Below are positions 1 through 56,751 of a stretch of DNA of 56,751 nucleotides, one piece after another. Made by a program: the position numbers and the translations under genes. The stretch is from a virus: IMG/VR virus record IMGVR_UViG_3300028384_000458, positions 1-56,751 of that record. One strand, 5' to 3'. Under the pieces are notes generated by a model. That model did not search any database. It was not told the origin of the DNA and saw only the letters and a program-made list of their open reading frames with translations. How positions within the stretch are numbered: position 1 is the first letter of the stretch; each line of letters opens with the position of its first letter.

Positions 1-428
1 AGTACAGCCATACTGAACTTGTTAAAGTCTGTGATGTCTGTAATCTTAATAGCATCTTCTGGCAACGGGACAGTGTTGAATGTAGGCAGTTCAGCAATAC
101 GTTCTTTTGCCTGTACGCCTTCATTCTCTCTCATCACTTCAAGTGCCACCTTGTTGATTATATCGTCAGGTGCTCCCATCCACTGGAGAAGTTTACGCAA
201 CTTGTGTGAGAAGTTTCTGCCCGGTTGCCAGCTTGCTTTGTAGCCGCAGTTAAAGCAGTGATAGCTAATGCCTCCATCTGGATTAGCAATCAAGCCACCA
301 CGGCCGCGAGTGTCTGCACTGTGTCCATTGTGATGGCAACACTGTGCGTTAAAGGATAGCCAACCACTAGGAGTTTGTTTCCTCTTAGCCGGCAAGTATG
401 TCAGAACTGTATCGCTTACTACACTCAT
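1..428 (-). CDS. 61: DNA primase, T4 gp61-like (N-terminal part, cut by left edge)
   Basis: Primase synthesises RNA primers at the phage fork together with the gp41 helicase. Only the first ~142 residues are in the window; the gene runs off the left end. Residues 30-61 form a zinc-binding primase module: a CCHH cluster at 30-33, H36, then a CFNCGYK segment whose cysteines are 58 and 61. This matches the zinc domain of marine T4-like gp61 proteins. The ATG at 428 is chosen because a consensus sigma70 promoter (435-463) ends exactly six bases before it, and no Shine-Dalgarno precedes it, so the mRNA may be leaderless. The palm (TOPRIM) part cannot be seen. Confidence 0.8.
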   Translation of the reverse strand, partial: MSVVSDTVLTYLPAKRKQTPSGWLSFNAQCCHHNGHSADTRGRGGLIANPDGGISYHCFNCGYKASWQPGRNFSHKLRKLLQWMGAPDDIINKVALEVMRENEGVQAKERIAELPTFNTVPLPEDAIKITDITDFNKFSMAV

Positions 429-434
429 ACTATT

Positions 435-463
435 ATTATAGCGTCAGTGTATAGTAATGTCAA
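435..463 (-). promoter_or_regulatory. sigma70-type early promoter of primase
   Basis: On the minus strand TTGACA (458-463), a 17-base spacer and TATAAT (435-440) give a perfect consensus. Six bases (AATAGT) separate the -10 hexamer from the primase ATG, so a normal start site would be the A of the ATG. The spacer carries ATACACTG, an octamer shared with the gp32 and 52055 promoters. Confidence 0.85.
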
Positions 464-1101
464 TCAGTTTCGGACAAGAACTTTAGAAATTTTATTTGCT
501 GGATCTGCTGTTGATTTAAAGCGCAAATGACTGTATACACCGTTAAAGTTTACAGGTTTAGGTTCTGTTTCACTGCCTGTAAATGTTACAGTAGCAACAT
601 CTGCCCAACTAGTAGTTCCGGTTACTTGGTTGTCTAGTGTGGCTTGTACAACTACGTCACCTGTGTAGCTGTCAGTGTATATAACTGCTGTATGCAATGC
701 TTCGTTACCGTTAATGCCGGGCTCTGCATCAAGTGTTTCGGAAATCCAATAACTGTCGTCTTCTGTCACTTCTGTAAAGATTGAAACACTGTATGTTTCA
801 CGAGGCCCTGGATATTGACAAGTGTCAACATAGATAGTTCCACATCCGCCAAAGTGTGCATTGGTATATGTAATAACATTGTTACTGTTAGAATCTACAA
901 GATATATACTATAACTTAAATATTGACTTTTTACTTTTACTTTTGATCAGCATTAACCAGTTTAAAGTCTAATACGTTGTCAATGCCTGTAAATACTTTT
1001 AGTTGTCTTGTGTACACTGGTCTATACTCCGTAAGAAACCCTGCTTCATTAGCAATAACCGTGGTTTTGTTTTTGACTAAATATCTGGGTATAAGTTGCA
1101 T
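464..1101 (-). pseudogene. Virion structural protein with a one-base frameshift near 940
   Basis: The gene reads as two overlapping frames. The first (1101 to 937, starting MQLIPRYLVKNKTTVIANEAG) ends LVNADQK followed by TAA. The next frame opens at that point, has no usable ATG, and continues to 464 with a C-terminus rich in aromatic and acidic beta-type sequence. The first ~55 residues resemble, from memory, the start of a common marine T4-like virion protein whose homologues do not stop after NADQK. Adding one A to the AAAA run at about 940-943 fuses the frames into a protein of ~212 residues. It could be a natural mutation, a sequencing or assembly indel in an A-rich run, or less likely a programmed -1 shift. 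The start at 1101 sits four bases after GATAAATA (1106-1113). Confidence 0.65.
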
Positions 1102-1105
1102 AATG

Positions 1106-1113
1106 TATTTATC
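1106..1113 (-). promoter_or_regulatory. T4-type late promoter (GATAAATA)
   Basis: GATAAATA on the minus strand, four bases before the ATG at 1101, one mismatch from the T4 late consensus TATAAATA. It lies between divergently read genes, and its plus-strand side (CGGATAAGAATG) is a weaker mirror image. Confidence 0.6.
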
Positions 1114-1121
1114 GGATAAGA

Positions 1122-1493
1122 ATGTTAACAAAAGATATAGAAGAAAATTTTCCTTTCATTAGTGTCGTGCAGTATGGCGGACAAGAATATGTAGGCATCA
1201 TTGCGAATCAAGATCAATGGGTAACGTCAATGTACATTTACACTAATCTTAAATCTACACTAGAGAAAAAAGCATTTCTCGAACTAGGAGAAGCTTGGTG
1301 GTGGGAATCAAACAGACTGATACCTATTAATATTTTCTTAGGAAAAGAGATGTTGCCTTTTAAATATAGTTTAATCACTATGAACTCAAAAGATGTTAAA
1401 GTTACAATTGGTCCTTGTACTAATATTAACAACTTATCAATTAAAAGAGTTAAACGTAAAAATGTTCAACTAGTTAAAAAATCTAAGAAGTAA
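1122..1493 (+). CDS. Conserved phage protein of unknown function (123 aa)
   Basis: The product opens MLTKDIEENFPFISVVQYGGQEYVG and has a central WWWESNRLIPINIF segment and a lysine/arginine-rich tail (KRVKRKN, then KKSKK). I recognise this as a family of marine T4-like phages but know no assigned role. It is read divergently from the frameshifted virion gene and overlaps the end of the mini DnaE-like gene by 11 bases. A possible weak promoter (TTGTTT-N17-TATAAG) lies ~25 bases upstream. No signal peptide or membrane segment is visible. Confidence 0.7.
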   Translation: MLTKDIEENFPFISVVQYGGQEYVGIIANQDQWVTSMYIYTNLKSTLEKKAFLELGEAWWWESNRLIPINIFLGKEMLPFKYSLITMNSKDVKVTIGPCTNINNLSIKRVKRKNVQLVKKSKK

Positions 1494-2043
1494 TATTTTC
1501 ACACAACAAATTCATATGTACTACAACGGCCATTGCATAACTTATTGCGTGGGCTTTTTTAAAGTAGTACTCATCATTCGTCGGTTTCGTCCAAACTTCT
1601 TTCATCACCGTATCCCAGCTTTCTCCAATTAGATGTCTCTTCGCTGGTCGAATCATAGCTAGGACGGCAGCTAATTGTTCCACGGAAGTAGGGCAAGTCT
1701 TCTTCAGTATTTCCGTATGCCCGTTTAAATGAAATAGTTGATCCACAAATTCTTCGTGTTGTAAAAGTTCCCATACAGGTTCTTTCTCCATAAGTTGTAC
1801 TAAGTGTTTATCGTTTTTTACATCTTTATAAATGCTTACATTTAGAAAGTCTAATTTAAAGTAGCCTCTATCTTCAGCAGTTTTATAATCAATAGTTGAA
1901 TGATTGTCTACAGGGTTATGAGGAATCTCAGTAACGTAGACACCTGTGTTATGTTTCTTCTCGTTATTTATAACAGCAACACGATGCGGTATCTTTGACA
2001 ATACTATGTCTCTATCTGCAAAGTCTATATCAATATCTGGCAT
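1483..2043 (-). CDS. Mini C-family polymerase (DnaE alpha)-like protein, 186 aa
   Basis: The N-terminus reads PDIDIDFADRD, which matches the catalytic-aspartate loop of bacterial DNA polymerase III alpha (PDIDxDF). The C-terminus reads KAHAISYAMAVVVHMN, matching the later DnaE segment around HAxxYA. The >1000-residue remainder of DnaE (PHP domain, fingers, beta-binding and tau-binding regions) is absent. The two ends of a polymerase core are therefore joined by a short linker. It is the last gene of the early operon and begins TAATG with the nucleotidyltransferase. Full polymerase activity is doubtful; a decoy or regulator of host Pol III is a speculative alternative. Confidence 0.65.
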   Translation of the reverse strand: MPDIDIDFADRDIVLSKIPHRVAVINNEKKHNTGVYVTEIPHNPVDNHSTIDYKTAEDRGYFKLDFLNVSIYKDVKNDKHLVQLMEKEPVWELLQHEEFVDQLFHLNGHTEILKKTCPTSVEQLAAVLAMIRPAKRHLIGESWDTVMKEVWTKPTNDEYYFKKAHAISYAMAVVVHMNLLCENITS

Positions 2044-2453
2044 TAAAGTTTGCCTTCTTCTCTCATTTTAGCACGAATCTTTGTAGCACTAATATCGTGA
2101 ATTTCTTCACCTAGATCGTGTTGTGTAAAAGTATACCCAACGCCCCGACCATAACTAATGTCTACAATGTTTGGTACTTGCATTATAACATATTCTACAC
2201 CATATGTCACGCCGTGTGCAGCTAACCCGTCTTTGATGTTTTGAACAACTTGTTCATATTCGAACGGGTTATCATCTTGTTTAGCAGTGCGCCCAGCACC
2301 TGCATCTTCTCCGACAATGCCACCTACATCGCGGATCATAATACATACTTGGCCTGTTTCTTTCAGCGCCTTTCTAAATAGTGCTGTGTGTCCGTCGTGC
2401 CACGGTTGCCAACGTCCTAACATTTGTGTTGTCGGCTTTTTAGGATCAAACAT
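2043..2453 (-). CDS. Nucleotidyltransferase, HxGH/ISATKIR type (136 aa)
   Basis: The fold signature of small adenylyl/cytidylyltransferases is clear: GRWQPWHDGHTALF near residues 13-26 supplies the HxGH nucleotide-binding motif, and HDISATKIRAKM near the C-terminus supplies the second ISSTxIR-like motif. NMN adenylyltransferase-type proteins look like this, but so do several alcohol-phosphate nucleotidyltransferases, and the substrate cannot be read from sequence. It overlaps the DUF2061 gene by eight bases and follows the APS-kinase-like gene, suggesting a shared cassette. Confidence 0.75.
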   Translation of the reverse strand: MFDPKKPTTQMLGRWQPWHDGHTALFRKALKETGQVCIMIRDVGGIVGEDAGAGRTAKQDDNPFEYEQVVQNIKDGLAAHGVTYGVEYVIMQVPNIVDISYGRGVGYTFTQHDLGEEIHDISATKIRAKMREEGKL

Positions 2454-2664
2454 CTTTTACTCCATACTTGATGTGTTTATACCATACACGCTCGTGAGCA
2501 TAGTATAATACAAATTTAATAATTAAATCTGCAACAAAGACAGCCCCTACTGCCTTTGGAGGCAAGCCAAATGCAAAAGCAATTACTGCTGTTGTAATAC
2601 TTGCAATAATGCGCCAAGTAACTGCTTTTGCCAAGTGACGTTTAGCATCAACTTTCGTTTCCAT
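2446..2664 (-). CDS. DUF2061-like small membrane protein (72 aa)
   Basis: Two hydrophobic segments (roughly residues 15-35 and 38-58) are joined by a short turn, and the protein ends with the YYAHERVWYKHIKYG signature typical of DUF2061. A basic AKAVTWRIIAS stretch precedes the first segment. The ATG at 2664 is preferred over an upstream one at 2688 because it leaves a 17-base overlap with the APS-kinase-like gene and starts at a typical METK. DUF2061 proteins often sit next to sulfate-activation genes, as here; the biochemical role is unknown. Confidence 0.75.
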   Translation of the reverse strand: METKVDAKRHLAKAVTWRIIASITTAVIAFAFGLPPKAVGAVFVADLIIKFVLYYAHERVWYKHIKYGVKDV

Positions 2665-3085
2665 AATCTGCCATATATTTAGATACAATTTTAACTAGTT
2701 GTTCGTGCGTATCATCAAACCACTTCGATACGTGATAGTCGTATTGTCCTTTGTCCAAAGGAACATACATTGCATTAGTATCTTCAAACCTGCCTTCTTT
2801 GATAGTGTCCATCCATACCACATAGTCAGCACCAAACTCGTCACGTGCTTGCGGTGTGGGTGCAACAAAGTCTGCAACAGCAATCTTTCCTGCTTTAACT
2901 ACACCGTCTGCTAGATGACGCATACGTTGTGCCTGTCTAATACGTCCTTCTGGTGTAAAGTCCCAGTCATCGTATTCTTTTCTTACTGCGTCTGCATTAA
3001 GATGTACTGCACCAATTAACTGAGCAAATGGAGCAGCTAGAGTAGTTTTACCACTGCCAGGTAAACCACATATTAATATTTTCAT
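2648..3085 (-). CDS. cysC: Adenylylsulfate (APS) kinase-like P-loop kinase
   Basis: APS kinase phosphorylates APS to PAPS, the sulfuryl donor of sulfotransferases. The P-loop is GLPGSGKTTLA (residues 7-17). An ADAVR segment replaces the usual DGDNVR, and VADFVAPTPQAR matches the family FVSPyRexR segment. At 145 residues it is shorter than bacterial CysC (~200). Two sulfotransferase genes in the same window (11882 and 15895) make PAPS supply plausible. A related small-molecule kinase cannot be excluded because the substrate residues differ. It starts ATGA-overlapped with the zinc-protein stop. Confidence 0.7.
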   Translation of the reverse strand: MKILICGLPGSGKTTLAAPFAQLIGAVHLNADAVRKEYDDWDFTPEGRIRQAQRMRHLADGVVKAGKIAVADFVAPTPQARDEFGADYVVWMDTIKEGRFEDTNAMYVPLDKGQYDYHVSKWFDDTHEQLVKIVSKYMADYGNES

Positions 3086-3828
3086 AAATTTGATTCCTTT
3101 GCAACATCTTTTACTAATTGTACATCATTAGGTAACTTTCTAAAACGCATTGCCCAATGCTCTGGATTAATAACATGATAAACCATTTCTAATTGTTCAT
3201 CGTTAAATTTACTTAGCATTTCTTTGCCGCTCTTACAATTTAATAACAACCAAGGTGAAATCTTTCCGTCTTTAATATGCCATACTGCTCTATTTAAACT
3301 TATATGATGAAAGTAGTGTGTCCAAGGTGCGGGTTCATTTTCGCTTGCCCATTCTAGCATAGTTTGTACACTGCGCTCTAATGCTGTTGTTACATCTTCT
3401 TTAAGAATATATTCTAATACATACTTTTCATATAGCTCGTCACGTGCCCAGTGATCTAACTTTACGCCGCTCTTTACAACCCAGTCTATATACTTTTCAG
3501 GGTATAAAGGCTTAACATTATTAAGAAAACTGCCAAACTTGACAAAAGCATTATAGTATTGACTATTGACAAAGTCCGCATATGTTTTTTCTTTCTTAGC
3601 ACCCGCACTGAGTTTGTAAAATCGTTGAAAGGCATATAATCCTAACCTCACTCGTTTTTCATCTTTCTGCAACCAACGTCTTTTCTTTTCGCACATATGC
3701 GCAGCAAGAGTTTTTTCTCGCATGTATCCGTTGCCGCAATACTCACACGTATAAGGTTTATCCAAAGGGCCACTCCACTTCTTTAGTGTGCCAATCTTCC
3801 AATGGGTAGAATCCTTTATCATTTTCAT
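3082..3828 (-). CDS. Conserved phage zinc-finger protein (~248 aa), function unknown
   Basis: Near the start (about residues 28-46) a YTCEYCGNGYMREKT segment followed by HMC gives a CxxC...HxC zinc site. A long helical body follows, with the blocks YADFVNSQYYNAFVKFG, YPEKYIDWV and ISPWLLLNC. I recognise it as widespread in marine T4-like phages but know no function. The start is uncertain: ATGs at 3828 and 3822, or a TTG at 3864, all overlap the SGNH-like gene; 3828 is used here. The finger suggests nucleic-acid or protein binding. Confidence 0.7.
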   Translation of the reverse strand: MKMIKDSTHWKIGTLKKWSGPLDKPYTCEYCGNGYMREKTLAAHMCEKKRRWLQKDEKRVRLGLYAFQRFYKLSAGAKKEKTYADFVNSQYYNAFVKFGSFLNNVKPLYPEKYIDWVVKSGVKLDHWARDELYEKYVLEYILKEDVTTALERSVQTMLEWASENEPAPWTHYFHHISLNRAVWHIKDGKISPWLLLNCKSGKEMLSKFNDEQLEMVYHVINPEHWAMRFRKLPNDVQLVKDVAKESNL

Positions 3829-4573
3829 ATAATCTATTTTGCCAGTGTCTTGCATAATCTTCAATACTGTTGTCTAATGTTATGCCAACGTGCGGCACAA
3901 TAATGTTTTTTAGATAATCATAATGTTCTAACGGTAAAGGATGATCTTCTATGATGTTAGTATGTGGTGCCATTTCGTTTCTGTACCGAGGCCTAGATTT
4001 ATCTTTACCTACGCCTTCATACCAGCAATAGTTCATAATACTTTCAAAATCACCTTTGATCCAAGGTTGGTACATATTAAGAATATTAGACTCGTTGTAC
4101 ATAGAAAGTAGTAGTTCGTCTTTATACGGATCGCTCATATGTGTAAAGTACACTTTAGCTCCGGTTGCCTTTAGCCCTTCAACTGTACTAGTTATTAATG
4201 CTGAATCTCTCATCAAGTAATGCATTAAGTCGTGTGTGTCAACTTCTGATGTATAAGTGTAGTTGTATAGCGTAAACGGATATTGTGTACGAGTATTAAA
4301 AATATTTCCCGGGCAGTGCCAACCTCCTCTTGTATGATAACGATCTTCTCTAAAGAAGTTTGACCAGCTAATAATTATAATGTCGTCTTTATTATATTGA
4401 TATCTTGCATGAACATCCCACACACGAGATGCTATAGTTAAATTACCACTACCTGTCCTGCCACAGTTAAATCCTTCAATACCTTCGTGTGAAAAACTTT
4501 CTATCAACATATCTGCCCATGTAGGATATTGATAGTTTACATGACTACACCCAAATGCAAAAAATCTTTTCAA
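3758..4573 (-). CDS. SGNH-hydrolase-like protein, copy 1
   Basis: The N-terminus FFAFGCSHVNYQYPTWAD places a serine where SGNH/GDSL enzymes have their nucleophile, GRTGSGN resembles block II, and EDHPLPLEHYDYL resembles the block V histidine region. It is clearly paralogous to the protein at 43319-44197: both share the FGCS start, WSNxFREDRYH, a GGWHCPG or NGWYCPG segment, MRDxALITST and HPLPLEH. Esterase activity on a glycan acyl group would fit the surrounding sugar genes but is inference. The start is TTG at 4573, overlapping the upstream stop (TTGA). Confidence 0.6.
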   Translation of the reverse strand: MKRFFAFGCSHVNYQYPTWADMLIESFSHEGIEGFNCGRTGSGNLTIASRVWDVHARYQYNKDDIIIISWSNFFREDRYHTRGGWHCPGNIFNTRTQYPFTLYNYTYTSEVDTHDLMHYLMRDSALITSTVEGLKATGAKVYFTHMSDPYKDELLLSMYNESNILNMYQPWIKGDFESIMNYCWYEGVGKDKSRPRYRNEMAPHTNIIEDHPLPLEHYDYLKNIIVPHVGITLDNSIEDYARHWQNRLYENDKGFYPLEDWHTKEVEWPFG

Positions 4574-5031
4574 AGTTTTATCCCCTCAATTCCGTGTTCT
4601 TCTGCAAGTGCCTTCAGTTCTTTTTTAGTGCTAATAGATGCTAATAGTTCTAGTTCATCTTGCTTCATATTTGGATATATTTTTTCTAGCAACTTAACAC
4701 CTTTGCTGTTATCTGCTTTTTTCTTTTTAAAGCCAATCCAATTATGATTTCTAATACTGCTATTTGCATTGTGTGTCGAGCATAGCAACTGCCATTGTAG
4801 CTTAGGATGTCTAGTACCTAGTTCATTCCAGTTTCTATTATAGATCTGATTGGTTATTACAACAGCAAGTTCTTGTGCTTCTCTAGAACCAGACACTGAA
4901 CTTGCATATCGGTTTAGCAGCCAAAAGTTTACACATTTCTTCTGTTCGTCTGTAAGTTCGTCCCAAACGGATTTAGCATTACTATCAATACATGCTAGTA
5001 CGTCTTTTACTGGAAATGCATTGTATGCCAT
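4570..5031 (-). CDS. Conserved T4-like protein, possible clamp-loader small subunit (gp62-like)
   Basis: The product (153 aa) opens MAYNAFPVKDVLACIDSNAK and contains LLNRYASSVSG, HPKLQWQLLC and HNWIGFKKKK. Its C-terminal segment, MKQDELELLASISTKKEL, resembles the end of T4 gp62 (187 aa), which pairs with gp44 to load the gp45 clamp. The family is common in marine T4-like phages. The gp62 assignment is tentative because the middle is divergent and gp44/gp45 are not in the window. It overlaps kdsB by 25 bases. Confidence 0.5.
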   Translation of the reverse strand: MAYNAFPVKDVLACIDSNAKSVWDELTDEQKKCVNFWLLNRYASSVSGSREAQELAVVITNQIYNRNWNELGTRHPKLQWQLLCSTHNANSSIRNHNWIGFKKKKADNSKGVKLLEKIYPNMKQDELELLASISTKKELKALAEEHGIEGIKL

Positions 5032-5702
5032 GCGTCTACGTCCTCCGGCGAATTTATTTCTATACCATTAAAGTATACACTCTGTGTGCCTATTGTGCAA
5101 CCGTTTTTGAGCCATCGCAACTGTTCTAGTTGTTCAATATCTTCTTCTGCTGTACGTTCTAGTGTTCTGTATCCTACAAGTTTATGTCCCCAATAACCAT
5201 ATATACCTAGGTGATGTTTACCATACTTGGTAAGTCCTCTGCCACACCATAACACTTTACCGTTGCCTTCAATTAGTTTAACAGTGTCAGGGTTCTCTCT
5301 AAGTTTAGGATCCATCTCTGTATGTGCAGTAGTAATGTCATATTGGTTAAGATTATAATATACGTACTTAATAATATCTGTAGTAATATCAGGCATATCG
5401 CCTTGCACATTAATAAATTTAGTGTACTGTTCTGCACGTTTAGTTTGTGCAAAGGCAGCACATCGTTCAGTACCGTTTAGGTAGTCGCCATCGTCTACCC
5501 AAACCTCATGCGGACTAAAACGTTCTGCAATTCGGTTGTCATCTGTAAGTACAACAACATCTGCATCGATTTCGTTTGCGGCTTTGCGGCACTTTTCAAA
5601 CACCATACGCACCATTGGAATGTTATGTAGCAGTGCTAATGGCTTACCTGGAAAGCGTGTACTTTCATACCTAGCGGGAATAACTATGACCGATGATTTC
5701 AC
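5007..5702 (-). CDS. kdsB: CMP-Kdo synthetase (3-deoxy-manno-octulosonate cytidylyltransferase)
   Basis: The enzyme activates Kdo with CTP to give CMP-Kdo for transfer to lipid A or capsule. The start VIVIPARYESTRFPGKPLA is the KdsB nucleotide-binding signature, followed by VVVLTDD, a GTERCA segment and VQGDMPDI (family: NvQGDEPli). The C-terminal half (LGIYGYWGHKL, LEQLRWL, INSPEDVDA) also matches the family. At 231 residues it is close to bacterial KdsB (~250). The GTG at 5702 is chosen because GAGGAGA lies six bases upstream; it overlaps kdsA. Confidence 0.85.
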   Translation of the reverse strand: MKSSVIVIPARYESTRFPGKPLALLHNIPMVRMVFEKCRKAANEIDADVVVLTDDNRIAERFSPHEVWVDDGDYLNGTERCAAFAQTKRAEQYTKFINVQGDMPDITTDIIKYVYYNLNQYDITTAHTEMDPKLRENPDTVKLIEGNGKVLWCGRGLTKYGKHHLGIYGYWGHKLVGYRTLERTAEEDIEQLEQLRWLKNGCTIGTQSVYFNGIEINSPEDVDAWHTMHFQ

Positions 5703-6432
5703 GTACAATCTCCTCAAAATTTTCTAGTTTAAGCATATTAGGACCATCGCTAGGAGCATTGTCCGGATCAGCGTGTACTTCTAGGAAGAAATTAGTAACA
5801 CCCAAAGCGGAGGCAGCACGAGCCAACCCAGGAACGTAAGTGCGATTCCCGCCGCTGCTACTTCCATTGCCACCTGGTTTCTGTACGCTGTGGGTAACGT
5901 CAAAGACCAAAGGACAATCATAGTTATCAAGCATATACTGCATACCAGTATAGTCCACAACCAAAGTGTTGTAACCAAAACTTGTACCTCTCTCTGTTAT
6001 CCAGACTTCTTTAGCGTCTGTACACTTACTTAGTATTCCTTGAACGTCCCAAGGTGCTAAGAACTGTCCTTTTTTGATATTTACAATACAATCTGTAGCA
6101 CAAGCTGCTTGTATTAAATCTGTTTGTCTACACAGGAAAGCAGGAATCTGTAGCACATCTACAATGTCTTTCAAGTATTGCACTTGATCAACTTCGTGAA
6201 TGTCTGTAAGTGTTTTTACAACCAGTTGTTCTTTAAGTTTTAAAATATCTTTTACAAACGGATGTAATCCTACACCTCGTTTGCTGCTTACACTTGTACG
6301 GTTAGCTTTGTCAAAACTTGCTTTAAAGTAATATTCAATGCCATATTTGTCGCATACACGCTTACACTCTGTAGCAATTTCTAAACTTTGTTCTAATGTC
6401 TCGTGTTGACACGGTCCTGCGATAATTTTCAT
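5671..6432 (-). CDS. kdsA: Kdo-8-phosphate synthase
   Basis: KdsA condenses arabinose-5-phosphate and phosphoenolpyruvate into Kdo-8-phosphate. Family signatures run through the protein: AGPCQHE at the start, FKASFDKANRTS (residues ~36-47), RGVG, KTLTDIHE, the FLCRQTDL segment, NIKKGQFLAPWD, VFDVTHSVQKPGG and EVHADPDNAPSDGPNML. Length (253) is close to bacterial KdsA (~280). All main catalytic blocks appear present, so it is probably active. It heads the CMP-Kdo pair; KdsD and KdsC, also needed for CMP-Kdo, are not seen in this window and may be supplied by the host. Confidence 0.92.
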   Translation of the reverse strand: MKIIAGPCQHETLEQSLEIATECKRVCDKYGIEYYFKASFDKANRTSVSSKRGVGLHPFVKDILKLKEQLVVKTLTDIHEVDQVQYLKDIVDVLQIPAFLCRQTDLIQAACATDCIVNIKKGQFLAPWDVQGILSKCTDAKEVWITERGTSFGYNTLVVDYTGMQYMLDNYDCPLVFDVTHSVQKPGGNGSSSGGNRTYVPGLARAASALGVTNFFLEVHADPDNAPSDGPNMLKLENFEEIVREIIGHSYSR

Positions 6433-6509
6433 TGGTCATCCTTTAGCATATAATACGTTGTTACTAACTTGTCCATTTGTTTTTTTAAAGTAGGATATTT
6501 TTCACACAT
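6429..6509 (-). CDS. Candidate tiny ORF upstream of kdsA (26 aa)
   Basis: In the cupin-kdsA gap a short frame ending at 6429 overlaps the kdsA ATG as ATGA, the coupling style used throughout this operon. From the ATG at 6509 it encodes 26 residues; the open frame extends further back through a CGEWNNLCDMC stretch with three cysteines but has only a TTG (6518) as an earlier start. It may be a translational-coupling leader or a degraded small zinc protein. Confidence 0.3.
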   Translation of the reverse strand: MCEKYPTLKKQMDKLVTTYYMLKDDQ

Positions 6510-6548
6510 GTCGCACAAGTTATTCCATTCCCCGCATAAATTAACGGT

Positions 6549-6923
6549 TCATTTGGTTTTAGATTTCCCAACTTGTGTACCTACTGTTCTTCTTACAATA
6601 TCGTCGTGATTAAATTCTGCCCAATATAGTTCAAATGCTACTCCATCTTCAATGCCTTCAAACTGATGAATCTTACCTGGCTTAACTTGCATAAAGTCAC
6701 CGGGCTCAAGAATAGTTTCATCTACTAAACCGTCTTGGTCTCCGTCTTGCCATACACGTACAAGCATTTTACCCGACTCTACAAAGAAACCATTCCACTT
6801 GTATTGATGCTCGTGTTCACTACATTTAAATCCGCCCTTGTATTCGATACGATGAAATTCTAGTACACCGTTTGCGTGGATCAACTCTGTCTGACCCCAA
6901 ATTTTTCCTGCTTTCATTGTCAT
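6549..6923 (-). CDS. Cupin-domain protein (124 aa)
   Basis: A single small beta-barrel cupin is indicated by FKCSEHEHQYKWNGFFVESGKMLVRV (metal-site HEHxxxxN-type start) and EPGDFMQVKPGKIHQFE (second motif with PGxxHxF). Cupins of this kind often bind sugars or act as sugar epimerase/isomerase relatives. It sits directly upstream of kdsA and kdsB. The substrate is unknown. The Shine-Dalgarno (GGGAAAGAAG) is weak, and a TATAAT-like box overlaps the end of the preceding gene. Confidence 0.7.
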   Translation of the reverse strand: MTMKAGKIWGQTELIHANGVLEFHRIEYKGGFKCSEHEHQYKWNGFFVESGKMLVRVWQDGDQDGLVDETILEPGDFMQVKPGKIHQFEGIEDGVAFELYWAEFNHDDIVRRTVGTQVGKSKTK

Positions 6924-6936
6924 TTCTTCTTTCCCA

Positions 6937-7443
6937 TTATAATAAATTTGTATAATCGATTACTTCACTTTGTCTGCTAATATCTTTGATAAAGTATGCA
7001 CACAAAGGTTTGTCGCCATCTTCAATTGGAACAGCTAATAGCTGACCGTTTTTTGTTTTAGGAAAATACCATTTAACATCATTATAAAAATTAGTTACTT
7101 TAATATCTGCAAAATCAAATTTATAACTAGATAGAGGGTTAAACAAAAATGCTTCAAACCCTCTATCGTTAATACTTGTTAAAGGCAATACTTCTAAGTC
7201 GTTTCCGCTATGACTGTCACCAACCGCAATATGCCAGTCTATTGGCATCATAATTTCTTTTCCGTTGATTTCTAAAACCATTGCCGGCGCACTAAAACTT
7301 TCTAAAAAGATTAAAGGAATAAAAAAGAAATCAGGTTCTTTTGCATCCGAATTGTCAAGTACGGCAAACTGAACTTCGTCCTCAAGTTCATCTGGCATGT
7401 TCGTTAAAGAAAACGATTTATTTTCTAATGTTAATATTTTCAT
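6937..7443 (-). CDS. Conserved T4-like phage protein of unknown function (168 aa)
   Basis: The highly conserved-looking blocks EVLPLTSINDRGFEAFLFNPLSS and YNDVKWYFPK, and the ending CAYFIKDISRQSEV, match a protein I recognise from marine T4-like phages next to UvsW. It starts immediately after the uvsW stop, so it is probably co-translated. No catalytic motif, signal peptide or membrane segment is visible; a predominantly beta protein is likely. The genomic pairing with uvsW hints at recombination or replication, but no function is known to me. Confidence 0.75.
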   Translation of the reverse strand: MKILTLENKSFSLTNMPDELEDEVQFAVLDNSDAKEPDFFFIPLIFLESFSAPAMVLEINGKEIMMPIDWHIAVGDSHSGNDLEVLPLTSINDRGFEAFLFNPLSSYKFDFADIKVTNFYNDVKWYFPKTKNGQLLAVPIEDGDKPLCAYFIKDISRQSEVIDYTNLL

Positions 7444-7444
7444 T

Positions 7445-8908
7445 TTAATTCCAATCTACCTTTTCTATAGTGAACGGATACTGTGCTTCCTTATAGAATT
7501 TTTTACGTTGTGTTAAATGTCGCTTTGCAAATTTACACGTCGAAGTGATATCCCAAATTTGTACAAAGTCTTTGTCCTTTGCCTTTCTTACGCCTCTGCC
7601 GATAGATTGAATTACACGTACAAAAGACTTACCAGGTTCAAGCAATACCAAGTTAAAAATGCGAGGAATGTTGAGACCAACGGCAGCAACACCGTAGGTT
7701 GCAATGATAACTTCATTAGTGCCTTCGCGAATTGTATCATATGTTTCCTTTCTGTCTTTATTTTTTACGGCACCGCTTACAAACGTACTGCCTGGTATAA
7801 TTTCTGCTAGTGCTTCGCCTGCACTAATTCTATCTACTAGTATAAGTGTGTTGCCTGATTCTTTAACTGTGTTTAATAGTTTGCCTATATATTCAATTCT
7901 ATCTTTGTTGGTAACAAGATACTTTAGTTCTGATTGATAATCTGTGTGTGCTTGTGTATCCATTAGTTGTACTACATTAACATGACACTCAGCAAGCACA
8001 CCTTTATCTTGTAATTCCTTTGCTGTAATCTGTCCAATCACAGGTCCTAGACTAGCATGAATACTTTCAAACTCAAACTTTTCTTTAGGAACTGTGCCTG
8101 TTAGTCCCCAACGGATTGGAGCGTTGCGTAGGTTGCGTGTGAGCAAGTTTTTAAGAACTTCTGCTTTCGCTTGGTGTACTTCGTCGACAATAATAGTGCT
8201 TACACCTTCTAGGAACTCTGCAAGGCTTAGTACTGCACTGCCGTCTTTGAACTTTTTGTCTAGAATATTCAAGCTCTGCCATGTACAGATAGTGTGAGTC
8301 TTACCTAATTGCTTTCTGTCGCCAAAATACACCCCTACGTCGAGGCCGCAGTTAATGTAGTCTTCTTCTGTTTGTTCTACTAACGATTTGTTAGGAACAA
8401 TCACTAAAGATCTACCATACGGCTCACTTATATGTGACAGCGTTGCTGTGGTAATTGTTTTACCTGCACCAGTAGCAATCTGTTGCAAGCTCTGTGGATT
8501 CTTAATAAAGTTATTAATCGCTTCTACTTGATAGTCGCGTAGAATAATATCTTCGCCTTCTGCTGGATGTCCTTTGGGCCATACAACTCCTTGATCCTTC
8601 CAGTAGTTTTCTGTTACTTCCGGAAAGTTAAATTGTACTGGATGTCTATTATCTTCAATGTCTACAATTTGAACATTGTTCTTTTCTAATATACTAACAA
8701 TAGTATCAAGATGATTAACGTAGCCAGTGCCACCAATACCAAAGAATGCAACTTTGCCATCCCAGCGTCCTAGCTTATACTGGGGCATATATTTTGCATA
8801 AGGTACTTCAAACTTAAGAGCATTTGCAAGTTTACGTCGAACGTCTACCTCTAATCCTTCTAGTTTGATGTTTACTTCATCTTCAATTATTAATTTACAA
8901 CTTGCCAT
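7445..8908 (-). CDS. uvsW: UvsW-type SF2 helicase
   Basis: UvsW remodels recombination intermediates and stalled forks and unwinds R-loops, promoting the switch from origin-dependent to recombination-dependent replication in T4. Residues 1-100 are the small N-terminal domain (LGRWDGKVAFF). The helicase core follows: RDYQ (124-127), Walker A ATGAGKT (145-151), IIVDEVH (DEVH at 242-245), GLTGT, and a C-terminal domain with VAAVGLN and QSIGRGVRK (motif VI). At 487 residues it equals T4 UvsW in size. The start is TAATG-coupled to the 410-aa gene upstream. Confidence 0.95.
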   Translation of the reverse strand: MASCKLIIEDEVNIKLEGLEVDVRRKLANALKFEVPYAKYMPQYKLGRWDGKVAFFGIGGTGYVNHLDTIVSILEKNNVQIVDIEDNRHPVQFNFPEVTENYWKDQGVVWPKGHPAEGEDIILRDYQVEAINNFIKNPQSLQQIATGAGKTITTATLSHISEPYGRSLVIVPNKSLVEQTEEDYINCGLDVGVYFGDRKQLGKTHTICTWQSLNILDKKFKDGSAVLSLAEFLEGVSTIIVDEVHQAKAEVLKNLLTRNLRNAPIRWGLTGTVPKEKFEFESIHASLGPVIGQITAKELQDKGVLAECHVNVVQLMDTQAHTDYQSELKYLVTNKDRIEYIGKLLNTVKESGNTLILVDRISAGEALAEIIPGSTFVSGAVKNKDRKETYDTIREGTNEVIIATYGVAAVGLNIPRIFNLVLLEPGKSFVRVIQSIGRGVRKAKDKDFVQIWDITSTCKFAKRHLTQRKKFYKEAQYPFTIEKVDWN

Positions 8909-10140
8909 TAAAGTTTGTTAATTCCTCTGCCTAAGTAAGATCTGTAACCGTGGGTTGTATTACCATCTACAAAATGTATAATAAGATCAACACCAGGATA
9001 ACATTCAAGGACTTTTCTTGTAGCTACAAAGCCGCTAGATCCTAATACAATAATGGTATCAGGCATCCAGTTAGATGTGTATAGCGGCTTTGGCATTTTA
9101 TTATCTACATTATACACAATTTTAGTGTTGCTGTCAACCTTATTGTTTATACCTTGTTTTTTAATATAATTGTTAAACTCAAGACCATCATCTTTGTTGT
9201 CTAGTCGAAATGTAACACTAACATCATTAGAATCAACAATGTTTCTAATGTAAGAATGCACCTCAACAATTTTATCGTAATATGTTTGATGATTGTTAGA
9301 TAACAAAATTAATGTTTTATTTCTTTTTAGTTCTTCTAATGTAAGAAGTAATTCATCAATTTTAGTATTTTTACTGTCAACACTTACGTTTACAGAGTTT
9401 CGTTGTGCGATTCGATGTGTTAAGGCGTTAACGTCTACTGAATAGTCGTCAATGTGAAGACCATACTTTAAACTTCTATCTTTATATAAAATCAAGTTAT
9501 CAGCAGTAGGTGATCCTAGTGTGTTTTCTAGATCTTCAATTGCTACACTGGGTAAGTTCTTAATTTTAAAGTTATATACTCCTGGTAAGGAAGATTCTCT
9601 AGAGAACTTTGTAATTTTATCATATAACTCTTGTACTTGAGGTTCAATAACAAAATTCTTATTAGCAAACGCACTTACAATTCTAAAAAGATTTTGTTCG
9701 TTATATTCAAAATATTGAACTTTTGTTCTTTTATCATAGTGGAAATTTTTTACTTGTAATTTTTCTAACGCACTAATAAGTTTCTTTTGAAACGTGAATC
9801 TTACAGCAATAAAGGGTGCTTTAGAGGAAGTAAACTCAGACATTTCATCTATGTTGTCAATAATCTTAATCCATCTACTACGATCGATTTCTCTTAAAGT
9901 CATACGAGGAGTTTTTAGATCGTCGTCTAATACTTTAAACCCGGATGACTCTAATTGCGACTTATAGTGCAACACTTTGTTCTTAGCAAGCTCAAACTGA
10001 CGATCGGTATACGCTATACCTCTAAAAGTTTGTCTAGCTAAACTAGTGATTAGATTATAGTCAGGCCGTTCTAATTTGATAGAGTCGCCGCCTGCCTGAA
10101 CCCCTGCTAAAATTTCAATATAATCTTCTACTGTAAACAT
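8908..10140 (-). CDS. UvsW-linked conserved phage protein (410 aa), function unknown
   Basis: No Walker motif, zinc site or membrane segment is visible. The N-terminal LARQTFRGIAYTDRQFELAKNKV and the C-terminal layout (KTLILLSNNHQTYYDKIVEVHSY, a VIVLGSSG-like strand, and a closing HGYRSYLGRGINKL) vaguely recall a helicase accessory or degenerate RecA-like domain. It is the first gene of the operon and is one-base coupled (TAATG) to uvsW, suggesting a partner role. A consensus early promoter ends six bases before its ATG, with no Shine-Dalgarno. The helicase resemblance is weak inference. Confidence 0.65.
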   Translation of the reverse strand: MFTVEDYIEILAGVQAGGDSIKLERPDYNLITSLARQTFRGIAYTDRQFELAKNKVLHYKSQLESSGFKVLDDDLKTPRMTLREIDRSRWIKIIDNIDEMSEFTSSKAPFIAVRFTFQKKLISALEKLQVKNFHYDKRTKVQYFEYNEQNLFRIVSAFANKNFVIEPQVQELYDKITKFSRESSLPGVYNFKIKNLPSVAIEDLENTLGSPTADNLILYKDRSLKYGLHIDDYSVDVNALTHRIAQRNSVNVSVDSKNTKIDELLLTLEELKRNKTLILLSNNHQTYYDKIVEVHSYIRNIVDSNDVSVTFRLDNKDDGLEFNNYIKKQGINNKVDSNTKIVYNVDNKMPKPLYTSNWMPDTIIVLGSSGFVATRKVLECYPGVDLIIHFVDGNTTHGYRSYLGRGINKL

Positions 10141-10146
10141 ATGTAC

Positions 10147-10175
10147 AGTATAACTTAAAATAGTTTAGAAGTCAA
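10147..10175 (-). promoter_or_regulatory. sigma70-type early promoter of the 10140-1483 operon
   Basis: Minus strand: TTGACT (10170-10175), 17-base spacer, TATACT (10147-10152), then six bases to the ATG at 10140. Geometry is identical to the primase and hldE promoters and predicts a start at the ATG itself. It probably drives thirteen or fourteen overlapped genes. Confidence 0.75.
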
Positions 10176-11009
10176 GCGTTTAAGTGGCAAACCTTGTGCA
10201 ATTTCTTCAACAGTAAATTCTGTCCAAGCATAGTCATTTAGCCATTGCTGTCTGTCAGGTGTATGAGGTCTTTCTATATCATGTAAGAAATCTATATCGT
10301 TTGCAGCTTCGTATGCTAGGCTACTAGCGCCTACAAACGCAGGAACACCTTGTAGTACACTGTGTATACCCGGATTACTACTGTAGCTTATAGTAGCATA
10401 TACGTTGTCAAACGACATGTCAAAGTCATCGTAACTTCCTGGAACCTGTACAGGATTTTGTCTATAAACATTCTTATATTGATGTTCTATTGCATCCAGT
10501 CTGCATCGAGGATGCGGCCTAAACAATATAGGACGGTCGGTGTATTTTTGTATAGTTTCAATAGTATCCATTACCCAGTGACTCATACGCGGCATGTTTT
10601 GCCACTGTTCACTCTTTTCGTGTTGTCCGCAAAGTAATATATACTCGCCGTCTGTACGCCAGGGTTTACATTCTAATCCGAGTAAAGATGCACGACTAGC
10701 ATCGTTCCCAGAATCCCCAAAATAAGCCAACCTATTAATTCCATTGAGTCCTACCTTCCAAGTTGTTCCACGTTTTATACCACCTACCTCAAGGACGATG
10801 GTCGGTTTGGATTGTGCCACGTTCCGTTTCCAGATAGCTTTATTCTTAGCCATTCTGCCATGCCAAAGGACACTCCAAATAACATCAACATCAGATACAT
10901 TGCTATTCCACACAACATCATGACCAGCAGCCACAAGACTGTCAGCAAAGGCATTAAAAACTTCTCTACTATTGAGTGCGCCATAATCTGTCCATAAACT
11001 AAATCTCAT
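10155..11009 (-). CDS. Glycosyltransferase, KpsC/KpsS-like (GT-B) candidate 1
   Basis: The C-terminal half carries a block shared by three neighbours: an ILLCGQHEKSEQW strand, a helix ending QKYTDRPILFRPHPRC, and a donor-site-like YSSNPGIHSVLQGVPAFVG segment. The same block occurs at 12496-13422 and in the second half of 13419-15116. The RxHP and SSxxxHSVLxGVP pattern resembles capsule proteins KpsC/KpsS, which transfer beta-Kdo; phage CMP-Kdo genes make that attractive, but the acceptor and donor are unproven. The N-terminal ~100 residues look like the other Rossmann half. Confidence 0.6.
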   Translation of the reverse strand: MRFSLWTDYGALNSREVFNAFADSLVAAGHDVVWNSNVSDVDVIWSVLWHGRMAKNKAIWKRNVAQSKPTIVLEVGGIKRGTTWKVGLNGINRLAYFGDSGNDASRASLLGLECKPWRTDGEYILLCGQHEKSEQWQNMPRMSHWVMDTIETIQKYTDRPILFRPHPRCRLDAIEHQYKNVYRQNPVQVPGSYDDFDMSFDNVYATISYSSNPGIHSVLQGVPAFVGASSLAYEAANDIDFLHDIERPHTPDRQQWLNDYAWTEFTVEEIAQGLPLKRLTSKLF

Positions 11010-11010
11010 A

Positions 11011-11018
11011 CTTAAATA
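11011..11018 (+). promoter_or_regulatory. Possible late promoter variant (CTTAAATA)
   Basis: CTTAAATAC on the plus strand, 33 bases before the ATG at 11052, with a leader that includes GAGGA. It diverges from the late consensus at the first positions. The intergenic stretch 11010-11051 is otherwise AT-rich with no clear sigma70 match for either flanking gene. Confidence 0.35.
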
Positions 11019-11051
11019 CTTTCATATAGCTTTATTTACACGAGGACAACA

Positions 11052-11894
11052 ATGCCAAGCATAACTGTGGTAACAACATTTCACCCTGAAGGATATTCAA
11101 AATATGCAAAAAGATTTTTAGAAAGTTTTGCAAAAAATGTAGATCCTAGAATTAAACTAGTAGTATACGCAGAAGGTATACTGCCGCCAAATCCAGATCC
11201 AAAAAGAATAGAAATACTAAGTGCGGAAAAGGCATTGCCTAAATTAAATGCATTTAAAGAAAAATACAAAAACGATCCTAAAGCAAATGGCATTCCACCA
11301 AACGATATCAAAGCAAGACGTCCACGAGATTGGCATAAGAAATTTAAATGGGATGCTATTAGATTTGCTAACAAAACCTATGCAGTGTTTGATGCGTGTG
11401 ATAAAGGTAAAGACTGGGTTGTGTGGATGGATGCAGACAGTTATATTCATAGTCCGTGGAGTTATGAAGATTTTATTGCATTGTTGCCGGAAGATAAATG
11501 GTTAACTTATGTAGGCAGAGGCAAAGGATCACAAACTTGGCCTGAATGCGGCTTTTATGGTATGAACTTAAATCATCCTATTTGCCTTTATTTCCTTACT
11601 GAGTTTGAACTTATGTATGAAGATGCAGAAAATAGAATGTTTAAATTAGAAGAATGGCACGATAGTTACATATTTGGCGAAGTATTAAAACTTGCATTAA
11701 AAGCTAATCCTAATGTATTAGATTATAGTGCAAACATGTATCTTAAAGAAGCTAAGACAGGCGGTGGCGGACATCCGCTTATTAACGGACCACTAGGTAA
11801 GTTTATGGATCATATGAAAGGTGGACGCAAAGACAGTGGCAAAAGTTTGCAAAAAGATTTAATGGTAAATAGAACAGAAGACTACTGGAGGTAG
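11052..11894 (+). CDS. GT-A glycosyltransferase (280 aa)
   Basis: The start ITVVTTFHPEGYSKYAKRFLESF is a typical nucleotide-sugar transferase beta-alpha opening. VVWMDADSYIHSPW (DxD at 127-129) is the metal/nucleotide-sugar site. PECGFYGMNLNHP and EEWHDSYIFGEVL follow where acceptor-site residues usually lie. It stands alone on the plus strand between minus-strand glycosyltransferase and sulfotransferase genes, with its own GAGGA ribosome site. The sugar is unknown. Its 3' end overlaps the sulfotransferase gene by 13 bases. Confidence 0.75.
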   Translation: MPSITVVTTFHPEGYSKYAKRFLESFAKNVDPRIKLVVYAEGILPPNPDPKRIEILSAEKALPKLNAFKEKYKNDPKANGIPPNDIKARRPRDWHKKFKWDAIRFANKTYAVFDACDKGKDWVVWMDADSYIHSPWSYEDFIALLPEDKWLTYVGRGKGSQTWPECGFYGMNLNHPICLYFLTEFELMYEDAENRMFKLEEWHDSYIFGEVLKLALKANPNVLDYSANMYLKEAKTGGGGHPLINGPLGKFMDHMKGGRKDSGKSLQKDLMVNRTEDYWR

Positions 11895-12499
11895 TCTCCC
11901 CAATATGTATAATCGTCTGAATAATAGTCTTTTATAATTTTAACGTGTGCATCTGTTACTTTAATTTCTTGAGTAATAGGTGCAGATACTTTTGTTTTTA
12001 TTGGTTTAATTTCTGTACCTGCTATTCGAGATACGTCAGTTAAAAATCGTGTGCTGATTTCATTAGTCTTATAAACATCATCAAACAACTCAACATCTTT
12101 ACCTAACACAACAACTTGCGGAAGAGAATGTCTTCTGATATCAGTATAGTGTGGCTGTGTTCTAAAATAATCTAAGTTATTAATAAAATCTTCCCAATTG
12201 TCAACTTCTTCTCTAATGTTATTTCTGTTTTTTAACAACACACGATCCTTAAAGCAACTAACTAAACGTCTAACTGGATCTCTAACAAGAGCGTATTTGT
12301 AGTCTACTTCGTCAAGTGTATAAGGTGCTCTTGCAACACTCTTCCACCATTCGTTGTGCTTTGTTAGTACACTTTTCATTTGCCTAGCCATATGTGCGCC
12401 GGCACGTGGATATCCCATTATACTTGTTGCGCTTGTAGTTCCGCACTTTTTGCTACAAGCAACATATAGGGTTGTCTGATTAGGAAATTTTACTATCAT
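11882..12499 (-). CDS. Sulfotransferase-family protein 1 (205 aa)
   Basis: PAPS-dependent sulfotransferases have two PAPS-binding loops, and both are visible: VACSKKCGTTS (residues 13-23, the 5'-phosphosulfate loop) and YALVRDPVRRLVSCFKD (the 3'-phosphate loop, RDPxxRxxS). The length fits the carbohydrate sulfotransferase class of bacteria and phages. The ATG at 12499 is used because it overlaps the upstream stop as ATGA; an earlier in-frame ATG at 12526 is less likely. Together with the APS-kinase-like gene it suggests sulfation of a surface glycan. Confidence 0.75.
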   Translation of the reverse strand: MIVKFPNQTTLYVACSKKCGTTSATSIMGYPRAGAHMARQMKSVLTKHNEWWKSVARAPYTLDEVDYKYALVRDPVRRLVSCFKDRVLLKNRNNIREEVDNWEDFINNLDYFRTQPHYTDIRRHSLPQVVVLGKDVELFDDVYKTNEISTRFLTDVSRIAGTEIKPIKTKVSAPITQEIKVTDAHVKIIKDYYSDDYTYWGDYLQ

Positions 12500-13422
12500 A
12501 TATACTCTCTCATATGACGCCAGCATGTTCCGTCTTCAAGTTCGCTAAACTTCCAATGGAACATGCTAATTCTTTCTAACCATTTTTGTCTATCAAACTC
12601 TTGCGGCGATTCAATCTTTTCAAATCCAACGTGTGCAACTTCTGCACATTGACTAGTTGTAGGGTCAGTTATAAAAGCACTGTATCCTTTAATTAAGGGC
12701 CCTACAATGCTACTACTGTTGTGATTAACAACTGCCCAACACTTTTTTAGATCAGCGTCAAACGAGTCTCTGTTAGTACTTAGACGTACATCTTTTATAT
12801 TGCGAAGCATTTGTTGAATGGAGTTTACATTACGGTTAGTTTCGTTATCTTTAGGATGCAATCTAATCACAATAGGTCTGTCAGTATATTTGCGTATACT
12901 TTGACAAGTGTTTATTAACCACGACTCAAGCCTAACACTTCCCATACTCCATCCTTGATTACGTTGCGCACAGATAAGAATATGTTTGCCTTTATTTTTC
13001 ATAGGCTCTAGATTTATACCTGTGTCTGCACTAATCTGTTGCCAACGTTTTGGGTCTATATTAGTATCACAGTAAATGCCCGTATTAGGAAAAACACCGT
13101 CAAAGCTATATCTTAAATAATGGTGCGGTTTGTTTGTTTTGTTAGCATAAAGAAATAAGTTTGCATCAGCACTAACTACATGCTTGTTCTTAGTACAGTC
13201 AATTACACTTTGACGTAGACGCAAGTGCGGCGCATTTTTGCCACGCTCGTGTTGCCAGCCTTGTATTACGCCTACATCGGCATCAACTAAACTAGTACCT
13301 CTGTGCAATATACCTGTGTCGCCTGCGGCATTCACGCCTTGTACAAACTTTGTAAGTATGTCAAACTTTTCTTGACTTTTGTTTTTGCTAGGTACTACAT
13401 CATAGTAACTAACTACTTTCAC
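12496..13422 (-). CDS. Glycosyltransferase, KpsC/KpsS-like candidate 2 (308 aa)
   Basis: A C-terminal domain shares with the 10155 and 13419 genes the block ILICAQRNQGWSMG, a helix ending RKYTDRPIVIRLHPKD and the donor-site-like NHNSSSIVGPLIKGYSAF. RLHP parallels the RxHP motif of capsule Kdo transferases. The GTG start at 13422 overlaps the upstream stop (TAAGTGA). It is co-oriented and coupled with the sulfotransferase, implying a transfer-then-sulfate pathway. Donor sugar is not readable. Confidence 0.6.
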   Translation of the reverse strand: MKVVSYYDVVPSKNKSQEKFDILTKFVQGVNAAGDTGILHRGTSLVDADVGVIQGWQHERGKNAPHLRLRQSVIDCTKNKHVVSADANLFLYANKTNKPHHYLRYSFDGVFPNTGIYCDTNIDPKRWQQISADTGINLEPMKNKGKHILICAQRNQGWSMGSVRLESWLINTCQSIRKYTDRPIVIRLHPKDNETNRNVNSIQQMLRNIKDVRLSTNRDSFDADLKKCWAVVNHNSSSIVGPLIKGYSAFITDPTTSQCAEVAHVGFEKIESPQEFDRQKWLERISMFHWKFSELEDGTCWRHMREYI

Positions 13423-15116
13423 TTAACCATTTCCCAGGCATAGCCGCTCATCATTTCTTCACGGTTAAACTGACAATAACTTAGATGGCACATAAGAGCA
13501 TACATTTCGTCTTTGTCGGGCATATTGAGATTTTCCACTTCTGCTAAACTAGTGTTACATACTGCTGTAGCACAATTAGGCCCTAGGGCAATAGCAGGCT
13601 TTCCAAAATTTAATGCTTCTAATGCTGCAATACTATTGTATGTAATAATACAATAAACATCTAATGCCATTGCTGCTTCAAGAGATTGATTTGTAATACG
13701 ATGTCTGCGATCAGGCTTTAATCTAATTTCAATAGGGCGGTCTGTGTACTTTCTTAGTTCTTGACTTACTTGTTGTACCCATTCTTCAGGGCTCGGCTGA
13801 TCCCATAAAAACATAACTTTTTCACTAGGCGGAACTAATAAAATTTTTCTACCATCGCCTTTAAACTTTTTATATTTCCAGTTTAATAATCTGTCATCCG
13901 GTTGTGTAATTATTGGTTGTGTATTTTGTAATTCGTTTTTAGTTACACGATGCCAAATTTTTGCTTTGCTACCTTCGTTACCAAAGTAACCTGTATCAAT
14001 AGCATAAAATTCTCTACCAGTTTCCCAGCAATGTTTAATAGCCTTACGACTGCCGCCTCCAAGGCCTCTAATAATCAAAGGTGTAGAAGTTTTTTCTTCT
14101 GACTTCCAGTCACTTAATCTTCCGCCGCATCCTATAACAAAACTTTGCAAATATTCATCATACTGTAGACCGTCTTTGTGTTTGCTAATGCCTTCTTCGG
14201 GATCAATTGCTGCTGCTTTATGAATAACTCCCTTCATAAATTTATTTTGAATAACTTTCATTGCTTCTTCCTGTGTAAGACCATAATATTTTCCAGTAGG
14301 GTCAATTGGCGTTGTAACTAGTGCTTGGATTGCTTTTTTAGTGTCGTATGGTACAGTTAGAGAAGTAAAGTTTGACCCTTTAGATTTAGCGTTAACTACT
14401 TTTTGTTCTGCACCTATAATGCCTTGCATAAGATATTTGCGCTCTGCTCTATAATACTCTAGATTGTATTCACAATCTTTGTATTGTTCAAACCAAGGAC
14501 CGCCTTCTGTATAGTGTATAAACTTAGGTTTGCCGTCTTTAGGTTCTTTGTACCAGCCAACTAGCCAATTCCATTCGTGACTGATTTCGCCAACTTCGCT
14601 GTCCTTTAACCAACTAAATCTATGCAAATACTTGCCGTCAATGTCAGGATCATTAACAAGTTCTTTTGTTAGTTTTGCATTACTAGGGTGTCCACAATTA
14701 AACAGCATCATACTTGACCAATTTTTGCGTGGATAGTTAAGTTGCTGTTTGCCATCCATTTTCGTGCCTTCTTTTGGTGTATAATCATGCTGTGCGCACA
14801 TTACAGCATACTTGTCGTTTGCTAAATCAAACAGCTTTTTAACATCATCAACTGCAATAAAGTCACAATCAATAAACAAAGCCCAACCTTTAAATTCAGC
14901 AAGTTCAGGAACAAGGAATCTTGTAAATGTAAATTCTGTTGATGCAAGTTTATCACTTTTACGCCAATACATTTTATCACGTTTTAACAGTCTTTGTTTT
15001 AGAGGAATAACTTCAATAGGTATTGACGCAGTATCTAACAAACTCTGCTTGCATGCCTGGTATGCAATATCTTCTCGGCTATCCCAGCCTACATAAATTC
15101 TAAGGGGTGCGCTCAA
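13419..15116 (-). CDS. Two-domain glycosyltransferase: GT8-like GT-A plus KpsC/S-like domain (565 aa)
   Basis: The first ~260 residues are a GT-A unit: LRIYVGWDSREDIAYQAC opening, SDKLASTEFTFTRFLVPEL, then WALFIDCDFIAVDD with the DxD metal site, and a late FIHYTEGGPWF segment like the HY(S/T)G of GT8. The last ~200 residues repeat the KpsC/S-like block of the neighbours (ILLVPPSEKVMFLW, RKYTDRPIEIRLKPDR, ITYNSIAALEALNFGKPAI). Fusion suggests consecutive sugar additions. The TTG at 15116 is chosen over an upstream ATG (15173) because GGAGGA lies six bases before it. Confidence 0.7.
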   Translation of the reverse strand: MSAPLRIYVGWDSREDIAYQACKQSLLDTASIPIEVIPLKQRLLKRDKMYWRKSDKLASTEFTFTRFLVPELAEFKGWALFIDCDFIAVDDVKKLFDLANDKYAVMCAQHDYTPKEGTKMDGKQQLNYPRKNWSSMMLFNCGHPSNAKLTKELVNDPDIDGKYLHRFSWLKDSEVGEISHEWNWLVGWYKEPKDGKPKFIHYTEGGPWFEQYKDCEYNLEYYRAERKYLMQGIIGAEQKVVNAKSKGSNFTSLTVPYDTKKAIQALVTTPIDPTGKYYGLTQEEAMKVIQNKFMKGVIHKAAAIDPEEGISKHKDGLQYDEYLQSFVIGCGGRLSDWKSEEKTSTPLIIRGLGGGSRKAIKHCWETGREFYAIDTGYFGNEGSKAKIWHRVTKNELQNTQPIITQPDDRLLNWKYKKFKGDGRKILLVPPSEKVMFLWDQPSPEEWVQQVSQELRKYTDRPIEIRLKPDRRHRITNQSLEAAMALDVYCIITYNSIAALEALNFGKPAIALGPNCATAVCNTSLAEVENLNMPDKDEMYALMCHLSYCQFNREEMMSGYAWEMVK

Positions 15117-15855
15117 TGTCTTCCTCCACGCATTGTTCTCCGTACTGTATTTCAACAATCCTGCAAGGTACATCGTACGGATTAGTTAACTGATGCCATT
15201 CGCCTACAGGTACTTTATATTCTTGGTGCATTGATAATTCTCTGCTAGGTAGTGTATATCCGTTAGCAAGAGCAGCATTAACAATACAACGTCCTTCTGA
15301 TACTAGCCAGTACTCTGCACGTTTGTGATGTCGTTGCATTGATAAACTTTTGCCTGGATCAACTGTAAGTTCTTTTACTTTACATCCTTCTACTTCGTGC
15401 AGCACACGATAGTAGCCCCACTGGCGCTCTGTCTTTGGTGACTTCCACTCTTCTAAGATCCAACTGCTTGAATTCTTTTTGTCTTCGCCGCCAATACCAA
15501 ACACAAACTCAACATCATCAAACACCATTTCAGGAATGTTTTCTGCTGTTCTATCTCCACCGTTAGCAAAGATGATGTGTGCATCTGGATACATCATCTT
15601 TACATTTTTAATTGCTTCAATAGCAGTATTGTCGTCGTCACCAAAAAGTATACAATGATCTACCATAGATAAATTTTGCACAATTGTAACACGCTCAGTA
15701 GCAGGCATAAATGCCCTACCTTTTTTGCGTGTTAGCCAAGCGTCTGTGTTTACACCAACAACTAAGATATCTCCTAATTGCTTTGCTGCGTTGAAGTAGG
15801 CAATGTGCCCTGAGTGTAAGGGATCAAAGCCTCCAGTGACTAGTACTACTTTCAT
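15100..15855 (-). CDS. Nucleotidyltransferase-cupin fusion (HldE-C-like + ManC-C-like), 251 aa
   Basis: Residues 1-125 are an adenylyl/cytidylyltransferase: TGGFDPLHSGHIAYF (HxGH at 14-17), VNTDAWLTRKKGRAF and FANGGDRT, close to the C-terminal half of HldE. Residues ~130-251 are a cupin like the type II mannose-phosphate isomerase part of ManC: RQWGYYRVL, KVKELTVDPGKSLSMQRHHKRAEYWLVSEG and VGEWHQL. Joining a sugar nucleotidyltransferase to a sugar isomerase-type cupin implies two steps of one activated-sugar pathway. Start follows TATAAATA by five bases with no ribosome site. Confidence 0.75.
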   Translation of the reverse strand: MKVVLVTGGFDPLHSGHIAYFNAAKQLGDILVVGVNTDAWLTRKKGRAFMPATERVTIVQNLSMVDHCILFGDDDNTAIEAIKNVKMMYPDAHIIFANGGDRTAENIPEMVFDDVEFVFGIGGEDKKNSSSWILEEWKSPKTERQWGYYRVLHEVEGCKVKELTVDPGKSLSMQRHHKRAEYWLVSEGRCIVNAALANGYTLPSRELSMHQEYKVPVGEWHQLTNPYDVPCRIVEIQYGEQCVEEDIERTP

Positions 15856-15860
15856 GTAGA

Positions 15861-15868
15861 TATTTATA
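15861..15868 (-). promoter_or_regulatory. T4-type late promoter (TATAAATA), leaderless geometry
   Basis: Perfect late consensus on the minus strand with exactly five bases (TCTAC) before the ATG at 15855. It is paired back-to-back with a plus-strand late promoter 13 bases away. Confidence 0.8.
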
Positions 15869-15881
15869 TGCGTAGATAATT

Positions 15882-15889
15882 AATAAATA
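15882..15889 (+). promoter_or_regulatory. T4-type late promoter (AATAAATA), leaderless geometry
   Basis: AATAAATA with five bases (GCTTT) before the ATG at 15895. Diverges from the promoter at 15861-15868. Confidence 0.75.
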
Positions 15890-15894
15890 GCTTT

Positions 15895-16545
15895 ATGAGT
15901 TATTTAATAAACAAACCTGTGCCGTTGGTTTTTGTACATATTCCAAAAACAGCAGGAAATGCTATCATTACAAGTTTAAGTAAAACAAATAGTACTAAGC
16001 ATATACCTAATGATCGAACAATAAATTCAAATTACCATAGCACATTACTAGATATAGAAAAATTCTTGCCGGAATTAGAAAACCCATTTGTATTTACAGT
16101 TGTTAGAAATCCCTGGGACAGAGTTTCTAGTTGGTTCTTTTTTAGAAAAAATATATTGAGATTAAGTTTGAAGAATTTTAAGAAATCTGCTAATAGAAAA
16201 AAAGTAATCGATAATAAAACAGAAATTCAAAAAGAATATGATCTAATGTGTAGTAGTTTTGATCGCTGGCTTTTAACTTATTATGAGACACCTTGGGACA
16301 ATACTTGGTTTAGTCTATCTCACAATCAAAATCATTGGTTAAAAGGGACTAAACTTTCTGTAGATAAAATAGTAAAATACGAAACATTAATAGAAGACTT
16401 AAAATTTTTAAATATCGAATTACCTGTTACTAATCAAAGTAAGAAAACAGTATCTAATTATAGAGATCTTTATACAGATAATTCTAAAAAATTTATATAC
16501 AAAATATATCAAGAAGATATAGACAAATTTAAGTATAGCTTTTAG
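15895..16545 (+). CDS. Sulfotransferase-family protein 2 (216 aa)
   Basis: VFVHIPKTAGNAI (HIPKTAG at residues 15-21) is the 5'-phosphosulfate loop of the heparan-type sulfotransferase family, and TVVRNPWDRVSSWFF (RNPWDR at 71-76) is the 3'-phosphate loop. The remaining sequence is lysine- and asparagine-rich. It is unlike the other sulfotransferase gene at 11882 outside these motifs, so they are separate acquisitions rather than a duplication. It has its own late promoter. Convergent with the FkbM gene, overlapping by 17 bases. Confidence 0.8.
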   Translation: MSYLINKPVPLVFVHIPKTAGNAIITSLSKTNSTKHIPNDRTINSNYHSTLLDIEKFLPELENPFVFTVVRNPWDRVSSWFFFRKNILRLSLKNFKKSANRKKVIDNKTEIQKEYDLMCSSFDRWLLTYYETPWDNTWFSLSHNQNHWLKGTKLSVDKIVKYETLIEDLKFLNIELPVTNQSKKTVSNYRDLYTDNSKKFIYKIYQEDIDKFKYSF

Positions 16546-17158
16546 GAACGTACACCCGTTCTTCTTCGTAAGTTTTTAATAATGTATAATCTAAAGAAAA
16601 TAGTAGTCTTTCGAGATCAGTTATTGTGTAATTAAATCTAGTAGCACATTTATCAAAAAATTCTAACGCAACAACAGGTTTACATTTTTTAATGGTATTG
16701 ACTGCACCTTGTAGTGCAAAGAATTCAAATCCTTCTATGTCTAAATGTATTAAATCACAAGTTGTTAAATTTAAATCATCGATGCGCAATGTAGGTATTT
16801 TTCCTACACCTTTTACATAATTCTTACCTCTATTAAGAGTTTTAATTTTTAGATTAACTAAATTTCGATCGTGACCTAAACATGCTTGGTATTTAAATAC
16901 ATTTTCGTGCTGAATATTTTGATTTAAACAGTAAAAGTTTATAGGCTCTGGCTCAAAGGTATAAACATTTTCAAATAATTCTGCATATTGTTTTACATAA
17001 TATCCCATATTTCCGCCTGCTTGTACGCAGACTTTTTTATCCGGTACATGAGAAGATATTAACGAAGGTAAATTAGGATGAGACATCATGTACCTCCAGC
17101 AACTAACATCATCAATTGGCCAAACCCAACCTTCTCTATTTTCTGTTTTTTCTTTCAT
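16529..17158 (-). CDS. FkbM-family methyltransferase (209 aa)
   Basis: The SAM-binding core VCVQAGGNMGYYVKQYAELFENVYTFEPEP is the FkbM motif I and acidic loop, followed by LRIDDL and LIHLDIEGFEFFALQGA, a signature segment of FkbM proteins. FkbM methyltransferases commonly O-methylate sugars or glycoside chains. The first ~45 residues are a tryptophan-rich extension. It is ATGA-coupled to the GT25 gene, so the product is likely made with it for glycan decoration. Confidence 0.85.
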   Translation of the reverse strand: MKEKTENREGWVWPIDDVSCWRYMMSHPNLPSLISSHVPDKKVCVQAGGNMGYYVKQYAELFENVYTFEPEPINFYCLNQNIQHENVFKYQACLGHDRNLVNLKIKTLNRGKNYVKGVGKIPTLRIDDLNLTTCDLIHLDIEGFEFFALQGAVNTIKKCKPVVALEFFDKCATRFNYTITDLERLLFSLDYTLLKTYEEERVYVPKSYT

Positions 17159-17835
17159 ATTAGATTCCTCGTTAGACTTGCTGTTTCAATATTGCTACCA
17201 ATTGCATAAAACGGATGCAATCTTGCCACTGTAGGTACAGTAGTTTTTAAATTTAAAATAACATTGTTAATTTGTTGATCTGCAGGACGATGTCCGTATG
17301 TTCTAGCACTAAACACTAGTTTTCTAGCACCACTTGGTTTTAAAATATACGAATATGCACCTTTAAAATAATTGCTTATTCCATATTTACTTAAATCTTT
17401 TGGACACGGATTTTTATAATCTTCTACAATAACTCTGTTGTGTTTTTCTTGATCTAGTAATTTTTCGTACTTGCTACTATATGGATCTAATCTGTCTAAC
17501 TTTAACACATCAGTAAAACAATCTAAAATATCGTTAGGTAGACGTCGAGTAAAGTAACCGTCATGTTCTAGTATAATAATAGGTTCGTTTAATTCAATAC
17601 ACTTTTGCCATAGGTAGTAATGGCTAAAGAAACAGCCTGACACACCGGGTCTATTCTTTTTAAATTTGCCGCCTTTTACAATACCAGTGCGTTCGTAATG
17701 ATATTCTGCATTATTTCCATTTATTGCCTTAAAGAATTCAGGCTGCAAGTTAAACTTAACAGCTTGTTCATAACACTCTTGTGCCATTTTACAAGAGTGT
17801 TCATTTTCTTCAAGTCTAATAATAAATGTTTTCAT
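17155..17835 (-). CDS. GT25-family (LPS-type) glycosyltransferase (226 aa)
   Basis: KTFIIRLEENEHSCK opens like GT25 LPS transferases, FKAINGNNAEY matches the aiNG motif, GVSGCFFSHYYLWQKCIE matches the GCfxSHxxxW block, and PIIILEHDGYF supplies the ExD metal site. SYILKPSGARKL and YGHRPADQQINN fit the family C-terminus. Bacterial relatives add galactose or similar sugars to lipooligosaccharide core. Overlaps both neighbours by four bases (ATGA). Confidence 0.85.
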   Translation of the reverse strand: MKTFIIRLEENEHSCKMAQECYEQAVKFNLQPEFFKAINGNNAEYHYERTGIVKGGKFKKNRPGVSGCFFSHYYLWQKCIELNEPIIILEHDGYFTRRLPNDILDCFTDVLKLDRLDPYSSKYEKLLDQEKHNRVIVEDYKNPCPKDLSKYGISNYFKGAYSYILKPSGARKLVFSARTYGHRPADQQINNVILNLKTTVPTVARLHPFYAIGSNIETASLTRNLI

Positions 17836-18503
17836 AGCCTGTCTAATCCTTTTGACAGACTATTAATTTTATTTTCAATTTTTCCTTTAAAAATTGCAAA
17901 ACTTTTAGAAGTACTATAAGTGTTATAATTAGTTTTCTTATTAAAAACATACATTTCTGGAATTTCAGCAACTTCGTAATTATTATACAAATATGTTCTT
18001 ACAGAAACATCAGAATCCCACTGCAATTTAGAATTGTAAAGAACTTTACTAGAAAAATTGTTAACATCTGAAATAATATCGTGTCTTAAACATAACATTG
18101 CCATGCCGCCTTCGGCTCCGTTTTTCTTTGTTCTTGTAATATTAATTACTTCGTGAGTTTTGAATAAATCATTAAATCGTTCTTGATTAATTGTTTTAAT
18201 AGCAATAATATCAACATCCGAAACTACAACATTCTTGCTTACTTCTGGTATAGACCTCCATCGCGCAAGTGCATAATAACCTTTAGTATCTCTTGTGTTA
18301 AGAGTTTTATATTTCTTTTGGATTTGATCAAAAGAAATATTTTCGTAAGATCTATAAGATATATTTTTATTTTTTAGAGGAGGTTCTTTACCTAAAAAGT
18401 GTAAAGAGAGTTCAGCTTCTGGATAAAACTTTTTTATACTATTAGAATATAAACTATAAAATTTTTCGTAATAATTCTGTTCAGCTGCTGTATGAAAGAT
18501 CAT
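17832..18503 (-). CDS. Putative GT-A-type glycosyltransferase (223 aa)
   Basis: A short GT-A-like layout: YSNSIKKFYPEAEL near the start, the ALARWRSIPEV helix and VVVSDVDIIAIKTI supplying a DxD. GAEGGMAMLCLRHD and QWDSDVSVRTYLYN look like the acceptor/catalytic side. The match to a named family is weak. It is ATGA-coupled to uvsY, making it the first of three overlapped glycan genes that would be translated from the uvsX-uvsY message. Confidence 0.6.
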   Translation of the reverse strand: MIFHTAAEQNYYEKFYSLYSNSIKKFYPEAELSLHFLGKEPPLKNKNISYRSYENISFDQIQKKYKTLNTRDTKGYYALARWRSIPEVSKNVVVSDVDIIAIKTINQERFNDLFKTHEVINITRTKKNGAEGGMAMLCLRHDIISDVNNFSSKVLYNSKLQWDSDVSVRTYLYNNYEVAEIPEMYVFNKKTNYNTYSTSKSFAIFKGKIENKINSLSKGLDRL

Positions 18504-18955
18504 AACGTTGCATCTTCCATACCAGCAACACGTAGTTTAACTACGTTTGTAATTTGCCATTGCTTTTGATCAAGTGCTTTAAGAACACCTAACCATTTGT
18601 TGCGCATTAGTGCAAATTCGTTGATAATCTTTTCGTAATCAACAACGTCTGCCTCACCGTCAACGTATTTTTCAACGTCACGGCTTGACAGAGCTCGTTG
18701 ATAGTTTTCAAGATATTTTTTGAAGTATGAGCTACGCAATCTACGTAGCTCAATGTTTAGATAGTTTAGGATTGCTTCAATCTCTTGTAGTTGATTAAAG
18801 CGATGTTCAACAATGCCTGGCATTGCTGCTGATGCTTTTTCTACATTGCCTACAAGTTTACATTCTTGTTTTGCTTGCGCAAGTTCTGATTCGTAGTGTG
18901 CTACTGCTTGAGGAATCTTACTTACATCACGAGATATCTCGCTATACCAACCCAT
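18500..18955 (-). CDS. uvsY: UvsY recombination mediator
   Basis: UvsY helps load UvsX recombinase on gp32-coated single-stranded DNA. The 151-residue protein (T4 UvsY is 137) has the family pattern SAAMPGIVEHRFNQLQEIEAI, then LNIELRRLRSSYFKKYLENY and ALSSRDVEKYVDGEADV, all helical and charged. Position behind uvsX supports the call. It begins three bases after the stop of the 76-aa gene, and its own end overlaps a glycosyltransferase start. Confidence 0.9.
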   Translation of the reverse strand: MGWYSEISRDVSKIPQAVAHYESELAQAKQECKLVGNVEKASAAMPGIVEHRFNQLQEIEAILNYLNIELRRLRSSYFKKYLENYQRALSSRDVEKYVDGEADVVDYEKIINEFALMRNKWLGVLKALDQKQWQITNVVKLRVAGMEDATL

Positions 18956-18958
18956 ATA

Positions 18959-19189
18959 TTAGTCCCAATCTAATTCTTCATCTAAAACATCGTCGTTGTC
19001 AAGGTCAAGATAATAGTTTATAGCATAATCCAATGCACTATCGTTGCCTAAGGATTCTTTAAGTGCTTCGTCAGATACTCCGTAGTCGGCACATAAATCA
19101 ATATACCGTTCAGCGGCCATCTCAATATGTTTTTTATCCAAATACTCTTTAAACATCATCCAAATATCTATGACTTGACTTTCTTCCAT
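18959..19189 (-). CDS. Small acidic conserved protein between uvsX and uvsY (76 aa)
   Basis: Highly acidic, helical, ending YLDLDNDDVLDEELDWD. The Shine-Dalgarno GAGGAG lies inside the end of uvsX. I recognise a small ORF at this place in marine T4-like phages but not its function; the acidic tail might mimic DNA or contact a recombination protein, which is speculative. Confidence 0.75.
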   Translation of the reverse strand: MEESQVIDIWMMFKEYLDKKHIEMAAERYIDLCADYGVSDEALKESLGNDSALDYAINYYLDLDNDDVLDEELDWD

Positions 19190-19192
19190 AAG

Positions 19193-20272
19193 TTACTCCT
19201 CAGTTAGTTCTACGTCAGTTGCTTCTTCGTCAACTTCAGAGGTATTTACCACTGTAGCCTCCCTTTCTAGGTAATCTGACATAACTTTGTCAAGTAACGG
19301 ACCTACCCACTTCTTACGGTATTCAAGAATTTCTTCACCTTCAAGTGTAGTATATTTCAAGCGGTTACCGCTCTTTTCAATTACACCTTTTGCTTCAAAT
19401 AATTCAAGCAAGCCGCTATATGGATTCATACCTGTTTCGTATGGAATCTTAACTTGTACACCTTCAAACGGTTTTGCATAACGAGTTTTCATAACCTTAC
19501 AGCCAGCACGGATACCACGTACTTCGCTGATCTTGTTACCGTCTTCATCTTCTTTTAGTTTCAACTTCTTCATTGCAACTACGATAGATGATGCATAGAT
19601 AAAGCCTTGACCACCTGAAATCTTATCATCTGGATCAAACATATCTTGCGATGCATATGTGTGATTAGTACATACAAGTCCTACATTATGTGAACCAATC
19701 ATGTTAACTGTGTTACGAACAAGTGCTGTCAATGCCTTAGGCTTACGACCCATATCACCTTTCATATCACCTTTGTTAAACTGATCAACATCTGTAGGTG
19801 TTAGCAACATACCTAAACTATCAATAACAAACAATACCTTAGGACGGTCTTCTTCTGGCATTGCTTTATAGTCGTTCATAAACACACTAATAGTTTTAGC
19901 AACGTCATCAATCATTGACATATTAAGTTTAAGTAGTTTTTCTTCGCTTGTGTCCACATCTAGTGCGTGTAACCAAGCCTCGTCAAGTGCATTCTCTGAG
20001 TCAATTAGAACTACAAAGATGCCTTGCTCTTGTGCGTATTTTACAATGTTACCTGCACAGATATATGATTTACCTGCACCAGATTCTCCTGCAAATACTG
20101 TTACCTTACCCATCGGCACGCCTTTATTCCAGTCGCCGCTGATAAGATAGTTGAGTGCATAGTTACCAGTACTAATCCAATCAGTAGGATCGTTAAATCC
20201 TGCACTCATACCTGAAATAGATTTTGTTAACGAAGTTCGAAACTTCGTAGGATCAAATGCTTTTGATGCCAT
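19193..20272 (-). CDS. uvsX: UvsX RecA-like recombinase
   Basis: UvsX polymerises on single-stranded DNA and performs strand exchange for recombination-dependent replication. Walker A is GESGAGKS (residues 62-69), then VVLIDSENALDEAW, Walker B-like KVLFVIDSLGML, the VCTNHTYASQDMF segment and a GGQGFIYASSIVV stretch. The C-terminus is acidic (SEVDEEATDVELTEE), as in T4 UvsX. The 359-residue length is close to T4 (391). The ATG at 20272 follows GGAGATAAAC. A terminator hairpin separates it from gp32. Confidence 0.97.
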   Translation of the reverse strand: MASKAFDPTKFRTSLTKSISGMSAGFNDPTDWISTGNYALNYLISGDWNKGVPMGKVTVFAGESGAGKSYICAGNIVKYAQEQGIFVVLIDSENALDEAWLHALDVDTSEEKLLKLNMSMIDDVAKTISVFMNDYKAMPEEDRPKVLFVIDSLGMLLTPTDVDQFNKGDMKGDMGRKPKALTALVRNTVNMIGSHNVGLVCTNHTYASQDMFDPDDKISGGQGFIYASSIVVAMKKLKLKEDEDGNKISEVRGIRAGCKVMKTRYAKPFEGVQVKIPYETGMNPYSGLLELFEAKGVIEKSGNRLKYTTLEGEEILEYRKKWVGPLLDKVMSDYLEREATVVNTSEVDEEATDVELTEE

Positions 20273-20287
20273 GTTTATCTCCTATCT

Positions 20288-20316
20288 AAAAAGCAAAATG
20301 GGGGATTGCTCCCCCA
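20288..20316 (-). terminator. Rho-independent terminator between gp32 and uvsX
   Basis: Downstream of the gp32 stop the minus strand reads TGGGGGAGCAATCCCCCA (20299-20316) followed by TTTTGCTTTTT. No promoter is visible before uvsX, so this may be a partial terminator that lets gp32 be made in excess of UvsX. Confidence 0.8.
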
Positions 20317-20323
20317 TAATATA

Positions 20324-21316
20324 TTACTGTCCTTGACGTGCGCGGATCATTGCAAGAATGTCTTGCGCATTGCCGCCGTCACCTGCCGGTGCTGCCGCTG
20401 GAGCAGATTCTGCCGCTACTTCTTCGTTAGACTTAAAAGGAACGTCATCTTCTACTGTAGCCGCAGGTGTTGGAGCTGGTGCAGGAGTAGCTGCTTTTGG
20501 AGCAACTGGATCGCCTGTACGTGCTTGCATACCTGCTGGACGGAAGTATTGTCCCCAACGATCCATGTCAAATGCTTCGCCATCTACTGATGCTTCAAAC
20601 ATTTCTTGCATGACCTTAAGTTCTACTTCACCTGGCTTTTTAGGTAGGAAGTCATCTAGATTAAACAAACCGTGTGTGTTAACTGCATTCATTTCTGCAT
20701 CACCTAGTGGACGCTCTCTACGTGCCCAGTTAGATGTTGAATAGTCTGCGTAGCCGCCTTTCGATGTTTTGTTAAGACGGAAGTCAACACCAGCAGTATA
20801 ATCTGTTGGCAATTCTTCCATGTCAGGATCCATAAGAGCCTGTTTAATAATCTGGAAGATTTGAGGACCAATAATAAAACGTCGGATTGGATTTTCCGGA
20901 GTAGTGTCCTCTTGTAGTGGGTTATCCGTTACAAAGCCTTGGAAGATATAAGAACGCTTCTTCCAGTACTTACGACCCATATCTTCTAGACTTGGATCTT
21001 TAAACCAGCCACGCACTTCATTAAGAATGTTACATGTCTCGCCATACATTTCCATACATGGAATTTGTACTTGCACTGGACGTGAATCTGTTTCGCCTTT
21101 AATACCAGCAAATGGAAGTTTGATAACCAAACGCTCTTTCCAGAAGAAAGTGTTATCTGCGTTGCCATCAGGAAGGAAACGTAGAGTTGCACTCTCGCCT
21201 TCTTTAATATTCCAAAATGGGTAAATGCTGTTATCACCACCGCCTGACTGACGGTTGCCTGAAGCGCCTGCTTCTTGTTCTTTGAGCTTTGCTCGGATTT
21301 CTGCTAATGATGCCAT
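20324..21316 (-). CDS. 32: gp32 single-stranded DNA-binding protein
   Basis: gp32 coats single-stranded DNA at the phage fork. The N-terminal MASLAEIRAKLKEQE is the cooperativity (LAST-like) domain. The core YPFWNIKEGESATLRFLPD, FFWKERLVIKLPF and IPCMEMYGETCNILNEV matches marine gp32 proteins; the two cysteines sit in the zinc-loop region, where T4 has three. The tail is alanine/proline-rich with acidic patches and ends NAQDILAMIRARQGQ rather than in a plain acid tail. 330 residues versus 301 in T4. A TAGGAGG site precedes the ATG. Confidence 0.93.
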   Translation of the reverse strand: MASLAEIRAKLKEQEAGASGNRQSGGGDNSIYPFWNIKEGESATLRFLPDGNADNTFFWKERLVIKLPFAGIKGETDSRPVQVQIPCMEMYGETCNILNEVRGWFKDPSLEDMGRKYWKKRSYIFQGFVTDNPLQEDTTPENPIRRFIIGPQIFQIIKQALMDPDMEELPTDYTAGVDFRLNKTSKGGYADYSTSNWARRERPLGDAEMNAVNTHGLFNLDDFLPKKPGEVELKVMQEMFEASVDGEAFDMDRWGQYFRPAGMQARTGDPVAPKAATPAPAPTPAATVEDDVPFKSNEEVAAESAPAAAPAGDGGNAQDILAMIRARQGQ

Positions 21317-21368
21317 AGTTATGCCTCCTAATTGTTTTGCCTATGTCAGTGCCTTTATTTTGTAGCAC

Positions 21369-21385
21369 AGTGTATAATATACACT
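21369..21385. promoter_or_regulatory. Inverted repeat over the gp32 -10 region (possible operator)
   Basis: AGTGTATA-A-TATACACT is a perfect 8-base inverted repeat overlapping the -10 hexamer of the gp32 promoter. Its half-site is part of an octamer also found at the primase and 52055 promoters. It could bind a dimeric regulator or simply reflect AT-rich promoter sequence. Confidence 0.4.
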
Positions 21386-21404
21386 AAGCTACTTAGCGTG
21401 TCAA
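21376..21404 (-). promoter_or_regulatory. sigma70-type promoter of gp32
   Basis: Minus strand TTGACA (21399-21404), 17-base spacer, TATATT (21376-21381), then a ~59-base leader to the ATG at 21316 with TAGGAGG. Unlike primase and hldE it has a conventional leader. Confidence 0.75.
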
Positions 21405-21452
21405 GTTATTTTTTAAAAAAACTTGAAAAAAATCAAAGTAGTTAGCCAATCT

Positions 21453-23216
21453 TTACAGACCGGCTAACTTTAATAAGTCATCTTTTTCGATTGTGATCTT
21501 TTCATCGTCTGGACCATCAATCTCGTCGCCTTTTTTAGCGCCATTCATTTTTGCCTTGCGTACAGCGTGTGCATATGCGTTGCCTTCAGAGAACGAAGCA
21601 TATGTTTGGTTTACTTGTTCAATAAATGCCTTTGCAGGTTCTATGAACTGCTCGCCGTAGTCTTTTTCAATTGCTGTTAATACTGCTGTTTCGCCTTTTG
21701 GAAATTGTCCTGTTTCTCTATCAAATAGTGAAAGAATAAATTCTGCAATAGGTGTTTGTGGTTTATCTACACCTTCACTTGTCTTTTTGCGACACGAACC
21801 CTTTTCGCCTCTTTTCTTGCCTGGTACTCTTTCATATCCGTCCCAGCACTGGTCATACATACTGTCGTTGCCGTGACGTTCACCTTCTGCAAATTGACCC
21901 ATTAGTTCATCAATTGCTTCTTCAAAATCTTCATCAGTAGTTCCGCTACGTGTTGTTAAGCCGCCTTTTAGATCTTGATAAATGTCTTGTAGTTCGTTGT
22001 GATGCTTGTGTCCAAAGCCGCTTTTTCTAATGTGATTATACATACACACACGAGGATCATTTAAACAACCGCTTTCAATTTCAGCAATCTCACTACGATC
22101 CATACCGTTGTCTGACATAATTTTACGCATTAGTTCAAGTTCGCCTTCGTACTTTTGCATACGTTCTTGACGACCTTTTTTGAAGTCTGCAATTTTACTT
22201 TTTGCCCAATCAATTGGACCTTCTGCTAAATCATCTGGACCGAGCTCTTTTGCACGAGTTGCTTCGCCTACTAGTTTGTATACAAATGGAAATACATCTT
22301 TTAGGTCTTCGTTAAACTGTCGGATAGTTAATTCGTCAATCCAATTTTCTGCAACGTCTGCAGGTACATCTTCCATTACAGGCACTTCATACGACTCAAA
22401 TGCTTGCTTGTAGTATGATTCTTTTTGTAGTCCTGCAACAGTCTTTTTAATTGTATCTAGTCTTTCAACAACAGCATCCATATAGCCTGCTAAACTTTCT
22501 GCCATTACGCTTGAGCGATTCATATAAGTTTTGAATTTGCGTAAGTTAGCTAGTTCTTCTGATAGTCCAGTAATGTGTTTACCAAAGTCGTCATATGGTG
22601 TACCACCTTCTGCTACGTGACGTGCCATTGCACGAGCGCCATTTAAATGTTTGAACGGATATTTAAATCTTTCACCATCTGCATTTTCTACATAGATAGC
22701 ACCAATCTTTTGTGTTCTACCGCTTGCTAATTCTTGGTTTACACTTTCGGTGTGCTTAATGCTTAATCTTGCGTTACCAATATTTTGATAACTCATCTTA
22801 CTTGTGCCGTACATTTTAGACTCGCTCATTGTCTGTTCTCCGCCCTGTTGCTGTGCTAGGAATTTATAATCTCTTTTGTCTAGATTTGATTTAGTAATAT
22901 CTCTTGTGTCAAACTGTAATAATCTCTTTTTAGCAAATACACGTAACTCTTTTAAAAAGTTATACCAGTTTTGTCTAGTGATCGAATCTTCGTCTTCTAC
23001 AAAACTATTGCTATACATAACAGCAAGTTTATCTTCACTAACACTAATACTTACTTTACCAATGTTGCGATCGCCTTCTTTATAATCAAAATCAAAGAAA
23101 CGAGCTGTTAACGGGTCGTTAGTTACTTTTCCATCTGCATCGCCAATAGTGACGCTAGGAAAACGTCCTCTAATTTTGTTAAATAGATCTTCTGATATAT
23201 TGTCTAGACTCTTCAT
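21453..23216 (-). CDS. Large conserved phage protein, probably virion-associated (587 aa)
   Basis: The start MKSLDNISEDLFNKIRGRFP and a long, charged, mostly helical body (ELANLRKFKTYM, ADFKKGRQERMQKYEGEL) are seen. A central CLNDPRVCMYNHIRKSGFGHKHH stretch and a later DQCWDGYERVPGKKRGEKGSC segment look like potential metal or disulfide sites. It has no enzyme signature I recognise. It lies directly behind gp17 and is expressed from a late promoter, so a virion or assembly role is likely. The ATG at 23216 is chosen since GATAAATA ends five bases before it. Confidence 0.65.
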   Translation of the reverse strand: MKSLDNISEDLFNKIRGRFPSVTIGDADGKVTNDPLTARFFDFDYKEGDRNIGKVSISVSEDKLAVMYSNSFVEDEDSITRQNWYNFLKELRVFAKKRLLQFDTRDITKSNLDKRDYKFLAQQQGGEQTMSESKMYGTSKMSYQNIGNARLSIKHTESVNQELASGRTQKIGAIYVENADGERFKYPFKHLNGARAMARHVAEGGTPYDDFGKHITGLSEELANLRKFKTYMNRSSVMAESLAGYMDAVVERLDTIKKTVAGLQKESYYKQAFESYEVPVMEDVPADVAENWIDELTIRQFNEDLKDVFPFVYKLVGEATRAKELGPDDLAEGPIDWAKSKIADFKKGRQERMQKYEGELELMRKIMSDNGMDRSEIAEIESGCLNDPRVCMYNHIRKSGFGHKHHNELQDIYQDLKGGLTTRSGTTDEDFEEAIDELMGQFAEGERHGNDSMYDQCWDGYERVPGKKRGEKGSCRKKTSEGVDKPQTPIAEFILSLFDRETGQFPKGETAVLTAIEKDYGEQFIEPAKAFIEQVNQTYASFSEGNAYAHAVRKAKMNGAKKGDEIDGPDDEKITIEKDDLLKLAGL

Positions 23217-23221
23217 AGTAT

Positions 23222-23229
23222 TATTTATC
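23222..23229 (-). promoter_or_regulatory. T4-type late promoter (GATAAATA), leaderless geometry
   Basis: Five bases (ATACT) separate it from the ATG at 23216. It overlaps the last bases of the terminase gene. Confidence 0.75.
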
Positions 23230-24808
23230 AATAGTTGCTGCTAATAAAGATCGGCATTGGTGGCTCGTAATCTTCGTCGTGTTCTGCTTGGTTAAACGAA
23301 TCGTATATTCTAGGATCCCAATCTTTTAATACTGCCATCATTCTAATAGCAAGTAGTGTTGCACTAACTAAGTCGTCAGTTAGTCCAACTTTTGCTTGAA
23401 AACTTGACCCGGTTGCAACATAACCTTTGAGTTCAGTAATAAAAGGTTTTGAATGTATAGTCATTTTATCATTTTCAATCATAGTTTTTAAACGACTACA
23501 CGCAGTAACCTTTGTACTATGCGTAGTGTTGAATCCTTTGCGGAACTTACGAACGTGTCCCTTGCGGATAGGCTCACTGACGAACAAACCCGGAATGTTC
23601 TCTTCTCCAAAATCGTTTATAACGATTAGGGCAGCCTCGCCTAGTCCATTGTTCTCCACGCTCCAGTAAACTCCTTGCGGGTTTTTAGTTTCATCTGCAA
23701 TGTATCTACAGATATCTGCAAGTACTCTAATTTGTCCGGGTATTGCAGTTTGATTGTGTTGCCACTCTGCTACTTGTTCATAAGTAGGTAATTCAAAGAC
23801 TTGTATAGCAGCATTATCGCCGCCTGTTCCCATACTAGGATCGAGTGCTATTGCATACGTATATTGACTGCTAGGTTTTTTATACCAGCGTGTTTGTCCC
23901 ATATTGAGAATAGGCGTCTTACCTTCCATTACTGCCAGCTTGATTGAATTAATTAGTGTTTCATCAAATACTAAGAATTCACAGCCGTACTCTCGACGAA
24001 ACTTTTCTTCGCCAATGCGTCCAATTTCTTCTTCTCTCCATTTTTCGTCACGATCCGGATGTTCGCTCCAGTGTGCTACAAAAGAACGAAAACCGTTAAT
24101 ACCTAGTTCGCTTTCATTACCGTGTGCATCAAAACGTTGCTCTGCTTGTTTCCAGATGGTAGCAAATGTATCTTCGTCTGAGTTTGGTGTACTTGTAATA
24201 ATTGCTTGACCACCAGTTGCTAGTGTAGGTGATATTGAAGTCCAAAACTCTTCAGCAATGTTAGGCTGCACGAACGCAAACTCGTCACAGTATAATAGCG
24301 AGATAGACATACCACGTCCTGTGTTGCCTGTTGTTGTTTGTGCTACAATACGTGATCCGTTTTCAAATTCAATTGATTGTTTGTTATATGATGTAACACC
24401 TGCTCTAATATGGTCCGGACACGACTCGTATACATAACGAATACGTGCCATAATCTCTTGCGCACCTGTATATTTGTGTGCTGCTACAAGAATGGTTTGG
24501 TCTGGATTAAACATTGCATACCAAGCAAGATAGATAGCAGCACAAGTGGTCTTGCCTGTCTGTCTAGGCATCATATTAATGTTAAATCGATAGTTATGGT
24601 ATGTTTCCATTAAGCCTAACTGATATTCAAACGGATCAAACAACAACTTACCTTTTACAGGATGCTGTATGTATGCAAAGTTACGTGCAAAATACAAATA
24701 GCCATCCTTAGGATCCATGCATTTTGCAATCTCTTCAATTTGATCGTTTGTAAATGTTTCTTGTTTATTGGCTTTTTTAATTAATACGCCGTCTAATGAT
24801 GCTGCCAT
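23228..24808 (-). CDS. 17: Terminase large subunit (gp17)
   Basis: gp17 is the DNA-packaging motor and headful nuclease. The Walker A is MMPRQTGKTT (residues 79-88), Walker B LLYCDE (171-176) with the catalytic glutamate, and STPNSDEDTF follows as the coupling motif. The nuclease domain starts near ALDPSMGTGGDNAA, with a second acidic site in VENNGLGEA. 526 residues versus 610 in T4. It starts five bases after AATAAATA with no ribosome site, and follows a terminator. Confidence 0.97.
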   Translation of the reverse strand: MAASLDGVLIKKANKQETFTNDQIEEIAKCMDPKDGYLYFARNFAYIQHPVKGKLLFDPFEYQLGLMETYHNYRFNINMMPRQTGKTTCAAIYLAWYAMFNPDQTILVAAHKYTGAQEIMARIRYVYESCPDHIRAGVTSYNKQSIEFENGSRIVAQTTTGNTGRGMSISLLYCDEFAFVQPNIAEEFWTSISPTLATGGQAIITSTPNSDEDTFATIWKQAEQRFDAHGNESELGINGFRSFVAHWSEHPDRDEKWREEEIGRIGEEKFRREYGCEFLVFDETLINSIKLAVMEGKTPILNMGQTRWYKKPSSQYTYAIALDPSMGTGGDNAAIQVFELPTYEQVAEWQHNQTAIPGQIRVLADICRYIADETKNPQGVYWSVENNGLGEAALIVINDFGEENIPGLFVSEPIRKGHVRKFRKGFNTTHSTKVTACSRLKTMIENDKMTIHSKPFITELKGYVATGSSFQAKVGLTDDLVSATLLAIRMMAVLKDWDPRIYDSFNQAEHDEDYEPPMPIFISSNY

Positions 24809-24813
24809 ACAAA

Positions 24814-24821
24814 TATTTATT
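24814..24821 (-). promoter_or_regulatory. T4-type late promoter (AATAAATA) of gp17
   Basis: AATAAATA followed by five bases (TTTGT) and the gp17 ATG at 24808. Confidence 0.75.
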
Positions 24822-24850
24822 CAAAAAAATAGGGCCCGTAGGCCCTATTT
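24822..24850 (-). terminator. Rho-independent terminator upstream of gp17
   Basis: Minus strand AAATAGGGCC-TAC-GGGCCCTATTT (24827-24850), followed by more T residues. It ends the transcript of the 24870-25523 gene; the gp17 promoter follows at once. Confidence 0.85.
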
Positions 24851-24869
24851 GGTGCATCCCTGTATGCAA

Positions 24870-25523
24870 TTATTTTTTGTTTTTCTTTTCGTCTTTTGAT
24901 GCGTGTACTGCTTTACGCTGTGCATCGTTAGCATACTTTTCTTCAAGTGCTTGTAGAAGTTGTTCTTTGATAGAACGTGTTAATTCTTCTGCTTCTACTG
25001 CCATTGGATTATCGCCATCCTGCGTAGCTTTGTACGCTTTCTTTTCTCTGTTAATCCCACCTGACAGATCTTTAGTCATTGTTTTTGTATCGGCGTATTC
25101 TTCTTCAGGACTATTGTCCCACTCTTCTTCAACATCATCGTCCATCATTTTTGGTCCGTCTGTTGAAATTTTCATCATCTTTTTCATGTCGCCCATTTCA
25201 GCATCGTGTGGATCTGGTAATGCTTTTGGTGCTGGCATTGGTAATTTAACAGGTGCTTCCTGAGGAGTCATTGCGCCGCCCATTAGTTTGATAAGATCTT
25301 CTACAGCATCGCCACGTGCATTAAGTGTAACATTCATTGACATTTTGTCTTCTGGCTCTGACATTGCTGGTGGTTGCATTGGCATCTCATCCATTCCGCA
25401 TTCTTCAACTTGCTGAATAGACTCTAAAATAGCCTTCATATCGTTCACGTTTGCTGCACCAGCTGCTGGCTTTTCGCCTGCTGCTGCTGCATCCATATTT
25501 TCTAAGATCTTTTTCATATCCAT
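24870..25523 (-). CDS. Conserved phage virion protein (217 aa)
   Basis: Methionine-, alanine- and acid-rich, opening MDMKKILENMDAAAAGEKPA with a repeated NDMKAILESI, and ending with a lysine-rich tail. DLSGGINREKKAYK and DGDNPMAVEAEELTRSIKEQLL match, from memory, a marine T4-like family annotated as structural. Low complexity and helical content suggest a scaffold or internal head protein. TAGGAGG within the end of the upstream gene serves as ribosome site. Confidence 0.65.
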   Translation of the reverse strand: MDMKKILENMDAAAAGEKPAAGAANVNDMKAILESIQQVEECGMDEMPMQPPAMSEPEDKMSMNVTLNARGDAVEDLIKLMGGAMTPQEAPVKLPMPAPKALPDPHDAEMGDMKKMMKISTDGPKMMDDDVEEEWDNSPEEEYADTKTMTKDLSGGINREKKAYKATQDGDNPMAVEAEELTRSIKEQLLQALEEKYANDAQRKAVHASKDEKKNKK

Positions 25524-25527
25524 TGTA

Positions 25528-26085
25528 TTAGCCTCCTACGACCGATTTGCTGTTTTCTGATTCATCAATATCTTTAGACTCGCCTGTTGGAGTGCCTGCA
25601 ATTGGATCAATTTCACGTTCTTTACGAGCAACTTCTAATTCTTTTAACAAGTCCATTACACGGTTGCCTGCTACACTTTCTTGTGCGCTTTCGCCGCCCA
25701 TATCTTCTGTGTTAAGCATTGCTTCGTATGGCTCGTTTTCTTTTTCTTCTTGGTATTCTTCTTGTGGTGCAAGTGGGTCACGTACAATAATGTTGCTTTG
25801 CGGGATATTACAACATTTGCCTAAGTACTCTTGTAATACTTGCACTGTAGTTGGGTATGTAACTTCTGCTTCAAAGTAAGTTACGTCAATGTTTTCTAAC
25901 TGTGGAAAATCTAGTGGACGCTTTGAAATAGGTACTCTTTTACCGTCAGTAACTTTTACTACACCGTATTTTCCTAGTGCAGATTCTAAACCTGCTTTGC
26001 AATCAGTTGCATAGTCACCTGCTACACCAATTTTAAAATCATAAGTCTTTTTAGACTCTGTTAAATATTGTGAAAAACTTTTCAT
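25528..26085 (-). CDS. Conserved phage virion/prohead protein (185 aa)
   Basis: The start MKSFSQYLTESKKTYDFKIG is typical of T4-like head or prohead proteins that begin MxxFxxYLxE. LDFPQLENIDVTYFEAEVTYPTTVQVLQEYLG is followed by MLNTEDMGGESAQE and RVMDLLKELEVAR. I know the family from marine T4-like phages between gp16 and gp17 but not its role. A late promoter overlaps the end of gp16 (26107-26114). Confidence 0.65.
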   Translation of the reverse strand: MKSFSQYLTESKKTYDFKIGVAGDYATDCKAGLESALGKYGVVKVTDGKRVPISKRPLDFPQLENIDVTYFEAEVTYPTTVQVLQEYLGKCCNIPQSNIIVRDPLAPQEEYQEEKENEPYEAMLNTEDMGGESAQESVAGNRVMDLLKELEVARKEREIDPIAGTPTGESKDIDESENSKSVVGG

Positions 26086-26105
26086 ATCATTATTCCCGCT
26101 TTGTA

Positions 26106-26609
26106 TTATTTATCTATATTCTTTAGTTTCTCTAGTAAACTATTACGGTCAGTAACTACGTAACCTTCGCCGTTTACAATGTTACCATCACCGCCTGGTG
26201 CATTATCTTTGTCTAATTTTTCTTTTTTAAGTTGCAGTTCAATCATTTTTAATTTTTTATCCATCTTTGCAACTTTAGCATCTAAACTAGTTTTAAGCAT
26301 TCCGCCAGCAACTTCAAATACTCTACCGCTATAACGACTTTCAACATTCATTCCTAAATCCATTAGATCTTCATAAGCGTCTAGTGCTTTTTGAGCAATG
26401 TCTTCAAGTTCTGCATCTGCTTTTTCGCCTAAGCCTTTTACTCTTGGTAGCGCACTGGCAATTTTGTCAAGCTCTTGTATATCACGCTGAGTTTCTTCTG
26501 CTTCAACAATAGCAGTTTGTTTTTTAGTTTTTTTATCTTCTGCTTTTGCTTCGTCTACAATTTCTTTAGAGTCTGGCAAATTTAAAAGTTCTTCTAGTTT
26601 TTTAGTCAT
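26106..26609 (-). CDS. 16: Terminase small subunit (gp16-like)
   Basis: gp16 assists gp17 in recognising and cutting DNA for packaging. The 167-residue helical protein (T4 gp16 is 164) has the central pattern DAYEDLMDLGMNVESRYSGRVFEVAGGMLKTSLDAKVAKMDKKLKMIELQLKK-type helices (described here in parts: SRYSGRVFEVAG and MLKTSLDAK), which matches marine gp16 proteins. The C-terminus has NGEGYVVTDRNSLLEKL. The N-terminus is lysine/acid-rich. Location two genes from gp17 supports the call. Confidence 0.8.
   Translation of the reverse strand: MTKKLEELLNLPDSKEIVDEAKAEDKKTKKQTAIVEAEETQRDIQELDKIASALPRVKGLGEKADAELEDIAQKALDAYEDLMDLGMNVESRYSGRVFEVAGGMLKTSLDAKVAKMDKKLKMIELQLKKEKLDKDNAPGGDGNIVNGEGYVVTDRNSLLEKLKNIDK
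26107..26114 (-). promoter_or_regulatory. T4-type late promoter (GATAAATA)
   Basis: 21-base leader to the ATG at 26085, with GCGGGAA as a modest ribosome site. The motif overlaps the gp16 stop. Confidence 0.6.
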
Positions 26610-26635
26610 TATTTTATACCATTATATGCTACTAT

Positions 26636-26643
26636 TATTTATC
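26636..26643 (-). promoter_or_regulatory. T4-type late promoter (GATAAATA) upstream of gp16
   Basis: 26 bases before the gp16 ATG; the leader has no clear Shine-Dalgarno. It overlaps the gp4 stop codon. Confidence 0.55.
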
Positions 26644-27079
26644 GTCTTTTGCCGCCTTGATGGAATATGTCGTTTTCTGTTATTACTCTAAACGTAATTC
26701 CTTTTTGCTTGCAAAATGCATATGCTGCGGCCCACTTGGCCTGATTGACAATATAACTTGCTTGATTTACTCGACTGCGTCCTACTTTTTCTTTTATTGC
26801 TTGATTAGCTGGTTTAACTTCAATAAGTTCTACACGCTGCTTACCGCCTCTGTCTGCGTATGCAATAAAGAAGTCAGGAACATAAATTGTGTGTTTTCCA
26901 GTTAAAGGATTTTTATAAGGAATGCGTATGCTTTCACTTGCCCACTTTTCTACACTAGGATGTTCGTCGCAAAATTTCATAAAATGGAATTCCCAACTTG
27001 ATCTATAAGTTGGTGACTTAGTACCTATATACTTCTCAGGAAACTTAGGTGTAAACTTCCCTTGAGCAAATCTAGCCAT
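26639..27079 (-). CDS. 4: gp4-like head-completion nuclease (TnsA-like fold)
   Basis: T4 gp4 completes the filled head before tail joining and resembles TnsA endonucleases. The motif order fits: TYRSSWEFHFMKFCDEHPSV (catalytic glutamate in SSWE), ESIRIPYKNPLTGK, YVPDFFIAY (PDF aspartate), then QRVELIEVKPANQ (ExK). 146 residues versus 150 in T4. The catalytic E/D/ExK set appears complete, so it is probably an active nuclease. Starts one base after the stop of the 122-aa gene. Confidence 0.85.
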   Translation of the reverse strand: MARFAQGKFTPKFPEKYIGTKSPTYRSSWEFHFMKFCDEHPSVEKWASESIRIPYKNPLTGKHTIYVPDFFIAYADRGGKQRVELIEVKPANQAIKEKVGRSRVNQASYIVNQAKWAAAYAFCKQKGITFRVITENDIFHQGGKRR

Positions 27080-27080
27080 A

Positions 27081-27449
27081 TCACGCTACAATATTTCTTT
27101 TTTCAATTTTATCAGCAGATTCAGTTCTTTTATAACCCAGTGTGCTTGTTTTTGGTCTATTATAGTTTAATACTTCTGTTACGATGGCACTTAGCTGAAC
27201 TTCGTCTAAACCTTTTAGTGTGTCTAGTAACTGAAAAACATTTACACTATCTATCTTTGCTTGCTGAAGAAGTGTACTTGCAACACTAATTGCTGCTGTT
27301 TTATCAAATCCTCTTTTGGTAAAGAATGCAACAACTGCGTCAACTTGGTTAGTTGGAAAACTTAATTCTTTTGAAAAATATGTATTAAAAAATTTAGTAA
27401 CACCTTTATCACTAAAATTGCTAGGGGTTTCTTTTGGTAAATTTGACAT
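27081..27449 (-). CDS. Conserved phage virion-region protein (122 aa)
   Basis: Small helical protein, opening MSNLPKETPSNFSDKGVTKFFNTYF and closing with TLGYKRTESADKIEKRNIVA. It resembles a marine T4-like family found next to gp4 and tail genes; some members are listed as structural. No motif indicates an enzyme. GAGGAAG provides the ribosome site in the 12-base gap after the tube-like gene. Confidence 0.6.
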   Translation of the reverse strand: MSNLPKETPSNFSDKGVTKFFNTYFSKELSFPTNQVDAVVAFFTKRGFDKTAAISVASTLLQQAKIDSVNVFQLLDTLKGLDEVQLSAIVTEVLNYNRPKTSTLGYKRTESADKIEKRNIVA

Positions 27450-27461
27450 TATACTTCCTCG

Positions 27462-28739
27462 TTAATCGTACTGTGATTTTGCTGCACTTGACAGAGCATC
27501 GTAACTTACTCTTGCTCCGTTAATGCCCCCAGTACCCCCATTGGCTTGATATTGTTTTTGAAAGTTTTGGAACCTAGCATCGTCAATTGATTGCGGATTT
27601 GTATCGCCTGTGCTAGTTGACGTACTAGAACTAGATGTATTTGCAAGTGCAGAAAGCCCTGCAACTGCTGCTGTTGCAACTAGTAGATCTTTGCCTCCGC
27701 CGTTTCCGCTACTCTTAGGAAAGAACGTTTGATTAACTCCGCTTACATCAATCCCTGCTACACTGCCTATAGCATTAGTAAGTAAACTTAGCCCACCCTG
27801 ACGTAGGCCGTCTGTTCCGTTATCACGTACACTATTGAATAAATTAACTGCTGCAATGCCTGCTTCTAATGGATTACTAAAGTTTTTGCCCTGTGTAATA
27901 TATTCGTATAAGTCTAATCCTACACCAAATTGTTGGTCAATTCCTAGTTGTCCTCCACCTAAAGGACTTATTGGACTAGGTGTTCTGTCGTAGTGATCTG
28001 ATTTACCAAATCCTGCTGGATCTCCGTTTTCGCCGGCATCAACATGCCCTCTATCATAAAACACTGTGTCGTACTGTACAGTCATTCTGTTTTCAAGAGC
28101 GTTACTTGAACTATTATCTACAGTATCATGCTGCCAATCAGTTACAATAGGGTTAACAAGTGTATACTTTGTGTAGCTCTTACGGGCTAACTGTGCAATT
28201 TCAATCCTATCAAAAAACGGCACGTTTGGTATATTGTTATCCATACCAAACTTAAATGTGTTAGTGCCAGGGCCATCGTATAATGTATCTCCTGTGCGTC
28301 TATTGCCATATGCACCGTCATTAAGTGTATGATGCCCATCATTAAAATAATATCTGTAATATGCTTCCATAAGTGCTGTAGTAGCACCATAATTGTCATC
28401 ATGGAATGTAAGACTTACAGGTTGATAGTTTAATTTTGTTTGTACGTTCTTTTTACGATTGTATTTGTTCTTAGTTTCAACATCTGCAGAAAATTTAGGT
28501 AAGTCTGCACTTTTAACAAGCATACCGATTTCGTGCTTATATTGATCAACTTCCGGAATAATTGCTTTAGCTTGTTCTGTTAAGTAAAACGTTACATGAT
28601 ATAGAAACGATACCTTAGGTGCATGTTTCTGAGTGTCAGTAACATACAGACGAGAGGCATGTTGCCAATCTGCCATATTGCCTTTAGGACTTAAAATTCC
28701 ATTTGCAACGTTGTCTAAGAATCCATTGAACTTACTCAT
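27462..28739 (-). CDS. Tail-tube-fold protein, gp54-like tube initiator candidate (425 aa)
   Basis: KVSFLYHVTFYLTEQAKAII, MLVKSADLPKFSADVETKNKYNRKKNVQ and VSLTFHDDNYGATTALMEAYYRYYF are typical of the gp19/gp54/gp48 tail-tube fold, with VQYDTVFYD later. Unlike gp19 it has a long C-terminal extension rich in Ser/Thr/Gly (residues ~360-400) and Gly-Gly. T4 gp54 (320 aa) caps the baseplate and starts the tube; gp48 is the alternative. Late promoter GATAAATA ends five bases before the ATG. Confidence 0.6.
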   Translation of the reverse strand: MSKFNGFLDNVANGILSPKGNMADWQHASRLYVTDTQKHAPKVSFLYHVTFYLTEQAKAIIPEVDQYKHEIGMLVKSADLPKFSADVETKNKYNRKKNVQTKLNYQPVSLTFHDDNYGATTALMEAYYRYYFNDGHHTLNDGAYGNRRTGDTLYDGPGTNTFKFGMDNNIPNVPFFDRIEIAQLARKSYTKYTLVNPIVTDWQHDTVDNSSSNALENRMTVQYDTVFYDRGHVDAGENGDPAGFGKSDHYDRTPSPISPLGGGQLGIDQQFGVGLDLYEYITQGKNFSNPLEAGIAAVNLFNSVRDNGTDGLRQGGLSLLTNAIGSVAGIDVSGVNQTFFPKSSGNGGGKDLLVATAAVAGLSALANTSSSSTSTSTGDTNPQSIDDARFQNFQKQYQANGGTGGINGARVSYDALSSAAKSQYD

Positions 28740-28744
28740 AATAA

Positions 28745-28752
28745 TATTTATC
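28745..28752 (-). promoter_or_regulatory. T4-type late promoter (GATAAATA), leaderless geometry
   Basis: Five bases (TTATT) before the ATG at 28739; lies just after the terminator that follows gp19. Confidence 0.75.
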
Positions 28753-28777
28753 TTTAGAAATTAACTACGTATATAAT

Positions 28778-28806
28778 AAAAAAGGGAGCTCAACGGCTCC
28801 CTTTTT
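28778..28806 (-). terminator. Rho-independent terminator after gp19
   Basis: GGGAGC/GCTCCC stem with flanking A and T runs on both sides, so it could act in both directions. It follows the gp19 stop by ~25 bases. Confidence 0.85.
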
Positions 28807-28831
28807 ATTTCGAATGGCTCAAGGAGTTTTA

Positions 28832-29458
28832 TTAAACGCCGCCGCCTGTTACTAAGGTGTTTGTTGTACGTCCAACTGCTGTACCAATACCAGTACCATC
28901 TGGTGTTTGGATAGCGTTATCATAACGAATTGCTAGTGTAACTGTTACAGGCTCGTTAGCACTGTAAGCAAGCTGGTTGTAAGCAGCGTTTTGTACAAAA
29001 CAACCGTATAGTTCAAATGTTTCAAGTACGTTTGGTGTGTTAGCACCATTGCCACCGTCTAAGATTTCAATACGTGTTGTAAACTTGTAATCTTGTCCAG
29101 ATGCTGCACTTGACTGCTCATAGAAGTCAAATTGTTTCTGTAGCTGTTCGCCTACTAGTTTCTGTACGTTGTTGTTTACATCTTCACGCAAGTTAAGTGT
29201 AATTGCTTCCCAAGTATGCTTACCAGCTAGGTATGCACGTGAGTTGTAAACATCAATTTGCATTTCTTCAAAGCTAACTGTTGGACGAGTTACGTCTACA
29301 ACTTGCTTTGTAAGTTCTGTTGTTGGTGTTGATACACCAAAGTTCTCTAGTGTTACACGGAAACGATACTGTAGCTTAGGCATTAACAAGCCTTGGCTTG
29401 CAGCTGAGTCACCTGTTGCTAGTGGAACTGTAATCTTTGATAGTGTTGAAATTGCCAT
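28832..29458 (-). CDS. 19: Tail tube protein (gp19)
   Basis: gp19 polymerises into the inner tail tube through which DNA passes. LQYRFRVTLENFGV, LTKQVVDVTRPTVSFEEMQIDVYNSRAYLAGK (in two parts: LTKQVVDVTRPTVSF and YNSRAYLAGK), HTWEAITLNLREDVNN and FELYGCFVQNAAYNQL are characteristic of marine gp19. 208 residues versus 163 in T4. AGGAG precedes the ATG in a 21-base leader after a late-type box. Position next to the sheath gene is the standard T4 order. Confidence 0.93.
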   Translation of the reverse strand: MAISTLSKITVPLATGDSAASQGLLMPKLQYRFRVTLENFGVSTPTTELTKQVVDVTRPTVSFEEMQIDVYNSRAYLAGKHTWEAITLNLREDVNNNVQKLVGEQLQKQFDFYEQSSAASGQDYKFTTRIEILDGGNGANTPNVLETFELYGCFVQNAAYNQLAYSANEPVTVTLAIRYDNAIQTPDGTGIGTAVGRTTNTLVTGGGV

Positions 29459-29479
29459 TCTTTGTTCTCCTGTTACAAG

Positions 29480-29487
29480 TATTTAGC
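29480..29487 (-). promoter_or_regulatory. Late promoter variant (GCTAAATA) of gp19
   Basis: GCTAAATAC on the minus strand, 21-base leader with AGGAG to the ATG at 29458. The same GCTAAATA form precedes gp18 and the HNH-like gene. Confidence 0.6.
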
Positions 29488-29519
29488 AAAATTAGGCCCC
29501 ATATTTCAGAGGCCTAATT
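29488..29519 (-). terminator. Rho-independent terminator after gp18
   Basis: Minus strand AATTAGGCC stem with GGCCTAATT and a T run (AATTTTG), just after the sheath stop and directly against the gp19 promoter. Confidence 0.8.
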
Positions 29520-29526
29520 CTATGCC

Positions 29527-32500
29527 TTATAACCCGCTAATTTCTCCAGTGTTTTTCAATCTCAATGGAATGTAAATGAATTCTACAGCTTTAACAGGCT
29601 CAATAGCAATGTCTAAGTATAGCTCATTTCTATCAATTCTGCTTGGCGTGTTGTTTGATTCATCACAAACTACTAAGAAGTCGTAAAGTGCTCTTTGTCC
29701 TACAAGCTCAAGCATTAAGCTCTCTGCTGCTTGTTTGATCTCATCACGTGTGATCTTATCATTTGGTTCAAAGATGTAAGGCTTAGCAAGCTGATTCAAT
29801 TGCGAACGTAAGTAAATTACCAAACGTGCTACATTGATTCTGTCTAATGAACTTGAGCCTCTTGCACGAGTCTTCTGACCGTAGTTTACAAGTCCTGCAC
29901 CGCTAATAAACGTAATTGGGTTAATTGCTTGTGCATACAGTGTATCACGTTGACCTTCGTTCAACGCTACTGTTACAAATTCACCCTCAGCATCTACATA
30001 ACCTGTTGCTGTTGCGTTTGTAATACCGCCACGTCTTGTACCTGCTGGTGCAAACCAAGGATAGCTAACTTGATCACTTAGTGCAACTGTGCGTAGCATC
30101 ATATGACTTGGCGGAACAACTACATTGTTGCCTGCGTTGTCACTTGTAAAGCCCCATGGATAAAAGATACCAAAGTACTCATCACGGCTAGTTAAACCGT
30201 CATCGTTATCTTCTGGTGCTAGTGCTTGGTTAGTTGCCCAGTTGTTTAGTGACGTAGCATCTGATGGTAGTCTAGCTGGTGTGTCACCGATAACAAATGC
30301 GCTTAGTCCTCTATCATAGTTTAGACTAATCATTTCACCAATTAGCTCTGGATAACCCGGAGTTGCCATCAAGTTAAAGATTCTTGATTCGTCATCTCTA
30401 ATGTCATCATTTGAGTTTAGCATTGCTTGTAGTGCTTGTACAACAACTTTGCGCTGTGCTTTACGTCCAAAGCTGCCTGAACCGTCACCTTGGTTGCCTG
30501 ACTCTGTCACCCAACGGTGTGGATAGTAATCAGCCATTGCTTCGTCATTTGCACGATCGTTATCGCCGTTTACATCGATATAGTTGCGAACAAATTTCTT
30601 AACGTTAAACCCAGAACGTCTTAGGTTCCATAGTAACATACCTTTTGGATATAGTGCTGGATCCGGAGCATCTGGATCTAAGTGATCGCTTGTTAGTAAC
30701 GTATCAATGTCACCTGCTTTGTCGCTGTTTTCGCCTGATGTATTGTAACGTGCATCTGCAAATAATACGCCATCTTCACTTGTTTGATCTGCTTTATCAA
30801 GCAGTACCCAACGATTAGCAATTGGAGTATTTTGTAAATCTGCATTATAACGATAGATAGTTGGATAGTTTTCTAAATCAGCTGTGCTAATCCACAAGTC
30901 ACCGTTTACTAGTGCAGTACCGTCACTTTGTAATAATGGAGTGCTTGCACTTACGATTGGACCGTTTGGATCACAGTCTGCGTAATCCGAACTAAAGTTG
31001 TGGTAACCTACCCATGTATCGCCGTTGTGGATCATAATGTCAACTTCGTCAACAATTGAATTGTACCATAATGCACCATCACTTGTTAGTGATGTAACTT
31101 CGTCATCTGATGCAGTGTAAAACGCTACTTCTGTGCCCGACGAATTAGTAGTTGCTTTCCAAAGTGTACCACGTAACTGTAGTGGAGCAGTATCTCCGTC
31201 TGTTCCTGGTTCATAGTATAAGTTTGGTGTGCCACTGTTTACATTCATAAAGTGTGCAAAACCCATGTTACCTAGCACCGGTGTTGAACCATCGTCTGTA
31301 ATTTTAATGTCGCCGCCCTTAGCATGAGTAATTACAATTTTGTTACCTGTTGTAACTTCTGCACTAACATGATCAATACCTGCATTTGTAATTGCTGCTG
31401 CAATAGTGTCAGCATCACTAGCTGCGCCAACTGTTGTAAATTCAACAGCGGTAATTGTGCTAAGTGTAGCAGAATTAGGTTTTGTAGCTTGAATACTTAG
31501 AGTGTAAGTATCAGCAGTAACACCACTGCTACCAATTGCTGAGCCAATAATAGTTGTTGGTGCAACTGCATTGCGCTTAAACACTTTAAATGTTGCTAAA
31601 GGATCAGTGTCGCCTGCAACATTTGACTGTACGTATACATCGCCTGCTGCAATGTTTGCACCGTTGCCTAATTTATCTAGTGAATTTAATGCTTCTTGGT
31701 TTGATGCATAAATCGGAGCATCTACTGCGTCCCATAATTTAGTAGCATCGTTCCATACTTTAACTCTCCAACGTGCGCCGTTACCTGGCTCAGTTGTTTT
31801 AATCCAAACAGATCCTGTTGGACGAGGATATGTATCCGATGTTTTAAAAGATGGTACTCTAGTGTGCTTGTCAATGTGTAGTTGTGGTGTATAGTATGTC
31901 TGTGCAGTAATACCTAGTTCACCTAATAGAGTTGAATCACCAGCAATTTCAATTGATCCAGTTGCTGACGAATCGTCGTCTGCACTATCAGTGCCGTCAC
32001 TATATAATTCTAAACGTCCGTCTACAGCCTTTGCACTAATATTTCCTAAAGGAAATAGTGTAGTAATATTAGTTGCAACATCGCCAATTACATCAGAACT
32101 TGCTACTGTTACAGTAGTACCGTTGATTGTAAATGTTGCTGAACTTTGTGAAAAAGACGGGTTAGCTTTAGTACCGCGTACTGTAGCCCAGCTCTTTGTC
32201 CAAACGTCCGAACCTACTAGTACCCAAGTTCCTGAAGCATTTCTGTAGAACATTCTAGCAATAGTTGATCCAAATACTACAGCATAATCGCCAATAGCAC
32301 CGACAGTTGCTTTTGGAATCTTACCTGATGTACCGTTAGCTGAATCACTGCCGTCTGTTAATTTAGTAGAATCAGTAATTACAATAGGAGTTTTAGATGT
32401 AAATGTTTGACCGCCTGTTGTTGTAACGCCTGCGCCATTCCATTCTTGAATGCCAAACTCTGATGTCTGTGTATCTAACCAATATGTGCCAGCTGCTGGA

Positions 32501-32886
32501 TTTGCTGCTGGTGCTTCTGATGCTGGTTGGATTTCAGCTAGGTCAATGTCTGCTCTAACTACCCATGCTCTGTTTGAAACGCCTAAGTATGAATAAGCTG
32601 CTTGTAAGCCGTATTCATTAAGTTCGCCTGCGTGGATTGGATTGTTGTTATTATCTGTGTAAAATAATGGATCACCGAACGTATCTGCAAGATCGCGCTG
32701 TGATGTTAATAAGTATGGTTTACCAGCATTTGCCTTAAGCGTACCTTTAGCTGTTCCTGTTCCACTAGCATTTAGCTTGTTAGAAGCAGAAGCAACAAAG
32801 ATCATTGGTGTTGTGCCAGGCTCTGCCGGAGTGTAGAAACTTTCGTCAATTACTTTGACTTCTACTCCTGGTGATGTTAATGCCAT
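29527..32886 (-). CDS. 18: Contractile tail sheath (gp18), enlarged to 1119 aa
   Basis: gp18 forms the contractile sheath around the tube. The N-terminus MALTSPGVEVKVIDESF and the C-terminal domain (YKARG-type block TRARGSSSLDRINVARLVIYLR, FEPNDKITRDEI, IAIEPVKAVEFIYIPLRL) are typical. The C-terminal ~400 residues (from LLWNLRRSGFNVKKFVRNY) are well conserved. T4 gp18 is 659 residues; here about 450 extra residues of Thr/Ser/Asp-rich beta-type sequence occupy roughly residues 110-700, probably surface-exposed domains. CAGGAG precedes the ATG in a 42-base leader. Confidence 0.93.
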   Translation of the reverse strand: MALTSPGVEVKVIDESFYTPAEPGTTPMIFVASASNKLNASGTGTAKGTLKANAGKPYLLTSQRDLADTFGDPLFYTDNNNNPIHAGELNEYGLQAAYSYLGVSNRAWVVRADIDLAEIQPASEAPAANPAAGTYWLDTQTSEFGIQEWNGAGVTTTGGQTFTSKTPIVITDSTKLTDGSDSANGTSGKIPKATVGAIGDYAVVFGSTIARMFYRNASGTWVLVGSDVWTKSWATVRGTKANPSFSQSSATFTINGTTVTVASSDVIGDVATNITTLFPLGNISAKAVDGRLELYSDGTDSADDDSSATGSIEIAGDSTLLGELGITAQTYYTPQLHIDKHTRVPSFKTSDTYPRPTGSVWIKTTEPGNGARWRVKVWNDATKLWDAVDAPIYASNQEALNSLDKLGNGANIAAGDVYVQSNVAGDTDPLATFKVFKRNAVAPTTIIGSAIGSSGVTADTYTLSIQATKPNSATLSTITAVEFTTVGAASDADTIAAAITNAGIDHVSAEVTTGNKIVITHAKGGDIKITDDGSTPVLGNMGFAHFMNVNSGTPNLYYEPGTDGDTAPLQLRGTLWKATTNSSGTEVAFYTASDDEVTSLTSDGALWYNSIVDEVDIMIHNGDTWVGYHNFSSDYADCDPNGPIVSASTPLLQSDGTALVNGDLWISTADLENYPTIYRYNADLQNTPIANRWVLLDKADQTSEDGVLFADARYNTSGENSDKAGDIDTLLTSDHLDPDAPDPALYPKGMLLWNLRRSGFNVKKFVRNYIDVNGDNDRANDEAMADYYPHRWVTESGNQGDGSGSFGRKAQRKVVVQALQAMLNSNDDIRDDESRIFNLMATPGYPELIGEMISLNYDRGLSAFVIGDTPARLPSDATSLNNWATNQALAPEDNDDGLTSRDEYFGIFYPWGFTSDNAGNNVVVPPSHMMLRTVALSDQVSYPWFAPAGTRRGGITNATATGYVDAEGEFVTVALNEGQRDTLYAQAINPITFISGAGLVNYGQKTRARGSSSLDRINVARLVIYLRSQLNQLAKPYIFEPNDKITRDEIKQAAESLMLELVGQRALYDFLVVCDESNNTPSRIDRNELYLDIAIEPVKAVEFIYIPLRLKNTGEISGL

Positions 32887-32928
32887 GTTCGTTCTCCTGT
32901 TGTACGATTCGAATAGTTTTGCTACTTG

Positions 32929-32936
32929 TATTTAGC
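32929..32936 (-). promoter_or_regulatory. Late promoter variant (GCTAAATA) of gp18
   Basis: GCTAAATAC on the minus strand with a 42-base leader and CAGGAG site before the sheath ATG. Confidence 0.6.
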
Positions 32937-32991
32937 AGACACTAGGGAAAATAGCCTGTTAAACCCCCTTAAAAAGGTACCAAAAAGGTGA

Positions 32992-32999
32992 GCTAAATA
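32992..32999 (+). promoter_or_regulatory. Late promoter variant (GCTAAATA) of the HNH-like gene
   Basis: GCTAAATA followed by four bases and the ATG at 33004. Divergent partner of the gp18 promoter 55 bases away. Confidence 0.55.
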
Positions 33000-33003
33000 C
33001 AGT

Positions 33004-33339
33004 ATGAGACCATTATGCAAGTGCGGACAGCGACCTGCTGCTATAAATTATAAAAAAGGTAATAGGATTTACTATCGTAAGCTGTGTGAACGCTGTCTAA
33101 GAAACGGTGAAGGGCACGGGATTCCTAAGTGGAAACAAAAAGGTTACACAAAATTAGACACTTGCGAAAAATGCGGATTTCATAGTAAACACGATGAGCA
33201 GTTTAATGTGTTTCATATGGACGGCAATCTTGACAACTGCCGTCCTAGCAATTTAAAAACTATTTGTGCTAATTGTCAGAGAATTCTGCAAAAAGAGGGA
33301 GTGTTGTGGAAGCAGGGAGACTTAGTCCCTGATTTCTAA
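33004..33339 (+). CDS. HNH-like zinc protein of marine T4-like phages (111 aa)
   Basis: Two zinc sites can be seen: CKCG with CERCLRNG near the N-terminus, and CEKCGFHSKH with ICANCQR near the C-terminus. Between them NVFHMDGNLDNCRPSNLKTIC matches the HNH core (H...N..N) of small phage HNH nucleases. It may be a homing or packaging-associated nuclease, but in marine T4-like phages it is conserved at a fixed site, which argues for a phage function rather than an invader. Convergent overlap with the dNMP-kinase-like gene. Confidence 0.75.
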   Translation: MRPLCKCGQRPAAINYKKGNRIYYRKLCERCLRNGEGHGIPKWKQKGYTKLDTCEKCGFHSKHDEQFNVFHMDGNLDNCRPSNLKTICANCQRILQKEGVLWKQGDLVPDF

Positions 33340-33829
33340 AGATAGTACGCATCAATGTGTCTACGTTCTTCTTTAGTCTTGCTAAATCTCCATTATTATC
33401 AATAGTATAATCACACATCCATTGTTCGATGCTCATTGAACTAACATCTTCTGCAGGCAAGTGATCTGAACGATCTACCCAGATAGCATAGTCAAAAATT
33501 TCCTCATTTTGCATTGCAAAAAATTCACGCTTGTTGCGTAAGCCGCAATAAATGTCGTGTTCTTTAAATAAATTGCGTCCAAGACGTGCTAGGTCGTCAC
33601 GACAATAATCGTGTATCATATTATACCATTCAGTGCGATGATTATGACGATCTAAAAAACATTCTTCTTCGTTAGCATAACCATACTTGTCTTTTAAATC
33701 TTTAAAAATAAAAAGCTCACTACAAAATTTAGAACTAGACTGAAAACTATATCCGTATTGTTCTAAAAATTCACAAACAGTGTCTTTGCCGTGTCTTCCA
33801 TGACCGACAATAAGTAACTTAGGTAGCAT
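33269..33829 (-). CDS. dNMP kinase-like protein (T4 gp1-like), 186 aa
   Basis: LLIVGHGRHGKDTVCEFLEQYGYSF has the P-loop form GxxxxGKDT that is characteristic of T4 gp1 deoxynucleoside monophosphate kinase, followed by acidic and Arg-rich segments (RDDLARLGRNLF, AIWVDRSDHLP). It would supply dNTP precursors. The upstream in-frame ATG (33913) is rejected; the ATG at 33829 follows a sigma70 promoter and GGAG. Length is less than T4 gp1 (241). Confidence 0.75.
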   Translation of the reverse strand: MLPKLLIVGHGRHGKDTVCEFLEQYGYSFQSSSKFCSELFIFKDLKDKYGYANEEECFLDRHNHRTEWYNMIHDYCRDDLARLGRNLFKEHDIYCGLRNKREFFAMQNEEIFDYAIWVDRSDHLPAEDVSSMSIEQWMCDYTIDNNGDLARLKKNVDTLMRTIFRNQGLSLPASTTLPLFAEFSDN

Positions 33830-33856
33830 ACAATAATCTCCGTAGAATATTTGTAT

Positions 33857-33885
33857 ATTATAAGTTCTTATGCAACCTTTGTCAA
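33857..33885 (-). promoter_or_regulatory. sigma70-type early promoter of the dNMP-kinase-like gene
   Basis: Minus strand TTGACA (33880-33885), 17-base spacer, TATAAT (33857-33862), leader of ~27 bases with GGAG before the ATG at 33829. The promoter overlaps the end of the 71-aa gene. Confidence 0.85.
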
Positions 33886-34083
33886 CCGTTTTTCTGCTTG
33901 GCGCTTTGCCCAAGCTGCTTCAAATCCTAGTTCGTGAATAGGTGCTTCGTGATTGCCCCATATTCTAGCAAAGTATGATTCGTAAGTTGAGCGTATATCT
34001 TTTTCGCTCCATGATTCGGGAATAAGCTGTCCTTTTACCATCCAGTAAAAACGGTTTGCTTCTTTAAGTTCAAAGTATGTCAT
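33868..34083 (-). CDS. Small conserved-looking protein (71 aa)
   Basis: Aromatic- and charge-rich: MTYFELKEANRFYWMVKGQLIPESWSEKDIRSTY (given in parts: YFELKEANRFYW and IPESWSEKDIRSTY) and a closing FEAAWAKRQAEKRLTKVA. It has proper coding character and its end holds the next early promoter. A possible promoter with a TATAAT box lies in the gap and the end of gp13. Function unknown. Confidence 0.6.
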   Translation of the reverse strand: MTYFELKEANRFYWMVKGQLIPESWSEKDIRSTYESYFARIWGNHEAPIHELGFEAAWAKRQAEKRLTKVA

Positions 34084-34120
34084 ATTGTACTTACAATATA
34101 ACTAAATTATAGCGTTAACA

Positions 34121-34876
34121 TTAGCCAATAGTGAACCCGTATCCAACACCGCCGGCAACTTGTGTTTTAACTTCTTCCTCAAGTTTTTCCATTTCCTGCT
34201 GTGCTTCAGCTTTTAGTGCATCGCCATTGAGAGTGCTTCCGCCTTGTGGTCCTGCAATAGTAGCAAATTTTGAACGTGCTTCCCCTAGCATATACTTACA
34301 ACTTGCAAGAGTATAATCTTTAAGCCATTGTTTTACTAGGTAATCGTTTAGTAGTTCACTGTCTGGACGATAGTTATAGCAATATAGTAACAAATTTTCT
34401 TCTGCTCTAGGACGTTGTAGTAGCGTTAACTGTTTAGTTGTTGTATTCCATTTGAACTCAATAAAACTACCAAACATACGTCCTACAAGTTCTTGATACT
34501 GTGAGAACATATCATATGTTGCAAGGCCGCCTAAATTTGACGAACTTAATAGATATGTATTAGTGTATGCCATATTAAACGGTTCAAACAATGTTCCACC
34601 GTCGCCTCCACCTGTGCGTGATCCAATTGATCTACGAAAGAGCTGACGTACTTCCATTACTTCTGCAGGAAGAGTGTAAGTGTTTTGATCAATAACTGTT
34701 GGCATAAACATATATGATTCTTCTACGCTGTTGTCAGAACGCTGTCTAAAACGTGTTAATGCTTTTGTTAGTGCAGTTTCGTAGTGAACTGGATCTAATT
34801 CAACATCGATCATTCCGCCACCTAACATTGCGTGTACGTAATCGAATATTTCTTGTTTTTGTGTTGCTAGTGACAT
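34121..34876 (-). CDS. 13: Neck protein gp13
   Basis: gp13 forms part of the neck that seals the DNA-filled head for tail docking. The start MSLATQKQEIFDYVHAMLG, the VELDPVHYETALTKALTRFRQR block, AEVMEVRQLFRRSIG and the late LKDYTLASCKYMLGEARSKFATI segment are diagnostic of marine gp13. 251 residues versus 309 in T4. Leader of 18 bases with GGAG from the bidirectional late promoter. Divergent from gp14, with which it works. Confidence 0.88.
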   Translation of the reverse strand: MSLATQKQEIFDYVHAMLGGGMIDVELDPVHYETALTKALTRFRQRSDNSVEESYMFMPTVIDQNTYTLPAEVMEVRQLFRRSIGSRTGGGDGGTLFEPFNMAYTNTYLLSSSNLGGLATYDMFSQYQELVGRMFGSFIEFKWNTTTKQLTLLQRPRAEENLLLYCYNYRPDSELLNDYLVKQWLKDYTLASCKYMLGEARSKFATIAGPQGGSTLNGDALKAEAQQEMEKLEEEVKTQVAGGVGYGFTIG

Positions 34877-34894
34877 ACTATTTCTCCGTACAAG

Positions 34895-34910
34895 TATTTA
34901 TCGATAAATA
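34895..34910. promoter_or_regulatory. Overlapping bidirectional late promoter (palindrome)
   Basis: TATTTATCGATAAATA is a perfect 16-base palindrome made of two back-to-back GATAAATA late boxes: 34895-34902 firing left to gp13 (18-base leader, GGAG) and 34903-34910 firing right to gp14 (five bases to the ATG, leaderless). Confidence 0.8.
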
Positions 34911-34915
34911 TGTAT

Positions 34916-36289
34916 ATGCCAAGACTAAGTTTATACAAACCAGAAAAGGGTAACGACTATGCATTTCTTGATCGACAGATCACAGAAATGTTTACAGTAG
35001 GCGGTACGGATATTAACATCCACAAGTACTTAGGTCCTGTTAATCCCGACGAAGATGATGCAACAGCAGACAAGCCTCGCTACGATGCTGTTAAAGAAAC
35101 TAATATTCAAGACTTGCTGTTTTTAGAAAATAGAGATAGAAAGTACGATACAGACATCTATACAATGCGTGGCATTTATAATGTACAAGACGTAGACTTT
35201 AATTTATCGCAGTTTGGTATGTTTTTAGATAACGACACACTGTTTATGACTATTCCAATTAATAGTAGTGTAAAAACACTTGGCAGAAAAATTATGAGCG
35301 GCGATGTTATTGAATTACCGCACATGAAGGACGAATACGCTCTTAACGATTACAAAATTGCACTAAAACGTTTTTATGTTGTAGAAGACGTTAATCGTGC
35401 TTCTGAAGGATTTTCGCCAACTTGGTATCCGCATTTGTATAGACTAAAACTAAAACAAATTATGGATAGTCAAGAATATAAAGAAATACTTGACTTACCA
35501 GCAGATGCAGATGAAGATAACGGTGATACTCTTAGAACATTGTTATCTACATATGAACAAGAAATGCAAATCAACGATGCGGTAGTAGAACAAGCTGAAG
35601 CAGATGCTGGAAAAAGTGGTTACGATATAGGACACTATTATACACTTAACACAGACAAGGATGGAGATGTTCAAGTTGAGCAAGTAGGCGGCGAGACTGT
35701 TACAACACATCCTGCTAAGCCAGGCTATGACGGATATCTATTAGGAGATGACGGAGCACCTAACGGCGAAAGTTTTGGTCACGGAATACAATTTCCTCTT
35801 GGTGCAGAATCAGGTGATTACTTTTTGCGCACAGATTTTTTACCTAAGCGTATGTTTAGATATGACGGCACTAGATGGGTTAAGGTACAAGATTCAGTAC
35901 GTATGACTATGACAAACAGCAACGACAGATTAACACAAAAAACATCTTTTGTTAATAATACCGATTATACATATAACGACAGAGTCATTAGCGACTTTAT
36001 ACAATTAACTGAAGGCGATACACAGTTTACTACAGATATTGATTATCCAATAACTGGACTATACCTAGTGTTGAAATATAAAACAATTGAAGATGGTTAT
36101 GTTATTGCAGACCACGACGGACTTATTACAGATGACAGTACTGGAAAAGCAATCGTAACATTACCTATAGTTAATGGCGCACAAGCAACCATTAAGTATA
36201 CAGGACAATGGGAAATTATTGTATTCAATAACAGAGAAGCACAGAGACAAGGTCTTAGTGAAGTGCTTAGACCTAAGGCAGACTTATAA
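34916..36289 (+). CDS. 14: Neck protein gp14
   Basis: gp14 works with gp13 in the neck. MPRLSLYKPEKGNDYAFLDRQ, the LLFLENRDRKYD segment, MRGIYNVQDVDFNLSQFG, GDVIELPHMKDEY and ASEGFSPTWYPHLYRLK are typical of the marine gp14 family. 457 residues versus 256 in T4, with a C-terminal extension (domain with DGYLLGDDGAPNG and RMFRYDGTRWVK). The ATG at 34916 is preferred to 34910 because of the five-base spacing from GATAAATA and family starts. Confidence 0.82.
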   Translation: MPRLSLYKPEKGNDYAFLDRQITEMFTVGGTDINIHKYLGPVNPDEDDATADKPRYDAVKETNIQDLLFLENRDRKYDTDIYTMRGIYNVQDVDFNLSQFGMFLDNDTLFMTIPINSSVKTLGRKIMSGDVIELPHMKDEYALNDYKIALKRFYVVEDVNRASEGFSPTWYPHLYRLKLKQIMDSQEYKEILDLPADADEDNGDTLRTLLSTYEQEMQINDAVVEQAEADAGKSGYDIGHYYTLNTDKDGDVQVEQVGGETVTTHPAKPGYDGYLLGDDGAPNGESFGHGIQFPLGAESGDYFLRTDFLPKRMFRYDGTRWVKVQDSVRMTMTNSNDRLTQKTSFVNNTDYTYNDRVISDFIQLTEGDTQFTTDIDYPITGLYLVLKYKTIEDGYVIADHDGLITDDSTGKAIVTLPIVNGAQATIKYTGQWEIIVFNNREAQRQGLSEVLRPKADL

Positions 36290-37719
36290 TGCAGCATTTT
36301 TATGACGGACAAATAAGACGTTATCTTACTCAAATGATTAGGATGATGAGTGGGTTTTCTTATAAAGACGGAAAAGGCAATCTTACACAAGTTCCTGTAA
36401 TGTATGGAGACATTACAAGACAAGTTGGAAGTATTTTAAGAGACAACTCAGAAAATAAAATTCCAAGTGCTCCTAGAATGGGCATTTATGTCACTGGCCT
36501 AGAAATGGACAGAACACGAACTAGCGATTCTAGTTATGTAAGCAAGGCACACATTAGAGAACGTGCTTATGATTCTGATGCTAACGAATATTTAAAAACA
36601 GACGGTAAAAATTATACTGTCGAGCGTTTAATGCCTACTCCGTATAATTTAACTGTTAACGTAGATATTTGGACTACAAACACAGAACAAAAACTACAAA
36701 TTATGGAACAAGTCCTAATGTTGTTTAATCCAAGTTTAGAAATTCAAACAACAGATAATTACCTAGACTGGACTAGTTTAAGTGTTGTTAACTTAGAAAG
36801 TATTAACTGGAGTAGCAGAAGTATTCCAACAGGAACTGAATCAGAAATTGACGTTGGCACACTTTCTTTTCAAACTCCAATATACATTAGTCCACCGACT
36901 AAAGTTAAGCGCCTTGGTATTGTTACAGATGTTATTGCTAGAGTGTTTCAAGGCACAGAAATTGACGACATTGACGATGCTGCTGAAATTAGTACTAAAA
37001 TCTATATTGATGACGATGGTAATTTACAAAGAGGCAAAACTGAAGCATACTGGGAAAACACTCAAACTAGACTTTCAATAGCACCAACTAACTACCAAAA
37101 TACAGGCTTACATGTTCTTAACAAAACAATTAAACTAATTAACAAAGGTATAGTAGGAGGAAAAACTTGGCCAGAGTTCTTGCTTGCTTTCCCACAAAAG
37201 TTCCAAGACGGAATTACACAAATTCGATTGACTCGTGCAGATATGAGTTTTGATGTTATAGGTTCTATTGCTATTAACCCGCTAGACGAAACAGAAGCAA
37301 CAGTGTCGTGGGACGAAGATACTATTCCAACAGATACACCTATTGTTAGTGATGTAGGATCTAGAAGTAAAATTGATTATATTATCGATCCTACAAAAAC
37401 TAATCCAAACGATCTACAATTATCAGGCAATCCAAGAATTCTTATACTAGGAGACATCGGACACAAGTCAAACGCAGACGGAGCAGATGCTTGGAAAAAT
37501 CTAGACAATACAGATTTTGTAGCAAGTACTAACGATATAATTGAATGGGACGGATCTAAGTGGACTATTGTATTTGATGCAGACGTTGACCTTAGCGTTT
37601 ATGGAACAGTATATGTTACTAATCTAAACACAGGTGTACAGTATAAGTTTGACGGCGACGACTGGTTACTTTCGTTTGAAGGCGAGTATCCAAACGGTAC
37701 TTGGAGTCTAAATTTCTAA
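36289..37719 (+). CDS. 15: Tail completion / sheath stabiliser gp15
   Basis: gp15 caps the tail and binds the neck. RRYLTQMIRMMSGF, QVPVMYGDITRQ, APRMGIYVTGLEMDRTRT, LMPTPYNLTVNVDIWTTNTEQ and QIMEQVLMLFNPSLEIQ parallel T4 gp15 (272 aa) in order. The 476-residue protein carries a C-terminal extension with a DGDDWLLSFEGEYPNG ending. It is TAATG-coupled to gp14. The gp13-gp14-gp15 set is complete though gp13 is on the other strand. Confidence 0.85.
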   Translation: MQHFYDGQIRRYLTQMIRMMSGFSYKDGKGNLTQVPVMYGDITRQVGSILRDNSENKIPSAPRMGIYVTGLEMDRTRTSDSSYVSKAHIRERAYDSDANEYLKTDGKNYTVERLMPTPYNLTVNVDIWTTNTEQKLQIMEQVLMLFNPSLEIQTTDNYLDWTSLSVVNLESINWSSRSIPTGTESEIDVGTLSFQTPIYISPPTKVKRLGIVTDVIARVFQGTEIDDIDDAAEISTKIYIDDDGNLQRGKTEAYWENTQTRLSIAPTNYQNTGLHVLNKTIKLINKGIVGGKTWPEFLLAFPQKFQDGITQIRLTRADMSFDVIGSIAINPLDETEATVSWDEDTIPTDTPIVSDVGSRSKIDYIIDPTKTNPNDLQLSGNPRILILGDIGHKSNADGADAWKNLDNTDFVASTNDIIEWDGSKWTIVFDADVDLSVYGTVYVTNLNTGVQYKFDGDDWLLSFEGEYPNGTWSLNF

Positions 37720-37732
37720 CATAATTACTTGT

Positions 37733-38167
37733 ATGAGCAAGCAAATTATTTGTAGTGGAGCACTACTATATTCTCTCGATACTAAGCGTTTCTTATTTTT
37801 ACACAGAGCAAATGGTAAAAACAAAGATGTGTGGGGCCTAGTAGGCGGTACAAACGAAGGAGAAGAAACTCCTTGGGAAGGGCTAAAGCGTGAAATCTTT
37901 GAAGAAATCGGCGAAGTAGAAATTAAAAAAACTATTCCTTTAGAAACCTTTGTATCTAACGACACTAAGTTTCATTTTCATACCTATCTTTGTGTAATAG
38001 ACAACGAATTTTTACCTAAACTAAACGACGAGCATAACGGTTATGCTTGGGTAGAGTTTGGTAATTGGCCGAAGCCGCTACACTTTGGACTTCAAAACAC
38101 TTTAAATAAAAAAGTAAATTTATCTAAACTAAAAACTGTATTCGAAGTAATAGATTTACTTGACTAA
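37733..38167 (+). CDS. Nudix hydrolase (144 aa)
   Basis: A perfect Nudix box is present (G39 x5 E45 x7 R53-E54 x2 E57-E58 x G60). Nudix proteins cleave nucleoside diphosphates linked to another group. The overall size and the FLFLHRANG and WGLVGG segments resemble GDP-mannose or (d)NTP hydrolases. It lies between gp15 and hldE. No strong promoter or ribosome site is seen in the 13-base gap. The substrate is unknown. Confidence 0.85.
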   Translation: MSKQIICSGALLYSLDTKRFLFLHRANGKNKDVWGLVGGTNEGEETPWEGLKREIFEEIGEVEIKKTIPLETFVSNDTKFHFHTYLCVIDNEFLPKLNDEHNGYAWVEFGNWPKPLHFGLQNTLNKKVNLSKLKTVFEVIDLLD

Positions 38168-38188
38168 CTAGACAAAAGGTAGTATAAT
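38160..38188 (+). promoter_or_regulatory. sigma70-type early promoter of hldE
   Basis: TTGACT (38160-38165), 17-base spacer, TATAAT (38183-38188), six bases (AATATT), then the ATG at 38195. It starts inside the end of the Nudix gene. Same leaderless geometry as primase. Confidence 0.85.
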
Positions 38189-38194
38189 AATATT

Positions 38195-39334
38195 ATGAAA
38201 GTCTTAGTTATTGGTGATATAATAATCGACAAGTATGTATACGGAACAAGCACACGTTTGAGTCCGGAAGCACCTGTGCCTGTAGTTACACAAGAACGTA
38301 TTGTAGAAACAGTAGGCGGAGCAGGACTTGTATACGAAAACTTAAAAAGTCTAGGCGTAGATGTAGACCTATTTGATTATTACTATCCCAAAAGCACTAA
38401 AACAAGAGTACTATGTGATGGACATTACATTACACGCATAGACGACGATGTTATTGTACCTGGTGAAAACACACTAGAAGACATCCTAAAAAAAGATTTT
38501 AGTCAATACACATATGTTATATTAAGCGATTATAACAAAGGTGTATTAGAACATTCAAATAATATTATTGCACACCTTAATAGTTTTGGTTGTAAAGTAA
38601 TTGTAGATCCTAAACGCCACGCAAGTTGCTATGAAGGTGCTTGGTTAGTTAAACCTAATGGTTCAGAATTTGAAGGCTTAGGATTTACAAAATGGCTTGG
38701 CAATATTATTACTACAAATGCATCTAAGCCTGTTATAGCAGAAATTGACAAAGAATATTATACTATATCAGTAGAACCTGTAGAAGTGTCAGATGTTACA
38801 GGAGCAGGAGATTGCTTCTTAGCAGCATTTGTCTATGCACTTACTAAAGGTTACGATTATCAAAAAGCATTAGAACTTGCAGTACAAGGTTCAACAGAAA
38901 GTGTTAAACACGTAGGCACATACGTTCTTACAGAAAAAGATCTAAAAAAACGTGTTGTGTTTACAAACGGATGTTTTGATGTATTACACAAAGGACACCT
39001 TACATTGCTAAAAGAAGCTCGTATGCAAGGTGATAAGTTAATTGTAGGTCTTAACAGCGATGATAGCGTAAAGCGTTTAAAAGGCGCTCTAAGACCGTTT
39101 AACGATGTAGAAACACGTATGGAGCAACTATTGTTAATTCCTTATGTAGACGAAGTTATTGTGTTTGACAACGACACTCCGTACGAGCTAATTAAAGAAC
39201 TAAAGCCAGACTTAATTGTTAAAGGTGGCGATTATACTGTAGAAGAAATTGTAGGACACGATCTAGCACCTGTGCATATTGTACCTACAGTCGAAGGCTA
39301 CAGCACAACAAAAATTTTAGAGGCACAAGAATGA
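38195..39334 (+). CDS. hldE: HldE: heptose-7-phosphate kinase / heptose-1-phosphate adenylyltransferase
   Basis: This bifunctional enzyme performs two steps to ADP-heptose for LPS core. Residues 1-245 are a PfkB-type kinase (VIGDIIIDKYVYG, GGAGLVYENLKSLG, DVTGAGDCFLAAF with TGAGD at 202-206). Residues 252-379 are the adenylyltransferase (FTNGCFDVLHKGHLTLL with HxGH at 265-268, LNSDDSVKRLKG, IVKGGDYTVEEIVG). At 379 residues it is ~100 shorter than bacterial HldE (~475), the loss being in the kinase lobe, but the key motifs remain. Overlaps hldD by four bases. Confidence 0.92.
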   Translation: MKVLVIGDIIIDKYVYGTSTRLSPEAPVPVVTQERIVETVGGAGLVYENLKSLGVDVDLFDYYYPKSTKTRVLCDGHYITRIDDDVIVPGENTLEDILKKDFSQYTYVILSDYNKGVLEHSNNIIAHLNSFGCKVIVDPKRHASCYEGAWLVKPNGSEFEGLGFTKWLGNIITTNASKPVIAEIDKEYYTISVEPVEVSDVTGAGDCFLAAFVYALTKGYDYQKALELAVQGSTESVKHVGTYVLTEKDLKKRVVFTNGCFDVLHKGHLTLLKEARMQGDKLIVGLNSDDSVKRLKGALRPFNDVETRMEQLLLIPYVDEVIVFDNDTPYELIKELKPDLIVKGGDYTVEEIVGHDLAPVHIVPTVEGYSTTKILEAQE

Positions 39335-40149
39335 AAATTTTAATTACAGGACACAAAGGATTTATTGGTCAAAATTTAACTTTTTATCTTCAAAATGATC
39401 ACGAGTTATTTGGCTACGAATGGCAAGAAGAACATTTACCAGAAGTTGAAGGTTTTGACTGGGTGATACACGTTGGTGCTATTTCAAGCACAACAGAACA
39501 AAATGTTGATAAAGTAATGCTACAAAACTATGAATTTAGCAAGTGGTTATACAATCAATGTAATACCAAAGGTGTAAACTTTCAGTATGCATCTAGCGCA
39601 AGTGTGTACGGACCTAATGCAAAGTTTGGAGAAGATGATCCTAAACTACCACAATCTCCGTATGCGTGGAGCAAATATTTGTTTGACAGATGGGTATGGC
39701 AGCAGCAACACAACGTTGTAGTTCAAGGCTTCCGTTATTTTAATGTATACGGTCCACTAGAAGATCACAAAGATGATCAAGCAAGTCCTCTAACAAAATT
39801 TATTAAGCAAGCAAAAGAAACAGGTACTATCACACTGTTTGAAAACAGTGACAAATATGAAAGAGACTTTGTTTTTGTAGGCGATGTGTGTGAAGCACAT
39901 AAGCAACTGTTAGAAAACAAAGAACGAGGATTGTATAATATTGGTACAGGTAAAACAGCAAGTTTCCAAACGATTGCAGATCTAATTGCAGAGAAACATA
40001 ATGCTAGTATTAACTACATACCAATGCCTGAACACTTAAAATCACAGTATCAAGAATATACTTGTGCAAACATAGAAAAGTTAAGTAAAGTTACAGATAT
40101 TAATTTTGCAACAGTAGAGGATTATGTAAATGGAACAGCAACCAACTAG
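39331..40149 (+). CDS. hldD: HldD-like ADP-heptose 6-epimerase
   Basis: HldD converts ADP-D,D-heptose to ADP-L,D-heptose. ILITGHKGFIGQNL is the GxxGxxG Rossmann site, HVGAISSTTEQNVDK is the HldD-specific block, YASSASVYG and YAWSKYLFD give the S-Y-K catalytic set, and GFRYFNVYGP and the ending LKSQYQEYTCANIEKL are HldD traits. 272 residues versus ~310. With hldE and gmhB it nearly completes ADP-L-glycero-D-manno-heptose synthesis; GmhA is not seen. Confidence 0.9.
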   Translation: MKILITGHKGFIGQNLTFYLQNDHELFGYEWQEEHLPEVEGFDWVIHVGAISSTTEQNVDKVMLQNYEFSKWLYNQCNTKGVNFQYASSASVYGPNAKFGEDDPKLPQSPYAWSKYLFDRWVWQQQHNVVVQGFRYFNVYGPLEDHKDDQASPLTKFIKQAKETGTITLFENSDKYERDFVFVGDVCEAHKQLLENKERGLYNIGTGKTASFQTIADLIAEKHNASINYIPMPEHLKSQYQEYTCANIEKLSKVTDINFATVEDYVNGTATN

Positions 40150-40561
40150 AAAAAGCGGCGTAGATCAAAAAGGTTGGGGCTACGAGATGATTTGGGCAAC
40201 CAACGATAAGTATTGCGGAAAGATTATGGCATTTACTAGAGAAGGTGCTATGACAAGTATGCACTTCCATAGAGAAAAAGACGAAACTTGGTTTGTTAAT
40301 CAAGGCAAATTTAAGGTTCGTTATATTGATACATCAAATAGTATAATGTATGAAAAAGATCTTAAAGAAGGTGATGTATGGCACAATCCGCCACTACAAC
40401 CACATCAGCTAATTTGTTTGTCTAAAGAAGGCAGTATTACAGAAGTTAGTACACCTGACAGTGTAGAAGATAACTTCCGTATTGGACCCGGTGACAGCCA
40501 AGTTGCTGAACAAAATAGAGCTAGTTTAGAAGCTCAGGCTAAAGCGTCTGCAAATTCATAA
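40130..40561 (+). CDS. Cupin protein at the heptose locus (143 aa)
   Basis: WGYEMIWATNDKYCGKIM and MTSMHFHREKDETWFVNQGKFKVRY (HxHxxKxE metal site), then EGDVWHNPPLQPHQL, form a ManC-type cupin. It overlaps hldD by 20 bases and is convergent with gmhB. A sugar-phosphate isomerase/epimerase role fits; it may also fill the missing first step of the heptose path, which is speculative. The last ~25 residues are low-complexity. Confidence 0.75.
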   Translation: MEQQPTRKSGVDQKGWGYEMIWATNDKYCGKIMAFTREGAMTSMHFHREKDETWFVNQGKFKVRYIDTSNSIMYEKDLKEGDVWHNPPLQPHQLICLSKEGSITEVSTPDSVEDNFRIGPGDSQVAEQNRASLEAQAKASANS

Positions 40562-41085
40562 AGATTGTTATAAATCTTAGTTTGCTTTTTAAGTTCTTTT
40601 TGAGCAAACGTATTAAGTTTTTTCTCAGCTTCATTGCCATAGCCCGTTCTTACTAAAATAGGATGGGCTTTTGCTTTTTGTGCTGCTTTTAAATCGTTAA
40701 ACTTATCTCCAACATAAAAGCCGTTTTTAAAGTTTACACCGATTTCTTTTTCTGCACGTTCAAACATACCAGTATTAGGTTTTGCGTAAATATCATCTTT
40801 TAAGTTTGTAGTTGCATAATACAATCCGTTAATACTGCGAATGCCTGCTTGACCCATTAACTGCAACATATAATCGTGTACAATATCGACATCTGTAGGA
40901 GTCATCATACCTTTCATGATGCCTGCTTGGTTAGTTAGGATTACAATATCATATCCTTTTTCACGCATCATTTTAATTGCTTCAAAACTTCCAGGAATAG
41001 GTTCAAACTGCTCTGGCTTAGTTACATATGTACCTAAGTCTACATTAATAGTTCCGTCTCTATCTAATCCAATTACCTTTCTCAT
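40534..41085 (-). CDS. gmhB: GmhB-like heptose bisphosphate phosphatase (HAD)
   Basis: GLDRDGTINVD is HAD motif I (DxD), VILTNQAGIMKG is motif II, KPNTGMF and GFYVGDKFNDLKAAQKAK supply motifs III and IV. The sequence order and length (183) match GmhB, which removes the 7-phosphate from heptose 1,7-bisphosphate. The zinc-binding cysteine cluster found in many GmhB proteins before the KPxxGM motif is absent (YYATTNLKDDIYAKP instead). The ATG at 41085 overlaps the halogenase stop as ATGA. Confidence 0.82.
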   Translation of the reverse strand: MRKVIGLDRDGTINVDLGTYVTKPEQFEPIPGSFEAIKMMREKGYDIVILTNQAGIMKGMMTPTDVDIVHDYMLQLMGQAGIRSINGLYYATTNLKDDIYAKPNTGMFERAEKEIGVNFKNGFYVGDKFNDLKAAQKAKAHPILVRTGYGNEAEKKLNTFAQKELKKQTKIYNNLYEFADALA

Positions 41086-42563
41086 TTCCAAAAATTCCTA
41101 ATCCATTCTGTATTATTAGGGTAAGACTTTGCTTTCTCAGTCCACTCTTTTTTATTTTTAAAATATTCTTTTTCTGCATTACTATATGCATTTAAGTAAT
41201 GCAATTCTTTTAGTGCAACTTCTGGAGTTATATTACCTGTACCTGCTAAAACATAACTCCACAAACTCCAGCCTGCACAGCCTTGAAATATAGGAAACTG
41301 ATACCTCCCTGGCATTCTATACTTTGACATTTCTATAATATCTTTAACAAAATCTGTCATAGTATTACCTGTGGCAATATATTTCCAAAAATCCGAGTCG
41401 TCTCTACCACAAATGTAGTGTGCAACAAGGAAATCTCTAAATGTATCATACATAAATGCAAAACGTTCGTTATAGTCATTTATTGCTTTTTCTTGTAATG
41501 TAGCAACCTTAGTTGGTTTAATTGCTGCTGATAAACTTAGTGTTTGTAAAATTTGGCTGTGTATACTTGTTGCTTCTAATGGTTCTAAAAACGTACTGCT
41601 TAGACCAATTGCACAGCAATTCTTAATCCAAAACTTTTCTTGTCGGCCGCTTTCAAATCTAATTTGTTTCTGAGGTTCAATTTCATATCCTAGTAGTTGT
41701 TCTATTTCTTTGTGTGCATCGTCAAAAGAAATAAAGTCTTCACAGAATACATATCCACAACCGTATCTATGTTGTGTAGGGATTTGCCATAACCAACCTG
41801 CTTTTTGTGCCCAGGCAATAGTTGCAGGTTCAATAATCTCATTGTCTTTGTACTTTGTCCAAAACGGCATTGCTGCATTTACAGGCAAGTGCTTTTGATA
41901 ACTGACCCATTTTCCGCCCATCTTGTTTATAATAAGTTTTTTAAATCCTGTTGCATCTACAAAAAAGTCTCCTTTAACTTTTTTGCCGTCGACAATTAAA
42001 GCAGTTGCTTCTCCTGACATAGGATGTATTTTTACTTCATCTATGTTTCCAATTACATGTGTTACATTAAGGCCACAATGCTTTTTACAATATTGTCCAA
42101 ACTTATGTGTATTAAAGTGGTAAGCATGTAAGCCCGGGTCTATATCAAAGCTATTTGTGTTTTGATCCATATGCACACCGTGCTCAGTTGCAAGGTGTAT
42201 ATCTTCTATTTTGTTGTTTGCTACAGTATATGCAAAAACAGTATCGTTGCCATCTCGTGCAGTTTCAGTACCAAAAATAGGACCATAGTAGTGCCTGCTA
42301 ATATCTTTGTTCCAGGCTTTGTGTTTAATACCGTACTTAGGAGTTACATCACATTCTTCAATAAAAGTTTTTTCTGAAGTTCCTAAATCAATCAAACTGC
42401 CATTAATGACTGTAGCTAAAAGACCGGTACTACTTTCGCCAGTACCTACTATACCTATTTCTTTGCTTTCAACGAGAGTTATATTATGATAGAGATGAGT
42501 CTTTGACAATATTAGTGCTGTTAGCCACCCTGCTGTCCCGCCGCCTGCAATTACTATTTCCAT
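41082..42563 (-). CDS. Flavin-dependent halogenase-like protein 1 (PrnA/VirX family)
   Basis: FAD-dependent tryptophan halogenase-type enzymes use FADH2, O2 and halide. IVIAGGGTAGWLTALIL is the FAD site; a lysine in DVTPKYGIKHKAW aligns with the catalytic lysine of PrnA; GWLWQIP is the WxWxIP motif; and FLEPLEATSI holds the active-site glutamate. Marine T4-like phages are known to carry such genes, including an iodinating enzyme. Substrate is unknown. Start ATG at 42563 is chosen because TTTAAATA ends five bases before it. 493 residues. Confidence 0.85.
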   Translation of the reverse strand: MEIVIAGGGTAGWLTALILSKTHLYHNITLVESKEIGIVGTGESSTGLLATVINGSLIDLGTSEKTFIEECDVTPKYGIKHKAWNKDISRHYYGPIFGTETARDGNDTVFAYTVANNKIEDIHLATEHGVHMDQNTNSFDIDPGLHAYHFNTHKFGQYCKKHCGLNVTHVIGNIDEVKIHPMSGEATALIVDGKKVKGDFFVDATGFKKLIINKMGGKWVSYQKHLPVNAAMPFWTKYKDNEIIEPATIAWAQKAGWLWQIPTQHRYGCGYVFCEDFISFDDAHKEIEQLLGYEIEPQKQIRFESGRQEKFWIKNCCAIGLSSTFLEPLEATSIHSQILQTLSLSAAIKPTKVATLQEKAINDYNERFAFMYDTFRDFLVAHYICGRDDSDFWKYIATGNTMTDFVKDIIEMSKYRMPGRYQFPIFQGCAGWSLWSYVLAGTGNITPEVALKELHYLNAYSNAEKEYFKNKKEWTEKAKSYPNNTEWIRNFWK

Positions 42564-42568
42564 ATAGA

Positions 42569-42576
42569 TATTTAAA
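42569..42576 (-). promoter_or_regulatory. Late promoter variant (TTTAAATA), leaderless geometry
   Basis: Five bases (TCTAT) before the halogenase 1 ATG at 42563, just downstream of a terminator. Confidence 0.65.
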
Positions 42577-42586
42577 CAAGCAGTCA

Positions 42587-42615
42587 CAAAAAAAGGGCAG
42601 TTTTGAACTGCCCTT
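42587..42615 (-). terminator. Rho-independent terminator after the heme-oxygenase-like gene
   Basis: AAGGGCAGTT-CAA-AACTGCCCTT (42593-42615 on the minus strand) followed by TTTTTTG. Confidence 0.88.
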
Positions 42616-42628
42616 AATTATTTAAGTA

Positions 42629-43285
42629 TTAATCGTCTGCGCCGACAATATCATCTGGCGTATGTTTTTCAATCTCGTCGTCTTCTTCGTTTGGTAAGTT
42701 ACCATGAACAATACGAGGAATATCAATTGACATTAAGTAATTAAACATACGAATTTTTAGATCGTATGAGTAAATTACTTCCTCGGCCATTTCGTCAGTA
42801 AGTTTTGCATCTAACTCTTTAATTAGCGCATCAACATCTTCACTCCACTGGAACATTGTGTTTGATCCTGGAATTTTATCTAAGTCAATTACCTTAGAAA
42901 GTTCTAATAGATCTCCGTGCATCGCATAAACATGTGCAAGTCCTTGCATGTTATCGTTGATGTCGTCTTCTACAAGTTCTTTTAGACGCTTCTGCATTTC
43001 TGTAGTTGAAAAACTAGGCTGTGGCATAAATTTATTACCCATCTGTTCTACCCATAGTTCTTCAAAATCATCACGTACTTTATTGTAACGTAATAGTTCA
43101 GGCATGTCATCAATTACGCCTAGGCCTTCGAGCCAATCTTCAATCGCCTCATATCTGCCTCTCTGTTCCCAAAGGTACAGAGCATAGCGTTTATCTGTGA
43201 CATTACCATCTAGAATTTTTTGATAAAAAGGATGAGCTTTAACTTCATCATATTTCATCTTTGTAAGCAATTTTAGATTTGACAT
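42629..43285 (-). CDS. Heme-oxygenase/TenA-like helical protein (218 aa)
   Basis: HPFYQKILDGNVTDKRYALYLWEQRGRYEAIEDW is the helical start of this superfamily (a histidine at residue 18 in the usual ligand zone), and AHVYAMHGDLLELSKVI resembles the RYLGDLSGGQ region of heme oxygenase, followed by a FQW and an ELDAKL helix. It lacks the exact GDxSGG signature, so heme binding is uncertain. It is not the cyanophage bilin reductase PebS. Acidic C-terminal tail. 23-base leader with GGAG from a late promoter at 43309. Confidence 0.5.
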   Translation of the reverse strand: MSNLKLLTKMKYDEVKAHPFYQKILDGNVTDKRYALYLWEQRGRYEAIEDWLEGLGVIDDMPELLRYNKVRDDFEELWVEQMGNKFMPQPSFSTTEMQKRLKELVEDDINDNMQGLAHVYAMHGDLLELSKVIDLDKIPGSNTMFQWSEDVDALIKELDAKLTDEMAEEVIYSYDLKIRMFNYLMSIDIPRIVHGNLPNEEDDEIEKHTPDDIVGADD

Positions 43286-43308
43286 TTATATCTCCACTGT
43301 ATTAAGTA

Positions 43309-43316
43309 TATTTATC
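43309..43316 (-). promoter_or_regulatory. T4-type late promoter (GATAAATA)
   Basis: 23-base leader with GGAG to the ATG at 43285; sits at the end of the SGNH-like gene. Confidence 0.7.
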
Positions 43317-43318
43317 AA

Positions 43319-44197
43319 TTAAGGACGCCAACCGTCATCTGAAAATCCAGTTTGCTCTAAGTTAGCCCACTCTAACTCTTGTAAAACAATTATTTCTTTG
43401 TCTTTAATCTTGTTGTTATATTTATTAGCAAGCTCGTATGCATTATCGTGTAAAGATTCAATACCCAAAGCCGGTGCAAAAAACTTTTCTGCATACTCTA
43501 GATGTTCTAACGGCAAAGGATGTATTTCAGGTAACAAATGTGTTTTCAATGCATCTTCATTTTCCTTTGAAGGCACACATAACGGTCTTGATTTAAAAAA
43601 CTCGTCCGTTGTTTTGAAGTTAAGTGCATTAAGAATAGGTTTAACTTTTGGCATTACAATGTCGCCATATGTATCTATTATAGTACCTTGATTTTCATAT
43701 GTTAGTAGAGTTTCTTTTTCAAATGGTCTTGACTCTAAACCTTCTTTCCACTCTCTAAAGCATGTATCAACTACAGTACATCCAATATGTTCTAATGCAG
43801 TTTTTGTACTTGTAATTAATGCACAATCACGCATTACACAATGTAACTGATCAGTCCATTGCATTTCGTCTTCGTATTCAAATCCGTTGAGTATAAACTT
43901 TTCTTTTTTGTAATTTCGATCTCCAAAACCGCCTGGACAATACCAGCCATTATCTTCGTGATATCTATCTTCACGAAACATGTTGCTCCATTGAATTAGT
44001 ATAACATCGTCTTTGGTAAACTTGTGTACTGCGTTAGCTTCCCAAATACGTGTGCTGATATACATGTTGCCAGCGCCGCTTCTTCCCCAGTTCATGCCAG
44101 GCGCCTCGTGTGTATCCTCGTAGTGTGTGATTAATATATCAGCCCAAGTAGGATAAAAATATTGTGTCAAACTGCATCCAAATGCAAATACTCTCAC
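43319..44197 (-). CDS. SGNH-hydrolase-like protein, copy 2
   Basis: Paralogue of the 3758-4573 protein, sharing VFAFGCSLTQYFYPTWAD, WGRSGAGN, DDVILIQWSNMFREDRYH, MRDCALITST and IHPLPLEHLEYAEKFFAP. The cysteine-serine after FG stands at the usual SGNH nucleophile position and the HPLPLEH block at the histidine end. The start is GTG (44197), overlapping the halogenase 2 stop as GTGA. Two diverged copies at two surface-modification loci suggest related tasks. Confidence 0.6.
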   Translation of the reverse strand: MRVFAFGCSLTQYFYPTWADILITHYEDTHEAPGMNWGRSGAGNMYISTRIWEANAVHKFTKDDVILIQWSNMFREDRYHEDNGWYCPGGFGDRNYKKEKFILNGFEYEDEMQWTDQLHCVMRDCALITSTKTALEHIGCTVVDTCFREWKEGLESRPFEKETLLTYENQGTIIDTYGDIVMPKVKPILNALNFKTTDEFFKSRPLCVPSKENEDALKTHLLPEIHPLPLEHLEYAEKFFAPALGIESLHDNAYELANKYNNKIKDKEIIVLQELEWANLEQTGFSDDGWRP

Positions 44198-45651
44198 TTG
44201 TATAATTCCCTAATCATTGTAATAATTGTTTTGTGACTTAGTTTAGGAGCACTAGCAATTTCACTAGTATATTTGTTGTAGACTTCAGCTGTATAATCTT
44301 GTAACTCTTTAGGTAAACTGTTAAATTGTTTTTTAATTGCCTTTTTGTCTATTAATCCTAATGCATACATTACTATAAAATAATTCATACTGATAAACAG
44401 CACCTTGTCTGATAAATGTCCAAAATCGCTGTTAACCGGCATTCTATTTTTAAACATTTCTAAATGTTGACTTAAACTGTCTGGTAACTGTATGTCTTTA
44501 CATGATCTCCAAAATGGTGTATCGTCTCTATCAGTTAGATAGTGCAACAATATAAAATCTCTAATGTTTTCCATAATAGCATTAAAATTTTTATTGTATA
44601 TGTTAATATCTGCCTGACTATAATTATATATTCTACTTGCTAGTAGAAAACTTTGCTGAATACTAGTGCCAATACTAGTTGCCTCTAACGGTTCTACAAA
44701 TGCACTACTTAGTCCGATTGCACAGCAATTATTGATCCAAGGGCAATCTAATGCACCTGCATCAAACTCAATGTGTTTAGCAACTTTAACTTCGTGTCCT
44801 AGATATTCTTCTACTTCTGCTTGTGCTTGTTCTGGTGTGATATAATTCTTATCAAAGATATATCCATTGCCTTTTCTCCCCCACACAGGAATACGGAACA
44901 TCCAGCCTGCATCCATAGCACGAGCAAGTGTCCACATAGGATAATCTTCATTTTCTGTAGGGAATACGATAGCACTATTCATTTTTAAATGCTCCGAGTA
45001 GCTATTCCATTTAGCTCCTAATTTATCAATTAGTAATCTTCTGAATCCTGTACAGTCAATATAAAAGTCATAATTGTAAACAGTATTGCCTACAATAGTG
45101 TCAATGTTACCATTGTCGTCTAAATTAACTTCTTTAATTACGTCATCGTAAATTCTGATTCCTCTTTCTTTAGAGAGATTTGTTAGAAACTCGTTTAGCT
45201 TATGTGTATTAAAATGATACTGACTTGTTACAGAATCTTTAACACTCTCAAAGTTTTCTTCTAAAAAATATACTTCGCTACCTTGTGCCAACGGCAATGT
45301 TAAATCTATTGGTTCAACGCCCTGAGAAGCTAGATAGGAATACATAATATGATTATCTCCATACTTTGCTGTATAGTTGCCTTCGACTATATGTAGATAA
45401 TCTTTATCAGTCCAGTTTTCAAAACGTATTCCTGCTTTATACGTTGCATCACATTTTGTGACTATGTCAGTATTAGTAATACCAACAAAATCCATAAACT
45501 GACGCCAGTGCTCCGTAGAACCTTCGCCTACTCCAATAGTTCCAATTTTATCAGATTTAATAACATCGATAAAATAGTTAGGATAGGTTTGTTTTAAAAT
45601 TAACGCAGCTACAAATCCTGCTGTGCCGCCGCCAACAATTGCTATTTTCAT
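44194..45651 (-). CDS. Flavin-dependent halogenase-like protein 2
   Basis: MKIAIVGGGTAGFVAALIL is the FAD-binding motif, KCDATYKAGIRFENW carries the conserved lysine, GWMFRIP stands at the WxWxIP site (one W replaced: WMFRIP), and AFVEPLEATSI holds the glutamate. The second W replacement may alter activity. It is ~30% like copy 1 by eye and has its own perfect TATAAATA late promoter, five bases before the ATG at 45651 (an upstream ORF start at 45720 is rejected). 485 residues. Confidence 0.82.
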   Translation of the reverse strand: MKIAIVGGGTAGFVAALILKQTYPNYFIDVIKSDKIGTIGVGEGSTEHWRQFMDFVGITNTDIVTKCDATYKAGIRFENWTDKDYLHIVEGNYTAKYGDNHIMYSYLASQGVEPIDLTLPLAQGSEVYFLEENFESVKDSVTSQYHFNTHKLNEFLTNLSKERGIRIYDDVIKEVNLDDNGNIDTIVGNTVYNYDFYIDCTGFRRLLIDKLGAKWNSYSEHLKMNSAIVFPTENEDYPMWTLARAMDAGWMFRIPVWGRKGNGYIFDKNYITPEQAQAEVEEYLGHEVKVAKHIEFDAGALDCPWINNCCAIGLSSAFVEPLEATSIGTSIQQSFLLASRIYNYSQADINIYNKNFNAIMENIRDFILLHYLTDRDDTPFWRSCKDIQLPDSLSQHLEMFKNRMPVNSDFGHLSDKVLFISMNYFIVMYALGLIDKKAIKKQFNSLPKELQDYTAEVYNKYTSEIASAPKLSHKTIITMIRELYK

Positions 45652-45656
45652 GTTAA

Positions 45657-45664
45657 TATTTATA
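45657..45664 (-). promoter_or_regulatory. T4-type late promoter (TATAAATA), leaderless geometry
   Basis: Perfect consensus, five bases (TTAAC) before the halogenase 2 ATG at 45651. Confidence 0.82.
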
Positions 45665-45700
45665 GACTTGCCAGAAGTACATAGTCTTATATGGCAAGTG

Positions 45701-45708
45701 TTTAAATA
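45701..45708 (+). promoter_or_regulatory. Late promoter variant (TTTAAATA), leaderless geometry
   Basis: Five bases (GTTGT) before the ATG at 45714; divergent from the halogenase 2 promoter. Confidence 0.65.
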
Positions 45709-45713
45709 GTTGT

Positions 45714-46346
45714 ATGACAAAGATAACTTCAGTACAGCAAGAACAAGCGCCTATGCATAAGGTTAATCTTTTTGATCAGAGCATGTGTGTAATTAACTTT
45801 AATAAACACTTTGAAGTAAAAGAGCAAATGTCAAGAATTGTTAACGATATTGCACAAACTTCTATGAACGCTAACAATTATCATCATACAGATGTATATC
45901 AATCTCCTCCAGGATTGCAAATGAATAACGGATTTGACTGTTTGCTGCGTAGTCCTGAAATGCAAGAATTTGTACAACTAAAAACAAAAGAGCTTGTTAT
46001 TCCTGCTGAAAAGTATCTTGTATGCGACAACATGTGGGTAACATTTATTCCTCCAGGAGGAATGTTGCGCAGCAGAGATTATGAAGGTGTGTTTTTTGGA
46101 TCGTACTTTTTACATTCGCCTGCAGATTCTGGAATGGTTACTATAGAATCTCTTACACCGAGTTCTTATTATTTAAAGTTAGGCAACGTTCAAAACAATG
46201 AATTTAACAATAATGTTAGAGCATTTAATATGCCAGAGGCATCGATATTTTTAGTACCATCTTATTTAAGATTAGGAACTACTACAAACACATCTAACGA
46301 AGTTGCTGTACAAATTAATTTTACATTGGATATAGTTGATAGATAA
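45714..46346 (+). CDS. 2OG-Fe(II) oxygenase-fold relative without visible metal ligands (210 aa)
   Basis: The layout follows the phage 2-oxoglutarate oxygenase family: MWVTFIPPGGMLRSRDYEG, FFGSYFLHSPADSGMVTIE (family: SGVYYL..P..SG.L.F.D) and ASIFLVPSYLRLGTTTNTSNEVAVQINFTLD (family: FPSWLxHGVxPN...RISISFN; shown in parts). In the usual sites for the HxD/H and the distal histidine, R/S and L appear, so the iron triad seems lost. It may be a structural or sugar-binding derivative. Tandem coupling with the next gene by TAATG. Confidence 0.5.
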   Translation: MTKITSVQQEQAPMHKVNLFDQSMCVINFNKHFEVKEQMSRIVNDIAQTSMNANNYHHTDVYQSPPGLQMNNGFDCLLRSPEMQEFVQLKTKELVIPAEKYLVCDNMWVTFIPPGGMLRSRDYEGVFFGSYFLHSPADSGMVTIESLTPSSYYLKLGNVQNNEFNNNVRAFNMPEASIFLVPSYLRLGTTTNTSNEVAVQINFTLDIVDR

Positions 46347-47152
46347 TGCAAGCATTTATTTTTACAAATACTAATGCAAGTATTGCTTGGTTGTCAGCAA
46401 AGGCACTTGCAAATTATGCTGCAAAAGGAAATAACTTTATTGCTGTTTTTGATTACGAGTATGATATTTTAGAACAAGTACCAGAGCTATATCAAAAAGT
46501 ATATTTTTTAAATACGCCAAATATTTTTAAAAAAATAAAAGAGTGCGAATTAATAATTTTAGATTTTGATTTAGATATGTTTGCAAATAAATGTGCAACT
46601 TATCAAGAATATGTTAATTTAAAAATTAGTAAAACTTCTAATCTATTAGCTCTACGTATAGACACAAATAAACAGTTAGATAGTGTGATTGCAGGTTTTG
46701 ATAAACACCAATTTACTAACGTATTCTTATCTATTAAAGATCAAAGATATTTTAGTCTTTGTAAAGAATACTTAGACGATTTAGTTAATGTAATTACATA
46801 TGATACACAGTCGATTGTTGACTTATATTACTTAATTAGTAAATGTAATTTTGTTGTAACAGACAATCAAATAGAATACTTAATTGCGAAAGACTTAAAC
46901 ATTCCTAGTTTTGTTGTTGTAGACAACTTGAATGTAACTGTTGAAAAATCTAAAAATACTTTTATATTTGATCCTTATAAAAATGAAACACATAATTTGC
47001 CGCCAAAAGTTTTTGCTAAAGACAGAGCGTTAACTAAAAACATAAACTTTCAAATTGTAGATCAAAACAGTGTAAAAGACTTACTTAATACAGAACTTAA
47101 AGATGCATTAGACAAGTATAAGATTCCGTATGTTACTTATTTGCCCAACTAA
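46346..47152 (+). CDS. Unrecognised protein, glycosyltransferase-like C-terminus (268 aa)
   Basis: No named family is recognised. ELIILDFDLDMFANK, VDLYYLISKCNFVVTDNQIEYLIAKDLNIPSFVVVDN (shown in parts: YYLISKCNFVVTDNQ and LIAKDLNIPSF) resemble the DSxxxHLAxAxxxP region of GT-B enzymes such as GT9, though the N-terminal lobe is short. It starts in the stop of the preceding gene. Convergent with 47133-48314 (20-base overlap). Confidence 0.5.
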   Translation: MQAFIFTNTNASIAWLSAKALANYAAKGNNFIAVFDYEYDILEQVPELYQKVYFLNTPNIFKKIKECELIILDFDLDMFANKCATYQEYVNLKISKTSNLLALRIDTNKQLDSVIAGFDKHQFTNVFLSIKDQRYFSLCKEYLDDLVNVITYDTQSIVDLYYLISKCNFVVTDNQIEYLIAKDLNIPSFVVVDNLNVTVEKSKNTFIFDPYKNETHNLPPKVFAKDRALTKNINFQIVDQNSVKDLLNTELKDALDKYKIPYVTYLPN

Positions 47153-48314
47153 TTAATTTATTGATTACGTCTGCAGGCTCTGCTTTATTAAAAATATTTT
47201 TGTATGTTTTATAATTATGTTCTAGTATAGGCATCATGTCGTTATACATACGTTTCATTTCTTGAATGTTTAGACTGTTTAGTTTTTTAATCTCTTTTAA
47301 TGCTTTATTAAGCCGCTTATCGTCGTTTTCTTCTAAATCGTATGATTCATCAATGAATGCACTGAATGTTATAAACCCTTCTTTTTTAAGAAGTTCAAGT
47401 GTACCAGGTAGACCAATTACTACAAAGGGATGATAGTAGGCAAAACACTTTACTACCTTTTCAGTAAACTGTCTAATATTTTTCTTAGAGCTAAAATCGC
47501 CTTCAGTAATAATACTCCAATAGCTTTCGTCAAAATAACTTTCTAGACTAGGCATATTAGTAGCAAATGCCTTTCTCTGACTTTCTATCATATCTAAGTC
47601 TATAGGTAATGCTGTTTTTAACCTTTCAATAGAATCTTTAGTAAGAACAACTTTTGACAGATCCGGATCTTGATACCTTTCTACTTCTACATTTTGTGAT
47701 TTAAAACTTTTCCCAGACTCTAGCAACGGCGCATAATCTCCAAGTGTACAGCTAAGATATGTGTGTTTAGCAATATCTTCTTTTAACAAGAAATCTACAG
47801 TGCGTAATCTATGCACACGTTCTTGTCTATTAACACATAAAAACTTTTTTTCTCGTAAACTTTCATTTGGAGTATAGTCTAGCAAGTCAGGATAAATTTC
47901 ATCGTAGTCTGGCAAATGCAAATGTATATTAAAGTACTTAAACTTTCCTTCGGGAATACTTTCTTCTAGCATAGCATTACTACTTAGAATACAATAATCA
48001 GTAACACGTTTTTCATTGTTTAATAAATTTGTAAACATATCAATAAATTCTTGATCTAATAGACCTTCGTAGCAATCATCGATTGTGATGAAAAATTCGT
48101 TTGCCTTTGCACTAGAAAGAACTTGTGCTAATAAATTTAAAGTTGTTTGATTGTTGCCTACGTATTCAAAGAATACAAAAACCTTATCATATTCTTTATT
48201 AGCGTCATTTGACTGTAATGTGTAAGTTGGTAAAATGTCATTAAAGTCATTTTTAATAATATTACCGTACAGCCTTGATCCACTGTATACAATTAGTGTA
48301 GGTATTTTCTTCAT
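47133..48314 (-). CDS. Putative glycosyltransferase-like protein of marine phages (393 aa)
   Basis: The C-terminal segment SYWSIITEGDFSSKKNIRQFTEKVVKCFAYYHPFVVIGLPGTLELLKKEGFITF (shown in parts: SIITEGDF, RQFTEKVVKCFAYYHPFVV, GLPGTLELLKKEGF) follows the EKTxKxxxxxHPFIxxGxPGTLxxLxxxGF pattern of certain fucosyltransferase-like GTs. FLCVNRQERVHRLRTVDFL is typical of this marine family. Function is inferred only. Begins TAATG-coupled to the radical SAM gene. Confidence 0.5.
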   Translation of the reverse strand: MKKIPTLIVYSGSRLYGNIIKNDFNDILPTYTLQSNDANKEYDKVFVFFEYVGNNQTTLNLLAQVLSSAKANEFFITIDDCYEGLLDQEFIDMFTNLLNNEKRVTDYCILSSNAMLEESIPEGKFKYFNIHLHLPDYDEIYPDLLDYTPNESLREKKFLCVNRQERVHRLRTVDFLLKEDIAKHTYLSCTLGDYAPLLESGKSFKSQNVEVERYQDPDLSKVVLTKDSIERLKTALPIDLDMIESQRKAFATNMPSLESYFDESYWSIITEGDFSSKKNIRQFTEKVVKCFAYYHPFVVIGLPGTLELLKKEGFITFSAFIDESYDLEENDDKRLNKALKEIKKLNSLNIQEMKRMYNDMMPILEHNYKTYKNIFNKAEPADVINKLISWANK

Positions 48315-49186
48315 TATAATTTTTCTAACTTATGTTTAATTATTGCTTCTGGTTGCTCTTTTAATTGCGGATTAGCAGGACACATTGCACAAATACTATG
48401 GGGATGTTGAATATTATCTATAAATGTATTCAAATCATCTTCTGTACAATCTAATTCTAACCCTTTATACTTTAAATAAGGCGCCCAGTCTGTATCATTT
48501 AATTGATTACTCTTAGTTAAGTGTGTTTCAACCATACTAATAGGCGGACACTTGTATAATCTGTTCTTGTAGATAATAGGATAGATATTTGCACTGCATT
48601 TAGAATAACTAGCAGCAGGATCTTGATCGTTCCAAGGTTTTAAAACACCATTAATTTCCTGTCTGTAATCATACCAGCCACCTTTTGTAGGATCTGTTAT
48701 TTCTAGCTCAATGTCTCCGCTTTTAATTACTCCCGGAGCAGTTTGATACCAGTGATCTTGACGTTTAATATATTTTTCTATATTTCTATCTATTGCTTCT
48801 CTAACTATAGTATTACGATTATGTATAGTAACACTAATTTTTGCATTACCTACTTCACGTAATACTTTCATTAATTTAGAACGTTTAGGAAATAATAAAC
48901 CATTAGTGTATATTTCAATAGTAGCATGATCAAAATATTTTCTAGCAGACCTTATTATGTCATAGATGTAAGGATGTAATAGTGTTTCGCCGCCAATTAA
49001 TGTAAGATTGTCAGGGTCAAGATGCTTACTCCATGCTTCCATATTACGATCTATGTCTTCATAACTTTCAGTCCAGTTATGATTGTAATCAATAAAACGA
49101 TCACAACCAGGACACGCTAAATCGCATGACGTTGTAATCATCCATTCAAGATATGGTAACCAATGTCCTCTATCACCATCACGCAT
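48314..49186 (-). CDS. Radical SAM protein with extra cysteine clusters (290 aa)
   Basis: TSCDLACPGCDRF (C21, C25, C28) is the radical SAM [4Fe-4S] motif CxxxCxxC. LTLIGGETLLHP supplies the SAM-binding GGE, and IEIYTNGLLFP the following strand. The C-terminal region has further cysteines (YSKCSANIYP, YKCPP, CAMCPANPQ) that could hold a SPASM-like auxiliary cluster. Phage homologues exist in marine T4-like phages; substrate unknown. It starts at the carbamoyltransferase stop (TAAATG). Confidence 0.8.
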   Translation of the reverse strand: MRDGDRGHWLPYLEWMITTSCDLACPGCDRFIDYNHNWTESYEDIDRNMEAWSKHLDPDNLTLIGGETLLHPYIYDIIRSARKYFDHATIEIYTNGLLFPKRSKLMKVLREVGNAKISVTIHNRNTIVREAIDRNIEKYIKRQDHWYQTAPGVIKSGDIELEITDPTKGGWYDYRQEINGVLKPWNDQDPAASYSKCSANIYPIIYKNRLYKCPPISMVETHLTKSNQLNDTDWAPYLKYKGLELDCTEDDLNTFIDNIQHPHSICAMCPANPQLKEQPEAIIKHKLEKL

Positions 49187-50974
49187 TTAGTTTTTTACTG
49201 TAACCAGTTTTCCGTGTTCAGGCAAATACAAGTATTCTATGTCACTATCGTATAATGTTCTTAGTGCATCATCTAGTGTTTCTACTAATGGTTCGCCACC
49301 TAAGTTAAAACTGGTATTAAAGATAATCGGAACACCTGTTTGCTCATAAAATTCTTTGATTACAGCATAATAGTTTTCGTTTTGATGTTCTTTAACTGTT
49401 TGAATACGACATGTACCGTCTACATGAATAATACTAGGAATCTTTTCAGCAACACCTTCTCGACAATCCATTGCATACATCATATGAGGACTTTCTTCAA
49501 GTGTTTTCATATCGAACCAGTCGTTCGCATGTTCGTGTAGAATACTACCTGCAAATGGACGGAAATACTCGCGGCGCTTAATACGGTTAACCCAATCTTT
49601 ACCATCTTCAAAAGTTGGATCAAACATTAACGAACGATTACCTAGCGCACGAGGTCCTGCTTCCGATTGTCCTTGAAACATTGCTACAATGTTTTTCTTA
49701 CGCATTAGCTCTACTACATCTTTAGCTGTAGCATCACTAAGTTCACCTTCATACTTTTCTACAACTGCTTCAACATCGCCTTCAGTATATGAGACAGGCA
49801 ATCCCATGTATAAACTTTCACCGAACGTTCTAGTATCAGTATCTCTTGTTACATTATAGTGCATCATCATAGCTGCGCCCATTGCAGTACCTGCATCTGA
49901 ACTTACAGGTTCAACATATAAATTAATGCCATGTTCTTTTAGTGTGTCAAGATACCAATAGTTAGCAACACAATTTAATCCATATCCACCGCTTAATACT
50001 ACGTTTTTATTTCCTGTACGCTCCACTGCATCTAAGATTAAATTAAGCACTTCTTGCTGACTTTCTTGCTGCACAGCATATGCCATATCGCGTCTGCTAT
50101 CTAATGTAGTTAGATCTTTGTCAAATTGATCTTCTGTGGTATTAAGTGCAGCAAATCGTGTTTCTGCTACAAGAGCGCCATTTGGAAACGTAGGAATAAT
50201 TAAGTTACGATTGGAAGTCTTCCAAGTATTTCCGCCAGCATCGTCGTAAATATTAGGAATGCCATCGTTAGGTTTACCGTAAGGAGCAAGACCCATAGTC
50301 TTTCCTGCTTCGATTGGTGCCCAGCCGCAGTATTGCGTTACTGCTTCGTATGCCTTGACAATACCGCCTGTATCGTCAATAACTAACTCATGTGTTCCTT
50401 CTTCGCCTTCTCTATCGCTAGGTACAACCATTTTTGCACCTAAGTGAGGACCTCTACTTCCTTGATGTTTATAAATTGTTTTAAATTCTGCAGGATACTC
50501 ACAAGTAAAGAAACTTTCTAATTCCCATGTCATTACTTGCTCTTCTCCCATATTCATAGGAATAAACGATCCTGCACCGTCAACAATTACTGCTACTGCA
50601 TCTTCAAATCCTGATCGATAGAAAGCACATGCAGCGTGTAACTTGTGATGCACATAACTTAAATCAATTACTTGTGGATGCTCACGTCCTTTGTTGCGTT
50701 CAATCAGTCCTAGCTTACGAGCTAGTCCAGTATACATATCGTCGCCACTAAAGTCAATCTTACCTGCTTCATCTAATGGCTGTGTATGTGCAATAACTAG
50801 ATAATCTAACTTATCGGTATAATCAAGAATCTTAATCATTGCAGCTAACGGGCCGCCGTCATATTTTTGTCTACTAAGACGCTCTTCTTCAATAGAAAAT
50901 ACAACTTCTCCGTCTTTAAGTAAGCAGACGCCTCCATTGTGTCCTCTAGTAACACCTGCAATCCATAAACTCAT
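49187..50974 (-). CDS. NodU/CmcH-family carbamoyltransferase (595 aa)
   Basis: The family transfers carbamoyl groups to sugar or antibiotic hydroxyls. GVTRGHNGGVCLLKDGEVVFSIEEERLSRQKY opens the Kae1-like half (shown in parts: GHNGGVCLLKDGEV and SIEEERLSRQKY), VIVDGAGSF and TMGLAPYGKP follow, LSGGYGLNCVAN is a nucleotide-site segment, and FQGQSEAGPRALGNRSLMFDP is the YrdC-like/C-terminal signature. Full-length (~580-600). GGAGAATAAT at the end of the GT9 gene is the ribosome site. Confidence 0.92.
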   Translation of the reverse strand: MSLWIAGVTRGHNGGVCLLKDGEVVFSIEEERLSRQKYDGGPLAAMIKILDYTDKLDYLVIAHTQPLDEAGKIDFSGDDMYTGLARKLGLIERNKGREHPQVIDLSYVHHKLHAACAFYRSGFEDAVAVIVDGAGSFIPMNMGEEQVMTWELESFFTCEYPAEFKTIYKHQGSRGPHLGAKMVVPSDREGEEGTHELVIDDTGGIVKAYEAVTQYCGWAPIEAGKTMGLAPYGKPNDGIPNIYDDAGGNTWKTSNRNLIIPTFPNGALVAETRFAALNTTEDQFDKDLTTLDSRRDMAYAVQQESQQEVLNLILDAVERTGNKNVVLSGGYGLNCVANYWYLDTLKEHGINLYVEPVSSDAGTAMGAAMMMHYNVTRDTDTRTFGESLYMGLPVSYTEGDVEAVVEKYEGELSDATAKDVVELMRKKNIVAMFQGQSEAGPRALGNRSLMFDPTFEDGKDWVNRIKRREYFRPFAGSILHEHANDWFDMKTLEESPHMMYAMDCREGVAEKIPSIIHVDGTCRIQTVKEHQNENYYAVIKEFYEQTGVPIIFNTSFNLGGEPLVETLDDALRTLYDSDIEYLYLPEHGKLVTVKN

Positions 50975-50975
50975 A

Positions 50976-52055
50976 TTATTCTCCTGTGCGTCCTAAAATC
51001 TGTGTTGGCTGTGTTTGTTGTGGAACAAACGTTGCTTGCGGAACTTGCTGCGGTTGATGTGAGCAAGTGTTTTGTTCTTGTTGCTGCGGGACAAACGTTC
51101 CGGTAAATTTAGTACTCTTTCCTAAGCGTTTTTTAGCACTTTCAATTACTGCTTTAACTTGCTTTTCGTCCATTTCCATACATTCGTCGTTAAATCTATC
51201 TTGTTCTTCTTCACCAGTTAATCTAATAGGAGAATACTTACGACGGTCTTTTCCTACATCTACAATATCAAAACTCTTATCATCTGGATAAGATATATTA
51301 ATTGGGAACGTGCTTCCTATTACTGCTGTTACGCTAGTACCAACAGCCTTTGCAATATGTTGGCCTACACTATCACAACCAATAAAATGATCTGCAATAT
51401 GTATAATACCTGCCCATAATCGAAGCTCGGGTATTTGTGGCATAGCAACTGGCGGATTGCTAGGTTTTCCTGAATCATCTAACGCAATTGGAAATTCACT
51501 CATTAATACTACAGCATAATCTTTTTTAAGCTCATTAATAATTTCAATAGTATTGTTTAGTGTAAGACTACGAGATGTTCCGTCAATTACAAAGTCTGGA
51601 CGGTTTTCTGCGGTTCTACCAAACGGTTGTATAACTACAACCTTATCATGCTTTGTTGCTGCTTTAATTTCTTGAATAACATTGTGTGCTTCAACAATTT
51701 CATGTTTGTTAAAATGCACACTAGGATCTCCTACATCTCGAAGACCTTTGTTATTGATAGCAATATCAAATGCTTGCGCTAAACTACACTTTTGATTGTA
51801 GTATTCCCACACTCTGTATGGTTCTGGACTTACGCAATTTCGATCTTTAATTTTTTCTTCAAAGAGCCCTTTATGCCATACATCAAATGCTTTATTGTGC
51901 AACAAAGGATGACCTTTATAAAGGTCCATACCTCCTTCGCACACTATGATAAAGTTGTCATTTGGATTTTCTTCTGCAAACTTTTCAAATGCAGGGATTG
52001 AACACAATACTCTACCTGCTCCGCCATTAATAAAAAATGCTGTTGATCTTGTCAA
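50976..52055 (-). CDS. GT9-like (heptosyltransferase-type) glycosyltransferase with Pro/Gln tail (359 aa)
   Basis: INGGAGRVLCSIPAFEKFAEENPN parallels the GDVLxxxPxxxxLxxxxP start of ADP-heptose:LPS heptosyltransferases, and IHIADHFIGCDSVGQHIAKAVGTSVTAVIGSTFP parallels their DSGxxHLAxAxxxPxxxxFGxT donor site (shown in parts: IGCDSVGQHIAKAVG and TAVIGSTFP). The tail has two TFVPQQ repeats in a Gln-rich stretch. The start is TTG (52055), backed by GGAG seven bases upstream. Phage ADP-heptose genes supply a plausible donor. Confidence 0.7.
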   Translation of the reverse strand: MTRSTAFFINGGAGRVLCSIPAFEKFAEENPNDNFIIVCEGGMDLYKGHPLLHNKAFDVWHKGLFEEKIKDRNCVSPEPYRVWEYYNQKCSLAQAFDIAINNKGLRDVGDPSVHFNKHEIVEAHNVIQEIKAATKHDKVVVIQPFGRTAENRPDFVIDGTSRSLTLNNTIEIINELKKDYAVVLMSEFPIALDDSGKPSNPPVAMPQIPELRLWAGIIHIADHFIGCDSVGQHIAKAVGTSVTAVIGSTFPINISYPDDKSFDIVDVGKDRRKYSPIRLTGEEEQDRFNDECMEMDEKQVKAVIESAKKRLGKSTKFTGTFVPQQQEQNTCSHQPQQVPQATFVPQQTQPTQILGRTGE

Positions 52056-52078
52056 ACTTCTACTCCTATATACAGTGT

Positions 52079-52107
52079 ATTATAACACCATATTATTCCA
52101 ATTGCAA
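52079..52107 (-). promoter_or_regulatory. sigma70-type promoter of the GT9-carbamoyltransferase operon
   Basis: Minus strand TTGCAA (52102-52107), 17-base spacer, TATAAT (52079-52084), then a leader with GGAG to the TTG at 52055. Confidence 0.7.
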
Positions 52108-52109
52108 GA

Positions 52110-52117
52110 TATTTATA
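52110..52117 (-). promoter_or_regulatory. T4-type late promoter (TATAAATA) of the same operon
   Basis: Perfect late consensus just upstream of the sigma70 promoter, so the operon could be read both early and late. Confidence 0.65.
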
Positions 52118-52138
52118 GGTAGTAGATTTTTTAGAGAG

Positions 52139-52166
52139 AAAAAAAGAGCGACAGTTGCCGCTCTTT
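52139..52166 (-). terminator. Rho-independent terminator after the 52172 gene
   Basis: AAAGAGCGGCAACTGTCGCTCTTT-type stem (52143-52166 on the minus strand, shown as paired AAAGAGCG and CGCTCTTT) followed by TTTTT. Confidence 0.88.
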
Positions 52167-52171
52167 AATTA

Positions 52172-52924
52172 TTAATCGTTTGCTACAGCAGGAGCATCGT
52201 CATCGTCGTCGAATATAGTAATATCTGCAAGTAGGTCTGTTGGGCTTACAGCAGTAGCTTGATCAGGTTCTTCTGGCAGGCACATTCCTGCAAAGAATGG
52301 CGGAATATGTGCTAGTGCTGTAGGAGCTTCGCGTAGAAGTCGTCTGTATTCTTCCCATTCGTCTTTAAGTTCTTGCGGCATACCTTCATCTGTAACACCG
52401 TCTGCCGCTTGTAACAGCTGATCACGTAATGCTCTAAAGTGTGTCCATGTAACATCGTTAACACGGATTTTGTCCATGCTTTCCCATGTACGAACCGGAA
52501 GAATAAACTCTTCGGTGTCAAAATCAAACTTTACATTAAATTCATCGTAGATGTCTCTTGGATGAAATTCTGCTGGGTGTTCTACTTGTCCGTATCCTTC
52601 ACCGCCGTCGTACTTAACTACCCATTCACGTGCTGCATAAAAGTCTCTATCTTCGTCTTTACCTTGGTCGTTAACAATTTCACACACTAGTGGATTTGTT
52701 TTACAATCAATTGTCATTCGCATACAATCTTCTGCAACTGGGCGTTCATGTTCTTCTGGTGTATATAAGCACCATCCTAGTTCTTGACCTGTTTCTTTAT
52801 TAATTTCAATAGTAAGGTACTCAGGACCTTCATATACATAAGTTCCTGTATTACCATCTGAGAAATCATCTGTATACCATTCATTTGGTATCTTATATGT
52901 AAATTCTTTCCTAATATTAGGCAT
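52172..52924 (-). CDS. Putative tail-fibre assembly or virion protein (250 aa)
   Basis: Acidic, aromatic protein with the helical block ELKDEWEEYRRLLREAPTALAHIPPFF, resembling the YRxxLR region of phage tail-fibre assembly/chaperone proteins (shown in parts: EWEEYRRLLREAP). The ending DITIFDDDDDAPAVAND is strongly acidic. It lies directly downstream of the fibre genes with its own late promoter and leader (GGAG). Chaperone function is inference. Confidence 0.55.
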   Translation of the reverse strand: MPNIRKEFTYKIPNEWYTDDFSDGNTGTYVYEGPEYLTIEINKETGQELGWCLYTPEEHERPVAEDCMRMTIDCKTNPLVCEIVNDQGKDEDRDFYAAREWVVKYDGGEGYGQVEHPAEFHPRDIYDEFNVKFDFDTEEFILPVRTWESMDKIRVNDVTWTHFRALRDQLLQAADGVTDEGMPQELKDEWEEYRRLLREAPTALAHIPPFFAGMCLPEEPDQATAVSPTDLLADITIFDDDDDAPAVAND

Positions 52925-52942
52925 TATTGTCTCTCCTGTATA

Positions 52943-52950
52943 TATTTATC
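52943..52950 (-). promoter_or_regulatory. T4-type late promoter (GATAAATA)
   Basis: 18-base leader with GGAG to the ATG at 52924. The TAA stop of cysteine-rich protein A is the TAA inside GATAAATA. Confidence 0.7.
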
Positions 52951-53791
52951 CAAAGGTAATTTTTACCATTCCAGAACCGCCTTGTCCTACGCCTCCGGCA
53001 CAGCACATTTGAGCGTCAGTACCGTAACATGCACTAATGCCTGCTGTGCCTCCGCCTGCTGGCCAGTTTACGTAGCAACCACAAATACATGTAGCATCGT
53101 ATGTACCAGCAGCAAACATTTTTCCAATAAACGGTGCTTGTCCTGTAAATGCTGACTTGTGAATGCAGTGATGATAACCACGACCAAAGTATCCACCGGA
53201 AGATCCCATCATACCAAAGTCTGCACCGTAAATTCCACATATGCCACAGTTAGCACATTGCGCACTCCATAGTGTATTACCCCATGCATCACCGTTACAC
53301 ATATGTCCGCCGCAACCGCCGTTAACACAGAAGTTAGATAAATTATGACCAGTTACATATGATTTACATCCCATACCTGCTGTACAAGTATGTGCTTTGT
53401 TACAACGCCACGCACCGCCTGCACATACACGGTATTGACAGCCAGGACTAGTTGTAATTGTCTTAACAGCATAGTTTCCGCCCATGCCGCCGTTGGCGTG
53501 TGAACAACAACCACAACAAGTGTTTCCTGGGCCGCCGCCTCCGCCTGACCAAATTTCAAAGGTTACTCTAGTAGCATTTGTAGGAACTGTCCACAAGCAA
53601 CACTTGCCGTTTGCTTGTTCACAACATCCACCGGCGTTGGAACACATATGGCATTTCATTCCTCTTTCGTTAAAAATCCATTTAACACCGTAACACTTAC
53701 CTGCGCCTAATGCTAGTTCTGCATCGTCAAAAAAGTTATTTGGTATTTGATCTGATCTAAGTTTTTTATAACTATCGTAATTAGCTGCCAT
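52946..53791 (-). CDS. Cysteine/glycine-rich fibre-type protein A (281 aa, 29 Cys)
   Basis: The middle WTVPTNATRVTFEIWSGGGGG and NYAVKTITTSPGCQYRVCAGGAW follow the glycine-rich phage tail-fibre tip pattern (vpxGvtsvxvxxWGGGGGG... pGxxyxvxvGxGG). About 10% of residues are Cys, many as CC, CxC or CxxC pairs. No signal peptide or zinc-finger spacing is regular. It ends with GGSGMVKITFG. It is the last of three paralogues, in tandem behind a fibre gene. Adhesin with disulfides or bound metal is inferred. Ribosome site AGGAAAG. Confidence 0.65.
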   Translation of the reverse strand: MAANYDSYKKLRSDQIPNNFFDDAELALGAGKCYGVKWIFNERGMKCHMCSNAGGCCEQANGKCCLWTVPTNATRVTFEIWSGGGGGPGNTCCGCCSHANGGMGGNYAVKTITTSPGCQYRVCAGGAWRCNKAHTCTAGMGCKSYVTGHNLSNFCVNGGCGGHMCNGDAWGNTLWSAQCANCGICGIYGADFGMMGSSGGYFGRGYHHCIHKSAFTGQAPFIGKMFAAGTYDATCICGCYVNWPAGGGTAGISACYGTDAQMCCAGGVGQGGSGMVKITFG

Positions 53792-53804
53792 TTAATCTTT
53801 CCTA

Positions 53805-54644
53805 TTATGCAAATGTTACTTTTACTATTCCTGAGCCGCCGCCAGTGCCGCCTGCACAGCATTTGTGAGCGTTACCACAATAAGTACTCATACCAGAGTT
53901 TCCTCCGCCTGATGGCCAGTTTGTATAACATGCACACGAACACCAGTTTTCTGTAAGATGCATACTATGGAACTTAGCAATAAACGGAGCTGCGCCTGCT
54001 TGGGAATAGTCCGATCCTTGACACTTACAGCCTGAGTGAGCCAACTTATATCCAGTTGATCCAGTTGCACCAAAGTCTGCTCCATAGATTCCGCATATGT
54101 TACAATTAGCACATGTTTGCATACCAGTAGGACCGTTGTCGTCACCATTACACATGTATCCACCGCAACCACCAACAGTACAGAAGTTAGATAAATTATA
54201 TCCTGTAATATACGACTTACAGCCCATGCCGCCTGTACACGTATGTGATTTAGTACAGCGCCAAGCGCCGCCTGCACAGATTGTATAAGTACACCCAGGT
54301 CTAGTTGTAATTGTTTTAGTGGCGTAGTTTCCTCCTGCGCCGCCAAACGAATAAGAACAACAGTTTGAACATGTCATTCCGGCGCCGCCGCCACCACCAC
54401 TCCATATTTCAAATTGTACTTGCGTTACATAACTAGGTACTGTCCAGTTACAACATCTACCGCAATAGACACAGCAACAACCACCAGCATATGAACACTC
54501 TTGACATTTAAGTCCTCTTTCTTGGAATACATAAAAAGAACAATACTTGTTACCAACGCCGTGCTGTAACTGATTTCCGTTAATACTATTATCAGTGAGT
54601 TGGTTACTTGTTATCTTTTTGTACGCTCCGTAATTTGCCGCCAT
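53805..54644 (-). CDS. Cysteine/glycine-rich fibre-type protein B (279 aa, 31 Cys)
   Basis: Paralogue of A and C: MAANYGAYKK start, WTVPSYVTQVQFEIWSGGGGG, TRPGCTYTICAGGAW, HTCTGGMGCKSYITG, ANCNICGIYGADFG and GGSGIVKVTFA ending. Conserved cysteine positions are mostly the same in all three, so the cysteines are selected. Variable stretches lie at ~190-245. GAGGAATTATTTAG serves as ribosome site; the genes are separated by 13 bases. Confidence 0.65.
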   Translation of the reverse strand: MAANYGAYKKITSNQLTDNSINGNQLQHGVGNKYCSFYVFQERGLKCQECSYAGGCCCVYCGRCCNWTVPSYVTQVQFEIWSGGGGGAGMTCSNCCSYSFGGAGGNYATKTITTRPGCTYTICAGGAWRCTKSHTCTGGMGCKSYITGYNLSNFCTVGGCGGYMCNGDDNGPTGMQTCANCNICGIYGADFGATGSTGYKLAHSGCKCQGSDYSQAGAAPFIAKFHSMHLTENWCSCACYTNWPSGGGNSGMSTYCGNAHKCCAGGTGGGSGIVKVTFA

Positions 54645-54657
54645 CTAAATAATTCCT

Positions 54658-55497
54658 CTATGCATACGTAATTCTTACAACGCCTGATCCGCCTTGGCCG
54701 CCGCCTTTTGCACAGCACATTGCCGGGTCGCCACAGTAGTTAGAATCACCTGAGCTTGCTCCGCCAGCTGGCCAGTTTACGTAACAACCACAAACACACC
54801 AAAATTCAGAACCTGATGCTACGTGTGTTTTACCAATCAACGGTGCTTGTCCTGTAAAGTTATTACGTCCGTGACAACGACAAGTTGATGTACCTGTTAA
54901 GTTACCAACTGTACCCATCATACCAAAATCTGCACCGTAAACACCACAAATGTTACAGTTTGCACAAATCATCTGGTTACGCTGTCCCCATTCGTCGCCT
55001 TCGACACAAGCTAATGCGCCACAGCCGCCTACAACACAGAAGTTTGATAAGTTACAGCCAGTTACATATGACTTACAGCCCATACTTGCTGAACAAGTAT
55101 GCGATCCCGAGCATCTCCAGGATCCGCCAGCACATACTGTATATGTCCATCCTGGACAAGTCTCGATTGTTTGTATAGCGTATCCGCCACCGGCGCCTCC
55201 CATAGCACGATAGTAACAGTCACAACAGGTGTTACCTGCACCGCCGCCACCACCGCTCCATATTTCAAAAGTTACTGTTGAAACTCTACTAGGAACAGTC
55301 CATTGACAGCATCTGCCACATGCTTGACATACACATCCGCCTGCATTAGCACAGTGATGACATGCCATAGCTCTTGCACTTGCTATCCACTGGACACCTC
55401 GGTTCATTACTGCGCCGTCTTGTAATTTAGCGTCTGTTACAACTCCGTTGGGTACTTGATCTTTTATTAGTTTTTTGTAACTTGAGTATGTTGCCAT
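54658..55497 (-). CDS. Cysteine/glycine-rich fibre-type protein C (279 aa, 30 Cys)
   Basis: First of the triplet after the fibre gene. WTVPSRVSTVTFEIWSGGGGG, WTYTVCAGGSW, HTCSASMGCKSYVTG, ANCNICGVYGADFG and GGSGVVRITYA are shared with A and B. Thirty cysteines in 279 residues. It has AGAGGATATTG as ribosome site 18 bases after the fibre stop. Tandem duplication followed by divergence is likely; the paralogues may bind different receptors or form a mixed trimer. Confidence 0.65.
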   Translation of the reverse strand: MATYSSYKKLIKDQVPNGVVTDAKLQDGAVMNRGVQWIASARAMACHHCANAGGCVCQACGRCCQWTVPSRVSTVTFEIWSGGGGGAGNTCCDCYYRAMGGAGGGYAIQTIETCPGWTYTVCAGGSWRCSGSHTCSASMGCKSYVTGCNLSNFCVVGGCGALACVEGDEWGQRNQMICANCNICGVYGADFGMMGTVGNLTGTSTCRCHGRNNFTGQAPLIGKTHVASGSEFWCVCGCYVNWPAGGASSGDSNYCGDPAMCCAKGGGQGGSGVVRITYA

Positions 55498-55515
55498 CTA
55501 TTTCAATATCCTCTA

Positions 55516-56751
55516 TTAGATTGAGAAGATTCTCCATCCATATGTTGAACTATGATAAACAAGTTCAAAAGCTGCACCTTCTGTGTTAACTGTCATGTTG
55601 CCGGTATCACCTTGAATACGTCCGCCATTTGGATTAACTGTTAATGCATTTGAATCGAATGTTTTTCTTAAGTCAAAGAATCTAATAGTGTCGCCTTTAA
55701 TTAACCCACTATTTGGCAATGTAATAGTTCTGCCGCCGCCATTAGTATCGACAAAGTAACATCTCCATACCGCAGCGGTAATATTTGAACTTACGTCACT
55801 ATATAAAAAGCCTGGACCTAGTGAACGCCAAGTTGTACCATCACTAAATTCAACACAGTCAAAACTAGTATTATAACGAATATAACCATCTGCACCTGTT
55901 GGACGTTGTGCATCAGTACCACGTGCAATACGTGTTGCACCTGTTGAGTTATGGTTAAATCCGTTGTCAACTTGTAAGCTACCTTTAACTACTGTGCTAT
56001 CACTTGTAGCATTACCTAGTGTTTGATTACCATTAACTGTTAGTGTTCCGCTAACACTTGCATTACTTGTTACAGTTAAACCTGTAAATCGACCAGTACT
56101 TGCAGTAGTAGCACCGATTGACATGTTGTTAATCGAGCCGCCGCCTGCTGGGTTAAGTGTAACTGTTGTTACAGTTAAACCTGTAAATCGACCAGTACTT
56201 GCAGTAGTAGCACCGATTGACATGTTGTTAATCGAGCCGCCGCCTGCTGGGTTAAGTGTAACTGTGCCTGAACCTGTTGGGCTAATTGTTACGTTTGCAC
56301 CCGGACTTAGTGTTACTGTATTGTTAGCATCTAATGTAGTAAACTGTCCAGAGCTGCGAGATACGTTACCAATTGCACCCTGGAAGCCGCCGCCGGAGTA
56401 AACACGTTTAGCAATACTTGCGCCGCCTTTACAACGTAGTGTACCTGTGTCACCTGTTGCGTTAGTTGCTTCAGTAGTAGCAGTAAAGTCAACTGTTGAG
56501 TTAGCACCTAGTGTACTGAACAAACCTGAAGATCTTGTTGTGCTACCGATTGGAGTATTTTGAATACTACCTGCATGGATTGCTCCACTGACACCCATAC
56601 CACCTGTTACAACTAGTGTACCAGATGTAGTGTTAGTTGATGCTGTGTTTTTAGTAAATGTTACTGAGTCATTTGCAGTTAGTGTTGTAAATGCTGCTGT
56701 AGAAGCTGTGCCGCCACCGATAGCAGTGCCTTCCATAGTGTCTGCATAAAT
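55516..56751 (-). CDS. Tail-fibre-type protein, C-terminal part (cut by right edge)
   Basis: The frame is open to the window end (an ATG at 56736 is internal-looking, preceded in frame by IYADT). About 410 residues are visible, built of beta-type repeats such as GTAIGGGTAS, NTPIGSTTRSSGLF, QGAIGNVSRSSGQF and NNMSIGATTASTGRF, typical of phage fibre or collar proteins made of G-x-T/S units. Two perfect 99-bp repeats lie inside. The C-terminus YGWRIFSI with FELVYHSSTYGW resembles a fibre tip. It heads the fibre operon. Confidence 0.7.
   Translation of the reverse strand: MYADTMEGTAIGGGTASTAAFTTLTANDSVTFTKNTASTNTTSGTLVVTGGMGVSGAIHAGSIQNTPIGSTTRSSGLFSTLGANSTVDFTATTEATNATGDTGTLRCKGGASIAKRVYSGGGFQGAIGNVSRSSGQFTTLDANNTVTLSPGANVTISPTGSGTVTLNPAGGGSINNMSIGATTASTGRFTGLTVTTVTLNPAGGGSINNMSIGATTASTGRFTGLTVTSNASVSGTLTVNGNQTLGNATSDSTVVKGSLQVDNGFNHNSTGATRIARGTDAQRPTGADGYIRYNTSFDCVEFSDGTTWRSLGPGFLYSDVSSNITAAVWRCYFVDTNGGGRTITLPNSGLIKGDTIRFFDLRKTFDSNALTVNPNGGRIQGDTGNMTVNTEGAAFELVYHSSTYGWRIFSI
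56067..56264 (-). repeat. Perfect tandem duplication, 2 x 99 bp, inside the fibre gene
   Basis: 56067-56165 and 56166-56264 are identical by eye, giving a 33-residue unit twice in frame (key residues NPAGGGSINN and STGRFTGLTV). A recent duplication, or an assembly artefact at a repeat. Confidence 0.85.

Follow-up and report, generated by a model that had tools for sequence, protein, structure and literature searches.

The window analysed here is a virus record of 56,751 bases that carries T4-type tail genes. Its span 52946-55497 is filled by three tandem open reading frames (ORFs) on the minus strand, located immediately after an open-ended fibre gene of which the C-terminal part is present (55516-56751, minus strand, with the 5′ end beyond the window). 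Inside the fibre gene, a unit of about 30 residues occurs as a near-exact duplication (56083-56262, minus strand; TVTLNPAGGGSINNMSIGATTASTGRFTGL). The three ORFs encode paralogues of 279 amino acids with 30 cysteines (copy 1, 54658-55497), 279 amino acids with 31 cysteines (copy 2, 53805-54644) and 281 amino acids with 29 cysteines (copy 3, 52946-53791). All of them match phrog_4205, a family of unknown function (E 2e-32, 2e-33 and 9e-36, respectively), and copies 1 and 2 only exceed the cut-off of Gly_rich_2 (PF21722; 28.4 and 26.7 bits). Their pairwise identity is 53-60%, they share cysteine at 23 alignment columns and cysteine makes up 10-11% of their residues, the mean of the remaining 59 ORFs of the window being 1.35%. 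The sole other cysteine-high ORF of the window (33004-33339, plus strand) encodes a 111-amino acid protein with 8% cysteine and CxC/CxxC motifs that resembles HNH/zinc-finger endonucleases. Third codon positions vary most among the paralogues and dN/dS is about 0.28; hence, the ORFs are real genes, and the pattern of substitutions indicates that they are under purifying selection. The description given by the sequence-only reading, three tandem paralogues of some 30 cysteines behind a fibre gene, is thus borne out in ORFs, coordinates and cysteine counts. As discussed below, the three genes very probably encode tail-fibre tips, and are called tips here.

The tip genes form part of a constant cassette, in which the fibre gene and the tips are joined by a chaperone gene and by genes for a GT9/TibC-like glycosyltransferase (GT) and a NodU-type carbamoyltransferase. 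The gene at 52172-52924 (minus strand) probably encodes the assembly chaperone of the tips; it matches phrog_9740 and a tail-fibre-assembly phrog, scores just under the cut-off of Phage_tail_APC (24.9 against 26.6 bits) and, in related loci, adjoins the tip genes wherever the contig extends far enough. The GT gene (50976-52055, minus strand; phrog_8954) would provide the tip-modifying enzyme, and the NodU/Nol-type O-carbamoyltransferase (49187-50974, minus strand; phrog_1601, E 9e-168), which contains both domains of these enzymes (Carbam_trans_C, PF16861, E 2e-58; PF02543, E 1e-26), probably a second tailoring step. A radical SAM gene (48314-49186, minus strand) adjoins the carbamoyltransferase. 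Thioether crosslinks made by such an enzyme were rejected as an explanation, since the gene was undetected (phmmer, E 1e-5) in sequence flanking either the 77 loci fetched first or the cyanophage loci. On the plus strand, the window contains an HldE-like heptose-7-P kinase/heptose-1-P adenylyltransferase with PfkB and CTP_transf_like domains (38195-39334; NF008454, E 5e-85) and an HldD-like ADP-glyceromanno-heptose 6-epimerase (39331-40149; TIGR02197, E 4e-73), both scoring below the equivalog cut-offs (285.8 against 521 and 246.5 against 274.6 bits). A second match to the GT profile, weak and partial, lies at 46346-47152 (plus strand; E 2.5e-5). The tail sheath protein (29527-32886, minus strand; phrog_10581, E 4e-228) is very long, 1119 amino acids, its profile having only 915 positions.

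Distribution of the tips and linkage to the glycosyltransferase

Related loci were collected with four profiles. The same tip genes, with about 26-32 cysteines per full-length copy, are present in 77 related viral loci, in most of them downstream of a fibre or small fibre-like gene, which excludes chance. The isolated cyanophages S-SSM7, Sf-FS3, S-CAM1 and S-CAM3 have three copies, and P-SSM2 and the marine virus AG-345-F15 have two copies that flank the chaperone gene. Among loci flanked on both sides by more than 900 bases, three copies occur in 152, two in 46 and one in a single locus. The two-copy loci form a sister lineage, and in the one-copy locus the second cysteine-rich gene is of a different type, its homologue being the one in AG-345-P14. 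Therefore, the earlier emphasis on three copies holds for the commonest arrangement and fails as a rule, and an obligate three-chain heterotrimer tip was discarded on the same counts. In the tree of the tips, the copies keep their positional order within lineages while whole triplets of deep lineages group by phage, which implies a history of homogenisation or of repeated duplication. The near-fixed copy number and the positional order kept within lineages make receptor switching, previously suggested for the three copies, unlikely.

The linkage of tips and GT, overlooked by the sequence-only reading, is practically universal. Of the tip-fetched loci, 241 extend for at least 2.6 kb past the tips, and the GT lies there in 240; the record of the remaining one carries two GT copies at another place, so that the GT accompanies the tips in all 241. 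Conversely, of 80 GT-fetched loci, 67 have cysteine-rich neighbours, and in the remaining 13 the contig extends no further than 1.81 kb upstream of the GT, so that the fraction in informative loci is 67/67. Where 3 kb of sequence follows the GT (134 loci), the carbamoyltransferase is always present, and every named cyanophage matching the tips also matches the GT. In the record of locus L280 (G001), two GT copies lie side by side (39150-41538), one of them with an internal stop codon in the match, and a third cysteine-rich gene is present.

The GT also occurs in other records of the phage collection, which come from viruses of marine single cells, from Vibrio phages and from a single Aeromonas phage; in the representatives examined it again lies beside genes for cysteine-rich proteins. 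Those of AG-345-O18 (758 amino acids with 73 cysteines and 290 with 31), AG-345-P14 (282 with 26) and the tail proteins of the Vibrio phages SBP1 (925 with 41) and D505 (1756 with 41, many of them within Ala-rich repeats) have no detectable similarity to the tips, and that of Aeromonas phage HJ05 (559 with 23) has a weak Gly_rich_2 match only. The C-terminal end of the 758-amino acid protein (locus L300, 5024-7297) matches a 106-amino acid MASG-type small fibre protein, as if a cysteine-rich domain had been inserted. Among 1732 non-tip ORFs of at least 200 amino acids, two have 20 or more cysteines at 2% or more, both in GT-bearing cassettes. Homologues of the SBP1 and D505 tail proteins in VBP47, PG11, 11E33.1, D79, 1.037.O, 9g and valsw3, which lack the GT by profile search (some records being partial), have 0-10 cysteines. 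They retain cysteine at 2 of the 111 aligned SBP1/D505 positions; the replacing residues are mixed, and these positions are not significantly more hydrophilic in the homologues than others (p 0.23, 0.37), which counts against the cysteine modification proposed below. Overall, the GT profile matches 11 of 11 records with cysteine-rich proteins and 0 of 8 with cysteine-poor homologues, Syn9 included (Fisher p 1e-5, the records not being independent), and the content of Ser plus Thr is no higher where the GT is present. Searches for cysteine-poor homologues of the O18, P14 and HJ05 proteins returned the query records alone. Relatives of the Vibrio-type GT were not confirmed in bacterial genomes, and the viral contigs gave SBP1 alone.

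Fold of the tips and class of the glycosyltransferase

An AlphaFold model of the tip, made with 70 homologues in the alignment, is of moderate confidence (pLDDT 74, pTM 0.73). Its best Foldseek match among solved structures is the fibre of cyanophage Pam3 (E 7e-8, whole-chain TM about 0.5), followed by the Bxb1 tail tip (E 5e-5); the S-CAM3 and P-SSM2 homologues match too, and the glycine-rich ALK/LTK domains appear with weak E-values. A search of PDB sequences with the tip profile gave no matches. According to these matches, the tips share the Pam3-fibre/Gly_rich_2 fold, and the glycine-rich core is indeed that of a fibre tip, as the sequence-only reading had it. In Pam3, the glycine-rich domain of gp24 is the proposed distal, receptor-binding end, the neighbouring gene for chaperone gp25 is needed and the fibre is a homotrimer accompanied by a trimeric chaperone (PDB 7ypx; PMC9608196). 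The tips resemble gp24 in the domain and in the adjoining chaperone gene; however, Pam3 has one fibre protein, the main text of that paper does not mention cysteine and no linkage to a GT is reported. Syn9 gp38 likewise has the Pfam domain (PF21722, E 2e-10), the fold match and a position after fibre genes, but contains 0.8% cysteine, and the GT is absent from that genome. No literature on cysteine-rich cyanophage fibres was found.

The GT was modelled with higher confidence (pLDDT 90.7), and the model has the GT-B fold of family GT9. The top 30 Foldseek matches are all GT9-type enzymes, among them 3tov (E 5e-9), TibC (1e-8), WaaC (5e-7) and WaaF. By sequence, PF01075 recovers 35 of the 55 members of the family at E<0.1, the best of them at 2e-7; the window GT stays at 14.4 bits, the cut-off being 22, and relatives in loci L302 and L304 exceed it. 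The base Asp of GT9 enzymes (D13 in WaaC) is described as common to every heptosyltransferase (PMC5713226). In the GT family it is replaced by Arg in 52 of 52 members, a reading based on motif register (G-D..P vs G-R..P), as the profile alignment spanned the C-terminal lobe only; the equivalents of the donor-side residues D261 and H266 are invariant. The replacement would fit a thiol acceptor, because a thiol would need less help from a base. TibC is a hyper-heptosyltransferase of adhesins that acts on Ser (PMC4358343), and by analogy the GT would work in the same way: both have a GT9-type fold, both would be dedicated to the hyperglycosylation of adhesins and ADP-heptose is the likely donor. 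They differ in that TibC modifies Ser and carries a four-Cys iron finger (PMC4358343), while the acceptors of the GT would be phage tips, probably at cysteines. The finger is not kept in the GT family alignment, where only Cys227 is near-invariant, and this places the GT outside the TibC family.

Role of the cysteines and proposed modification of the tips

We propose that the three genes encode receptor-binding fibre tips with a glycine-rich fold, assembled with the adjoining chaperone-like protein, and that the GT of the cassette modifies them inside the infected cell. The acceptors would most likely be cysteine thiols, so that each tip would be S-glycosylated many times over. ADP-heptose, supplied by the HldE-like and HldD-like enzymes, is the probable donor, and the sugar would probably be decorated by the carbamoyltransferase. 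The steps differ in strength: fold, cassette, linkage and class of enzyme are shown by the data, while the tip as substrate, cysteine as acceptor, heptose as sugar and the sugar as carrier of the carbamoyl group are deduced. That the GT modifies the tips is probable. Cysteine as the acceptor would explain the association between cysteines and GT most simply; we hold this to be nearly an even question, and the proposal as a whole is about as likely. The universal tip-GT linkage suggests that the cysteines are points of sugar attachment rather than disulfide or metal sites. Heptose as the sugar is suggested by the class of the GT and by the two heptose genes of the window; against it stand the scores of both genes below their equivalog cut-offs, and three Vibrio/Aeromonas GT loci that were inspected, in which no annotated heptose gene lies nearby. 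The broader claim, that marine myophages and phages of Vibrio and Aeromonas use a GT9-fold enzyme of their own to S-glycosylate dozens of cysteines per tail-tip protein, and do so on tail proteins of several unrelated kinds, is put forward tentatively, somewhat below even chances.

The main rival explanation, to which we give a clearly lesser but substantial weight, is that the GT glycosylates Ser/Thr of the tips, as TibC does, while the cysteines form disulfides after lysis and stiffen the tip. The precedent of Ser heptosylation by TibC (PMC4358343) and the likeness of the folds speak for it, as does the conservation of cysteine positions in homologues, which the sequence-only reading had set as its own trial: about 15 columns are cysteine in more than 95% of 280 non-redundant homologues, as expected of structural cysteines, and tests of parity or joint loss cannot judge these columns. 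Columns 206 and 255 are moreover lost together (p 1e-6), the sole strong pair among 406 tested. On the other hand, the number of cysteines per tip shows no bias to even values (139 even vs 136 odd in 275 representatives); the columns that change most in the tree of 280 tips (117, 261, 34, 46 and 164) have no strong co-changing partner and are lost singly; many D505 cysteines fall within Ala-rich repeats; and in the Vibrio phages it is the cysteine content, not that of Ser/Thr, that tracks the GT. Metal-stabilised tips, with cysteines binding zinc, iron or iron-sulfur clusters, are very improbable. The high density of cysteine and its exchange for His at columns 174, 206, 236 and 261 leave room for some metal binding, but CxxC spacing is more frequent than in local shuffles for the three tips of the window (z 3.0) and not clearly so for other sets, CC and CCC runs occur, the count ranges from 21 to 51 per representative, and the linked GT would be left unexplained. 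Disulfides or metal as the main role of the cysteines, the two options offered at the outset, are thus disfavoured by parity, by columns changing singly and by the lack of a general CxxC excess.

A different possibility is that the target of the GT, the carbamoyltransferase and the heptose enzymes is the lipopolysaccharide (LPS) of the host, modified for example to block superinfection, and that linkage to the tips reflects a shared concern with host recognition. GT9 enzymes are typically LPS heptosyltransferases and such phage genes were earlier read as LPS-related (PMC3037559, PMC7029224). This would explain neither the cysteine-richness of several unrelated neighbours nor the low cysteine content of homologues without GT, and we consider it improbable. 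Compatible with any of these readings, including thiol glycosylation, is the formation of one hetero-oligomeric tip by the two or three paralogues. A copy number of almost always three or two, the order of the copies, the grouping of whole triplets and the single chaperone gene for all copies would agree with it, and the homotrimeric Pam3 fibre with its trimeric chaperone (PMC9608196) is a related precedent; however, two-copy lineages exist and the data are also compatible with separate homotrimers carried by different fibres, so that we regard it as a possibility worth retaining, though not the likelier arrangement.

In glycocins such as sublancin, a dedicated transferase attaches the sugar to a cysteine thiol of a peptide. 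We know of no counterpart of such S-glycosylation in virions, and glycocins differ from the candidate described here in being a single short secreted peptide modified by other GT families, while the tip would be a virion protein of about 30 cysteines. If correct, the proposed modification would account for the odd composition of a virion protein with 10% cysteine, would add cysteine-linked glycosylation to the known modifications of virion proteins and would give a role to genes of sugar metabolism in large marine phages, for which labels such as LPS genes, or even stuffer DNA, have been offered tentatively (PMC3037559). Like bacteria with TibC, phages would then coat adhesins of their own with sugar, through an enzyme-substrate pair that is directly testable. 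Should the cysteines turn out to form disulfides, the constant grouping of tip, chaperone, GT and carbamoyltransferase would still point strongly to phage tips that are modified after translation.

Two tryptophan halogenase genes (41082-42587 and 44194-45720, minus strand), with a heme-oxygenase-like gene between them, are also present in the window. The halogenase was rejected as a linked enzyme, its homologues occurring in 83 phage records, far more than those bearing tips. In Syn9, gp38 precedes a pair of tryptophan halogenase genes, with 2OG oxygenases some genes further on; the position of the halogenase genes after two glycine-rich tip genes suggests tip halogenation as a possible parallel.
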